Below the pieces are notes generated by a model. It was not told the origin of the DNA and did no database searches. It worked only from the letters and a program-made list of their open reading frames with translations. A stretch of 44,563 nucleotides of DNA from Rubrivivax sp. (GTDB taxonomy: Bacteria; Pseudomonadota; Gammaproteobacteria; Burkholderiales; Burkholderiaceae_C), in assembly GCA_019635285.1 (NCBI GenBank), contig JAHBZS010000040.1:1-44563 (forward strand), in the 5' to 3' direction. The position numbers and the translations under genes are program-made. How positions within the stretch are numbered: position 1 is the first letter of the stretch; each line of letters opens with the position of its first letter. Positions 1-44,563 of this stretch are shown in pieces.

Positions 1-157
1 GCCGACCGTTCCCCAGTTCGGACGGGTCGGGCACATGCGCCGGAACACACAGCGACGGTTGCGCGCTGGCCACGGCCGCCGCAAACATGTCACGCAGCAG
101 GTCGTGTCCCCGCAGTCGGTCACGAGGGCTGGAATGGTCCATCGGGCCGATCGCCAT
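1..157 (-). CDS. glycerate 2-kinase (TtuD/GckA-type), N-terminal fragment
   Basis: Only the first 52 codons lie in the window; the rest runs off the left edge. The readable N-terminus contains RDRLRGHDLLRDMFAAAV followed by SAQPSLCVPAHVP, which resembles the start of the MOFRL-type glycerate kinases (older name: hydroxypyruvate reductase TtuD). These enzymes phosphorylate D-glycerate in the cytoplasm. It begins 7 bases after the glxR stop, so it is probably the fourth gene of the gcl-hyi-glxR operon and would complete the route from glyoxylate to phosphoglycerate. An in-frame ATG at 142 is an alternative start; neither has a strong ribosome-binding site. The call rests on a short stretch plus context. 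Confidence 0.6.
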   Translation of the reverse strand, partial: MAIGPMDHSSPRDRLRGHDLLRDMFAAAVASAQPSLCVPAHVPDPSELGNGR

Positions 158-164
158 CACCGCT

Positions 165-1064
165 TCAGGCGACCGCCGGGCCGATCTCGACGTTCGACAG
201 TTTCTCCAGCGCGCGCACCATGCCTGAATGGTCCCAGGCTGCACCGCCGTGCGACACGCAGGCGCTGAACAGTTGCTGCGCGGTGGCCGTGGCAGGAAGG
301 GCCAGTCCCAGTGACCTGGCGGCGCCAAGCGCCAGGTTCAGATCCTTCTGGTGCAGGGCGATGCGGAATCCCGGATCGAAGTTGCGCTGGATCATGCGTT
401 CACCCAGGATGTCGAGAATGCGCGACGTGGCCAGTCCGCCCATCAGCGCCTGCCGGACCCTGGACGGGTCGGCCCCGGCCTTGGCGGCGAACAACAGGCC
501 TTCCGCGACGGCATTGATGGTCAGCGCCACGACGATCTGGTTGGCGACCTTGCAGGTCTGGCCGGCGCCGCTGCCGCCGACCAGCGTGATGTTGCTGCCC
601 ATGCATGCGAGCACCGGTCTCACTTGCGCGAACACCTCGGGTTTGCCACCCACCATGATGGACAGTGCCGCGTTTTTCGCGCCGACCTCGCCGCCGGATA
701 CCGGCGCGTCCAGATAGTCGCATCCCAGCGCCTCGATCTTCTTCGCGTAGGCCTTGGTCTCGACCGGCGAAATCGACGACATGTCGACCACGGTCTTGCC
801 GGCACTCAGGCCCTTGGCAACCCCCGTGTCTCCGAACAACACGTCGCCCACATCCGGGGTGTCCGGCAGCATCAGGATGACGATGTCGGCGCGTTGCGCC
901 ACGCCCTTGGCGTCCACGCACTGCGTCGCGCGGCTCTCGCCGATGTGCGCAGGCACCTTGCCCCGCGTGTAGACGAACAGTTGATGGCCTGCGGCGATGA
1001 GATGGCCGGCCATGGGGGTACCCATGATGCCCAGGCCGATGAAGCCGATGTTCAGTTTGCTCAT
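165..1064 (-). CDS. glxR: 2-hydroxy-3-oxopropionate (tartronate semialdehyde) reductase
   Basis: This 299-residue cytoplasmic enzyme should reduce tartronate semialdehyde to D-glycerate with NAD(P)H. It has the beta-hydroxyacid dehydrogenase layout: a Rossmann motif GFIGLGIMGTPMAGHL at residues 7-22, the substrate loop DAPVSGGEVGAKNA near 119-132, and the catalytic lysine K172 in GQTCKVANQ. Length and motifs fit GarR/GlxR better than 3-hydroxyisobutyrate dehydrogenase, and the operon settles it: gcl and hyi lie immediately upstream and a glycerate kinase downstream. Nine bases separate it from hyi. Gcl makes tartronate semialdehyde, Hyi equilibrates it with hydroxypyruvate, and this enzyme pulls the product to glycerate. 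No oddities were seen. Confidence 0.92.
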   Translation of the reverse strand: MSKLNIGFIGLGIMGTPMAGHLIAAGHQLFVYTRGKVPAHIGESRATQCVDAKGVAQRADIVILMLPDTPDVGDVLFGDTGVAKGLSAGKTVVDMSSISPVETKAYAKKIEALGCDYLDAPVSGGEVGAKNAALSIMVGGKPEVFAQVRPVLACMGSNITLVGGSGAGQTCKVANQIVVALTINAVAEGLLFAAKAGADPSRVRQALMGGLATSRILDILGERMIQRNFDPGFRIALHQKDLNLALGAARSLGLALPATATAQQLFSACVSHGGAAWDHSGMVRALEKLSNVEIGPAVA

Positions 1065-1073
1065 GTCGGTGTC

Positions 1074-1853
1074 CTATCGCGCCAGCGCCTGGATCCAGCC
1101 CAGGCCGGCCTCGGTCGTCGTCGCTGGTTTGTATTCGCAGCCGATCCAGCCCTTGTAGCCGATGCGGTCCAGGTGCTTGAACAGGAAGGCGTAGTTGATC
1201 TCGCCGCTGCCGGGTTCGTTGCGCCCGGGGTTGTCGGCCAGCTGGATGTGGCCGATGCGCGCCAGCTGCTGGCTCAGCGTGTTGGCCAGCTCGCCCTCCA
1301 TGCGCTGTGCATGGTAGATGTCGTACTGCACGTAGGCGTTGGCGGCCCCCACCTCGTCCAGGATGGACAGCGCCTGCGCGGTGGTGTTGAGGTAGAAGCC
1401 GGGGATGTCGAAGCGGTTGATCGGCTCGATCAGCAGGTTCAGCCCGGCCTTCTTCAGTTCCGCCGCGGCATAGCGCAGGTTGGCGACGAAGGTGCGGCGC
1501 AGGGTGGCGTCGTCGACGCCGGCCGGCGCCTTGCCCGCCAGGCAGTTGAGGTGCGGCACGCCCAGCGCCTGGCCGTATTCGATGCCGCGCGCCACGCCGG
1601 CGCGGAATTCGTCGACACGCTGCGGGTCGCAGGCCATGCCGCGGTCGCCGGCCTCCCAGTTGCCCGCCGGCAGGTTGTGCAGCACCAACTTCAGGCCGTG
1701 GGCCTGGAGCCGCTGCTGCAGCTCGGCCACCGGATAGGCGTAGGGGAAGAGGAACTCCACCGCCTTGAAGCCGGCCTTGGCGGCGGCCCCGAAGCGGTCG
1801 AGGAAGTCATGCTCGTTGAAGAGCATCGTCAGGTTGGCGGCGAACTGGGGCAT
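1074..1853 (-). CDS. hyi: hydroxypyruvate isomerase
   Basis: This 259-residue TIM-barrel protein of the xylose-isomerase-like superfamily should interconvert hydroxypyruvate and tartronate semialdehyde. Family signatures are visible: N-terminal MPQFAANLTMLFNE, LHNLPAGNWEAGDRG near 58-72, the acidic catalytic residue E143 in LIEPINRFDIPGFY, the metal-site segment QYDIYHAQRMEG, and HIQLADNPGRNEPGSGEINY followed by GCEYKP. These match E. coli Hyi closely in length and order. It lies between gcl and glxR on the same strand, 9 bases before glxR and 125 bases after gcl. No promoter or terminator was recognised in the 125-base gap, so co-transcription is likely but not proven. Confidence 0.92.
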   Translation of the reverse strand: MPQFAANLTMLFNEHDFLDRFGAAAKAGFKAVEFLFPYAYPVAELQQRLQAHGLKLVLHNLPAGNWEAGDRGMACDPQRVDEFRAGVARGIEYGQALGVPHLNCLAGKAPAGVDDATLRRTFVANLRYAAAELKKAGLNLLIEPINRFDIPGFYLNTTAQALSILDEVGAANAYVQYDIYHAQRMEGELANTLSQQLARIGHIQLADNPGRNEPGSGEINYAFLFKHLDRIGYKGWIGCEYKPATTTEAGLGWIQALAR

Positions 1854-1978
1854 GGTGGTTCAAGCAGTGTTCAAGGACGAGGCGGCAGTATCGCGCCACA
1901 GCCGCTCGCGGACCAGCGCCCGTCGAGCAGCCGGCACGGACCCGGCTTTGGCCGGGCCGCAGGCGCTTCGGGGGTGGG

Positions 1979-3754
1979 TCAATCCAGCAGGCCGATGGCC
2001 GTGGGCGCGTCGGCGATGCTCGCCGCCAGCTCCTCGAATTCGTTGATGGCGTCGATCTCGGTGCCCATCGAGATGTTGGTCACGCGCTCGAGCATCACCT
2101 CGATGACCACCGGCACGTTGAACTCGGCCATCCAGGCGTTGGCCTGCTGGATCGCCGGCTTGATCTCTTCCTGCTTGTGCACGCGCACGAACTTGCAGCC
2201 CAGGCCCTCGACCACCTTCTGGTGGTCCACGCCATAGCCGTTGAGCTGCGGCGCGTTGATGTTGTCGAAGCCCAGCTGCACGCAGTAGTCCATGTTGAAG
2301 CCGCGCTGCGCCTGGCGGATGAGCCCCAGGTAGGAGTTGTTGACCACCATGTGGATGTAGGGCAGCTTGAACTGCGCGCCCACCGCCAGCTCCTCGATCA
2401 GGAACTGGAAGTCGTAATCGCCCGACAGCGCCACGATGGTGCGCTTGGGGTCGGCGGCGCGCACGCCCAACGCGGCCGGAATGGTCCAGCCCAGCGGGCC
2501 GGCCTGGCCGCAGTTGATCCACTGGCGCGGCCCGAAGACGTGCAGGAACTGCGCGCCGGCGATCTGGCTCAGGCCGATCGTCGACACGTAGGTGGTGTCG
2601 CGCGGGAAGTTGTTGTTCATGCACTGGTACACACGCTGCGGCTTCATCGGCACCGCGTCGTAGTTGGTCTTGCGCAGCAGCGTGCGCTTGCGCTCGCGGC
2701 ATTCGTCGACCCAGGCGCTGCGGTCGCGCAGCTTGCCGGCGGCCTTCATCTCGGTGGCCACCTGCACGAACAGCTGCAGCGCCGCCTTGGCATCCGAGAC
2801 GATGCCCAGGTCCGGCGTGAAGACGCGCCCGATCTGCGTCGGCTCGATGTCCACGTGCACGAAGCTGCGGCCCTTGGTGTACACCTCGGTGCTGCCGGTG
2901 TGGCGGTTGGCCCAGCGGTTGCCGATGCCGAGCACGAAATCCGACGCCAGCATCGTGGCGTTGCCGTAGCGGTGCGAGGTCTGCAGCCCGCACATGCCGG
3001 CCATCAGCGGGTGGTCGTCGGGGATCGTGCCCCAGCCCATCAGTGTGGGGATCACCGGCACGTTGATCGTCTCGGCGAACTGCACCAGCAGGTCCGACGC
3101 GTCGGCATTGATGATGCCGCCGCCGGCCACGATCAGCGGCCGCTCGCTGGCCTGCAGCATCTGGATGGCCTTCTCGACCTGCGCGCGCGTGGCCGCGGGC
3201 TTGTAGGCGGGCAGCGGCTCGTAGGTGTCGATGTCGAACTCGATCTCGGCCATCTGCACGTCGAAGGGCAGGTCGATGAGCACCGGCCCCGGGCGGCCCG
3301 AGCGCATCAGGTGAAAGGCCTGCTGGAAGGCGCGCGGCACCTGCGCCGGCTCCAGCACGGTGGTTGCCCACTTGGTGACCGGCTTGACGATGGCGGTGAT
3401 GTCCACCGCCTGGAAGTCTTCCTTGTGCATGCGCGCACGCGGCGCCTGGCCGGTGATGCACAGGATGGGGATGCTGTCGGCGCTGGCCGAATACAGGCCG
3501 GTGACCATGTCGGTGCCGGCCGGGCCGCTGGTGCCGATGCACACGCCGATGTTGCCGGCGACGGCGCGCGTGTAGCCCTCGGCCATGTGCGACGCGCCTT
3601 CGACATGGCGCGCCAGCACGTGGGCAATGGTGCCGCGCTCGCGCAGCGCCGCACACAGCGGGTTGATGGCCGCGCCGGGCACGCCGAAGGCTTGGGCGAC
3701 GCCTTCCTTCTCCATCACCAGCACCGCGGCCATGATGGCCTTCATCTTTGCCAT
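1979..3754 (-). CDS. gcl: glyoxylate carboligase (tartronate-semialdehyde synthase)
   Basis: This 591-residue thiamine-diphosphate enzyme joins two glyoxylates into tartronate semialdehyde with loss of CO2. It shows the acetolactate-synthase-like order: an N-terminal Pyr domain ([14 protein letters not shown]), a central FAD/nucleotide domain and a C-terminal PP domain with the ThDP-Mg motif [12 protein letters not shown] and [10 protein letters not shown]. The usual catalytic glutamate of this superfamily is replaced by valine at residue 51 ([14 protein letters not shown]), exactly the position known in E. coli Gcl, which separates it from acetolactate synthases. A good AGAAGGAGA ribosome-binding site precedes the ATG at 3754. 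It heads the operon with hyi, glxR and a glycerate kinase. A palindrome 75 bases upstream is the probable control site. Confidence 0.95.
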
Positions 3755-3828
3755 GGCAGTCTCCTTCTAGGGTTGACGCGATCGTCGGGCAACGGGGCAC
3801 TTCGGGGAATCCCCGCCGCCAGATATCA

Positions 3829-3849
3829 GCTATTCCGCTGCGGAATAGC
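3829..3849. promoter_or_regulatory. candidate operator palindrome upstream of gcl
   Basis: Two perfect 10-base arms, GCTATTCCGC and GCGGAATAGC, are separated by one base. The site lies in the divergent gap between gcl (minus, starts 3754) and the lipoprotein gene (plus, starts 3941). Such TTCCGC/GCGGAA dyads resemble operators of IclR-family regulators, and the E. coli gcl regulator AllR belongs to that family. No regulator gene is present here, so the binding protein is inferred only. It could serve either gene. Confidence 0.6.
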
Positions 3850-3940
3850 GAGCCGGTGGGGCCAGACCAGTGTGGGGATTGCACGCCCCATCGGGTTGGC
3901 ATAGAAGCGCAGGCGCGGTGCATCCACCACGGAGGACATC

Positions 3941-4654
3941 ATGCAAACATCCCTGTCTGCGCGGACGCGCTTGGCCCTGTGCACGGTGGCGGCCACGGTC
4001 ACGCTGGCGGCCTGCGGCGGCGGCGCGCTGCTGCTGCTGGGCTTCATCGGCTCGGCCGGCGGTGACTGGCTGCAGGACGACAACCCGGCCCAGCCCGGCT
4101 TGCAGATCCGCAGCACCTGCGGCCCCGGCGGCAACGACGACTGCCGCATCAACATCCAGCCGGTGGGCGGGCAGGACTTCTTCGCGGAGAACTTCGACCT
4201 CAGCTACACCAGCAACCTGCCGGGCTGCGCGGCCAGCGGCGTCGGGCGCGCCAGCGGCGAGCGGCTGCGGCTGGACGGCTGCTTCACCGGTGCCTACGTC
4301 AACATCAACCAGGCGGTGTCGGACGGCGGCGCCGTGCGCATGTTCTTCGACTTCACGCCACCGCTGAACCAGGGCGTCTGGGTCGAGCTGCGCCAGGGCA
4401 TGCGCCGCTTCGTGTTCAGCGACAACAGCAGCGGCTGCGAACTCGGCAGCCCCAACCTGCCGGTGGCGGTGAACATCCTCGACTCCGACATCCGCAACGC
4501 CGCCGGCCCCTTCGAGACGACGATCCAGTCCTTCAGCATCCAGGGTGGCGGTGCCGCCTGGAGCGGCAAGTTCGTCGGCGTGTCCGGCATGCGCCTGACG
4601 CGCGGCACCGAGGTGCTGGAACTCGAACGCCGCCAGGGCAGCGGCGCCTGCTAG
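3941..4654 (+). CDS. uncharacterised outer-membrane-type lipoprotein
   Basis: This 237-residue protein is not recognised. The N-terminus is a lipoprotein signal: basic residues (SARTR), a hydrophobic stretch and lipobox LAAC with the acylated cysteine at residue 25. A Gly/Leu-rich segment follows, then a beta-rich body with several cysteines (STCGPGGNDDC near 58-68, GCAASG, DGCFTG, SSGCELG) that could form disulfides in the periplasm, plus a final C. A GGAGG sequence lies about 8 bases before the ATG. It is divergent from gcl and convergent with the aspartic protease, 14 bases apart, so it looks monocistronic. No enzymatic motif was seen; an envelope role is inference from the signal only. 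Confidence 0.7.
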   Translation: MQTSLSARTRLALCTVAATVTLAACGGGALLLLGFIGSAGGDWLQDDNPAQPGLQIRSTCGPGGNDDCRINIQPVGGQDFFAENFDLSYTSNLPGCAASGVGRASGERLRLDGCFTGAYVNINQAVSDGGAVRMFFDFTPPLNQGVWVELRQGMRRFVFSDNSSGCELGSPNLPVAVNILDSDIRNAAGPFETTIQSFSIQGGGAAWSGKFVGVSGMRLTRGTEVLELERRQGSGAC

Positions 4655-4668
4655 CAGCCTGGGCGGTA

Positions 4669-5853
4669 CTAGCGCAGCAGCGGAAAGAAGCGCTCGCGCC
4701 GCAGTTCGACGCGGCGCGAACGGCCATCGCGAAACAGCTGCAACGCCACTTGCTCGCGCCCGGCCAGCGCTTGCCAGGCCTGCGCCGGGCTCCAGGCGCG
4801 GGCGTCGCGGCCGTCGATGGCCTGCACTGCCTCGCCGGCCTGCAGCCCGGCCGCAGCCGCCGGGCTGCCGTCGATCACCGCGCCGAGGCGCAGCCAGTCG
4901 CCGCCTTCCAGCCGGAAGCCGAAGCCGCCGGGCAGCGGCGGCGGCTCGGGCAGGCCCGGCAGTTCGACGATCAGCCGGTCGCCCGGGCCGTCCAGCGTCA
5001 CCGCGCCCGGCTCGAACAGCGCCATGCCCAGGCTGCCGGCCAGGCGCTCGAAATGCGGGCCGCGCGCGCTGCCCGTGCCGCTTTCCAGCGCGGCCGGCAC
5101 CTGCCGCGCTACCCAGCCCGGCGACACCAGCCGCTCGATGCGCGCAAAGCGCGCCTGCACGTTGCCGCCCAGCTCGCGCACCGTGGTCTGCGGCAGGTCG
5201 GGCGCCTGGCGCAGCAGCGCGTCGGCCCGCTTGGCGAACACCACCAGCGCACCGGCATTGCCGGTATCGAAGACGAAGTCGTCCGCGGCGCGCGCGCCCA
5301 GGGCCAGCGACAGCACCGGCAGGCCCAGGTCCCAGCGCAGCGGCAGCACGGCGGCGCCCGAAGGCGGCAGCGCGGCCGTGGCCGCCCAGCGCAGCTGCCC
5401 CGCGGCCAAGTCGAAGCGCGTGATGCGCTCGCGCAGCCACGGCGCACCGAGCGCGCCGTCGAAGCGGCCGCCGGCCTGGCCGACCAGCGGTTGCAGGTCG
5501 AGCACGATCGCCGGCATCTCCGCCGCGGCATCGGCGCCTGGCAAGGCGGGCAGCCGCACGCGCGGCAAGGTCTGCACGCCGCCGGCCATGGCCACGCGCA
5601 GCGGCGGCAAGGGCGGCAGCTTCAGCTGCTCGGCCAGCGCCGGCGAGACCAGCGCCGCGCTGGCGCCGCTGTCCACCAGCCAGCGCGTGGCCTGGCCCTG
5701 CAGCGGCAGCTCGATCCACGGCAGGCCGCCGAGGTCGCCGGTGCGCAGCAGCTGCAGCGGCGCGCTGCCGTCTGTGGTCGCGGCCGTGACGCGCGGCGCC
5801 GCGGCGGCCAGCAGCGGCAGCGCCAGCAGCTCGCGGCGGCGCAGCAGCGGCAT
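4669..5853 (-). CDS. exported retropepsin-like aspartic protease with C-terminal PDZ domain
   Basis: This 394-residue protein has two aspartic-protease signatures, LVDSGASAALVS with D61 and FVFDTGNAGALVV with D196, each followed by hydrophobic strand residues as in pepsin/retropepsin folds. Residues from about 320 form a PDZ-like domain (GAVIDGSPAAAAGLQAGEAV, then QAIDGRDARAW). The N-terminus, MPLLRRRELLALPLLAAAAP, resembles a Tat or Sec signal peptide with adjacent arginines, so periplasmic action is likely. Its ATG starts directly next to the stop codon of the TIR gene with no intervening base, so it is almost certainly translated from the same transcript. Having both Asp motifs in one chain suggests a monomeric enzyme. 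The substrate is unknown. Confidence 0.82.
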   Translation of the reverse strand: MPLLRRRELLALPLLAAAAPRVTAATTDGSAPLQLLRTGDLGGLPWIELPLQGQATRWLVDSGASAALVSPALAEQLKLPPLPPLRVAMAGGVQTLPRVRLPALPGADAAAEMPAIVLDLQPLVGQAGGRFDGALGAPWLRERITRFDLAAGQLRWAATAALPPSGAAVLPLRWDLGLPVLSLALGARAADDFVFDTGNAGALVVFAKRADALLRQAPDLPQTTVRELGGNVQARFARIERLVSPGWVARQVPAALESGTGSARGPHFERLAGSLGMALFEPGAVTLDGPGDRLIVELPGLPEPPPLPGGFGFRLEGGDWLRLGAVIDGSPAAAAGLQAGEAVQAIDGRDARAWSPAQAWQALAGREQVALQLFRDGRSRRVELRRERFFPLLR

Positions 5854-6786
5854 CTACGGCTCCAGTTCGCTTTCCAGGTCGCCGATCAGCTCGGCGGTCT
5901 GTGCGCTCATGCGCTCCAGCGCCTGGCGCGCCGCCTCGTTGAGCGCCTCCTTGCGCGCGTCCAGCGCCGCCACCTCCGCGGCCGGCGCGCCGCCCGACGC
6001 GTCCAGATGGTGGATCGCCTCGATGACTTCGTTGAGCTTGAACATCGCGCCGCGGTAGACCTCGTTCTCGATGGCCGCCAGCACCTCGCGCACGTCCTCG
6101 CACAGGCTGCGCCGGTCGCGCCAGGCGGCGGTGATGCGGTCGCGGTGCAGCGCCAGCCGCGGAATGAAGCGCTCGCTGACCTCGTTGTAGGCGGCCAGCG
6201 TGTCGCGCACATGGTCGAAGGCGGCGGGGTTGGTCGACAGCACCGCCAGGCTGTTGCCCATCGACGCCTGCCAGCGGAAAGCCACCTGCTTGTACTCGGT
6301 GACCTCGGCCGACAGCGCGTCGAGCATGGCGCGCCGGTCGGCATTGCGCAGCGACTCGATCATCACGCTGGCGTGCTTGAACAGCTCGTCGCCGATCCGG
6401 CGCGCGGCCTGGGCGATGCCGGCATCGCTGGTGTCGGTGGCATCGATGTAGAGCATCTGCGCCGGGTCGATGCCCAGCTCGGTCATGCGCTCACCCAGCG
6501 GCTGCAGCAGCACCGGCAGCGCGAAGGCGCGCTGCAGGTCGGCCTGGCGCTGCAGCGCCAGCGCCGTCTCGCGCTTCACCCAGTCCGAGGCCAGCGCATG
6601 CTCATCGATGAAGACCAGCACGAAGTCACAGTCGCGGCGGATCGCCGCCTCGATGCGCGGCGCGAAACGCTGCCCGGCGGCCAGCGCGTCGCGGTCCAGC
6701 CAGACCTGCACGTGCGGCGGCAGCGGCTCGGTCAGCCGCAGCACCAGCGGCTTGCTCTCGCTGGCGTGGCTGAGGAAGATCCTCAT
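5854..6786 (-). CDS. TIR-domain protein with helical C-terminal region
   Basis: This is a 310-residue cytoplasmic protein. Residues 1-135 form a bacterial TIR domain: strand A motif MRIFLSHASESK, then VWLDRDALAAGQRF, the DFVLVFIDEHALASDWVKRE segment with the likely NADase glutamate at E73, and a final YIDAT strand. Residues 140-310 look almost entirely alpha-helical, with no transmembrane segment. Bacterial TIR domains commonly cleave NAD+ or make cyclic ADP-ribose signals in antiphage defence, for example ThsB of Thoeris. The gene begins 15 bases after the MmgE/PrpD stop and abuts the protease gene. It is longer than a typical ThsB of about 200 residues. A SIR2-SLOG (ThsA-like) gene lies about 3.1 kb away on the opposite strand. 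Its function is otherwise unknown. Confidence 0.85.
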   Translation of the reverse strand: MRIFLSHASESKPLVLRLTEPLPPHVQVWLDRDALAAGQRFAPRIEAAIRRDCDFVLVFIDEHALASDWVKRETALALQRQADLQRAFALPVLLQPLGERMTELGIDPAQMLYIDATDTSDAGIAQAARRIGDELFKHASVMIESLRNADRRAMLDALSAEVTEYKQVAFRWQASMGNSLAVLSTNPAAFDHVRDTLAAYNEVSERFIPRLALHRDRITAAWRDRRSLCEDVREVLAAIENEVYRGAMFKLNEVIEAIHHLDASGGAPAAEVAALDARKEALNEAARQALERMSAQTAELIGDLESELEP

Positions 6787-6801
6787 CGCCCGCCCCGCGT
6801 T

Positions 6802-8163
6802 TCAGACCACCAGCAGCGCTGCCAGCCGGCGCGCGTCGTCGAGCTGGTCGAGGTTCTGCAGCGCCTCCAGGAACTGCCGCTGCTGCGCCGGCGGCAGCGG
6901 CCGCGGCGCATAGGCCATGCAGTCGTCGAAGCGCGCGCGCTGCTGCGCGTCGCTCAGGTCGTTGCCCGGGAAGCCCGGCGCGATGTCCAGGCCGCGCTCG
7001 AACACGCGGCCGTCCGTGGTGTGCAGCACCACGTCCACCGCGGTGTGGCCGCGGGCGTCCATCGCCGCGACGCCCTCGATGCGTACGCGCGGAATCAGCT
7101 GCTGCACCTGCGGGTCGATGATCTGCTCGGGCCGGAAGTGCGCCAGCGCCGAGCTGCGCCGCACGACGGCATTGGCCACGCAGTACTGGGCACTGAACTG
7201 CGCGTCGACGCGCGGGTTCTCGCCGATGCGCCACGGCTGGCCGACCAGCTTGAACGAATACGGCGGCTGCCTCACCAGCACCGATTGCACCTGCGCGGGC
7301 TGCAGATCCAGCTCGCGCACCGCCTGCAGCACCAGCTCGGTCATGCCCTGCGTGGCGCCGCAGCTGGGGTACTGCTTGAACATCATCTTCAGCAGCCGCC
7401 AGTCCTGGCCCAGCCCGGCGGCCAGCGCCCGGGCATCGAGCCGGCCGCGGCCGTAGAGATGGCCATAGCCGTACAGGCCGGTGACGAACTGCTGCGGGCC
7501 GGTGAAGCCGCGCTGCGCCATCTGCGCGCAGACCACGCCGGTCTCGGCCACCCAGCCCTGCACCGCACGCACCGCCAGCGAGCCGTCGATGTTGCTCTGG
7601 AAGCTGCCGCCGCAGCGGTTGAAGGCCAAGGCCAGCGCATGCAGGGTCTGCCGCGGCGTCAGCTTCAGGATGCGCGCGGCCGCCGCGGTGGGCGCGAAGA
7701 CCACGGCGATGCCGGTGGGGTCGAAGCCGTCGTACTGCGCCTCGCTGAGGTTGAAGCGCGAGCTCAACTCGGCGCCGGCCGCCAGCGCCGCCAGGAACTC
7801 CGCACCACTGCAGCCGCCGGCCAGTTCCGCCGCGGCCAGCGCGGCGGGGATCAGCGACGAGCCGATGTGGATGCCCGGCGCCATGGCGTCGCAATAGTCG
7901 AGCGCGCGGCACATCGTGCCGTTGAGCTGCGCGGCGCTGGCCGCGGGCAAGCGGTCGCCGAAGACGAAGGACGTGGCCTGCTCGGCGCCGCCGCGCTCGC
8001 GCAGCAGCTCGCGCAGCGCGGCGATGCCGTCTTCGCCCGCGCCGGCCAGCGCGGCGCCGGTGGCGGCCATCGTCACCAGGCGCACGATGCGCCGCGCGTC
8101 GGCCGGCACGTCGCGCGCCTGCAGCGTGCAGACGAAGTCGGCCAGCTGCTGCTCGACGCTCAC
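6802..8163 (-). CDS. MmgE/PrpD-family protein (2-methylcitrate dehydratase-like)
   Basis: This 453-residue protein shows the MmgE/PrpD pattern: an N-terminal all-helical domain beginning SVEQQLADFVC, an ALDYCDAMAPGIHIGSSLIPAALAAAE active-site region, and a C-terminal part with MMFKQYPSCGATQGMTE near the middle. Members dehydrate 2-methylcitrate or act on related tricarboxylates such as cis-aconitate; the exact substrate cannot be read here, and no other methylcitrate-cycle gene is nearby. The GTG start at 8163 overlaps the stop of the dehydrogenase gene by four bases (GTGA), a sign of translational coupling. Neighbours upstream (a dehydrogenase and a flavin reductase-like protein) suggest a small catabolic operon. 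Confidence 0.83.
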   Translation of the reverse strand: MSVEQQLADFVCTLQARDVPADARRIVRLVTMAATGAALAGAGEDGIAALRELLRERGGAEQATSFVFGDRLPAASAAQLNGTMCRALDYCDAMAPGIHIGSSLIPAALAAAELAGGCSGAEFLAALAAGAELSSRFNLSEAQYDGFDPTGIAVVFAPTAAAARILKLTPRQTLHALALAFNRCGGSFQSNIDGSLAVRAVQGWVAETGVVCAQMAQRGFTGPQQFVTGLYGYGHLYGRGRLDARALAAGLGQDWRLLKMMFKQYPSCGATQGMTELVLQAVRELDLQPAQVQSVLVRQPPYSFKLVGQPWRIGENPRVDAQFSAQYCVANAVVRRSSALAHFRPEQIIDPQVQQLIPRVRIEGVAAMDARGHTAVDVVLHTTDGRVFERGLDIAPGFPGNDLSDAQQRARFDDCMAYAPRPLPPAQQRQFLEALQNLDQLDDARRLAALLVV

Positions 8164-9086
8164 GACGCGGCTCCGTCCGCGCCGGGCGACACGGCCACGC
8201 CGGCTTGGCGCTCGACCCAGCGCGCCAGCTCGCTGACGCTGGCACCGGGCCCGGCCGCCAGCGCGGCGGCCCGCCAAAGCTGCTGCCCCAGGCCGGACAG
8301 CGGCATCGGCAGCTGCGCCTCGCGCGACAGGTCCAGCGCGATGCCGATGTCCTTGAGCATCAGCTCCAGCTTGAAGGGGTCGTCGAAGCTGCGGCTGAGC
8401 ACGCGCTGCGCGATGTGGTTCCTGGTGATCCACGAGCCGCCGGTGGATTCGTTGAGCACCGCCACCATCGCCGCCGGGTCCAGGCCCACGCGCTTGCCCA
8501 GCGTCAGCCCTTCCATGGTCGCGCTGAAGGTCATCGACGTGATCAGGTTGTTGATGCACTTCATCATGTGCCCGGCGCCAAGCGGCCCGACGTGATGCAC
8601 CGCGCGGCCCATGCGTTCCAGCAGCGGGCGCACACGCTGCAGGTCGGCCGCGCTGCCGCCGACCATGAACACCAGTTCCGCCGCCTCGGCGCCCCACTGC
8701 GCGCCGGACACCGGCGCATCGACCATGGCCACGCCGCGTTCGGCCAGCGCCGCCGCGGTCTGGCGCGTCAGCCACGGCTCGGCGGAGGAGGTGTCGAGCA
8801 GCAGCGCGCCGCGCTTCAGGCCCTGCAGCAGCCCCTGCTCGCCCAAGGCCACCTGCTGCACCACCTGGCCGTTGGGCAGCATGGTGACGACGACGTCGCA
8901 GCCTTCGGCCAGCGCGGCCGGCGTGTCGGCCGCGGTCGCGGCGCCGCCGAGCGTCTGCGCCAGCTGGCGGGCCGTCGCGGCGTTGGCGTCATGCAGCCGC
9001 AGGTGGTGGCCGGCGCGCGCCAGGTGGGTGGCCATCGGCGCGCCCATCACGCCCAGGCCGACAAAGCCGATCTGCAGACTCTGCAT
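8160..9086 (-). CDS. NAD-binding 3-hydroxyisobutyrate dehydrogenase-like enzyme
   Basis: This 308-residue enzyme has the beta-hydroxyacid dehydrogenase fold: nucleotide motif GFVGLGVMGAPMATHLARAG at residues 7-26, substrate loop DAPVSGAQWGAEAAEL near 123-138, and the catalytic lysine K176 in GAGHMMKCINN. It is a paralogue of the glxR product at 165-1064 but has a different substrate loop, and it lies in another operon, so it probably acts on a different beta-hydroxy acid. It starts at ATG 9086, downstream of the flavin reductase-like gene, and overlaps the MmgE/PrpD gene start by four bases. The family assignment is secure; the substrate is unknown. Confidence 0.85.
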   Translation of the reverse strand: MQSLQIGFVGLGVMGAPMATHLARAGHHLRLHDANAATARQLAQTLGGAATAADTPAALAEGCDVVVTMLPNGQVVQQVALGEQGLLQGLKRGALLLDTSSAEPWLTRQTAAALAERGVAMVDAPVSGAQWGAEAAELVFMVGGSAADLQRVRPLLERMGRAVHHVGPLGAGHMMKCINNLITSMTFSATMEGLTLGKRVGLDPAAMVAVLNESTGGSWITRNHIAQRVLSRSFDDPFKLELMLKDIGIALDLSREAQLPMPLSGLGQQLWRAAALAAGPGASVSELARWVERQAGVAVSPGADGAAS

Positions 9087-9100
9087 GTAGGTATCCCCCG

Positions 9101-9763
9101 CTAGCGGTAGACGCCGTCCCAGGGACCGGGGGCCACCTCGGCCCGCAAGCCGTCCTCGCTGGCCAGCGGCCGGTTCATCGTGAACATCGATTCGGGCGAC
9201 AGCACCGAATAGTCCATGTAGCCCAGGCGCGCCAGCGCGCGCATCTCGCCGCTTTGCACCAGGCCGTCGCGGATGAGGGCGTCGTCGATGTACACGCCCA
9301 CCACCGTGCCGACCACCAGCGTGAAGGGTTCGCCGCGCGGCGGCGCCGGCAGCGGCAGCGTCTGCCACAGCTTGCATTCGAAGGCGGCCGGCGACTCGGC
9401 CACGCGCGGCGGTTTGACGAAGCGCGACGCGGCCTTGGTCAGCCCGGCCAGCGCGAACTCATCGACGCTGGCTGCGACCACCGCCGAGCTGAGGTTCATC
9501 TGGTCGCGCAGCGCCCAGGTGGCGATCGAGCAGGTGAACTCGCCGGTGTCGAGAATGTTGCGCAGGCTGTCCTTGGTGCCACCGGAGCTGAACACCAGCA
9601 TCGGCGGCCGGTCGCTGACGGCATTGAAGAAACTGTAGGGCGCCAGGTTGGCCACGCCGTCCCGGCCGACGCTGGACACCCAGCCGATCGGCCGCGGCAC
9701 CACCAGCGCCTTGAAGGGGTCGTGCGGCAGGCCATGGTCGCGTTTGAGGGCGTCGTAGTGCAT
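9101..9763 (-). CDS. flavin reductase-like (DIM6/NTAB) FMN-binding protein
   Basis: This is a 220-residue protein of the FMN-binding split-barrel family. Typical segments are FKALVVPRPIGWVSS near 18-32, GVANLAPYSFFNAVSDRPPM, and CSIATWALRDQMNLSS. Relatives reduce flavin with NAD(P)H or bind FMN as partners of monooxygenases and decarboxylases. It is first in the minus-strand run that continues into the dehydrogenase, MmgE/PrpD, TIR and protease genes; 14 bases separate it from the dehydrogenase. A 126-base gap upstream (9764-9889) divides it from the divergent SIR2-SLOG gene and should hold promoters for both. No clear -35/-10 pair was identified there. Confidence 0.82.
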   Translation of the reverse strand: MHYDALKRDHGLPHDPFKALVVPRPIGWVSSVGRDGVANLAPYSFFNAVSDRPPMLVFSSGGTKDSLRNILDTGEFTCSIATWALRDQMNLSSAVVAASVDEFALAGLTKAASRFVKPPRVAESPAAFECKLWQTLPLPAPPRGEPFTLVVGTVVGVYIDDALIRDGLVQSGEMRALARLGYMDYSVLSPESMFTMNRPLASEDGLRAEVAPGPWDGVYR

Positions 9764-9889
9764 GGCGCGAGCTTAATGCAGCGGACGGGCCTGGCTCGAT
9801 GCAGCCAGCACCCTTGTGACCCGCGGCGCGGGCCGCCCTGGCCTTGCCAGCGCGGCGCGTCCTGCCTAAGCTCTGGCAACGAGGCCGCC

Positions 9890-11326
9890 ATGACCATCCC
9901 CCGCAAGCAACTCGTCAAGCAGTACGTCGCCGCCATCCGCAATGGACACGCGGCACTGTTCGTCGGCGCTGGGCTGTCGCGCGCTGGCGGGTTCGTCGAC
10001 TGGAAGGGCCTGCTGCGCGGCTGCGCCGAGGAGATCGGCCTGGACTTGGACCGCGAGTACGATCTTGTCGCCGTAGCGCAGTACTACCTGAACCTGCACA
10101 CCAACAACCGCGCCGGCCTCAGCCAGGTGCTGCGCGACGAGTTCGACCGCCATGGCGTGTACACCGAGAACCACGAGCTGATCGGACGTCTGCCGGTGCC
10201 GACGGTATGGACGACGAACTTCGACACGTTGCTTGAACAAGGCTACGCCCGCGCCGGACGCAATGTGGACGTCAAGTCCGCCGATGCGCACATCGCCATA
10301 CCGAAGAAGCGGCGCGACGTGGTGCTGTACAAGATGCACGGCGACATCACGCGATTGGACGAGATCGTCATCTGCAAGGCCGACTACGAGCGCTACGCAC
10401 GCGACCATCCGGTGTTCCAGACCACGCTGGAGGCCGAGCTGGTGGCCAAGACCTTCCTCTTCCTGGGCTTCAGCTTCGCCGACCCGAACCTGAACTACAT
10501 GCTCGGCCATCTGCACGCTCTGCTCCAGGGGAACCAGCACGCACATTTTGCGGTGATGCGCCGGGCGCGCCAGAACCTGGCCTTGGGCGAAGAAGGGCGC
10601 AGCGCCTTCGAGTACGAGCGCAATCGCCAGGACTTGCAGATCCGCGAGCTGGCGCGCTACAACATCCAGACGCATCTGATCGACCAGTTCGCCGAAGTCA
10701 CCGACATCCTGCGCGCCGTCGACGAGGCCGCGCATCGCAAGGACGTGTTCGTCTCCGGCAGTGCCGACAAGTACGACACCGATTTCCCGGAGGAGCGCAT
10801 GCGCGACCTGTGCATGCACTTCGGCGAGATGCTGATGGAACAGGACTACAAGCTGATCAGCGGCATCGGCCTGAACATCGGCGATTCGCTGGTCAAGGGC
10901 GCGCTGGTGTCGCTGCATCTCAAAAAGGATGCCGCCTTCGAGGATCACCTGGTGCTGCGGCCCTTCCCGCGCAACCTGCCGCCGAGCATCGACGAGCCCC
11001 GTTTCATGGACGACTACCGCCACCAGATGATCGCCCGCTGCGGCTTCGCAGTCTTCATTTCCGGCACCAGCCGCTCCAGCCTGGTGTCCAAGGGCGTGAT
11101 GGAGGAGTACCGCATTGCCCGCGAGCTGAAGAAGATTCCGATCGCCATCGGCGCGACCGGCTACGCGGCTGAGCGCATCTGGCGCGAGTTGCGTGATCAG
11201 CGCGAGTCGGTCTACGGTGGCGCCGTCCCGGCAGAGCTCTACGACCGCCTGAATGACCGCCACCTGAGCAACGAGCAATTGCTGCAGACGGCATTTCAGA
11301 TCATGGAGCGCGTTGCGGCGATGTAG
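9890..11326 (+). CDS. SIR2-SLOG NADase, ThsA-like (Thoeris effector architecture)
   Basis: This 478-residue protein has two domains. Residues 1-280 are a SIR2 NADase: ALFVGAGLSRAGG at 22-34, WTTNFDTLLEQGY with N110, YKMHGDITR with H150, and FLGFSFADPNLNYML at 191-205. Residues 285-478 are a SLOG nucleotide-sensing domain: VFVSGSADKYD at 287-297, KLISGIGLNIGDSLVKGAL at 321-339, and GFAVFISGTSRSSLVSKGVMEE at 385-406. Domain order, length and spacing of the catalytic Asn and His agree closely with Bacillus ThsA (476 residues, N112 and H152 from memory). In Thoeris, ThsA depletes NAD+ after SLOG binds a cyclic ADP-ribose signal made by a TIR protein. Here no TIR gene adjoins it; a LysR gene follows after 20 bases. 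Its GC content seems somewhat lower than its neighbours. Confidence 0.87.
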   Translation: MTIPRKQLVKQYVAAIRNGHAALFVGAGLSRAGGFVDWKGLLRGCAEEIGLDLDREYDLVAVAQYYLNLHTNNRAGLSQVLRDEFDRHGVYTENHELIGRLPVPTVWTTNFDTLLEQGYARAGRNVDVKSADAHIAIPKKRRDVVLYKMHGDITRLDEIVICKADYERYARDHPVFQTTLEAELVAKTFLFLGFSFADPNLNYMLGHLHALLQGNQHAHFAVMRRARQNLALGEEGRSAFEYERNRQDLQIRELARYNIQTHLIDQFAEVTDILRAVDEAAHRKDVFVSGSADKYDTDFPEERMRDLCMHFGEMLMEQDYKLISGIGLNIGDSLVKGALVSLHLKKDAAFEDHLVLRPFPRNLPPSIDEPRFMDDYRHQMIARCGFAVFISGTSRSSLVSKGVMEEYRIARELKKIPIAIGATGYAAERIWRELRDQRESVYGGAVPAELYDRLNDRHLSNEQLLQTAFQIMERVAAM

Positions 11327-11346
11327 CTGGGCGATACAGTGCAGGC

Positions 11347-12276
11347 ATGGACACCGTCGCCGGGCTGCAGCTCTTCATCCGCGTCGTCGAGACCGGCAGC
11401 TTCAGCAAGGCGTCGGCGGATCTCGGCATCACCCAGCCCACCGCCACCAAGCACGTGGCCGCGCTGGAGGCGCGCCTGGGTGCGCGGCTGTTCCACCGCA
11501 GCACGCGTGGCGTCACGCCCACCGAGGTGGGCGCCGCGTACTACGACAAGTGCAAGGCCATCGCCCGCCAGCTGGAAGACGCCGACAGCCTGGCCGCGCT
11601 GATGCAGTCGCGCGTGCAGGGCACGCTGCGCATCAGCACCTCGGTGGCCTTCGGCCGGCGCGTGATGACGCCGCTGGTGCTGCGCTTCATGCGCCAGCAC
11701 CCGGGCCTGCAGATCGACCTGAGCTTCGAGGACCGCTACGTCAACCTGGTCGAACAGGGCGTGGACCTGGCCATCCGCATGGGCCGGCTGGCCGACTCGT
11801 CGCTGGGCGCGCGCTACCTGGGCGTCAACCCGTGGGTGCTGGTGGCCTCGGCCGACTACCTGCAGCGTCGCGGCACGCCGGCGTCGCCCGAGGACCTGGG
11901 CGCGCACGACGCGCTCATCTACAGCAGCGTGCAGGGCGATGAACGCTGGCAGTTCAGCGGTGCCGACGGCCACAGCCTCAGCGTGCCGGTGAAGGGCCCG
12001 CTGCGCAGCAACAACCTGTCGGCGCTGCTCGCCGCGGTGCGCGGCGGCCTGGGCCTGGCCGCCCTGCCCTGGTACGTGGCGCACGACTCGGTGCGCGACG
12101 GCGTGCTGCAGCCGCTGCTGCGCCAGTGGACGCTGCCGGCGCAGGAGATCCACGCGGTGTTCAGCTCGCCGCGGCTGGTGCCCACCAAGGTCAGCGGTTT
12201 CGTCGACTTCCTGCTGCCGCACTTCGGCGGCGACTGGTGGGCCGGCACCGCCACATCCCAAGCTGCTTCTTCATAA
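11347..12276 (+). CDS. LysR-family transcriptional regulator
   Basis: This 309-residue regulator has an N-terminal winged helix-turn-helix (LQLFIRVVETGSFSKASADL at residues 7-26, QPTATKHVAALEARLGARLF) followed by a periplasmic-binding-protein-like effector domain starting near LRISTSVAFGRRVMTPLVL. The sequence resembles the CrgA/AaeR-like group that often controls neighbouring metabolic genes. It starts 20 bases after the SIR2-SLOG gene and ends 10 bases before the RraA-like gene, which it may control. It would originally have been divergent from the flavin reductase-led operon if the SIR2-SLOG gene was inserted later; that is inference from gene order. Confidence 0.9.
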   Translation: MDTVAGLQLFIRVVETGSFSKASADLGITQPTATKHVAALEARLGARLFHRSTRGVTPTEVGAAYYDKCKAIARQLEDADSLAALMQSRVQGTLRISTSVAFGRRVMTPLVLRFMRQHPGLQIDLSFEDRYVNLVEQGVDLAIRMGRLADSSLGARYLGVNPWVLVASADYLQRRGTPASPEDLGAHDALIYSSVQGDERWQFSGADGHSLSVPVKGPLRSNNLSALLAAVRGGLGLAALPWYVAHDSVRDGVLQPLLRQWTLPAQEIHAVFSSPRLVPTKVSGFVDFLLPHFGGDWWAGTATSQAASS

Positions 12277-12286
12277 GGAGACACCC

Positions 12287-12934
12287 ATGCCCAGCCTGAC
12301 CGAACGACTCGCCGCCTGCTACACCGGTGCCGTGCACGACGTGCTGCGCGGCATGGGCCACGAGCACATCGTGCTGCCGCCGCAGATCAAGTCCCTGGCG
12401 CCGGGCCAGAAGCTGGCCGGCCCGGTGTGGACGGTGGCCGGCCACATCGACCGCAGCAAGAGCCGGCACGAATGCCTGCTGGGCTGGTGCACGCTGCTGG
12501 CCAAGGCGCCAGCCGGGCATGTGGTGGTGTGCCAGCCGCACAACCAGGAGATCGCGCTGATGGGCGAGCTGTCGGCGCAGACGCTGGCGGCGCGCGGCGT
12601 GCTCGGCTATGTGGTCGACGGCGGCTCGCGCGACACCGACCTGGTGCTAGAACAGGGCTTCCCGGTGTTCTGCTCCTTCCTCACGCCGTCGGACATCGTG
12701 GCACGCTGGATCCCGCACGCCTACGGCGAGCCGGTCGATATCGGCGGCGTGACCATCCGCACCGGCGACTGGCTGCTCGGCGACCGCGACGGCGTGGTCG
12801 TCGTCCCCGCCGAGGTGGCCGAAGAGGTGGTGACCAAGACCGAAGAGGTGGTGGCCACCGAAAGCGACATGCGCCGTGCGCTGGTGTCGGGCATGGACCC
12901 GGTCGAGGCCTACCTGAAGTACGGCAAGTTCTAG
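12287..12934 (+). CDS. RraA-like protein / 4-hydroxy-4-methyl-2-oxoglutarate aldolase family
   Basis: This is a 215-residue protein of the RraA/HMG-aldolase family. Features are an N-terminal TGAVHDVLRGMG, GELSAQTLAARGVLGYVVDGG near 85-105 with the following SRDTDL, and the C-terminal GDRDGVVVVPAEVAEEVV motif around the metal and substrate site. Such enzymes split 4-hydroxy-4-methyl-2-oxoglutarate or decarboxylate oxaloacetate. A strong AAGGAGA site precedes the ATG. It is in a likely two-gene unit with the LysR gene upstream. Its stop lies 52 bases before the presumed cas3 start, making it the left border of the CRISPR-Cas locus. RNase E inhibition (true RraA) is a less likely role. Confidence 0.82.
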   Translation: MPSLTERLAACYTGAVHDVLRGMGHEHIVLPPQIKSLAPGQKLAGPVWTVAGHIDRSKSRHECLLGWCTLLAKAPAGHVVVCQPHNQEIALMGELSAQTLAARGVLGYVVDGGSRDTDLVLEQGFPVFCSFLTPSDIVARWIPHAYGEPVDIGGVTIRTGDWLLGDRDGVVVVPAEVAEEVVTKTEEVVATESDMRRALVSGMDPVEAYLKYGKF

Positions 12935-12986
12935 CTCCGAGTTCCGGGAAAACCACTAGCGCCGATACGCGCGGCTGGCTCACCTG

Positions 12987-15455
12987 GTGAGCCTCTGGTC
13001 AGGCAATCTCTGTTCTGTGGAGAAGCACAATGAGCCCAAGCAGACTCCGCCAGCCACGGGAGTGGCCCAGGCGTCGGACATCGGTGCTGGCGATTGGGCG
13101 CATGCGTCGCAGGGCGGCAGTCCGCACAGCGGAGGGCATGCGCTGAACGACCACCTTCGGTCGGTGGGCCGACTGGCGGAATCGCTGGCGCCTCAAGGAC
13201 TTCGGGAACTGGCCCGTCTGTCCGGCCTGTGGCACGACCTCGGCAAGCGACGCCATGGTTTTCAGCGCTACATCCGCCAAGCCGGCGGCGCCGACGCGCA
13301 CATCGAAGGCCGAGTGGCCGACCGCGACAAGACGCACTCGGCTGCAGGCGCGCTGTGGGCCGAGCGTTACCTGGCGGACAAGCTCGGCGCGCAGGGCCGT
13401 GTCATCAGCCGCTTGCTGCAATACGTCATCGCCGGCCACCATGCCGGGCTGTCCGACTGGGAGGGTGGCCTCGCCGACCGCCTGGCCGGTGCCGACGCGC
13501 AGGAAGAAGCGACGCAGGCCCTCGCCCGACCGAACCCGGACGACATCCTGCGACCGGAGCTCGGTGCGCTGGACGCACGCTCGCTGCTGACTCTGCTGAA
13601 CGAGCGCGCAGACGGCGCGGCACAGCCGGGGCGCGCCGCGCTGCATCTGCGCATGCTGTTCTCGGCGCTCGTAGACGCCGACTTCCTCGACACCGAGGCC
13701 TACTTCCAGCCTGACGCGGCAAGCCGCCGTGCCGCCGCGTTGGCGATCCGCGACCTGCTGCGGGCCTGCGAGGCGCACCTTGAGCGCCTGTCGGAAGGAG
13801 CGCCGGGCGGTGCAGTCAATCGCGTGCGCGCCAACGTGCTGCGCCAGTGCCGCACGAAGGCCGATCTGCCACCCGGTGTCTTCCGCCTCACCGTGCCCAC
13901 CGGCGGCGGCAAGACGTTGTCGAGCCTGGCCTTCGCACTCGCCCACGCAGCCCGCCACGGCAAGCGGCGCGTCGTCTACGCGATCCCCTACACCAGCATC
14001 ATCGAGCAGACGGCCGACGTATTCCGTAGCGTCTTCGCCGCGCTGGGCGACGATGTCGTAGTCGAGCACCACAGCAACACTGAGGCCGACGAAACGCGCG
14101 AGAACCACCGCTCGCGTCTGGCCTGCGAGAACTGGGACGCGCCGCTGATCGTCACCACCAACGTCCAGCTGTTCGAGAGCCTGTTCGCGCGCCGCACCTC
14201 GCGCTGCCGCAAGCTGCACAGCCTGGTCGACAGCGTCATCGTGCTCGACGAGGCGCAGCTGCTGCCGCTGGAGTTCCTGCAGCCGGTCGTCGACGTGCTG
14301 CGCTACCTGGTGCAGGACTTCGGCGTCACGGTGCTGCTGTGCACGGCCACGCAACCGGTGCTCGATGCGACGGCAAGCTTCGACCCCCAGCGCGGCCTGC
14401 AGCGCGGCATCGGCCCGGTGACCGAGATCATCGACGACGTGCCGGCGCTGTATGCGGCGCTCGAACGCGTGCAGGTGCGGCTGCCGCCGAATCTGAACCA
14501 GCCGCGCCCCTGGCCGGACCTGGCCGACGAGATCGCCGGACACGATGCGGTGCTCGCCATCGTCAGCCGTCGCGCCGACGCGGCCGAGCTGTTCGGCCTC
14601 GTCAAGGCGCGCAGCGACGTGCGCGGCGGATGCTGGCATCTGTCGGCGCTGATGTGCCCGCAGCACCGCAGCGACACGATCGGCCGGATCAAGGCCGCAC
14701 TGGCAGACCGGCGCGAGGCGCTGGCCGCGGGTCGAGAAGCCCAACCGGTACGCGTGATCTCGACCCAACTCGTCGAGGCCGGCGTCGACCTGGACTTCCC
14801 TGTCGTCTATCGCGCGCTGGCCGGGCTCGACTCGGTCGCCCAGGCGGCCGGCCGCTGTAACCGCGAGGGCCGGCTGGCCGAACCCGGGCAGGTGCATGTT
14901 TTCGTGCCGCCGACGAAGGCCCCACCCGGCCTGCTGACGCTGGCGCGCGACACCTGCAAGGCCGTGTGGCACGACCTGCCCGCTCAGCCCTTCGCGCTGC
15001 CGCTGGTCGAGCAGTACTTCAGGCGCCTGCTGCACGACGCCAAGTCGACCGACGCCAAGGGCATCTGCGAGATGCTCTCGCTGCGTGCGGACGTGCGCAC
15101 GCTGACGCTGCCGCTACAGCTGCGTGCGGCGGCCGACGCCTTCCACCTGATCGACGAAGACGGCGCCAGCGTGCTCGTGCGCTACCGCAGCTCCAAGGCG
15201 CGCGAGGACATCGACGCGCTGATCGGCATGCTTGAACGCGACGGGCCCTCGCGCTGGCTGATGCGCAAGCTGCAGCGATACGGGGTCACGCTCTATCGGC
15301 AACGGATTGCGCAGCTGCTGCGCGACGGCATGATCCAAGAGGTCGCCACTTGCCCGGGGCTGTATGTGCAGCACGATGCCTGCCCCGATCTGTACGACGC
15401 CGACCTCGGCTTGCGGACCGATGCAACGCCTAGCGACTCGGTGCTGGTGGTCTGA
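12987..15455 (+). CDS. cas3: CRISPR-associated nuclease/helicase Cas3, type I-C
   Basis: Up to 822 residues. It nicks and degrades DNA bound by Cascade. The N-terminal HD nuclease domain shows LSGLWHDLGK with H83/D84, THSAAGA with H117, and GHHAGLSDW near 150-158. The superfamily 2 helicase domain has Walker A VPTGGGKT at 303-310, the DEAH-like box LDEAQ ending at 424, LCTATQP at 451-457, and motif VI QAAGRCNREG at 619-628. The start is uncertain because no in-frame ATG exists near the beginning: GTG at 12987 or 13017 are candidates, and neither has a clear ribosome-binding site. It leads the cas operon; cas5c follows after 17 bases. Confidence 0.95.
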   Translation: MSLWSGNLCSVEKHNEPKQTPPATGVAQASDIGAGDWAHASQGGSPHSGGHALNDHLRSVGRLAESLAPQGLRELARLSGLWHDLGKRRHGFQRYIRQAGGADAHIEGRVADRDKTHSAAGALWAERYLADKLGAQGRVISRLLQYVIAGHHAGLSDWEGGLADRLAGADAQEEATQALARPNPDDILRPELGALDARSLLTLLNERADGAAQPGRAALHLRMLFSALVDADFLDTEAYFQPDAASRRAAALAIRDLLRACEAHLERLSEGAPGGAVNRVRANVLRQCRTKADLPPGVFRLTVPTGGGKTLSSLAFALAHAARHGKRRVVYAIPYTSIIEQTADVFRSVFAALGDDVVVEHHSNTEADETRENHRSRLACENWDAPLIVTTNVQLFESLFARRTSRCRKLHSLVDSVIVLDEAQLLPLEFLQPVVDVLRYLVQDFGVTVLLCTATQPVLDATASFDPQRGLQRGIGPVTEIIDDVPALYAALERVQVRLPPNLNQPRPWPDLADEIAGHDAVLAIVSRRADAAELFGLVKARSDVRGGCWHLSALMCPQHRSDTIGRIKAALADRREALAAGREAQPVRVISTQLVEAGVDLDFPVVYRALAGLDSVAQAAGRCNREGRLAEPGQVHVFVPPTKAPPGLLTLARDTCKAVWHDLPAQPFALPLVEQYFRRLLHDAKSTDAKGICEMLSLRADVRTLTLPLQLRAAADAFHLIDEDGASVLVRYRSSKAREDIDALIGMLERDGPSRWLMRKLQRYGVTLYRQRIAQLLRDGMIQEVATCPGLYVQHDACPDLYDADLGLRTDATPSDSVLVV

Positions 15456-15472
15456 ACGGAAAAGAGAGAACG

Positions 15473-16159
15473 ATGAAACCCTTCTGCCTGGAAGTCCGCG
15501 GCGACTACGCCTGCTTCACCCGCCCCGAGATGAAGGTCGAGCGCGTGTCCTACGACCTGATCACGCCGTCGGCCGCACGTGCGGTGTTCGAGGCCATCCT
15601 GTGGAAGCCGGGCATCCGCTGGCGCCTGCGGCGTATCGAAGTGCTGGCGCCGGTGCGCTGGATCAGCGTGCGGCGCAACGAAGTCGGTGCAGTGGCATCG
15701 ACGCGCAACGCGCAGACGGCGATGAGCGACGGCCGCGGATCGCTTGCGCTGTACATCGAGGACGAGCGCCAGCAGCGCGCCGGGCTGTTCCTGCGCGACG
15801 TGGCCTACCGGCTCTACGCCGACCTGCAGATGGTCAGCGACGAGGCGCGCGCCAACCCCGGCAAGTACCTGGCGATGTTCAGCCGCCGCGCGCTGGCCGG
15901 GCAATGCGTGAACCAGCCCTACCTCGGCTGCCGCGAGTTCGCCGCGCGCTTCCGCCTGGTCGAGTTGCAGGAGAGCGGCGACGGCGACTGGCAGCCCGCC
16001 GGCGAGGAACCGGCGGCCTTGGACAGTTGGTCGTCCGACCTTGGCTGGATGCTCTACGACCTGGACTACGGGTCGGCGGGCACGCCGCAACCGAAGTTCT
16101 TCCGTGCCGTCGTCGAGCGCGGCGTGCTCGACCTGAGCAGCGTGGAGGTTCGGCAGTGA
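15473..16159 (+). CDS. cas5c: Cas5c (Cas5d), pre-crRNA-processing Cascade subunit
   Basis: This 228-residue RAMP protein has the type I-C start FCLEVRGDYACFTRPEMKVE, then SYDLITPSAARAVFEAILWKP and the SVRRNEVGA segment. In type I-C systems this subunit replaces Cas6: it cuts the repeat RNA at the 3' base of its hairpin and stays on the 11-nucleotide 5' handle. The array here would give the handle UGGAUUGAAAC, matching that mechanism. A GAGAG-type ribosome-binding site lies upstream. Its TGA overlaps the GTG start of cas8c by three bases. Confidence 0.94.
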   Translation: MKPFCLEVRGDYACFTRPEMKVERVSYDLITPSAARAVFEAILWKPGIRWRLRRIEVLAPVRWISVRRNEVGAVASTRNAQTAMSDGRGSLALYIEDERQQRAGLFLRDVAYRLYADLQMVSDEARANPGKYLAMFSRRALAGQCVNQPYLGCREFAARFRLVELQESGDGDWQPAGEEPAALDSWSSDLGWMLYDLDYGSAGTPQPKFFRAVVERGVLDLSSVEVRQ

Positions 16160-18003
16160 TCCTCCAGGCGCTGAACGACTACTACGAGCGCCGCTGTGCC
16201 GACCCGGACCCGGCGCGGCGCCTGCCGGCTTTCGGCCTCGAGCGCAAGGAGATCGGCTTCGTGCTCGACCTGACGCGGGATGGGAAACTGGTTTCGGTCA
16301 CCGACCTGCGCACCCAGATCGGCAGTCGCAAGATCGGCACAGGTCTGCTGGTGCCCAGCGCGGTCAAGAAGACCTCGGGCGTGGCGGCGAACCTGCTGTG
16401 GGACAACGCCGAATACGTGCTCGGACTGCCCGATCCCAAGAAACTCGACGCGGCGCGCGACAAGGGCAAGGAGGAGGAATACCGCCAACGGCTGTTGGAG
16501 ATGCAGGAGGCCTTTCGTCGCCGCATCCTCGACCTGCCGGACGCCGTGCGCCGCGATGCAGGGATTCATGCGGTGCTGGCCTTCCTGGACACTCGCCCAG
16601 CAGAACAGCTCGACCGCAGCGGTCTGTCCGATGAGATCGCATCCGGCAATGCGCCGCTGACGTTTCGTCTCCACGAAGATGGCGGCGCGCTGGTCAGCCA
16701 GCGGCCCGAGGTCGCGCCGCATGTCGTCGCGGCGGCTGCGGCCGGCGACGAAGACGACGAAGCGCCGGCGGCTGATGCCGCTGGACTGACGACGATGTGC
16801 CTCGTCACCGGTCGGTTGGCGCCCGCGGCCAGGCTGCACAGTGCCATCAAGGGCGTATGGGGCGCACAGACCTCCGGCGCCAACATCGTCTCGTTCAACC
16901 TCGATGCCTTCAACTCGCATGGCAAGACCCAGGGTGCCAACGCACCGGTCAGCCCGCAAGCCAGCTTCGGCTACACGACGGCGCTGAACGCGCTGTTGGC
17001 GCGTGACTCCGCCCAGCGCATGCAGGTCGGCGACGCGTCGACCGTCTTCTGGGCGCAGCGCGCCGATGCGTTCGAGGACGAACTGGCCACCCTGCTCGGC
17101 GCGAACATCGATGACCCGGATGCCCGCACGCAGCAGGTCAAGACCTTGTTCGAGTCGATCCACAGCGGCGCCTTCGGCGGCGCGCGCGGCGACAACCGCT
17201 TCTTCGTACTGGGGCTGGCGCCGAATGCGGCACGGATCGCGCTGCGCTTCTGGCACGCCGCGCCGCTGGTCGACATCGCCGAGCGCGTGCGCCGCTGGTT
17301 CGACGACCTCGCGCTCGTCCGCCCGTCCTTCGAGCGCGACGAACACCCGGCGCTGAGAACGTTGTTGCGCGCCGTGGTCCTGCAGCGCAAGGACGACAAC
17401 ATCCCGCCAGGCCTGTCGGGCGACGTGCTTCGCGCGATCTTCACCGGCGCACCTTATCCGGCGCTGTGGCTGAACCTGGCGGTGCAGCGCTGCCGCGCCG
17501 AGCAGGAGGTCTCCTACCACCGCGCCGCGGTCATCAAAGCCTGCCTGAGCCGACCTGCCCGCCGATCGACTTCAACCGAGGAGGACCCTACGACCATGCT
17601 CGACCCCACCAACCAGCAGGCGTCCTACCGTCTCGGCCGCCTGTTCGCCGTACTGGAGAAGATCCAGGAAGAATCGGCCGGCGGCACCCTGAACAAGACA
17701 ATCCGCGACCGCTACTACGGCGCGGCATCGAGCACGCCGGCTTTGGTAGTGCCGCTGCTGCTGAAGCTAAAGAACCATCACGTCGGCAAGCTCGACGAAC
17801 GCGGCCAGCGCATGCTGTACCGCGCCTTTCAGGACCACAAGCCCGACGACTACATCGGCGAAATCCTCGTCGGCGTCGGCGACATCCCGGCGCACCTGAC
17901 GCTGCCCGAGCAGGGACGCTTCGCGCTCGGCTACTACCACCAGCGCCAGGCGTTCTTCACCAAGCCCGACTCCGCAAACGACAACCCCGAAGGGACCCGC
18001 TGA
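16156..18003 (+). CDS. cas8c: Cas8c large subunit of type I-C Cascade
   Basis: This 615-residue protein (Csd1 family) begins at a GTG overlapping the cas5c stop, with GGAGG 8 bases upstream. The N-terminus [14 protein letters not shown] and the segments [19 protein letters not shown] and [19 protein letters not shown] are typical. It recognises the PAM and target DNA within Cascade. A short basic/acidic linker near residues 470-480 ([15 protein letters not shown]) leads into a C-terminal helical domain, residues 481-615, that also has its own start signal for Cas11c. cas7c follows after two bases. Confidence 0.94.
17596..18003 (+). CDS. cas11c: Cas11c small subunit from an internal start inside cas8c
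   Basis: An in-frame ATG at 17596, codon 481 of cas8c, would give a separate 135-residue protein beginning [20 protein letters not shown] and ending at the cas8c stop. A strong Shine-Dalgarno sequence, GAGGAGG at 17578-17584, lies 11 bases upstream inside the linker-coding region. Type I-C Cascade is known to need a small subunit made by internal translation of the cas8c message; it stabilises the crRNA-target duplex along the Cas7 backbone. The helical sequence with [19 protein letters not shown] fits that family. Internal initiation has not been shown for this sequence. Confidence 0.88.
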
Positions 18004-18005
18004 CC

Positions 18006-18965
18006 ATGAGCCTCGCCCACCGCTACGACTTCGTGCTGCTGTTCGATGTGAAGGACGGCAACCCCAACGGCGACCCCGACGCCGGCAACCTGCCCCGCCT
18101 CGATGCCGAGACCGGCCACGGGCTGATGACCGACGTGGCGCTGAAGCGCAAGGTGCGCAACTTCGTCGCCCTGACCCGGGACCAGACGGAGACCGAACCC
18201 CAGCCCGGCGAGAAGCGCTGCGAGATCTACGTCAGGGAAAAGGCCATCCTGAACCTGCAGCACCAGCGCGCGTACTCGGCACTGAAGCTCGACGCGCCCG
18301 AAGAAGCCGCAGCGTCGGAGGGCGAAGCGGCCGACAAGAAACCCGCCAAAAAGGGCGGCAAGGACAAGCGCAAAGGCAGCGGGAGCGACGTCGACCAGGC
18401 GCGCCAGTGGATGTGCCAGAACTTCTTCGACGTGCGCACCTTCGGCGCGGTGATGTCGACGGGCACCAATGCCGGCCAGGTGCGCGGCCCGGTGCAGATC
18501 ACTTTCGCACGCTCCACCGACCCGATCGTCGCGCTGGAACATTCGATTACCCGCATGGCCGTGGCCACCGAGGCGGAGGCCGAGAAGCAGCAGGGCGACA
18601 ACCGGACCATGGGCCGCAAGCACACGGTGCCCTACGGGCTGTATCGCGCGCACGGCTTCGTCTCGGCCTTCCTCGCCGACCAGACCGGCTTCGGCGACGA
18701 CGACCTCGAACTGCTGTGGCAGGCGCTGGAGCAGATGTTCGAGCACGACCGCTCGGCCGCCCGGGGCCACATGGCGACGCGCGGGTTGTACGTGTTCGAG
18801 CATCAGGACAAGCTGGGCAACGCCCACGCGCACGACCTGTTCGACCGCATCGTCGTGGCGCGCAAGGAAGGGGTAACGACGCCTCGCGACTTCGCCGACT
18901 ACCAAGTGGACGTGAAGCAGGAGGGCCTGCCAAGCCAGGTGACGCTGCAGCGGCGGGTCGGATAG
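18006..18965 (+). CDS. cas7c: Cas7c backbone subunit of type I-C Cascade
   Basis: This 319-residue protein (Csd2 family) begins [20 protein letters not shown] and contains [19 protein letters not shown] and the [14 protein letters not shown] segment. Several copies coat the spacer part of the crRNA. Residues about 99-128 form a low-complexity insertion that is first acidic/alanine-rich and then lysine-rich ([14 protein letters not shown]), perhaps a flexible nucleic-acid-binding loop. The ATG at 18006 lies two bases after the cas8c stop. Its TAG lies 16 bases from the end of the convergent toxin gene, so this is the last gene of the interference half. Confidence 0.94.
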
Positions 18966-18981
18966 GTGCAGGATGGCTGGC

Positions 18982-19275
18982 TCAAAGCCGCCCGCGCCAG
19001 AACCCCGGCCGGCGCCGCTGCGCCGCGACGGCGATGACGCGGGCGGCGTCAGCCTGCACGCGATAGACCAGCGAATACGGAAAGCGATGAATCGGCAGCA
19101 CACGCACGCCTCCCTGGGCGGGTGTGCCGAGCCCAGGCTCGGCGCCGATGCGTGCCAGCGCCTTGCGGAGTTCTTCGTGGAAGGCCCGGGCCGCCCCCCA
19201 GGCTTCATGGTCGATGTACCAGTCGGCCGCCTGCTCCGCGTCGGCCTGAGCCTGCGCGGCGAGTTCGACCCTCAT
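18982..19275 (-). CDS. RelE/ParE-family toxin of a toxin-antitoxin pair
   Basis: This 97-residue protein has the compact RelE/ParE fold pattern: MRVELAAQAQADAEQAADWY, a helix with AFHEELRKALARI, the RVLPIHRFPYSLVYRV strand pair and the basic C-terminal AAQRRRPGFWRGRL. Such toxins either cut mRNA at the ribosome (RelE) or poison gyrase (ParE); the sequence does not decide which. Its ATG overlaps the antitoxin stop as ATGA, showing translational coupling. The gene is antisense to the cas operon, between cas7c and cas4. Confidence 0.88.
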   Translation of the reverse strand: MRVELAAQAQADAEQAADWYIDHEAWGAARAFHEELRKALARIGAEPGLGTPAQGGVRVLPIHRFPYSLVYRVQADAARVIAVAAQRRRPGFWRGRL

Positions 19276-19514
19276 GGGCGCGGCCGGCGACTCTCGATGC
19301 GCGCCGCCAGCGCGGCCAGCGCCTCGTCGGCGGGGACGAAGCGCATGCGGCCGGCATCCATGTCGGCCACGCGGCGAGCGATCTCTGCGTCCCAATCCGG
19401 GTGCAGCGCCGGCGCCGGCAGCACGCTGTCGGCCAGCGCCTCGGCCAGCTCCGCCCGCTCCTGCGGGGACAGCTTCATCGCGTCGGCCAGCACGGCGTCG
19501 AGGGTGGGCGTCAT
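19272..19514 (-). CDS. addiction-module antitoxin (PF09720-like)
   Basis: This 80-residue acidic protein begins MTPTLDAVLADAMKLSPQER and continues ELAEALADSV; the segment HPDWDAEIARRVADMDAG and the EALAALAARI helix are typical of the short unstable antitoxins paired with RelE/ParE-like toxins. The ATG at 19514 is preferred over an upstream one in the same frame because of a CGGAGAA site just upstream and the family length. It is the first gene of the pair and overlaps the toxin start. Its promoter must lie in or beyond the 61-base gap shared with cas4. Confidence 0.86.
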   Translation of the reverse strand: MTPTLDAVLADAMKLSPQERAELAEALADSVLPAPALHPDWDAEIARRVADMDAGRMRFVPADEALAALAARIESRRPRP

Positions 19515-19575
19515 GACAAGAATTCTCCGCAACGGCAAGGCCGCTCCAGTGTAGCGAGGCGACGCCGCGCCCGCC
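19515..19575. promoter_or_regulatory. divergent gap between antitoxin and cas4 with small palindromes
   Basis: This 61-base stretch separates the antitoxin start (minus) from the cas4 start (plus). It must hold, or overlap, control signals for both. AGAATTCT at 19519-19526 is a perfect palindrome, and GTCATGAC at 19510-19517 is another, covering the antitoxin start codon. A weak -10-like TACACT is readable on the minus strand. No convincing sigma-70 promoter or ribosome-binding site for cas4 was seen. Toxin-antitoxin complexes usually repress their own promoter, so binding here could also affect cas4-cas1-cas2; this is inference. Confidence 0.4.
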
Positions 19576-20208
19576 ATGGACGACATCGACCCGCTGCCGC
19601 TGTCGGCACTCCAGCACTGGGCCTACTGCCCCCGCCAATGCGGGCTGATCCACCTCGAACAGGCCTTCGACGACAACCTGTACACACAACGCGGCCAGGC
19701 CGTGCACGCGCAGGTGGACCAGCCAGGCGTAGAGCTGCGCCAGGGCCTGCGCGTCGAGCGCGCGCTGCCCGTGTGGCACGACGCGCTCGGGCTGATCGGT
19801 AAAGCCGATGTCGTCGAGTTCGAGCACGACGGCACGCCCTACCCGGTGGAATACAAGCACGGCTCGCGCCACAAGGCCGCCGACATCGCCGCCTGCGACG
19901 ACGTGCAGCTGGCGGCGCAGGCGATGTGCCTGGAAGCGATGACCGGCCGCGCCGTGAGCGAAGGCGCGCTGTACTACGCCAGTTCCAAGCGCCGACGCGT
20001 CGTACCGATCACCGTCGCGCTGCGCCAATGCGTGGCCGAGTCTGCCGCCGAGGTGCGCGCCATGCTCGCCGCAGGCCGCCTGCCCGACGTCACCCACGAC
20101 ACGCGCCGCTGCAAGGCCTGTTCGCTGCGCGACCGCTGCCAGCCGGCGGCAATGGCGGCGCTGCACGACCCGCAAGTCGCCGACCACCTCTTCGACCCCG
20201 ACGCCTGA
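19576..20208 (+). CDS. cas4: Cas4 nuclease of the adaptation module
   Basis: This 210-residue RecB-like nuclease has LPLSALQHWAYCPRQCGLIH with C18/C22, RGQAVH with H44, GKAD with D78, VEYKHG with E92/K94 and the helix QLAAQAMCLE with Q111. A C-terminal cluster CKACSLRDRC (C179, C182, C188) completes the iron-sulfur site with an N-terminal cysteine. Cas4 trims prespacers and selects those with the right PAM together with Cas1-Cas2. It begins right after the divergent antitoxin region and is 9 bases from cas1. The lack of an evident ribosome-binding site is noted. Confidence 0.94.
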   Translation: MDDIDPLPLSALQHWAYCPRQCGLIHLEQAFDDNLYTQRGQAVHAQVDQPGVELRQGLRVERALPVWHDALGLIGKADVVEFEHDGTPYPVEYKHGSRHKAADIAACDDVQLAAQAMCLEAMTGRAVSEGALYYASSKRRRVVPITVALRQCVAESAAEVRAMLAAGRLPDVTHDTRRCKACSLRDRCQPAAMAALHDPQVADHLFDPDA

Positions 20209-20217
20209 ATTCGCGCC

Positions 20218-21246
20218 ATGCACCTGCTGAATACGCTCTACGTCACCAGCGCCGACAGCTACTTGCGCCTGGACAACGCCACGCTGCGCGTCGACGTGGA
20301 GCAGGAGACGCGGCTGCGCGTGCCGCTGCACCATCTGCAGGCCGTGGTCTGCTTCGGCCACGTGGGCCTTAGCCTGCCGCTGATGCACCGCCTGGCCGAC
20401 GACGCCATCACGCTGGTCCTGCTGGATTCGAACGGGCGCTTCAAGGCACGGCTCGAAGGCGCAGTGAGCGGCAACGTGCTGCTGCGCCTGGCGCAGCACA
20501 AGGCGGCTAGCGAGGCCGAGACGACGCTGGCCGTGGCGCGCAGCCTGGTGGCCGGCAAGCTGCGCAACCAGCGTCAGGTGCTGCTGCGCGGCGCTCGCGA
20601 GGCCAAGGCGCAGGACGACGCCGAGGCGCTGTCGCGAGCGGCGCTGAACCTTGCCGCCAGCCTGCGGTCGGTGCCGGGGGCGACCACGCTGGATGCGCTG
20701 CGCGGCGTCGAGGGCGAAGCGGCGCGCGGCTACTTCGAGGCCTTGAACCGGCTTGTCCGCGCCGACCTGAGGGCGAGCTTCGCGATGAACGGGCGCTCGC
20801 GCCGGCCTCCGCGGGACCGGATGAACGCGCTGCTGTCGTTCTTTTATTCCATGCTGATGAACGACTGCCGCAGCGCCTGCGAGGCCGCGGGGCTGGACCC
20901 GCAGATCGGCTTCCTGCACGCGGTGCGGCCCGGGCGCGCGGCGCTCGCGCTGGACCTGATGGAAGAGTTCCGCCCCCTGGCCGACCGCCTGGCGCTGACG
21001 CTGGTCAATCGCGGACAGATCAAACATGGCGACTTCGCCGAACGCGAAGGCGGCGCCGTGCTGCTGGAAGGCGACGCCCGCAAAGCCGTGGTCGTCGCGT
21101 ACCAGGAGCGCAAGCAGGACGCCGTCACCCACCCGTTGCTGGCGGAGAGCGTGCCGCTGGGCTTGCTGCCGCTGGTGCAGGCCCGGCTGCTGGCGCGCCG
21201 CGTACGTGGCGAGGCGCCGGCGTACGTGCCCTACGCGATGAGGTAG
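20218..21246 (+). CDS. cas1: Cas1 integrase, type I-C
   Basis: This 342-residue protein begins [19 protein letters not shown], typical of the Cas1c group. Metal ligands can be read as E165 in [16 protein letters not shown]234 in [13 protein letters not shown] and an acidic residue in LDLMEEFRP (D246 or E249). Cas1 integrates new spacers at the leader end of the array as a complex with Cas2. It sits 9 bases after cas4 and 5 bases before cas2. No truncation or missing motif was seen, so the adaptation machinery looks functional. Confidence 0.95.
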
Positions 21247-21251
21247 CGGCC

Positions 21252-21542
21252 ATGCTGGTCATCGTCTGCTACGACGTGAACACCGAGACGAAGGCCGGCC
21301 GGCGTCGATTGCGTCGGGTCGCCAAGGTGTGCGAAGGCATCGGGCAACGCGTGCAGAAGTCGGTGTTCGAATGCCAGATCGACCTGATGCAGATGGAAGC
21401 GCTGGAACGCCGCCTGCTCGGCGAGATCGACAAGGAGCACGATTGCCTGAGGCTCTACCGGCTCTCCGACGCCAAGGGCTGCGAGGTGCGCGAGCACGGC
21501 AAGTTCAGGGCCACGGACTACGAGGCTCCGCTGGTTCTGTGA
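21252..21542 (+). CDS. cas2: Cas2 adaptation subunit
   Basis: This 96-residue ferredoxin-fold protein begins [20 protein letters not shown] with the conserved strand-1 aspartate at D8, then [20 protein letters not shown] and a C-terminal [10 protein letters not shown] strand. It forms the central dimer of the Cas1-Cas2 integrase. It is the last cas gene; the leader begins directly after its stop and the first repeat lies 183 bases downstream. Confidence 0.95.
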
Positions 21543-21725
21543 CAGCAGCGCGGACCACAAGCGACCGAACCACACCGAACGGGTTCGCGCGTTCGGTAAG
21601 CGCTTGTCACCACGGAGAATTTCTGATGGATCGCTTGTTCTTCGTCGCACCCGCCATGCCTTAGTCACATGGTTCGCGCCGACAATGCAAAGACCGCCCT
21701 GCCAACGCGATGTTGCGGGCGCGGA
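21543..21725 (+). promoter_or_regulatory. CRISPR leader
   Basis: This 183-base non-coding stretch between cas2 and the first repeat is somewhat richer in A and T than the surroundings. It contains an inverted repeat, CCGAACG at 21575-21581 and CGTTCGG at 21590-21596, with an extra upstream CCGAAC copy. It should hold the array promoter and the Cas1-Cas2 docking sequence. A 12-codon ORF with a GGAG site (21626-21664) is probably chance. No clear -35/-10 pair was identified. The position on the cas2 side and the decayed repeat at the other end agree on array polarity. Confidence 0.75.
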
Positions 21726-24700
21726 GTCGCGCGGCCCTCACGGGCTGCGCGTGGATTGAAACCGCGGCATCGCCGTACACCGCGCCGGGGAGGTGGTCGC
21801 GCGGCCCTCACGGGCTGCGCGTGGATTGAAACAACCGTACCCACCGACCCAGCCAGCAGGTCGTTTTCGTCGCGCGGCCCTCACGGGCTGCGCGTGGATT
21901 GAAACAGCTCGTTGGCCAGGGATCCGCTGGCCGCGTCGAGTCGCGCGGCCCTCACGGGCTGCGCGTGGATTGAAACAGCCTGCATGCGGCCCTGGAGGCC
22001 ACGCGCGACACGTCGCGCGGCCCTCACGGGCTGCGCGTGGATTGAAACACGCTGGTGGCCGGCGCGGTGGCCACGCTGGTGGCGTCGCGCGGCCCTCACG
22101 GGCTGCGCGTGGATTGAAACAGTTCGCTGGCCAGGGATCCGCTGGCCGCGTCGAGTCGCGCGGCCCTCACGGGCTGCGCGTGGATTGAAACTGGCCGAAG
22201 TGCAACTCACCTACGGCGCCCAGACGTCGCGCGGCCCTCACGGGCTGCGCGTGGATTGAAACTTTCACTGACGCAGGCCGTCCCCAGGGGTCACCCGGTC
22301 GCGCGGCCCTCACGGGCTGCGCGTGGATTGAAACCTGATGAGACTGAGGAAGCGAGACAACCGATGAGGTCGCGCGGCCCTCACGGGCTGCGCGTGGATT
22401 GAAACCAGTTCTACGAAGGCGGCTTGCTGCGCTCCGACAAGGTCGCGCGGCCCTCACGGGCTGCGCGTGGATTGAAACAGTTCGCTGGCCAGGGATCCGC
22501 TGGCCGCGTCGAGTCGCGCGGCCCTCACGGGCTGCGCGTGGATTGAAACGCGCTGCCGGCGGCGCAGTTCAACGGGCAACTGAGTCGCGCGGCCCTCACG
22601 GGCTGCGCGTGGATTGAAACAGGGCAGATGCGGTGTATGCGTTCTGCCGGGCCAGGTCGCGCGGCCCTCACGGGCTGCGCGTGGATTGAAACGAAGGTGT
22701 TGTTGCCGCGTGCGGCGTACCACCAGGTCGCGCGGCCCTCACGGGCTGCGCGTGGATTGAAACAGCGATGGCGACGTGCTGACCGAGGTCGGACCGCGTC
22801 GCGCGGCCCTCACGGGCTGCGCGTGGATTGAAACCCCGCGGCCACGGCTGCGGCGATCGCCACCTCCCGTCGCGCGGCCCTCACGGGCTGCGCGTGGATT
22901 GAAACGCGTTGCCGGTGGCGCAGTTCAACGGGCAGCTGAGTCGCGCGGCCCTCACGGGCTGCGCGTGGATTGAAACTCCAGCAGGGTGCGGACATCGCGG
23001 CCGAGCGTGGTGTCGCGCGGCCCTCACGGGCTGCGCGTGGATTGAAACATTGGCATAGAAATGGATCGTCGCCACTTCGACAGTCGCGCGGCCCTCACGG
23101 GCTGCGCGTGGATTGAAACATCGCATCGGGCGTTGGCCCCATCGTGCACGTCGCGCGGCCCTCACGGGCTGCGCGTGGATTGAAACACGTGGGCGTCGAG
23201 GGCGGCCTGCACGGCGGCCAGGTCGCGCGGCCCTCACGGGCTGCGCGTGGATTGAAACATTTCGGGCGCTGGCCAACGCATGGGATCGACCACGTCGCGC
23301 GGCCCTCACGGGCTGCGCGTGGATTGAAACAGCGCGTGGTCGGTGCCCATGGCGCGGATGGCCTGGTCGCGCGGCCCTCACGGGCTGCGCGTGGATTGAA
23401 ACGCACCAGTCGCCCTGCGGTGTCGAGCGCATAGGCGTCGCGCGGCCCTCACGGGCTGCGCGTGGATTGAAACCACCACGCTGCGCGTAACGGAGATCGC
23501 CATCTCACGTCGCGCGGCCCTCACGGGCTGCGCGTGGATTGAAACCGCTGAAGCCGCGCGCTATCGAGCCGTATGCGGAGGTCGCGCGGCCCTCACGGGC
23601 TGCGCGTGGATTGAAACGAGATCTCGATGATGCTGGTGGCCTTCGAGCCAAGTCGCGCGGCCCTCACGGGCTGCGCGTGGATTGAAACAGGCTGACCTTG
23701 ATGTCCTTCGTGAAGCCGTCGAGTCGCGCGGCCCTCACGGGCTGCGCGTGGATTGAAACGTCACCTGGGACCACATCGGCGGCGATCCGCTGCGTCGCGC
23801 GGCCCTCACGGGCTGCGCGTGGATTGAAACCGCATCAGCGCTCCGCCGTCGATGGCCGGGCCAGGTCGCGCGGCCCTCACGGGCTGCGCGTGGATTGAAA
23901 CATCCGCTGTGGCTTCATGGCTTCGAGCACGGATGGTCGCGCGGCCCTCACGGGCTGCGCGTGGATTGAAACATGCAGGGCACCGTCAGCGGGCTGGGCA
24001 GGGCCTGTCGCGCGGCCCTCACGGGCTGCGCGTGGATTGAAACACGGGGCAGCTGAAGTTCAGCGCCCTGGTGCAAGGCGTCGCGCGGCCCTCACGGGCT
24101 GCGCGTGGATTGAAACATGCACGTGCCCCCGCCGCCACGCGCACCACCAGGTCGCGCGGCCCTCACGGGCTGCGCGTGGATTGAAACACGCTGGTGGGCA
24201 CGGCCAGCGCGGGCATCTGGGGGTCGCGCGGCCCTCACGGGCTGCGCGTGGATTGAAACCGCCGACTGGCGACGCGGTGATCGAGGTCTCGCAGTCGCGC
24301 GGCCCTCACGGGCTGCGCGTGGATTGAAACAGGTACAGCCAGAAACGATCACCAGCGGCCAACGGTCGCGCGGCCCTCACGGGCTGCGCGTGGATTGAAA
24401 CAGCATCCGCATGCGCGGCAAGGCTGCCGGCGCTTGGTCGCGCGGCCCTCACGGGCTGCGCGTGGATTGAAACGTCATCTGGCACGACCTGGAGGCCGAG
24501 CGCCACGTCGCGCGGCCCTCACGGGCTGCGCGTGGATTGAAACTTGCTGCGCCGCAGCGATGGCCGCGCAAACCCCAGTCGCGCGGCCCTCACGGGCTGC
24601 GCGTGGATTGAAACGTAGGCGTTTTGCCAACTCAGAACAAAGGCATTCGTCGCGCGGCCCTCACGGGCTGCGCGTGGATTGAAACAACGCCGCGGCCAGC

Positions 24701-25453
24701 GACAGCGAGTGGCGTGCCGGTCGCGCGGCCCTCACGGGCTGCGCGTGGATTGAAACACGGCCAGCGTGATCGGGGCGCCGCTGTCGTTCGGTCGCGCGGC
24801 CCTCACGGGCTGCGCGTGGATTGAAACTACGCGACGGTGGTCGATGCCACGCGGCGCGGCGTCGCGCGGCCCTCACGGGCTGCGCGTGGATTGAAACGCG
24901 CTGAACGGCGGCACGTCGCCGCAGTCGTTCGTCGCGCGGCCCTCACGGGCTGCGCGTGGATTGAAACGCCCTGTGCCGCGACGGGACGACGATGCGGCTG
25001 TAGTCGCGCGGCCCTCACGGGCTGCGCGTGGATTGAAACTAGACCCCTCTTGCGCTCACTGCGGATTGCAGTGGTCGCGCGGCCCTCACGGGCTGCGCGT
25101 GGATTGAAACTGCCCGATCTTGGCCTGCCTGCCCTTGCGCTTCGGTCGCGCGGCCCTCACGGGCTGCGCGTGGATTGAAACGTGAGCTTGACCGATGCTC
25201 GCAGGCCGGCGGCGCGTCGCGCGGCCCTCACGGGCTGCGCGTGGATTGAAACAACGGCACGCTGTTCGCTGTGCGCGGCACGCAGCGTCGCGCGGCCCTC
25301 ACGGGCTGCGCGTGGATTGAAACGACTCGCAGTACTCGGTGCCGGCCGGTGCTGCTCCGGTCGCGCGGCCCTCACGGGCTGCGCGTGGATTGAAACTACC
25401 CGGTGCGGGGGCCGAGCCAGAAGGCACCGGGTCGCGCGGCCCTCACGTGCTGC
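21726..25453 (+). CRISPR. type I-C CRISPR array: 52 full repeats, 52 spacers, decayed terminal repeat
   Basis: The repeat is 37 bases, starting GTCGCGCGGCCC and ending GCGTGGATTGAAAC, and all 52 full copies read identical by eye. Each forms a 9-base-pair stem (GCGCGGCCC with GGGCTGCGC, one G-U pair) around a TCAC loop, longer than the stems of common 31-33-base type I-C repeats. Spacers are mostly 33-36 bases, with one of 30 (23120-23149). Spacers 6 and 11 are identical and spacer 3 differs from them at two positions; spacers 12 and 17 differ at three. The array is transcribed away from cas2; the newest spacer is expected at 21763. No spacer was seen by eye to match elsewhere in the window. 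Confidence 0.98.
25431..25453 (+). repeat. degenerate terminal CRISPR repeat
   Basis: The last repeat keeps only its first 23 bases with one change (CACGT for CACGG) and then diverges, losing the right stem base and the ATTGAAAC handle. This marks the oldest, leader-distal end of the array. RNA from this copy would not give a normal handle. Confidence 0.93.
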
Positions 25454-25554
25454 CGCAATGCAGCGCATAGGGCGATCGGCGACAATTCACGGCATCTCGG
25501 ACCGCCTGCCTAGCGCTGCTGCGTTCGACTCACGGCGCTCTTCACTGCAATCTC

Positions 25555-26493
25555 ATGGACCGCGCGGGCCCCTCCCAACCGCTGCTCGGCATCGCCTTCG
25601 TCATCGGCGCGGCCAGCTGCTTCGCCGTCATGGACACGACGGTGCGCTTCGTCGGTGCCTACTTCTCGGTGGCCCTGGTGCTGTGGACGCGCTACGGGCT
25701 GCACGCGGCGATCATGACCTTGTGGATCGCGCTGTCGCCGCAGCGCTCCTTCCGCAGCGCCAACCCGATGTTCCAGATCGCGCGCGGCGCGCTGCTGGCG
25801 TTCTCGTCGGCGATGGCCTTCGCCGCGCTGCGCCGCATGCCGGTGGCCGAGTTCACGGCCATCGTCATGCTGACGCCGCTGGTGGCCACGCTGGTGGCGC
25901 GCCTGTGGCTCAAGGAACGCATCTCGCCGCTGCGCTGGACGCTGGTGTTCGGCGGCTTCGTGGGCGCGCTGATCGTCATCCGGCCGGGCAGCGGCATCGT
26001 CGGCTGGGCGGCGCTGCTGCCGCTGGCCGCGGCCTTCTCCAACGCGGCCTTCCAGACCATGACCAGCCGCTACGCGCCGCACGAGGACCCGTTCACCACC
26101 AACTTCTATACCGGCGCCACGGGCATGGCCATCGCCACGCCGATCCTCTTGGCCGCCGTGGTCGACCCGATCGACACGCTGATGCATGCGCCGGGCCTAC
26201 AGATCGGCGCGTTGATGGCGGTGGCCGCGCTGGGCACCACCGGCCACCTGCTGCTGATCATGGCGCTGGGCAAGGCGCCGGCCTCGACCCTGATGCCCTT
26301 CCAGTACGTGCAGCTGGCCGTGGCCGCGCTGGCCGGCTACGTGGTCTTCGGCGTGGTGCCCGATGGCTGGGGCTGGGTGGGCATGGCGATCATCGGCGTC
26401 TGCGGCGCCGCCAGCGCGTGGCTCAACGTGCGCGCCGCCGCCGACAAGCTGCGGCCGGTCAGCGCGGTGCAGGCCGACACCATCGCCGAATGA
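25555..26493 (+). CDS. DMT-superfamily (EamA) inner-membrane transporter
   Basis: This 312-residue protein is very hydrophobic, with two EamA repeats of about five membrane helices each: the first begins LLGIAFVIGAASCFAVMDTT, the second near WAALLPLAAAFSNAAFQTM. Conserved features include TAIVMLTPLVATLVARLWLKE at the end of the first half and APASTLMPFQYVQLAVAAL in the second. Such proteins export metabolites or amino acids; the substrate is unknown. It starts about 100 bases after the decayed repeat and is the right border of the CRISPR locus. It is convergent with the SDR gene, 48 bases away. Confidence 0.9.
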   Translation: MDRAGPSQPLLGIAFVIGAASCFAVMDTTVRFVGAYFSVALVLWTRYGLHAAIMTLWIALSPQRSFRSANPMFQIARGALLAFSSAMAFAALRRMPVAEFTAIVMLTPLVATLVARLWLKERISPLRWTLVFGGFVGALIVIRPGSGIVGWAALLPLAAAFSNAAFQTMTSRYAPHEDPFTTNFYTGATGMAIATPILLAAVVDPIDTLMHAPGLQIGALMAVAALGTTGHLLLIMALGKAPASTLMPFQYVQLAVAALAGYVVFGVVPDGWGWVGMAIIGVCGAASAWLNVRAAADKLRPVSAVQADTIAE

Positions 26494-26541
26494 TCGTGGC
26501 GGCCACCGCGACAGCGCCCGCGCCCGCGTCTACGCCCTCGC

Positions 26542-27324
26542 CTAGCTCGGCCGGCTGACGGTGCTCAGCGACACGCCGCCGTCGACCACCAGCGTGGCCC
26601 CCACCACGTAGTCGCCGGCGCGCGACGCCAGGAAGATGGCCGCGCCGGCCATGTCCTCGGTGCTGCCGATGCGCTGCGCCGGGATGCGCCGCGCCACCTC
26701 GTCGCCCTGGTCGCGCGCGGCACGGTTCATGTCGGAGGCAAAGGCACCCGGCGCGATGGCGGTGACCGCGATGTGGTCCTGGATCAGGCGCAAGGACATG
26801 CGCCGCGTCAGGTGGATCAGGCCGGCCTTGCTGGCCGCGTACGAATAGGTCTCCAGCGGATTCACGGAGACGCCGTCGATCGAGGCGATGTTGATCACCT
26901 TGGCCGGCCGCGCCGCCGAGCCGGCGGCCTTCAGCGCGCCGTGCAGCGCCTGCGTCAGGAAGAACGGCGACTTCAGGTTCAGGTCGACCACCTTGTCCCA
27001 GCCGCTTTCGGGGAACTCGTCGAAGGGAGCGGCCCAGGCGGCGCCGGCGTTGTTGACCAGGATGTCCAGCTTGGGCTCGCGCCGCGTCAGCTCCGCGGCC
27101 AGCCCTTGCACGCCGGCCACGGTGGACACGTCGGCCGGCAGCGACACGCAGGGCCCGATCGACGACAGCTCCGCCGCCGTGCGGTCGCAGGCCTCGGCCT
27201 TGCGCGCCGAGATGACCACCTTGGCGCCGTGGCGCAAAAAGCCCTCGGCGATCATGCGGCCGATGCCGCGCGACCCGCCGGTGACCAGCGCCACGCGCCC
27301 TTCCAGCGAGAACAACTTGTCCAT
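26542..27324 (-). CDS. short-chain dehydrogenase/reductase
   Basis: This 260-residue classical SDR has the cofactor motif TGGSRGIG at residues 15-22, NNAG, the active-site YAASK and a C-terminal VVDGGVSL. The ATG at 27324 is chosen for its AGGAGGAG site; the open frame extends 17 codons upstream. It is third in a minus-strand run after the TctC and amidohydrolase genes, 81 bases from the latter. It probably oxidises or reduces an intermediate of the same unknown aromatic or carboxylic-acid pathway. Confidence 0.88.
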   Translation of the reverse strand: MDKLFSLEGRVALVTGGSRGIGRMIAEGFLRHGAKVVISARKAEACDRTAAELSSIGPCVSLPADVSTVAGVQGLAAELTRREPKLDILVNNAGAAWAAPFDEFPESGWDKVVDLNLKSPFFLTQALHGALKAAGSAARPAKVINIASIDGVSVNPLETYSYAASKAGLIHLTRRMSLRLIQDHIAVTAIAPGAFASDMNRAARDQGDEVARRIPAQRIGSTEDMAGAAIFLASRAGDYVVGATLVVDGGVSLSTVSRPS

Positions 27325-27405
27325 GCTCGTCTCCTCCTGAGGCACCGACCTTCCTGTCGTGCTGCATTGGACCATGGCCGGCCTGCCGCGCGGCAGGTGG
27401 CCCCG

Positions 27406-28329
27406 CTACGAGAAGCGACCAAACAGGCGGCGCGCGTTGCCGTGGTCCACCGCCTGCCGCTGCGACGCGCCCAACGCATAGGCGTCAAGCAGCTGGGTGA
27501 AGTGCAGCGACCGTTGCCGCGGCGCATAGGGCCAGTCGCTGCCGAAGGTGATGTGTGCCGGGTCCGCAAAGGCCAGCAGCGACGGCAGCGCATACGGGCT
27601 GCTGGACAGCGCCGTGTCGAAGTAGTAGCGACGCAGGCGGGCGATGCCGGCGTCGATGCTGCCGTCCGCCGAGCAGGCCCGCGCGATGCGCTCGGCCGCA
27701 TAGGGCACGAAGCCGCCCGCATGCGACAGGATGATCTTCAGCTCGCCATAACGCTCGAGCCAGCCTGCCTTGGCCATGCATAGCGCTGCGCGCGTGGTGT
27801 CCAGCAGGAAGTCGGCGGCGAAGGGTGGAATGCCCGGCACCGGCGGCGCCGGCAGCTCCGACGGATGCACGAAGACCACCGCCGCGCGCCGGTTCAGCTC
27901 GGCCATCAGCGGCTCGTACGCGGCATCGCCGAGGTAGGTGCCGCGCACGTTGGCCAGCAGCACCACGCCGTCGGCCTGCAGCGTGTCCAGCGCGTAGGCC
28001 GCCTCGGCGATGGCGCCGTCGACATCGGGCAGCGTCAGCGTGGCGAAGAAGCCGAAGCGCTGCGGGTGGCGGGCCGCGACGTCGGCGGCGAACTCGTTGA
28101 CGCGGCGCGCCATCTGCCGCGCTTCGGCGTCGTCGCCGAGATGCACGCCCGGCGTCGAGACCGAGGCGATGGCCGTGGCGATCTGCGCCTCGTCCATCTG
28201 CGCCAGCGCCGCGTCGACGCTCCACTGGGGGATCGGCAGGCCGCCGGCGGTGATGCCGTGCCGCGCCAGCCAGTCGGCATAGGCGGGCGGCACGATGTGA
28301 TGGTGCGTGTCGATGCGGTCGTGTGCCAT
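27406..28329 (-). CDS. amidohydrolase-family (ACMSD-like) hydrolase or decarboxylase
   Basis: This 307-residue TIM-barrel protein starts MAHDRIDTHHHIVPPAY, where HHH supplies the first metal ligands. Further ligands are probably FVHPSELPAPP, ILSHAGGFVPY and the FGSDWPYAP aspartate near the end. The layout matches amidohydrolase group 2, which includes 2-amino-3-carboxymuconate semialdehyde decarboxylase and 6-methylsalicylate decarboxylase. The exact substrate is unknown. It lies between the TctC and SDR genes; the ATG at 28329 is 29 bases after the TctC stop. Confidence 0.85.
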   Translation of the reverse strand: MAHDRIDTHHHIVPPAYADWLARHGITAGGLPIPQWSVDAALAQMDEAQIATAIASVSTPGVHLGDDAEARQMARRVNEFAADVAARHPQRFGFFATLTLPDVDGAIAEAAYALDTLQADGVVLLANVRGTYLGDAAYEPLMAELNRRAAVVFVHPSELPAPPVPGIPPFAADFLLDTTRAALCMAKAGWLERYGELKIILSHAGGFVPYAAERIARACSADGSIDAGIARLRRYYFDTALSSSPYALPSLLAFADPAHITFGSDWPYAPRQRSLHFTQLLDAYALGASQRQAVDHGNARRLFGRFS

Positions 28330-28358
28330 GGGGGTACGGGTCGAGAAGGCTTGCGGGG

Positions 28359-29333
28359 TCACTCCGGCTGCAGGCCGGCGCGTTCGGCGGCGCCGGCCCA
28401 GAGCGTCTTCTGCCGGGCCAGAAACTGGCGCGCCTCGGCCACGCTGCCGCCGGCGGGGTAGTTGGCGGTGGCTTCCAGCTTCTGCACGACGGCCGGCGAG
28501 CGCAGCGCCGCGTTCACCGCGTCGTTCAGGGCCTGGACCCGGGCGGGCGACGCCCCCGGGCCTGCGAACAGCATGAACCAGCCGGTCAGCTCGAGCCCCG
28601 GCACCGTGTCCTTGGCCAGCGGCATGCCCTCCAAGCCCGGCAGCGGCTTGGCCGAGGTGACGGCGAGCGCCCGCACGCGCCCGGCCTTGACCAGCGGCAG
28701 CAGCGGCGCGATGCCGTCCACCGAGACCAGCGCATCGCCGTTGACCACGGCCTGGATCGCCTGGCCGCTGCTGCTCATCGGCACGTTGTTGAACTGCACG
28801 CCCGCGCTCTGCCCGAGCAGGATGCCGGCCAGGTGCGGGATGGAGCCGCGCGAGGTGCTGCCCAGGGTCAGCGCATCGGGCTTGGCCTTGGCCATGGCCA
28901 CCGCCTCGGCCAGCGTCTTCGGCCCGCTGCCCGGGTTGGCGACGAACAGCATCGGGGTTTCGGCGACCAGCGCCACCGGCTGGAAATCGCGGGCCAGGTC
29001 GTACTTTGCCGCGCGGTAGGTGACCGGCGTGATGGTGGCCACCGCCGCATGCGCAAACAACAGCGTGTCGCCGCCGGACGCCGCCGCCGTCTTGGCGGCC
29101 ATCACCGCGACGATGCCGCCAGCGCCGGGCTTGTTGTCGATGATCACCGTCTGCCCGAGCCGCGGCCCGAGGTCGTCGCCGAGCAGGCGCGCGACGATGT
29201 CCGGCGCACTGCCCGCGGGCGCGGGCACGATGATCGTCAACGGGCCCGCCGCGGGCGCCGCCGCCGCGCCGGCGGTGGCGGTGGCGAAGGCCAGCGCCAC
29301 GGCGAGGGCAGCTCTCCTGGAGGGACATGGCAC
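28359..29333 (-). CDS. Bug/TctC-family periplasmic solute-binding protein
   Basis: This 324-residue protein has an N-terminal signal peptide (MPCPSRRAALAVALAFATAT and following alanines) and the TctC-like body: IIVPAPAGSAPDIVARLLGDDLG, VIIDNKPGAGG near 64-74, GSTSRGSIPHLAG and a C-terminal FLARQKTLWAGA. Such proteins bind carboxylates or aromatic acids in the periplasm, and many are orphans without the TctAB membrane part, as here. It heads the operon with the amidohydrolase and SDR and is divergent from a LysR gene, which probably regulates it. Confidence 0.9.
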   Translation of the reverse strand: MPCPSRRAALAVALAFATATAGAAAAPAAGPLTIIVPAPAGSAPDIVARLLGDDLGPRLGQTVIIDNKPGAGGIVAVMAAKTAAASGGDTLLFAHAAVATITPVTYRAAKYDLARDFQPVALVAETPMLFVANPGSGPKTLAEAVAMAKAKPDALTLGSTSRGSIPHLAGILLGQSAGVQFNNVPMSSSGQAIQAVVNGDALVSVDGIAPLLPLVKAGRVRALAVTSAKPLPGLEGMPLAKDTVPGLELTGWFMLFAGPGASPARVQALNDAVNAALRSPAVVQKLEATANYPAGGSVAEARQFLARQKTLWAGAAERAGLQPE

Positions 29334-29405
29334 GGCTTGTCTCCTGCGGTGCGTGGAATGGCGCGGAGCTTAGGAACGCAGTGACTTGCTGAATACGGCA
29401 AGAGA

Positions 29406-29422
29406 TGGATATCTAGAATCCA
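29406..29422. promoter_or_regulatory. candidate LysR operator
   Basis: TGGAT at 29406-29410 and ATCCA at 29418-29422 form an inverted repeat with 7 bases between, in the 93-base gap between the divergent TctC and LysR genes. A further GGATATC copy overlaps the start of the LysR gene. The T-N11-A form and location fit an autoregulated LysR site. Confidence 0.55.
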
Positions 29423-29426
29423 CCGC

Positions 29427-30341
29427 GTGGATATCAGATCGGTCGACCTGAACCTGCTGCCGGTGCTGGATGCGCTGCTGCGCCACCGCAGCGCCACGCT
29501 GGCGGCGCGCGAGCTGGACATGAGCCAGTCGGCCTTGAGTTCGGCCCTGGCGCGGCTGCGCACGCTGCTGGGCGACGAGCTGTTCGTGCGCACGGGTCGC
29601 GGCCTGCGGCCCACGCCCCGCGCTAGCGCGCTGGCCGAGCCGGTGGCCGAGATCGTGGAGCGCGTGCGTGGCCGCATCCTGCCGAGCACGACCTTCGCGC
29701 CGCGCAGCGCCGTGCGCGAGTTCCGCCTGGCGCATTCCGACGTCGGCGCGTACGTGATGTGGCCGCGCATCGTGCGCGCGGTGCGCGCGCAGGCGCCGGG
29801 CGTGCGCCTGCTGCTGCGCACGCCGCCGCAGGACGAACTCGGCCCCGCGCTGGCCGAAGGCCGGGTGGACCTGGCGGTCGGCAGCTTCCCGCGGCTGCCG
29901 GAATCGCTGTTCCAGCAGCGCCTTTTCGAGCGCAGGAACGTCGGGCTGGTGTGGCAGGGCCACCGGCTCGCCCGGCGCACGCTGACGCTGCGCGAATTTG
30001 CCGCCGTGCCGCAGATCGTGGTGCGCGGGACCTCCGGCATCCAGGAGCGCATCGACGCGCTGCTGTCCCGGCACGGGCTGCGGCGCGTGGACGGCATCGA
30101 GCTGCCGTCGTACCTGATGATCCCGCCGCTGCTGGACGACAGCGAATTCCTGGCCGTGCTGCCGGGCCTGCTGGCCGACGCCTTCATCCGGCACGGCGAC
30201 TTCGTCAGCCTGAAGCTGCCCTTCGCGCTGGCGCCGACCACGATCCGCATGCACTGGCATCGCCGCTTCCATGACGACGCCGGCAACCGCTGGCTGCGCC
30301 AGGTGGTAGCGCAGGCGGTGGCGGTCACGGACGCGGCGTGA
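29427..30341 (+). CDS. LysR-family transcriptional regulator
   Basis: This 304-residue regulator starts with GTG at 29427. The helix-turn-helix region is VDLNLLPVLDALLRHRSATL followed by ARELDMSQSALSSALARLR, with the NodD-like SVDLNLLPVLDALL opening typical of one LysR subgroup. The C-terminal effector-binding half begins near FRLAHSDVGAYVM. It is divergent from the TctC-amidohydrolase-SDR operon and is the natural candidate regulator. It ends 34 bases before the MBL hydrolase gene. Confidence 0.9.
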   Translation: MDIRSVDLNLLPVLDALLRHRSATLAARELDMSQSALSSALARLRTLLGDELFVRTGRGLRPTPRASALAEPVAEIVERVRGRILPSTTFAPRSAVREFRLAHSDVGAYVMWPRIVRAVRAQAPGVRLLLRTPPQDELGPALAEGRVDLAVGSFPRLPESLFQQRLFERRNVGLVWQGHRLARRTLTLREFAAVPQIVVRGTSGIQERIDALLSRHGLRRVDGIELPSYLMIPPLLDDSEFLAVLPGLLADAFIRHGDFVSLKLPFALAPTTIRMHWHRRFHDDAGNRWLRQVVAQAVAVTDAA

Positions 30342-30375
30342 GGGCCGCATCGAATCGCGGCCAGAATCGACCCCC

Positions 30376-31026
30376 GTGAAGCTCGCCATCATCCCCGTCA
30401 CGCCGTTCCAGCAGAACTGCTCGCTGGTCATTTGCCCCAAGACGAATCGCGCCGCCTTCGTCGACCCCGGCGGCGAGGTCGACCGGCTGTTCGAGCTGCT
30501 GGCCCAGCGCGGCGCCACGCTGGAGAAGGTGCTGGTCACGCACGGCCACATCGACCATTGCGGCGCCGTGGCCGACGTGGCCGAGCGTGCCGGCGTGCCG
30601 GTCGAAGGGCCGCACCCCGACGAGTCGTTCTGGATCGACCAGCTGGACCAGCAGGGCCGCATGTTCGGCCTGCCCGGCGCGCGCCGCTTCACGCCCGACC
30701 GCTGGCTGCAGGGCGGCGACGAGGTCACCGTGGGCGACATGCGCTTCGAAGTGCGGCACTGCCCCGGCCACACGCCCGGGCATGTGGTCTTCGCCAGCCC
30801 GAGCTTCGGCGTGGCCTTCGTCGGCGACGTGCTGTTCAAGGGCTCGATCGGCCGCACCGACTTTCCGCGCGGCGACCATGCCACGCTGATCCGCTCGATC
30901 ACCACGCAGCTGTGGCCGCTGGGCGACGAGATGCAGTTCGTGCCCGGGCACGGGCCGATGTCCACCTTCGGCGCCGAGCGGCGCAGCAACCCCTTCGTCG
31001 GCGACGCGGTGCTGGGGAATTCCTGA
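30376..31026 (+). CDS. MBL-fold metallo-hydrolase (glyoxalase II-like)
   Basis: This 216-residue enzyme has the metallo-beta-lactamase metal motif VTHGHIDHCGAV with H56, H58, D60 and H61, a further ligand in CPGHTPGHVVF, the FVGDVLFKGSIGRTDFPRG segment and a final histidine in VPGHGPMSTFG. Length and pattern match the YcbL/GloB2 group that hydrolyses thioesters such as S-lactoylglutathione. The start is a GTG at 30376. It appears independent of the LysR gene upstream and the TctC gene downstream. Confidence 0.9.
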   Translation: MKLAIIPVTPFQQNCSLVICPKTNRAAFVDPGGEVDRLFELLAQRGATLEKVLVTHGHIDHCGAVADVAERAGVPVEGPHPDESFWIDQLDQQGRMFGLPGARRFTPDRWLQGGDEVTVGDMRFEVRHCPGHTPGHVVFASPSFGVAFVGDVLFKGSIGRTDFPRGDHATLIRSITTQLWPLGDEMQFVPGHGPMSTFGAERRSNPFVGDAVLGNS

Positions 31027-31095
31027 CCCGCGGCAACCGGCCGGCGCGTAAAGTCGTCCCCGCTGTTCCTGCAAGACCGACGGAGGCGACACCCG

Positions 31096-32106
31096 ATGAC
31101 CCTGCTGCCCACGCCCGCGGCCTGCCCGCACCGCCGCCAACTGCTGCGCCTGGCCGGCCTGGCCACGGTGCTGGGGCCAGCCGCCCTGGCCACGCCCGTG
31201 CGCGCACAGACGGCGTCCACGCTGAAGATCGTCGTCGGCTATCCGGCCGGCGCCACCAGCGACGCGCTGACACGCGTGATGGCCGAGCAGATGGCGGCGA
31301 CGCTGAAGCAGACCGTCATCGTGGAGAACAAGGTCGGCGCCGGCGGGCGCATCGCCAACGAACTCGTCAAGGCCGCACCGCCCGACGGCAGCACGCTGCT
31401 GATGACGCCGGTGGCCACGATGGGCATCTTTCCGCATTCCTACGCGGGGCAGCTGCGCTACGACCCCTTCAAGGACTTCGCACCGGTGGCTCACCTCTGC
31501 AACTTCCAGCTCGGCTGGGGCGTGGGGCCGGCGGTGCCCACGCGCACGCTGGCCGAGTACGTCGCCTGGGTCAAGGCCGACCCGGCGAAGAACGGCTTCT
31601 ACGGCTCGGCCGCACCGGGCAGCATCCCGCACTTCTTCGGCGTGATGTTCGCGCGCGCCGCCGGCATCCCGCTGACGCATGTGCCCTACAAGGGCACCGC
31701 GGCAGCGATGCAGGCGCTGGCCGGCGGCGAGATCACCGCGCTGTCCACGGTGGCCGCCGACATCCGCGCGCTGGTGCAGGCCGACCGCGCCCGGCTGCTG
31801 GCCGTCGCCGGCGATGCGCGCGACCCGGCCTTCCCCAACGTGCCCACCTTCAAGGAGCAGGGCTTCGATCTCGTCGCCAAGCCCTGGTACGCGCTGTTCG
31901 CGCCGGCCGGCACGCCGCCGGCCACGCTGGAGCGGCTGTCGAAGGCGGCGATGGCCGCGGTCAACGACCCGGCGACCGCGCGGCGCCTGGCCGACATGGG
32001 GCTGGAACCCACCGGCTGGCCGGCCGACCGCCTGGCGGCGGTGCTCAAGGCCGACTACGACCACTGGGGGCCGGTGATCAAGGCCTCCGGCTTCAAGCCG
32101 GAATGA
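31096..32106 (+). CDS. Bug/TctC-family periplasmic solute-binding protein
   Basis: This 336-residue binding protein has a twin-arginine-like signal (HRRQLLRLAGLATVLGPAAL) and the family core: IVVGYPAGATSDALTRVMAEQ, VIVENKVGAGGRIANELV, APGSIPHFFGVMF and VPYKGTAAAMQALAGGEI. It is a second, distinct paralogue of the TctC protein at 28359-29333 and has no linked membrane subunits. A GGAGGCG ribosome-binding site precedes the ATG. It is convergent with the SDR gene, 18 bases away. Confidence 0.9.
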   Translation: MTLLPTPAACPHRRQLLRLAGLATVLGPAALATPVRAQTASTLKIVVGYPAGATSDALTRVMAEQMAATLKQTVIVENKVGAGGRIANELVKAAPPDGSTLLMTPVATMGIFPHSYAGQLRYDPFKDFAPVAHLCNFQLGWGVGPAVPTRTLAEYVAWVKADPAKNGFYGSAAPGSIPHFFGVMFARAAGIPLTHVPYKGTAAAMQALAGGEITALSTVAADIRALVQADRARLLAVAGDARDPAFPNVPTFKEQGFDLVAKPWYALFAPAGTPPATLERLSKAAMAAVNDPATARRLADMGLEPTGWPADRLAAVLKADYDHWGPVIKASGFKPE

Positions 32107-32124
32107 GCCCTGCCGCCCAGGCTC

Positions 32125-32913
32125 CTAGGCGTTGCGCGCCATCAGCCCGCCGTCCACCGGGATCACCGCGCCGGTGAGGTACGACGCCGCGGGCAGGCAC
32201 AGGCTCACGGTGATCTGCGCCACCTCTTCCGGCTCGCCGTAGCGCGCCAGCGCGGTGCGGCGCTTGGCGAACAGCGTCTTGTGTTCCTCGGGCACGCTGT
32301 CGGTCATCGGCGTGCGGATCGGCCCCGGGCAGATGCAGTTGACGGTGATGCCTTGGCGCCCCAGTTCCACCGCCAGCGAGCGCGTCAGCCCGGTGACGCC
32401 CGCCTTGGCCGCCGAATAGGGGCTGTGGCCGGCGGTGGCGCCCAGCGCTTCGGTGGAGGCGATGTTGACGATGCGCGCCGCGTCGGACTGGCGCAGGTGC
32501 GGCAGCGCCGCGCGCACCATCTGCTGCGGGCCGGTGAGCATCACCGCCAAGGCGCGCTGCCAGGCTTCGGCATAGTCGGCCTCGTCGATCGGCCGGTAGA
32601 CCGAGATGCCGGCGTTGTTGACCAGGATGTCCAGCCCGCCCAACGCCGCGGCGATGTCGCCGACGACCCGCACCACCGCCGCGGCGTCGGCGACGTCCAG
32701 CGCCCAGGCGCGGGCCTGCCCGCCTTCGTCGCGGATCTGCTGCGCCGTGGCTTCGGCGCCCGCGCCGTTCAGGTCGACCACGGCGACCGTCGCGCCTTCG
32801 GCGGCCAGCACGCGCGCGGTGGCGCGGCCCATGCCGCCGGCCGCGCCGGTGACCAGCGCACGCCGACCCTGCAGCGAACGCGCGGCGCGCAGCGCCTGCA
32901 GCGACGGCGTCAC
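32125..32913 (-). CDS. short-chain dehydrogenase/reductase
   Basis: This 262-residue SDR has VTGAAGGMG as cofactor motif, VVDLN after strand 2 (suggesting NAD preference), NNAG, the catalytic YSAAK and the C-terminal PVDGG. The GTG start at 32913 overlaps the stop of the preceding SDR by four bases, so the two are translationally coupled. It is the last gene of the thiolase-SDR-SDR run and may act on a beta-hydroxyacyl or related substrate. Confidence 0.88.
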   Translation of the reverse strand: MTPSLQALRAARSLQGRRALVTGAAGGMGRATARVLAAEGATVAVVDLNGAGAEATAQQIRDEGGQARAWALDVADAAAVVRVVGDIAAALGGLDILVNNAGISVYRPIDEADYAEAWQRALAVMLTGPQQMVRAALPHLRQSDAARIVNIASTEALGATAGHSPYSAAKAGVTGLTRSLAVELGRQGITVNCICPGPIRTPMTDSVPEEHKTLFAKRRTALARYGEPEEVAQITVSLCLPAASYLTGAVIPVDGGLMARNA

Positions 32914-33647
32914 AGGATCAGCCCGCCGTCGACGGGAATCGTCTGGCCATAGACATAGGCCGCCAGCGGCGACGCCAGAAACAGCGCCACGCCGGCCATG
33001 TCCGCCGGCAGGCCCAGCCGGCCGGCGGGGATGTTCTGCAGCGTGGCCTTCAGGCGCTCGGGATGGTCGGTCGTCACCTTGGTCAGCTTGGTGTCCACCA
33101 GCCCCGGCGCGATGCCGTTGACGCGGATGCCCTCCCCCGCCCAGGCCTGGCCCAGGGTGCGCGTCAGCCCCACCGCGCCGGCCTTGGACGCGTTGTAGGC
33201 CGGGTTGCCGCGCGTGGCGTGGAAGGCCGCGGTGGAACTGACGGTGATCAGGCTGCCGGACGACGCCTTGAGCCGGTCGAAGAACTTCATGCTGCAGTCC
33301 ATCAGGCTGTTGAGGTTGACCTCGACCACCTTGCGGAAGCCCTCGGCCTGGAATTCGCCGCGCTTGTAGAGCACCGTGCCCTGGCACAGCACCAGCACGT
33401 CCAGCCGCTGGAAGGCCGGCACCACGGCCTGCACGGCGCCGCGCTCGGCCACGTCGACCTGCGCGTAGTGCAGGCCGGACAGGTCCGAGCCCTCGCTGCC
33501 GGCATAGGCCGCCGCGGAGGCCCGCGTGCCCCAGACGTGCACCTCGGCACCCTGCGCACGGAAGGCCTGCGCGATGCCGTTGCCGATGCCGCTGGAGCCA
33601 CCGACCACCAGCACCGTCTTGCCCGAAAAGTCCAAAGCCTTCTTCAT
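32910..33647 (-). CDS. short-chain dehydrogenase/reductase
   Basis: This 245-residue SDR has VVGGSSGIGNG, the active-site YNASK, NGIAPGLVDTKLTK and a C-terminal VDGGLIL. The usual NNAG is replaced by LCQG, a mild deviation. ATG at 33647 is chosen over one seven codons upstream because of its GGGGAGAGG site. It follows the thiolase gene after 111 bases and overlaps the next SDR. Together they suggest a beta-oxidation-like module. Confidence 0.86.
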   Translation of the reverse strand: MKKALDFSGKTVLVVGGSSGIGNGIAQAFRAQGAEVHVWGTRASAAAYAGSEGSDLSGLHYAQVDVAERGAVQAVVPAFQRLDVLVLCQGTVLYKRGEFQAEGFRKVVEVNLNSLMDCSMKFFDRLKASSGSLITVSSTAAFHATRGNPAYNASKAGAVGLTRTLGQAWAGEGIRVNGIAPGLVDTKLTKVTTDHPERLKATLQNIPAGRLGLPADMAGVALFLASPLAAYVYGQTIPVDGGLIL

Positions 33648-33758
33648 GCCTCTCCCCTGCAAATGCACTGCCGGCGCCGAAGCCGGCTCTCGAGCGACCG
33701 CCGCGGATCCGGCTTCGCCGGTCCGCCGGCGGTGCCGAAGCGCGCAGGGGGTGGGCCA

Positions 33759-34991
33759 TCACACGCGTTCGATGATGATCGCCGGCGCCATGCCGCCGGC
33801 GGCGCACATCGTCACCAGGCCGCGCTTCAGGTCGCGGCGTTCCAGTTCGTCGAGCAGCGTGCCGATGAGAATCGATCCGGTGGCGCCGATGGGGTGGCCC
33901 AGCGCGATGGCGCCGCCGTTGACGTTGACCTTGTCGCGGTCGAGCTTCAGGTCGCGGATGAACTTCTCGGCCACCACCGCGAAGGCTTCGTTGATCTCCC
34001 ACAGGTCGATGTCGTCGACCGTCAGCCCGGCCTTGGCCAGCACCTTGCGCGCCGCCGGCACCGGCGCGTTGAGCATCAAGGTCGGGCAGTCGCCGATGTT
34101 GGCGGTGGCCACCACCCGCGCGCGCGGCTTCAGGCCGCGGCGCTGGGCGTAGTCGGCCGACGCCAGCAGCACCGCCGCCGCGCCATCGACCACGCCGCTG
34201 GAATTGCCGGCATGGTGCACGTGGTTGAACTTCACGTCCGGGTAGACCTGCCGGATCAGGCTGCCGTAGGTGCTGCCCTGGGCATCGATCTCGAAGTCGG
34301 CCATCGCCGCGAACACCGGCTTCAGCCCGGCCAGCCCTTCGGCCGTGGTGCCGGGGCGGGGGAATTCTTCGTGGTCCAGCGCCAGCGAGCCGTCGTCGCG
34401 GTACACCGGCACCAGGCTCTTCTTGAAATGCCCGCCGGCCAGCGCCGCGGCCGCCTTGCGCTGGCTGTCCAGCGCCAGCGCGTCGACGTCGGCCCGCGTG
34501 ATGCCCTGCATGCCGGCGATGGCGTCGGCGCACACGCCCTGCTGCGACTGCGGATGCTTGGCGCGCAGGCGCAGGTTGCCGCTGTCCATCATCGGCGGGC
34601 CGTCGCCGCCGCGGTTGCGCGGCATCGACATCATCTCGGTGCCGCCGGCCACCACCAGGTCCTCCATGCCCGACATCACCTGCGCCGCGGCGAAGGCCAC
34701 CGTGGTGATGCCCGAGCCGCAGTAGCGGTCCAGCGTCACGCCGGAGGAGCGGATGTCGTAGCCGGCATCCAGCGCGGCCATGCGGCCCAGGTCGCCGGCC
34801 TGCGCGCCGACCTGCGCGCTGGTGCCCCAGATGACGTCGGCCACGTCGGCGGTGTCCAGGCCATTGCGCTCGGCCAGCGCCTTCAGCACGGTGGCCGCCA
34901 GATGCTGCGGATGCAGGCCGGCCAGCGCGCCCTTGCCGGCCTTGCCGATGCCGCGCGGCGTGCGGCAGGCGTCGATGATGAATGCGTCCAT
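33759..34991 (-). CDS. acetyl-CoA C-acyltransferase (thiolase)
   Basis: This 410-residue thiolase has the acyl-enzyme cysteine C91 in LDRYCGSGITTVA, EINEAFAVVAEKF, NVNGGAIALGHPIGATG with the catalytic histidine, and CAAGGMAPAIIIE near the end with the second cysteine. It cleaves or condenses 3-oxoacyl-CoA in the cytoplasm. It is first of the minus-strand run with two SDRs. The 253-base gap upstream (34992-35244), shared with the divergent hydrolase gene, shows no gene and no recognisable promoter. Confidence 0.93.
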   Translation of the reverse strand: MDAFIIDACRTPRGIGKAGKGALAGLHPQHLAATVLKALAERNGLDTADVADVIWGTSAQVGAQAGDLGRMAALDAGYDIRSSGVTLDRYCGSGITTVAFAAAQVMSGMEDLVVAGGTEMMSMPRNRGGDGPPMMDSGNLRLRAKHPQSQQGVCADAIAGMQGITRADVDALALDSQRKAAAALAGGHFKKSLVPVYRDDGSLALDHEEFPRPGTTAEGLAGLKPVFAAMADFEIDAQGSTYGSLIRQVYPDVKFNHVHHAGNSSGVVDGAAAVLLASADYAQRRGLKPRARVVATANIGDCPTLMLNAPVPAARKVLAKAGLTVDDIDLWEINEAFAVVAEKFIRDLKLDRDKVNVNGGAIALGHPIGATGSILIGTLLDELERRDLKRGLVTMCAAGGMAPAIIIERV

Positions 34992-35244
34992 CGGGGGGTC
35001 CTTCCTGTCGTGGGCGGGTGGGCGAACTTTGCATCATCCGCTGATCGCCGGGGCCCGAGGTGTCACGCCGACGACACGGCAGCCCCCACCGCCTCGGCCG
35101 GCAGCGGCCTCGCCGCGCCAGCGCGCCGCTTGCGCCTCCGGCCCGCCGCCGCCCCCGCATTCGAAGGGCCTTGCGGTCATACCCGGATAGGCGCAGCGCG
35201 GCTCGTCCGCTAGCGTCGGCGGACATCAAAACAAGGGGATCAGC

Positions 35245-36447
35245 ATGGCACTTCGATTGCGCATCACCATGGCCGCCGCGCTCGGCACGCTCGCCTCGGC
35301 CTGGGCCGGGCCCGCCGCCGCGCAGACCTGGACCAAGATCGAGAACCCGCCGCCGGTCGTCGGCCTCGATGGCCAGGCCCACCAGGCCCGATGCTCCGGC
35401 TTCCCGGGCACCGACCCGAAGTTCAGCTTCTTCGTCAGGCGCACGGCCTCGAAGAACCTGGTCGTCTACTTCGAGGGCGGCGGCGCCTGCTGGGACAACC
35501 TGACCTGCTCGTTCCCGATTGCCGGGCTGCCCGCCCAGGTGCCGCAGTTCTTCGTGCCTGCCGTGCCGCCGGGCATCGAACAGACGCTGGTCGACGGCAT
35601 CTTCAGCACCAGCAACGCCGCCAACCCGGTGCGCGACTGGAACATGGTCTACGTCCCGTACTGCACCGGCGACATCCACACCGGCTCGGCCACCAAGACC
35701 TACACCAGCGTGGGCCATCCGGTGTTGCCCGTGCCGCCGGGAACGCCGATCACCATCCAGCACCGCGGCTATGACAACTTCATGGTCGTGCTCGACTGGA
35801 TGAAGCGCCACATCGCGGCACCGAAGAACGTGCTGGTCACCGGCGTGAGCGCCGGCGGCTACGGCGCCACCGCCAATTCACCCTGGGTGGGCCAGGCCTA
35901 CCCCAATGCGCACATGTACCTGCTGGCGGACGCCAGCCAGGGCGTGACCACCGCCGCCTTCGACCACGGCAACCCGGGACGCAACTCCTGGAACCCGCAG
36001 CTGGCGCCGTGGGTCTTCGGCGCCGGCGCCGACGTGGCGCCCGGGCCGGAGTTGATGCGCCGCGCCGCGCTGGGACAGCCCAAGGTCAAGGCCGCGCAGT
36101 TCACGACCACGCTCGATGCCGTGCAGATCGGCTTCTACGGCGTGATGAAGCAGTACTACGGCCCCGGTGGGAGCTGCCCGAACCCGGCCATCGACTGGCA
36201 CCAGCAGATGACCCGCCAACTCGTCGCGGATGCGGCAGACCTGGGCAATTTCCGCTACTACCTCGCCGGCGGCAGCTACCACACGCTGCTGCGCGACGGC
36301 CAGTTCTACAGCGAGTCGTCCGCCGGGCCGTCCTTCGCGTCCTGGCTGGGCGACATGCTGGCCAACCGCGGTGGCCGAGGCGGCCATGGCGGAGGCTGGT
36401 TCAACGCCGCCTGCCCGACCTGCCTGGCCGACCTGCCCTGCCAGTAA
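35245..36447 (+). CDS. secreted pectin-acetylesterase/Notum-family hydrolase
   Basis: This 400-residue protein has a signal peptide ending near AGPAAAQ. The alpha/beta-hydrolase pattern of the PAE family follows: oxyanion motif VVYFEGGGACWDN, NMVYVPYCTGDIHTG, nucleophile elbow VTGVSAGGYGATAN and late GGSYHTLL with a likely catalytic histidine. Several cysteines, including C..C pairs at the C-terminus (ACPTCLADLPC), suggest disulfides outside the cytoplasm. PAE members deacetylate polysaccharides, but bacterial substrates are mostly unknown. It is convergent with argG; the gap holds a duplicated hairpin element. Confidence 0.86.
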   Translation: MALRLRITMAAALGTLASAWAGPAAAQTWTKIENPPPVVGLDGQAHQARCSGFPGTDPKFSFFVRRTASKNLVVYFEGGGACWDNLTCSFPIAGLPAQVPQFFVPAVPPGIEQTLVDGIFSTSNAANPVRDWNMVYVPYCTGDIHTGSATKTYTSVGHPVLPVPPGTPITIQHRGYDNFMVVLDWMKRHIAAPKNVLVTGVSAGGYGATANSPWVGQAYPNAHMYLLADASQGVTTAAFDHGNPGRNSWNPQLAPWVFGAGADVAPGPELMRRAALGQPKVKAAQFTTTLDAVQIGFYGVMKQYYGPGGSCPNPAIDWHQQMTRQLVADAADLGNFRYYLAGGSYHTLLRDGQFYSESSAGPSFASWLGDMLANRGGRGGHGGGWFNAACPTCLADLPCQ

Positions 36448-36493
36448 GCCCACGCGGCGTGGCCCGGCGCCGCAGCCGCGGCGCCGCCGGCCA

Positions 36494-36563
36494 CGCAGAG
36501 CTCGGCCCCCCCCCCTCCTGAGGCGTTCGAACGTGCGCAGGCACGTTCTCACGTCCTCAGTCG
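36494..36563. repeat. duplicated hairpin element, copy 1
   Basis: This is the first of two near-identical copies of a unit that starts CGCAGAGCTCGGCCCC and ends CCTCAGTCG. Within it GAACGTGC and GCACGTTC form an 8-base stem with a GCAG loop, extended outward by CTGAGG/CCTCAG pairing. This copy carries a run of ten C residues where copy 2 has five. It may act as a bidirectional terminator between the convergent hydrolase and argG genes. Confidence 0.85.
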
Positions 36564-36581
36564 CCTTGCAGGCCGCGGCCT

Positions 36582-38178
<1,597 letters not shown>

Positions 38179-38222
38179 TCACCGACCGCCACGGCAGCAA
38201 CCCGCCCTAAGCCACGGGGACG

Positions 38223-38447
38223 CTACTTCCTGTCCTTGCCGACCTGGTTGCCGACGACGCCGCCGACCGCAGCGCCCCCGACAGTGCCCAGCGCGCTGCC
38301 GCCGGTCAGCACGGCGCCACCCACCGCGCCGACGCCGGCGCCGATGGCCGTGGCCTTGTCGCGTTCGGACATGCTGCTGCAAGCGCCGAGCGCGAGTGCG
38401 CTCACGAGGGCCAGCGCGGCCAGGGTGCGTTGGGGCAACTTATTCAT
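38223..38447 (-). CDS. small glycine-zipper lipoprotein (OsmB-like)
   Basis: This 74-residue protein has a lipoprotein signal ending LALGAC, a short polar stretch (SSMSERDK) and a glycine-rich zipper: AIGAGVGAVGGAVLTGG followed by GTVGGAAVGGVVGNQVG. Such proteins sit in the outer membrane and are often stress-induced. An AAGGAGC site precedes the ATG at 38447. It lies alone between argG and the TPR protein gene. Nothing else was recognised in the 189 bases upstream (38448-38636). Confidence 0.85.
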   Translation of the reverse strand: MNKLPQRTLAALALVSALALGACSSMSERDKATAIGAGVGAVGGAVLTGGSALGTVGGAAVGGVVGNQVGKDRK

Positions 38448-38636
38448 CACGGCTCCTTCGGCGGGGCACTGCCGCAGCGGCAGCCACATCCCGATGCGCC
38501 GCACTCTAGGGTCGCCGGGCCGGGCCGCGCGTCGGCGTGCGGCGCGGCGGCTTGTAGGAGTCGTCCCGCAAGCCGGACGTGCCTGCGGCGCCGGCGGGGC
38601 GCCCGGTCGGGGCCGCGGTTCGGCCGCCGCCGGGAC

Positions 38637-39794
38637 TCAGAGGTGGTCTTTCAGCCTTTGCAGCTTCGCGCTGTACAGCCCCTGCTGCTCGCGCGTGGTG
38701 CTGGCCGCCAGCGCCAACTCCAGCTCTTGGCGCGCCGGGCCGATGTCGCCCAGCCGCAGATGGGCCAGCGCCAGCCAGAAGTGGAACTCGTGGTAGTCGG
38801 GCGCATGGGCGATCTCGCGCTCGAAGAGCCGGCGCGCGCGGCGATAGTCGCCCTCGCGCATCGCCTGCTGGCCCTCGCGGAACCAGGCAAAGGGCGCCTG
38901 CGGCTGCACGCGGCGCAGCTGGGCCCACAGCGCCTCGGCTTCGGCTGCGCGCCCGCTGCGCTGCATCAGCGCCGCCAGGTTGTCCAGCGCGTGCGGGTTG
39001 TCCGGCTCGGCGGCGAGCACGAAGCGCAGCGCCGCCTCGGCCTGCGGCAGCGCGCCGCGCCGCAGATACACGACGCCGAGCGTGTTGTAGGCGCTCAGGA
39101 ACGCGGGGTCGCCGCGCACGGCCTCGCGCGCCCAGGCGTACGCCTGGTCCAGATCGCCCAGGCTCAAGGCTTCGGCAGCGCGGTTGTTGGCGAACATCGC
39201 CAGCACGCGCGCGCGGTCGATCTCGCGCGTGCGCTGGCGCTCGAGGTCCTGGCCGGGCAGGAAATCGATCACCATCCAATCGTCGTCCGGGTTGGACAGG
39301 CGCGCTCGGGACGGCCTGGCACCGAGGCGGATGTTGACGTGGCCAATGAAGAAATGCAGCTCGTCGCTGCGCCCCCAGGCCTCTTCGTCCAGCACGCTCT
39401 GGTAGTGCACCTGCAGGCCCAGCGCCTGCGCGAAGGCGCCGGTCATGATCAGCAGCGACAGGCAGTTGCCCGAGCGCGCCTCGAAGGCCTCGGCGGCGGT
39501 GCGCGTGCGCGCGGCGTCGTATTCCAGCTTGAGTTGGCCCTGCGCGTACAGCGCGTCCACCAGCGCGCGTTGCGCGTTGCCGCGGCGCGCCCGCGGCAGG
39601 ATCTGCTGGTCGAGGTACTGACGCATCTGCGGGCTCAGCGCGAAGATCGCGTCGATGTCGATGGCCTCGGCAGGCGCGTTGAACAGCGCGTCGGCCAGCA
39701 GGGGCGGGGCCGCGGGCGGCACGTTCGGCGGCGACAGTGCGCAACCGCAGGGGCCGCACGCCATGGCGATCAGCAGCAGCAATTTCAGCTTCAC
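38637..39794 (-). CDS. exported transglutaminase-like/TPR protein
   Basis: This 385-residue protein begins with a short hydrophobic signal (MKLKLLLLIAMACGPCGC) that may be a lipoprotein signal. Residues about 90-190 look like a transglutaminase core: SGNCLSLLIMTGAFAQALGL with a candidate nucleophile cysteine, a histidine in FFIGHVNIRL and an aspartate in WMVIDFLPG. The C-terminal half has several TPR repeats, such as AEALSLGDLDQAYAWAREAV and DPAFLSAYNTLGVVYLRRG. A periplasmic assembly or peptidase role is inference. The 245 bases upstream (39795-40039) contain no gene that can be supported. Confidence 0.78.
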   Translation of the reverse strand: MKLKLLLLIAMACGPCGCALSPPNVPPAAPPLLADALFNAPAEAIDIDAIFALSPQMRQYLDQQILPRARRGNAQRALVDALYAQGQLKLEYDAARTRTAAEAFEARSGNCLSLLIMTGAFAQALGLQVHYQSVLDEEAWGRSDELHFFIGHVNIRLGARPSRARLSNPDDDWMVIDFLPGQDLERQRTREIDRARVLAMFANNRAAEALSLGDLDQAYAWAREAVRGDPAFLSAYNTLGVVYLRRGALPQAEAALRFVLAAEPDNPHALDNLAALMQRSGRAAEAEALWAQLRRVQPQAPFAWFREGQQAMREGDYRRARRLFEREIAHAPDYHEFHFWLALAHLRLGDIGPARQELELALAASTTREQQGLYSAKLQRLKDHL

Positions 39795-40039
39795 CGGCCG
39801 CTCGACAAGATGAGAGGGCTATGCCGCAAGCCATGGTGGACCCGCAGCCCCGCGTCGTCAACCCAGGTGGCCGGCCGCGCGCCGACGTCGTGCCCGCCGC
39901 AGGCATGATCGGCGCGGCCGCGGCACGGACCACGCAGGTCGCCGGCGAGGTGATGCCTTCGACGCGCCCGGCAGCCCGGCAGCCCGGCGAGGGGCGTGCA
40001 TCCTGCGGTGCGGCGCGTGAAGCTTGCCGCAGCCGGGCG

Positions 40040-40720
40040 CTACCCGACCCAGCCGCCGCACACCGGGAACACCTGCCCGACGAAGCAGGCCGCGGCGTCG
40101 CTGGCCAGGTAGGCGGCGAACAGCGCGTCCTCGTCGGCGGACACCAGCCGGCCCAGCGGCACCTCGCGCTTCAGCCGCTCCTGGAAGGCCGGGTTGGCCT
40201 GCACCTCGGGCGGAAAGTAGGTCGGGTTGTCGACGAAGTTCTGCGCGATGGCATTCAGCTGCACGTTCTGCCGCGCCAGCTCCAGCCCGGCGGCGCGCAC
40301 CCAGGCCAGCTGCGCGCCGCGCGCCGCGCTGTAGGTCGAGGTGCGCTTCTGCCCACGCAGCGCCGCGGCCGAGCCGATGACCACGATGCGCCCTGCCCCA
40401 CGTGCCGCGAACTGCGGCAGCACCGCCCGCGCCAGCCGCGGCAGCGGGTCCACCAGGTGCGCGAAGACGTGGCGCCATTCGTCGTCGTCGACCGCAGCCA
40501 CGGCGGTGGACGGTGCCGGCAAGGCCAGGTGCGCCAGCAGCACGTCGATCGTGCCGGCCTGCTGCACCACCTGCGCCGCCGCCGCCGGCTCCGCCAGCGG
40601 CCGCGCATCGGCCACCACCTCGGCCCCCAGCGCGCCGAACACGCGCTGCAACGCCGGGCCCATGAACTCGCCGGATTGGGTCAGCAGCACGCGCTTGCCT
40701 TGCAGGTCGATCAGCTTCAT
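40040..40720 (-). CDS. halohydrin dehalogenase-like SDR-fold protein
   Basis: This 226-residue protein lacks the SDR cofactor motif and the YxxxK pair. Instead it has both diagnostic motifs of halohydrin dehalogenases: T-x4-F-x-G (T14, F19, G21 in TQSGEFMG), the halide-site loop that replaces the glycine-rich motif, and S-x12-Y-x3-R (S117, Y130, R134), the catalytic triad. Downstream, AIAQNFVDNPTYFPPEV and VGQVFPVCGGW parallel the HheC region around its halide pocket and tail. These enzymes convert vicinal haloalcohols to epoxides without a cofactor. An AAGGAGG site precedes the ATG. It lies 11 bases after an Old Yellow Enzyme gene. Activity is inferred from motifs only. Confidence 0.8.
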   Translation of the reverse strand: MKLIDLQGKRVLLTQSGEFMGPALQRVFGALGAEVVADARPLAEPAAAAQVVQQAGTIDVLLAHLALPAPSTAVAAVDDDEWRHVFAHLVDPLPRLARAVLPQFAARGAGRIVVIGSAAALRGQKRTSTYSAARGAQLAWVRAAGLELARQNVQLNAIAQNFVDNPTYFPPEVQANPAFQERLKREVPLGRLVSADEDALFAAYLASDAAACFVGQVFPVCGGWVG

Positions 40721-40731
40721 GTTCGCCTCCT

Positions 40732-41844
40732 TCAACGCATGCCGATGTGCACGTCGCCGAACAGCCCGCTCATGCCGCGCGGCTGCGAGCGCCAGTACTG
40801 CGGCGGCACCTCCACCTGCGCGCCCAGCTGCGCGGCCGCATGCCAGGGCCAGCGCGGGTCGAACAGCATGCCGCGGGCCAGCGCCACCAGGTCGGCGCGG
40901 CCTTCGGCGACGATGGCCTCGGCCTGCGCCGGCTCGGTGATCAGGCCGACGGCGATGGTCGTGGCACCGGTCTCGCGCTTCAGCTGCTCGGCCAGGCCCA
41001 CCTGGTAGCCGGGGCCGATCGGAATCTTCTGCCGCGGCGACACGCCGCCGCTGGACACGTGCAGGAAGCCCAGGCCCCGCGCCTGCAACGCCTCCACGAA
41101 GACACGGCTCTGCGCGAGGTCCCAGCCGCCGTCCACCCAGTCGGTGGCCGAGATGCGCACGCCCACCGGCATCGACGCCGGCACCGCCGCGCGCACCGCC
41201 TCGAAGACCTGCAGCGGCAGGCGCATGCGCTGGGCCAGCGAGCCGCCGTAGCCGTCGGTGCGCACATTCGAGATCGGCGACAGGAACTGGTGCAGCAGGT
41301 AGCCGTGCGCCGCATGCAGCTCGATGGCGTCCAGCCCCAGCCGGTGCGCGCGCCGCGCGGCGTCGGCGAAGGCGGCGACGATGCGCTGGATGCCGGCGTC
41401 GTCCAGCGCCTGCGGCGGCGCCTCGCCGTCCAGCTGCGGCAGGGCCGACGGCGCCAGCGGCTGCCAGCCGCCTTCGGCCGGCGGGATGAGCATGCCGCCC
41501 TGCCACGGCACGTGGCTGGAGGCCTTGCGCCCGGCATGCCCCAGCTGGATGGCGATGGGCATGCGCGAATGCGCCCGCGCCACCTGCAGGGTGCGCTTGA
41601 GCGCCGCTTCGGTCTCGTCGGACCACAGCCCCAGGCAGCCGTGCGTGATGCGCCCGGCCGGCTCGACCGCGGTGGCCTCGATGACCAGCAGCGCCGCGCC
41701 CGACAGCGCCAGGTGGCCCAGGTGCACCGCGTGCCAGTCGGTGGCCGCGCCGTCGACCGCACTGTACTGACACATCGGCGCGATGACGATGCGGTTCTTC
41801 AGCGCCAGCGGGCCGAGGTGGCAAGGCGAAAACAGGTGGCTCAT
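40732..41844 (-). CDS. Old Yellow Enzyme-family NADPH:flavin oxidoreductase (YqjM-like)
   Basis: This 370-residue FMN barrel begins LFSPCHLGPLALKNRIVIAP and has the YqjM-class MCQYSA with C25, substrate histidines in ELHAAHGYLLHQFLSP, and FMN phosphate loops VGLITEPAQAE and LVALARGMLFDPRWPW. It reduces activated C=C bonds of enones or similar compounds. It is first in a two-gene minus-strand unit with the halohydrin dehalogenase-like gene. It is divergent from an SDR gene across 58 bases. Confidence 0.9.
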   Translation of the reverse strand: MSHLFSPCHLGPLALKNRIVIAPMCQYSAVDGAATDWHAVHLGHLALSGAALLVIEATAVEPAGRITHGCLGLWSDETEAALKRTLQVARAHSRMPIAIQLGHAGRKASSHVPWQGGMLIPPAEGGWQPLAPSALPQLDGEAPPQALDDAGIQRIVAAFADAARRAHRLGLDAIELHAAHGYLLHQFLSPISNVRTDGYGGSLAQRMRLPLQVFEAVRAAVPASMPVGVRISATDWVDGGWDLAQSRVFVEALQARGLGFLHVSSGGVSPRQKIPIGPGYQVGLAEQLKRETGATTIAVGLITEPAQAEAIVAEGRADLVALARGMLFDPRWPWHAAAQLGAQVEVPPQYWRSQPRGMSGLFGDVHIGMR

Positions 41845-41902
41845 GGTTTATGGTGTGGGCCCGACGGGATGTCCCCCTCAGCCTACAACACAGGAGCCAG
41901 GC

Positions 41903-42679
41903 ATGTACCCACCCTTCGACTTGAGCGGCCAGGGCGCCGTCATCACCGGCGGCAACGGCGGCATCGGCCTGGGCATGGCGCGCGCGCTGCTGGCGTCCGG
42001 CGCCAAGGTGGCGATCTGGGGCTCCAACGCGCAGAAGACCGAACGCGCGCGAGAGCAGTTGGCCGGCGAATGCGGCGACGCCACGCGCATCTCGTCCTTC
42101 GTCTGCGATGTCGGCGACGAGGCGCAGGTGGACAGTGCCTTCGCCGCGTCGGTGGCCGCGCTGGGCCGCGTCGATGCCTGCTTCGCCAATGCCGGCGTGT
42201 CCAGCAAGGGCACGCTGCTGACCGACATGAGCCTGGAGGAATTCCGCCGCGTGCAGCGCATCAACGTCGACGGCGTGTTCCTCACCTTCCGCGCCGCCGC
42301 GCGCCACATGGCACAGCACGGCCAGGGCGGCTCGCTGGTGGCCACGGCCAGCACCGCCGCGGTCGAGGGCGCGGCGCGCAACAGCCACTATGGTGCGTCC
42401 AAGGGGGCGGTCACCGCGCTGGTGCGCGCGCTGGCGGTGGAGCTGGCGCGGCACAAGATCCGCGTCAACTCGATCCTGCCGGGCTGGATCGTCACCGACA
42501 TGACCGAGCGCTCGTTCAACAACCCGAAGTTCGCCGACGCGGTGCTGCCGCGCGTGCCGGCGCGGCGCTGGGGCGAGATCGACGACTTCGGCGGCATCGC
42601 CGTCTACCTGGCCAGCCGCGCCGCCGGCTACACCACTGGCGAGCAGTTCATCATCGACGGCGGCTACACCAAGTTCTGA
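41903..42679 (+). CDS. short-chain dehydrogenase/reductase
   Basis: This 258-residue classical SDR has ITGGNGGIGLG, FANAG, the active-site YGASK and a C-terminal IIDGGYTKF. ATG at 41903 is preferred, with CAGGAGCC upstream; the frame continues 40 codons further but that part overlaps the divergent OYE start. Unlike the gene at 40040-40720 it keeps all cofactor and catalytic residues. It is divergent from the OYE/dehalogenase unit and could share its regulation. Confidence 0.89.
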   Translation: MYPPFDLSGQGAVITGGNGGIGLGMARALLASGAKVAIWGSNAQKTERAREQLAGECGDATRISSFVCDVGDEAQVDSAFAASVAALGRVDACFANAGVSSKGTLLTDMSLEEFRRVQRINVDGVFLTFRAAARHMAQHGQGGSLVATASTAAVEGAARNSHYGASKGAVTALVRALAVELARHKIRVNSILPGWIVTDMTERSFNNPKFADAVLPRVPARRWGEIDDFGGIAVYLASRAAGYTTGEQFIIDGGYTKF

Positions 42680-42698
42680 GCCCGCGGCGGGCGGCCGC

Positions 42699-43943
42699 TC
42701 ACTGGAACATCGGCATCGCGTCCAGGCGCGATTCGATGGCCGACAGCAGGCGGTTGTAGCCCGCGCCGCCGACGCCGCCGTAGCGCGCGACGAACTCGCG
42801 CTGCGGCAGGTTCTCCGGCAGGTCGCCGGCCTCGGGCATCAGGTCGGCATCGCGCAGGCCGGCGGCGACGCGCTGCTGCAGCCGGGTCGCGTCGCGCACG
42901 GCCATCTCGCCGAAGCGCGTGCCGGCGCGGTCGGCCGCCAGGTCGTTGAAGCTGAAGCCGCTGCCGCCCTGCTTGGCGTCGGCCAGCTCCTTCCACAGGC
43001 CCACCGCATCGGCCAGCGGCGTGCCGGCCTCCGCGGCCAGCACCGCCGACACCAGGAAGTGCTGCGCGGTGTCGTGGCGCTGGTACAGCCGCACCGTCAG
43101 CGGCCAGGGCTGCGCCCACTGGTAGGCCGCAGGCACCAGCAGGCCCAGCGGCCGGCGGTTGGCGAAGAAGGTCAGGGTGAGCAGCGCCGCGCGGTTCTCC
43201 GCCACCGCGTCGCCGCCGTCCGCACTGCGCTCGACCGCCAGGGCAAACAGCGGCGGCAGCAGCGCGGCCACCGAGCTGGCCCGCCGCGCGTTGTCCTGCG
43301 TCAGCTGCGCCAGCCGCTCCTGGTAGGCGCGCAGCCGCAGCTGCTGATCCGGCGCGACCAGCGCGGCGCGCAGCCGCGGCATGGTGTCGGGGTCGATGCG
43401 GTAGCTGACCGTCAGCGCGTCCGGCGCGATGGCCACGCCCTCGATCCAGTGCAAGGCCAGCCAGGCATCGGCCTGCAGGCCGCGCCGCGCGGCCAGCGCA
43501 CGCAGCAGCGGCCACGCCACGGCGTCGGGCAGCGGCAGCCGCCCGACCTGCAGCCGTTCCAGCTGAGGGATGCCGGCTGCCTGGCGCAGCACCACGTCGA
43601 CATTCAGCCAGCGCCCCCATGGCGCGGCGAAGCTGGCCTGCAGCAGCAGCCGGCCCGTCTGCAGGCTGACCTGCGCATCCGCGCCCAGCCAGCGGCGGGC
43701 CGCATGCTGCACCAGCAGGTCGACATCGCGCTCGCTCAGCGACAGCGCTCGCGGCTGCCCCGGCGGCAGGTGCCGCGGGTCGTGCTGCCGCACCAGGTTG
43801 ACCGCGCGGTCGACATCGGCGGTCGACACGCTGTCGCGGCGCGGCACCTGCGGCTGGCCCTGCAAGGCCAGCGCCAGCACCAGCAGCGCCGCGAGCAGCA
43901 GCGCGGCGAGAGCCAGGCACAGCCAGGAGGCGAATCGGCGCAT
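42699..43943 (-). CDS. uncharacterised single-pass membrane-anchored protein
   Basis: This 414-residue protein is not recognised. It has one N-terminal membrane segment (FASWLCLALAALLLAALLVL) after MRR, with the rest predicted outside the cytoplasm. The soluble part carries ALSLSERDVDLLVQHAARR, DSLTVSYRID-like strands, RRPLGLLVPAAYQWAQPWPL and a C-terminal FSFNDLAADRAGTRFGEMAV, a pattern seen in conserved proteobacterial proteins of unknown function. ATG at 43943 is chosen because it puts the basic residues directly before the membrane segment. It follows the phospholipase D-like gene on the same strand after 27 bases. Confidence 0.7.
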   Translation of the reverse strand: MRRFASWLCLALAALLLAALLVLALALQGQPQVPRRDSVSTADVDRAVNLVRQHDPRHLPPGQPRALSLSERDVDLLVQHAARRWLGADAQVSLQTGRLLLQASFAAPWGRWLNVDVVLRQAAGIPQLERLQVGRLPLPDAVAWPLLRALAARRGLQADAWLALHWIEGVAIAPDALTVSYRIDPDTMPRLRAALVAPDQQLRLRAYQERLAQLTQDNARRASSVAALLPPLFALAVERSADGGDAVAENRAALLTLTFFANRRPLGLLVPAAYQWAQPWPLTVRLYQRHDTAQHFLVSAVLAAEAGTPLADAVGLWKELADAKQGGSGFSFNDLAADRAGTRFGEMAVRDATRLQQRVAAGLRDADLMPEAGDLPENLPQREFVARYGGVGGAGYNRLLSAIESRLDAMPMFQ

Positions 43944-43970
43944 GGGACCGGAGTCTGCCAGCACTGGCCT

Positions 43971-44563
43971 TTACAGCAGCCAGTCGATGGGCAAGCCCGC
44001 CAGGAAACCCACCTGAAAGCGCTGCCAGAAGGTGGTGTGCGGATCGACGTCGTACACCGTGACCGCGCCGGACGGGTCGCGCTCCAGCCATTGCAGGTTC
44101 TGGCCATCGGGCGCCAGGCGCAGCTCGTAGGCGATGGCCGGCACGACCTGGTCGAAGAGCTCGGCCTGGCGTGCCGCGGCCACCCGGCTGTCGAGCACCA
44201 GGCCCATCTCGGTATTGAGGCGCGCCGAGCGCTCGTCGAAGTTGTACGACCCGATGAAGAAGCGCTGGCCGTCCACCGCATAGGCCTTGGCATGCAGCCC
44301 CGACACCTTGGCCGGCCCGAAGCGGCCGCGCACGCGCAGCGAGGTGTCGGCGGCGGTGGGCTTGAGCTCGTACAGGTGCACGCCGGCACGCAGCAGGTCG
44401 TGCCGCCGCTTCAGGTAGCCGGCATGCACCACGCGCTCGTCCGACGACGCCAGCGAATTGGTCAGCACGCGCACCTGCACGCCGGCCTGTGCCAGTTCGG
44501 TCAACGCCGCCGTGCCTTCGGCGCCGGGCACGAAGTAGGGCGAGAAGATGTCCAGCCGGCGCT
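43971..44563 (-). CDS. phospholipase D-like protein, C-terminal part
   Basis: The gene enters from the right edge; 197 codons are visible. The second HKD motif is HAKAYAVDGQRFFIGSYNFD, followed by ERSARLNTEMG. Upstream RRLDIFSPYFVPG and VRVLTNSLASSDERVVHAGY resemble cardiolipin synthase/PLD members. They hydrolyse or transfer phosphatidyl groups at the membrane. The first HKD motif would be beyond the window. It probably forms a two-gene unit with the membrane-anchored unknown protein. Confidence 0.88.
   Translation of the reverse strand, partial: RRLDIFSPYFVPGAEGTAALTELAQAGVQVRVLTNSLASSDERVVHAGYLKRRHDLLRAGVHLYELKPTAADTSLRVRGRFGPAKVSGLHAKAYAVDGQRFFIGSYNFDERSARLNTEMGLVLDSRVAAARQAELFDQVVPAIAYELRLAPDGQNLQWLERDPSGAVTVYDVDPHTTFWQRFQVGFLAGLPIDWLL

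What the first reader, a model, noticed from the sequence alone, without database searches (positions are those of the whole stretch)
5854..11326. Split Thoeris-like pair: ThsA-type SIR2-SLOG gene and a TIR gene 3.1 kb apart in opposite operons
The SIR2-SLOG protein (9890-11326) matches ThsA in length, domain order and placing of catalytic N110 and H150, yet no TIR gene adjoins it. The only TIR gene in view (5854-6786) is on the other strand, at the end of a metabolic operon, and carries an extra helical region of about 170 residues. Known type I Thoeris loci keep thsA and thsB together. Either this is a Thoeris system broken up by rearrangement, or the SIR2-SLOG protein is triggered by something else. 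Next to an active-looking CRISPR locus it suggests a defence cluster.
Basis: partly seen in the sequence, partly recalled or inferred. Interest (0 to 1): 0.8.

Follow-up and report, generated by a model that had tools for sequence, protein, structure and literature searches.

The report
Lone ThsA gene without its partner
A bacterial suicide-enzyme gene of the Thoeris antiphage kind has been inserted on its own, without the partner gene that normally switches it on, and its signal-sensing pocket has changed at positions that do not vary in the relatives compared, so it may answer to a different alarm.

Summary
Both genes are real and correctly placed: a full-length ThsA-family protein (SIR2 + STALD/SLOG, catalytic N110/H150 intact) and a TIR protein with a long helical tail. 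They are not a broken-up pair. In two same-genus genomes the flavin-reductase|LysR junction is empty (33 and 39 bp); in the window a 1,555-bp insertion carrying only thsA sits there. The TIR gene is older: it has full-length orthologues in 5 of 197 relatives, none with ThsA, and is coupled to an aspartyl-protease-PDZ gene. In 86 of 91 other ThsA loci examined a TIR gene lies nearby; the window's ThsA has none beside it, and its genome holds no clear canonical ThsB. Its closest relative (L078, Acidobacteria MAG, 57%) also stands alone. These two share changes at two SLOG positions invariant in 88 of 88 other ThsAs (BcThsA G327 and N387), beside signal-binding K388, which is Ser in both. The third clade member, L079, keeps both residues and a ThsB. 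Against over-reading: this is one evolutionary event, and other TIR-less ThsAs keep the pocket. Best reading: a rare ThsA lineage uncoupled from a dedicated ThsB, with an altered sensor. Function is untested.

The parts
9890..11326 (+). thsA-family gene, 478 aa: SIR2 NADase domain plus C-terminal STALD/SLOG sensor domain; no adjoining TIR gene
   Evidence: N110/H150 = BcThsA N112/H152
9776..11330 (+). 1,555-bp single-gene insertion between flavin reductase and LysR genes
   Evidence: blastn against G022 (L062) and G063 (L063): left homology ends at 9775, right homology resumes at 11331/11332; start-to-start gap 33 and 39 bp in the two relatives
10874..10876 (+). codon 329 of the SIR2-SLOG protein (Asn): Gly in 88 of 88 other ThsA rows (BcThsA G327), Lys in L078
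   Evidence: BcThsA number counted on the alignment printed
11066..11071 (+). codons 393-394 (Thr-Ser): BcThsA N387 (88 of 88 others) and K388 (79 K, 6 R, 1 T, 1 H, 1 N of 88)
   Evidence: K388 role from passages of PMC10022894
5854..6786 (-). TIR gene, 310 aa: TIR_2 domain (3-125) with W69xxxE73 plus about 180-residue helical region; not the partner of thsA
4669..5853 (-). aspartyl-protease-PDZ gene coupled to the TIR gene
6802..9086 (-). MmgE/PrpD-family gene (6802-8157) and 3-hydroxyisobutyrate-dehydrogenase-like gene (8160-9086)
9101..9763 (-). flavin reductase-like gene, left border of the insertion
11347..12276 (+). LysR-type regulator, right border of the insertion

Best explanation
The gene is an intact ThsA-type SIR2-SLOG effector that entered this genome alone, by a 1,555-bp insertion into a short divergent intergenic region, and belongs to a rare ThsA lineage uncoupled from a dedicated ThsB. 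Most likely it still works as a Thoeris effector at the output end: on activation the SIR2 domain hydrolyses NAD+ and the infected cell dies or stalls (inferred from family and conserved residues). At the input end it is most likely not fired by the TIR protein 3.1 kb away, but by another cue read by the altered SLOG domain: a nucleotide-type ligand other than the canonical glyco-cyclic ADPR, or a phage or host factor directly (inferred; not shown). Shown here: single-gene insertion, no adjoining TIR gene, intact catalytic residues, and pocket changes shared with another lone ThsA. Inferred: enzymatic activity, defence role, identity of the trigger.
For: Full-length ThsA match and ThsA fold (pLDDT 88, best hits BcThsA, EcThsA, SeThsA). 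N112/H152 equivalents kept in all 90 rows; F357, R371 and E403 equivalents kept too. Empty sites in G022 and G063 and lower GC/GC3 of thsA (0.637/0.881; neighbours flavin reductase 0.695/0.932, LysR 0.714/0.945). 86 of 91 other ThsA loci have a TIR gene nearby, but the closest relative L078 has none in its 13.4-kb locus and no PF08937 match in its genome. The window and L078 are a 100/99 clade, with L079 100/100. They share no flanking gene family. Both have lost G327 and N387 equivalents (88 of 88 others keep them) and carry Ser for K388, although they differ at 43% of residues and both keep an open frame and the catalytic residues, which argues for continued selection after the pocket changed (inference). 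K388, R371 and E403 are reported to coordinate 3'cADPR, and K388A/K388E raised ThsB-independent NADase activity in planta (passages of PMC10022894).
Against: The pocket change and lack of TIR fall on one branch, so they are one event, not repeated correlation. Other ThsAs without a visible TIR (L146, L149; L090 and L153 at contig ends) keep G327 and N387, and TIR-lessness is not clustered on the tree (5 changes for 6 rows; 53 of 500 shuffles as low). The whole three-member clade is divergent, including Y111F next to the catalytic Asn and a shortened loop, and L079 with these features still has a ThsB; L168 and L129 show as many or more SLOG departures. Five other TIR genes in the genome could act in trans. 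No activity was measured; no promoter-like site was found upstream (a weak test).
Confidence: 0.4

Rival explanations
1. ThsA in trans: the inserted ThsA is fired by a cyclic-ADPR signal made by one of the genome's other TIR proteins (for example the 213-aa TIR on contig 23 or the 178-aa TIR on contig 72), so the system is a scattered Thoeris.
For: Six TIR_2 matches in the genome; the 213-aa protein also just passes the ThsB_TIR cut-off (21.4 against 21.2 bits). F357, R371 and E403 equivalents of the SLOG pocket are intact. L119 and L125 show that the TIR may lie 2.1 kb away.
Against: The contig-72 TIR has a 60% relative in G022, which has no ThsA; a marginal ThsB_TIR match like that of contig 23 also occurs in G024 outside its Thoeris locus, so neither looks acquired with thsA. 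N387 and K388 equivalents are changed.
Confidence: 0.25
2. Relic: thsA lost its ThsB before or during transfer and is a non-functional passenger drifting in the genome.
For: No partner, no promoter-like match upstream, changed pocket residues; a clearly truncated ThsA fragment exists in another same-genus genome (G040).
Against: Intact 478-codon frame and catalytic residues; the same pocket changes persist in L078 at 57% identity with an intact frame too, which drift would not be expected to allow.
Confidence: 0.2
3. Split Thoeris: the TIR protein at 5854-6786 is the ThsB of this ThsA, separated by rearrangement.
For: Proximity (3.1 kb) and a conserved W69xxxE73 in the TIR domain of six orthologues, so it may be an NADase.
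Against: Orthologues in 5 of 197 relatives, none with ThsA; empty site in two of them; coupled to a protease gene in 5 of 5 genomes where the junction is on the contig; absent from the genomes of G024, G040, L078 and L079 (the same query rang in its own genome); no ThsB family match.
Confidence: 0.05

Closest known systems
Type I Thoeris effector ThsA (BcThsA 6lhx/8bto, EcThsA 8wc0, SeThsA 7uxt)
   Same: Length, SIR2 + SLOG order, fold, catalytic Asn/His, F357/R371/E403 equivalents
   Different: No adjoining thsB; G327->N, N387->T, K388->S; shortened beta11-alpha16 loop, the last shared with L079
L078 (Acidobacteria MAG) and L079 (Armatimonadota MAG) ThsA proteins
   Same: 57% and 51% identity, one supported clade; L078 shares the pocket changes and has no TIR gene in its locus
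   Different: L079 keeps G327 and N387 equivalents and has a ThsB_TIR gene 250 bp downstream (E 2.2e-18)
SIR2 effectors triggered without a TIR, such as DSR2 (fired by a phage tail tube protein; abstract of PMC11263360 seen in a listing)
   Same: SIR2 NADase domain (matches); a precedent for direct triggering
   Different: No SLOG domain in that role; the match covers the SIR2 part only
TIR + aspartyl-protease-PDZ pair (window 4669-6786), no named system found
   Same: Bacterial TIR domain protein
   Different: No match to a ThsB, Thoeris or other named model above its cut-off

Membership tests
ThsA protein family (SIR2-STALD) | SIR2 domain followed by STALD/SLOG domain over the full length | tested here: met
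ThsA protein family (SIR2-STALD) | Catalytic Asn112 and His152 | tested here: met
   alignment; 90 of 90 rows
ThsA protein family (SIR2-STALD) | STALD ligand-pocket residues S288, F357, R371, E403 named in PMC7272460 section 7 | tested here: met
   S288 itself is not invariant in the family (66 S of 88)
ThsA protein family (SIR2-STALD) | K388, reported to coordinate 3'cADPR (PMC10022894), and its invariant neighbour N387 | tested here: not met
   Ser and Thr here; N387 in 88 of 88 others, K388 in 79 of 88
Type I Thoeris system | thsA with one or more adjoining thsB (TIR) genes | tested here: not met
   Nearest TIR gene is 3.1 kb away, opposite strand, of another family, and older than the thsA insertion
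Type I Thoeris system | A canonical ThsB anywhere in the genome | tested here: inconclusive
   Only one marginal PF08937 match; assembly 94.5% complete
Type I Thoeris system | Effector activated by a TIR-made cyclic ADPR isomer, NAD+ depletion, phage protection | not testable with these tools
   Needs biochemistry
ThsB | The TIR gene 5854-6786 matches a ThsB model | tested here: not met
   TIR_2 only; Thoeris type III ThcB4 model 25.3 bits against a cut-off of 220; no ThsB in PADLOC

The most novel reading that the evidence does not exclude
There is a lineage of ThsA that works as a single-gene antiphage effector: it has dropped its TIR signal maker and its SLOG domain has been retuned to sense another ligand, or a phage factor directly.
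Probability: 0.33. Interest if true: 0.72.

Novelty: new variant of a known kind. Interest (0 to 1): 0.5.

Why it matters
PMC10022894 (passage) leaves open whether SLOG domains of distant ThsA proteins answer to 3'cADPR or to other signals, and suggests that conservation of SLOG residues may give clues. Here two lone ThsAs have lost two residues that 88 of 88 other ThsAs keep, next to a residue known to bind the signal, while their sister with a ThsB keeps both. That makes the question directly testable with one purified protein. It also warns that a TIR gene near a thsA need not be its ThsB.

Tried and rejected
Split pair: rejected on synteny, phyletic pattern and TIR family. The absence of co-occurrence was not used as a statistic: with 5 TIR genomes and 2 ThsA genomes (one only a fragment) among 197, chance overlap is near zero.

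More members of the lone lineage were sought and not found: 396 Acidobacteriota genomes including L078's own (two other full-length ThsAs, 37% and 35% to L078's), 399 genomes of the order including the window's own (two others, 37% and 38%), 369 of the class including its own, by STALD, viral contigs (none), plasmids (all 320 records under 60% identity, best of the 40 listed 38.4%), phages (2 records, best 29.8%). In one search, 392 relatives were confirmed but only the best 80 were kept. Metagenome contigs were not searched.

The 178-aa TIR on contig 72 was tested as a co-acquired partner; a 60% relative in ThsA-less G022 speaks against it. The TIR protein was folded alone: poor model, used only as a hint of helices. 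A search for print on TIR + aspartyl protease + PDZ found 0 papers. Searches for orphan, standalone, solitary or incomplete ThsA listed no paper whose title or abstract start describes a lone ThsA; only six papers were opened.

Of these, PMC7272460 was seen as section 7 and passages; PMC10022894, PMC12578639 and PMC8565338 as passages (PMC8565338 says that a search for orphan genes of the Doron systems proved unproductive); PMC11204291 gave no occurrence of my terms; PMC11263360 only as a listing. That makes five opened and one seen in a listing. Rows dropped: L144 (no SLOG letters in its open frame), L115 (identical to L116), L076 (same locus as L148).

Full report
Observation. The 478-aa protein is a ThsA by every sequence test: STALD 1.9e-48 and SIR2_2 4.8e-30, PADLOC ThsA 4.4e-156, PDB ThsA 6lhx E 6.6e-103 over residues 8-473, and a model (pLDDT 88, 28 sequences) whose best PDB matches are BcThsA, EcThsA and SeThsA (TM-score by query length 0.78-0.88 for their near-complete chains in ranks 1-8). 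N110 and H150 fall on BcThsA N112 and H152, whose loss abolishes NAD+ cleavage (PMC7272460, passages). The TIR protein matches TIR_2 only (5.4e-18, residues 3-125), with no ThsB model.

The two genes have separate histories. Gene maps of same-genus contigs show that G022 keeps the TIR gene (80%), the MmgE/PrpD and dehydrogenase genes, flavin reductase and LysR; G063 keeps the TIR gene (77%), flavin reductase, LysR and RraA, with other genes between TIR and flavin reductase. In both, flavin reductase and LysR start 33 and 39 bp apart. In the window 1,583 bp lie between the two starts, and homology to the relatives stops at 9775 and resumes at 11331 (11332 for G063), which leaves a 1,555-bp segment that holds thsA and 114 bp upstream of it. 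The thsA gene has lower GC and GC3 than both neighbours. Of 30 LysR loci read besides L062 and L063, only the window's own and G022's (the same site as L062) show the window's neighbours within their short flanks, so the empty-site evidence rests on two genomes.

The TIR gene does not need ThsA. Full-length orthologues (49-80%) occur in 5 of 197 relatives (G022, G063, G010, G067, G037); none of these has any ThsA or SIR2 match. Conversely the search found one full-length ThsA (G024, 37%) and one fragment (G040, residues 7-137); G024's ThsA has two TIR genes beside it. The TIR query did not ring in G024, G040 or the genomes of L078 and L079 (its positive control is its own genome). In 5 of 5 genomes where the junction is on the contig (own, G022, G063, G067, G037) the TIR gene abuts an aspartyl-protease-PDZ gene, with a gap of at most 3 bp or an overlap of at most 4 bp. 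W69 and E73 of the TIR domain are invariant in six orthologues; that this is the NADase motif is recalled.

Is a partner elsewhere? The genome has six TIR_2 matches: the window's, a 213-aa TIR, a TIR-nSTAND1-WD40 protein, a TIR protein of 323 aa, a 178-aa TIR and a TIR-ankyrin protein. Only the 213-aa one touches the ThsB_TIR family, at the cut-off (21.4 against 21.2 bits). The 178-aa TIR has a 60% relative in ThsA-less G022. The assembly is 94.5% complete in 89 contigs, so a missed thsB is possible.

How unusual is a lone ThsA? One scan of genome contigs gave 80 loci (best of 392). With profiles built from known ThsBs, 73 of 80 have a TIR ORF within 709 bp of the ThsA frame, two more (L119, L125) have one 2.1 kb upstream in the same gene run, and five have none: L078, L146 and L149 with full flanks, L090 and L153 with a contig end nearby. 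Eleven further loci all have adjacent TIR genes: G024, G219, five plasmids, two Acidobacteriota and two of the same order. In all, 86 of 91.

The lineage. The window's ThsA groups with L078 (100/99) and then L079 (100/100) on a long branch; all other hits are at or below 41% identity. L078 lies between a PadR gene and a Sortilin/Vps10-type gene, with no TIR gene in 13.4 kb and no ThsB_TIR match in its genome, though two TIR_2 frames sit on another contig. The window and L078 share no flanking family. L079 has a ThsB_TIR gene (2.2e-18) 250 bp downstream.

The sensor. In 90 aligned ThsAs, the positions of BcThsA F357, R371 and E403 are kept in all rows. G327, in the glycine-rich turn, and N387 are kept in 88 of 88 rows other than the window and L078, L079 included; the window has Asn and Thr, L078 Lys and Thr. 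K388 is K in 79, R in 6, and T, H, N once each of 88; it is Ser in both. According to passages of PMC10022894, R371, K388 and E403 coordinate 3'cADPR, and K388A, K388E, E403A and R371A raised NADase activity without ThsB in planta. The roles of G327 and N387 are not given in what I read. The loop after the N387 strand is short in all three clade members, L079 included, so it does not go with the loss of TIR. Among columns conserved at 90% or more, the window departs at 5 of 29 SLOG and 7 of 66 SIR2 columns; columns changed in both lone proteins but not in L079 number 3 in the C-terminal part (270, 329, 393) and 0 in the SIR2 part. Column 270 lies before the published SLOG border. Against a clean story: the clade also has Y111F beside the catalytic Asn where all other rows have Tyr, L168 and L129 show more SLOG departures (5 each against 4 for the window in the leave-one-out count), lone ThsAs L146 and L149 keep the pocket, and lack of TIR is not clustered on the tree overall (53 of 500 shuffles as low).

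Reading. I take this as a ThsA effector that moves and is kept without a ThsB, with output chemistry intact and input altered. Persistence of the same pocket changes at 57% identity with intact catalytic residues speaks against a relic (inference). The trigger is unknown; trans-activation by another TIR remains a serious rival. As a protein it belongs to the ThsA family; as a locus it fails the defining feature of a Thoeris system, an adjoining thsB.

Noticed in passing
window 4669-6786 (-); L062, L063, L065, L066: A TIR-helical gene is coupled to an aspartyl-protease-PDZ gene whose N-terminus looks like a signal peptide (by eye) in own genome and four relatives; no named system found.
   Followed up: partly
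window 12987-25480: Type I-C CRISPR-Cas locus with a long array (51 copies in repeat family D2). In G063 RraA is followed after 17 bp by a homologue of window 30376-31026, so this 17-kb block looks like a separate insertion.
   Followed up: partly
window 18973-19554 (+): 193-aa ORF between cas7 and cas4 with no PADLOC match; a rival short ORF on the other strand scores better in my gene caller, so it may not be a gene.
   Followed up: no
window 36511-36563 and 36594-36646: Perfect 53-bp direct repeat, 83 bp start to start.
   Followed up: no
L061 7848-8693 (G040): Truncated ThsA fragment (residues 7-136 only) near a Wadjet JetD gene in a same-genus genome.
   Followed up: no
L119 616-6068 and L125 580-6062: Run of a long TIR gene, a 690-aa gene and thsA in Lachnospiraceae MAGs: a possible different Thoeris layout.
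   Followed up: no
L083 and L086: Nearest TIR gene beside thsA is on the opposite strand in two Planctomycetota MAGs.
   Followed up: no
L146 and L149: Two further ThsA genes without a TIR gene in complete flanks, but with the usual sensor residues.
   Followed up: partly
L056 3578-7675 and L059 7348-9195 (own genome): TIR-nSTAND1-WD40 and TIR-ankyrin proteins elsewhere in the genome.
   Followed up: no
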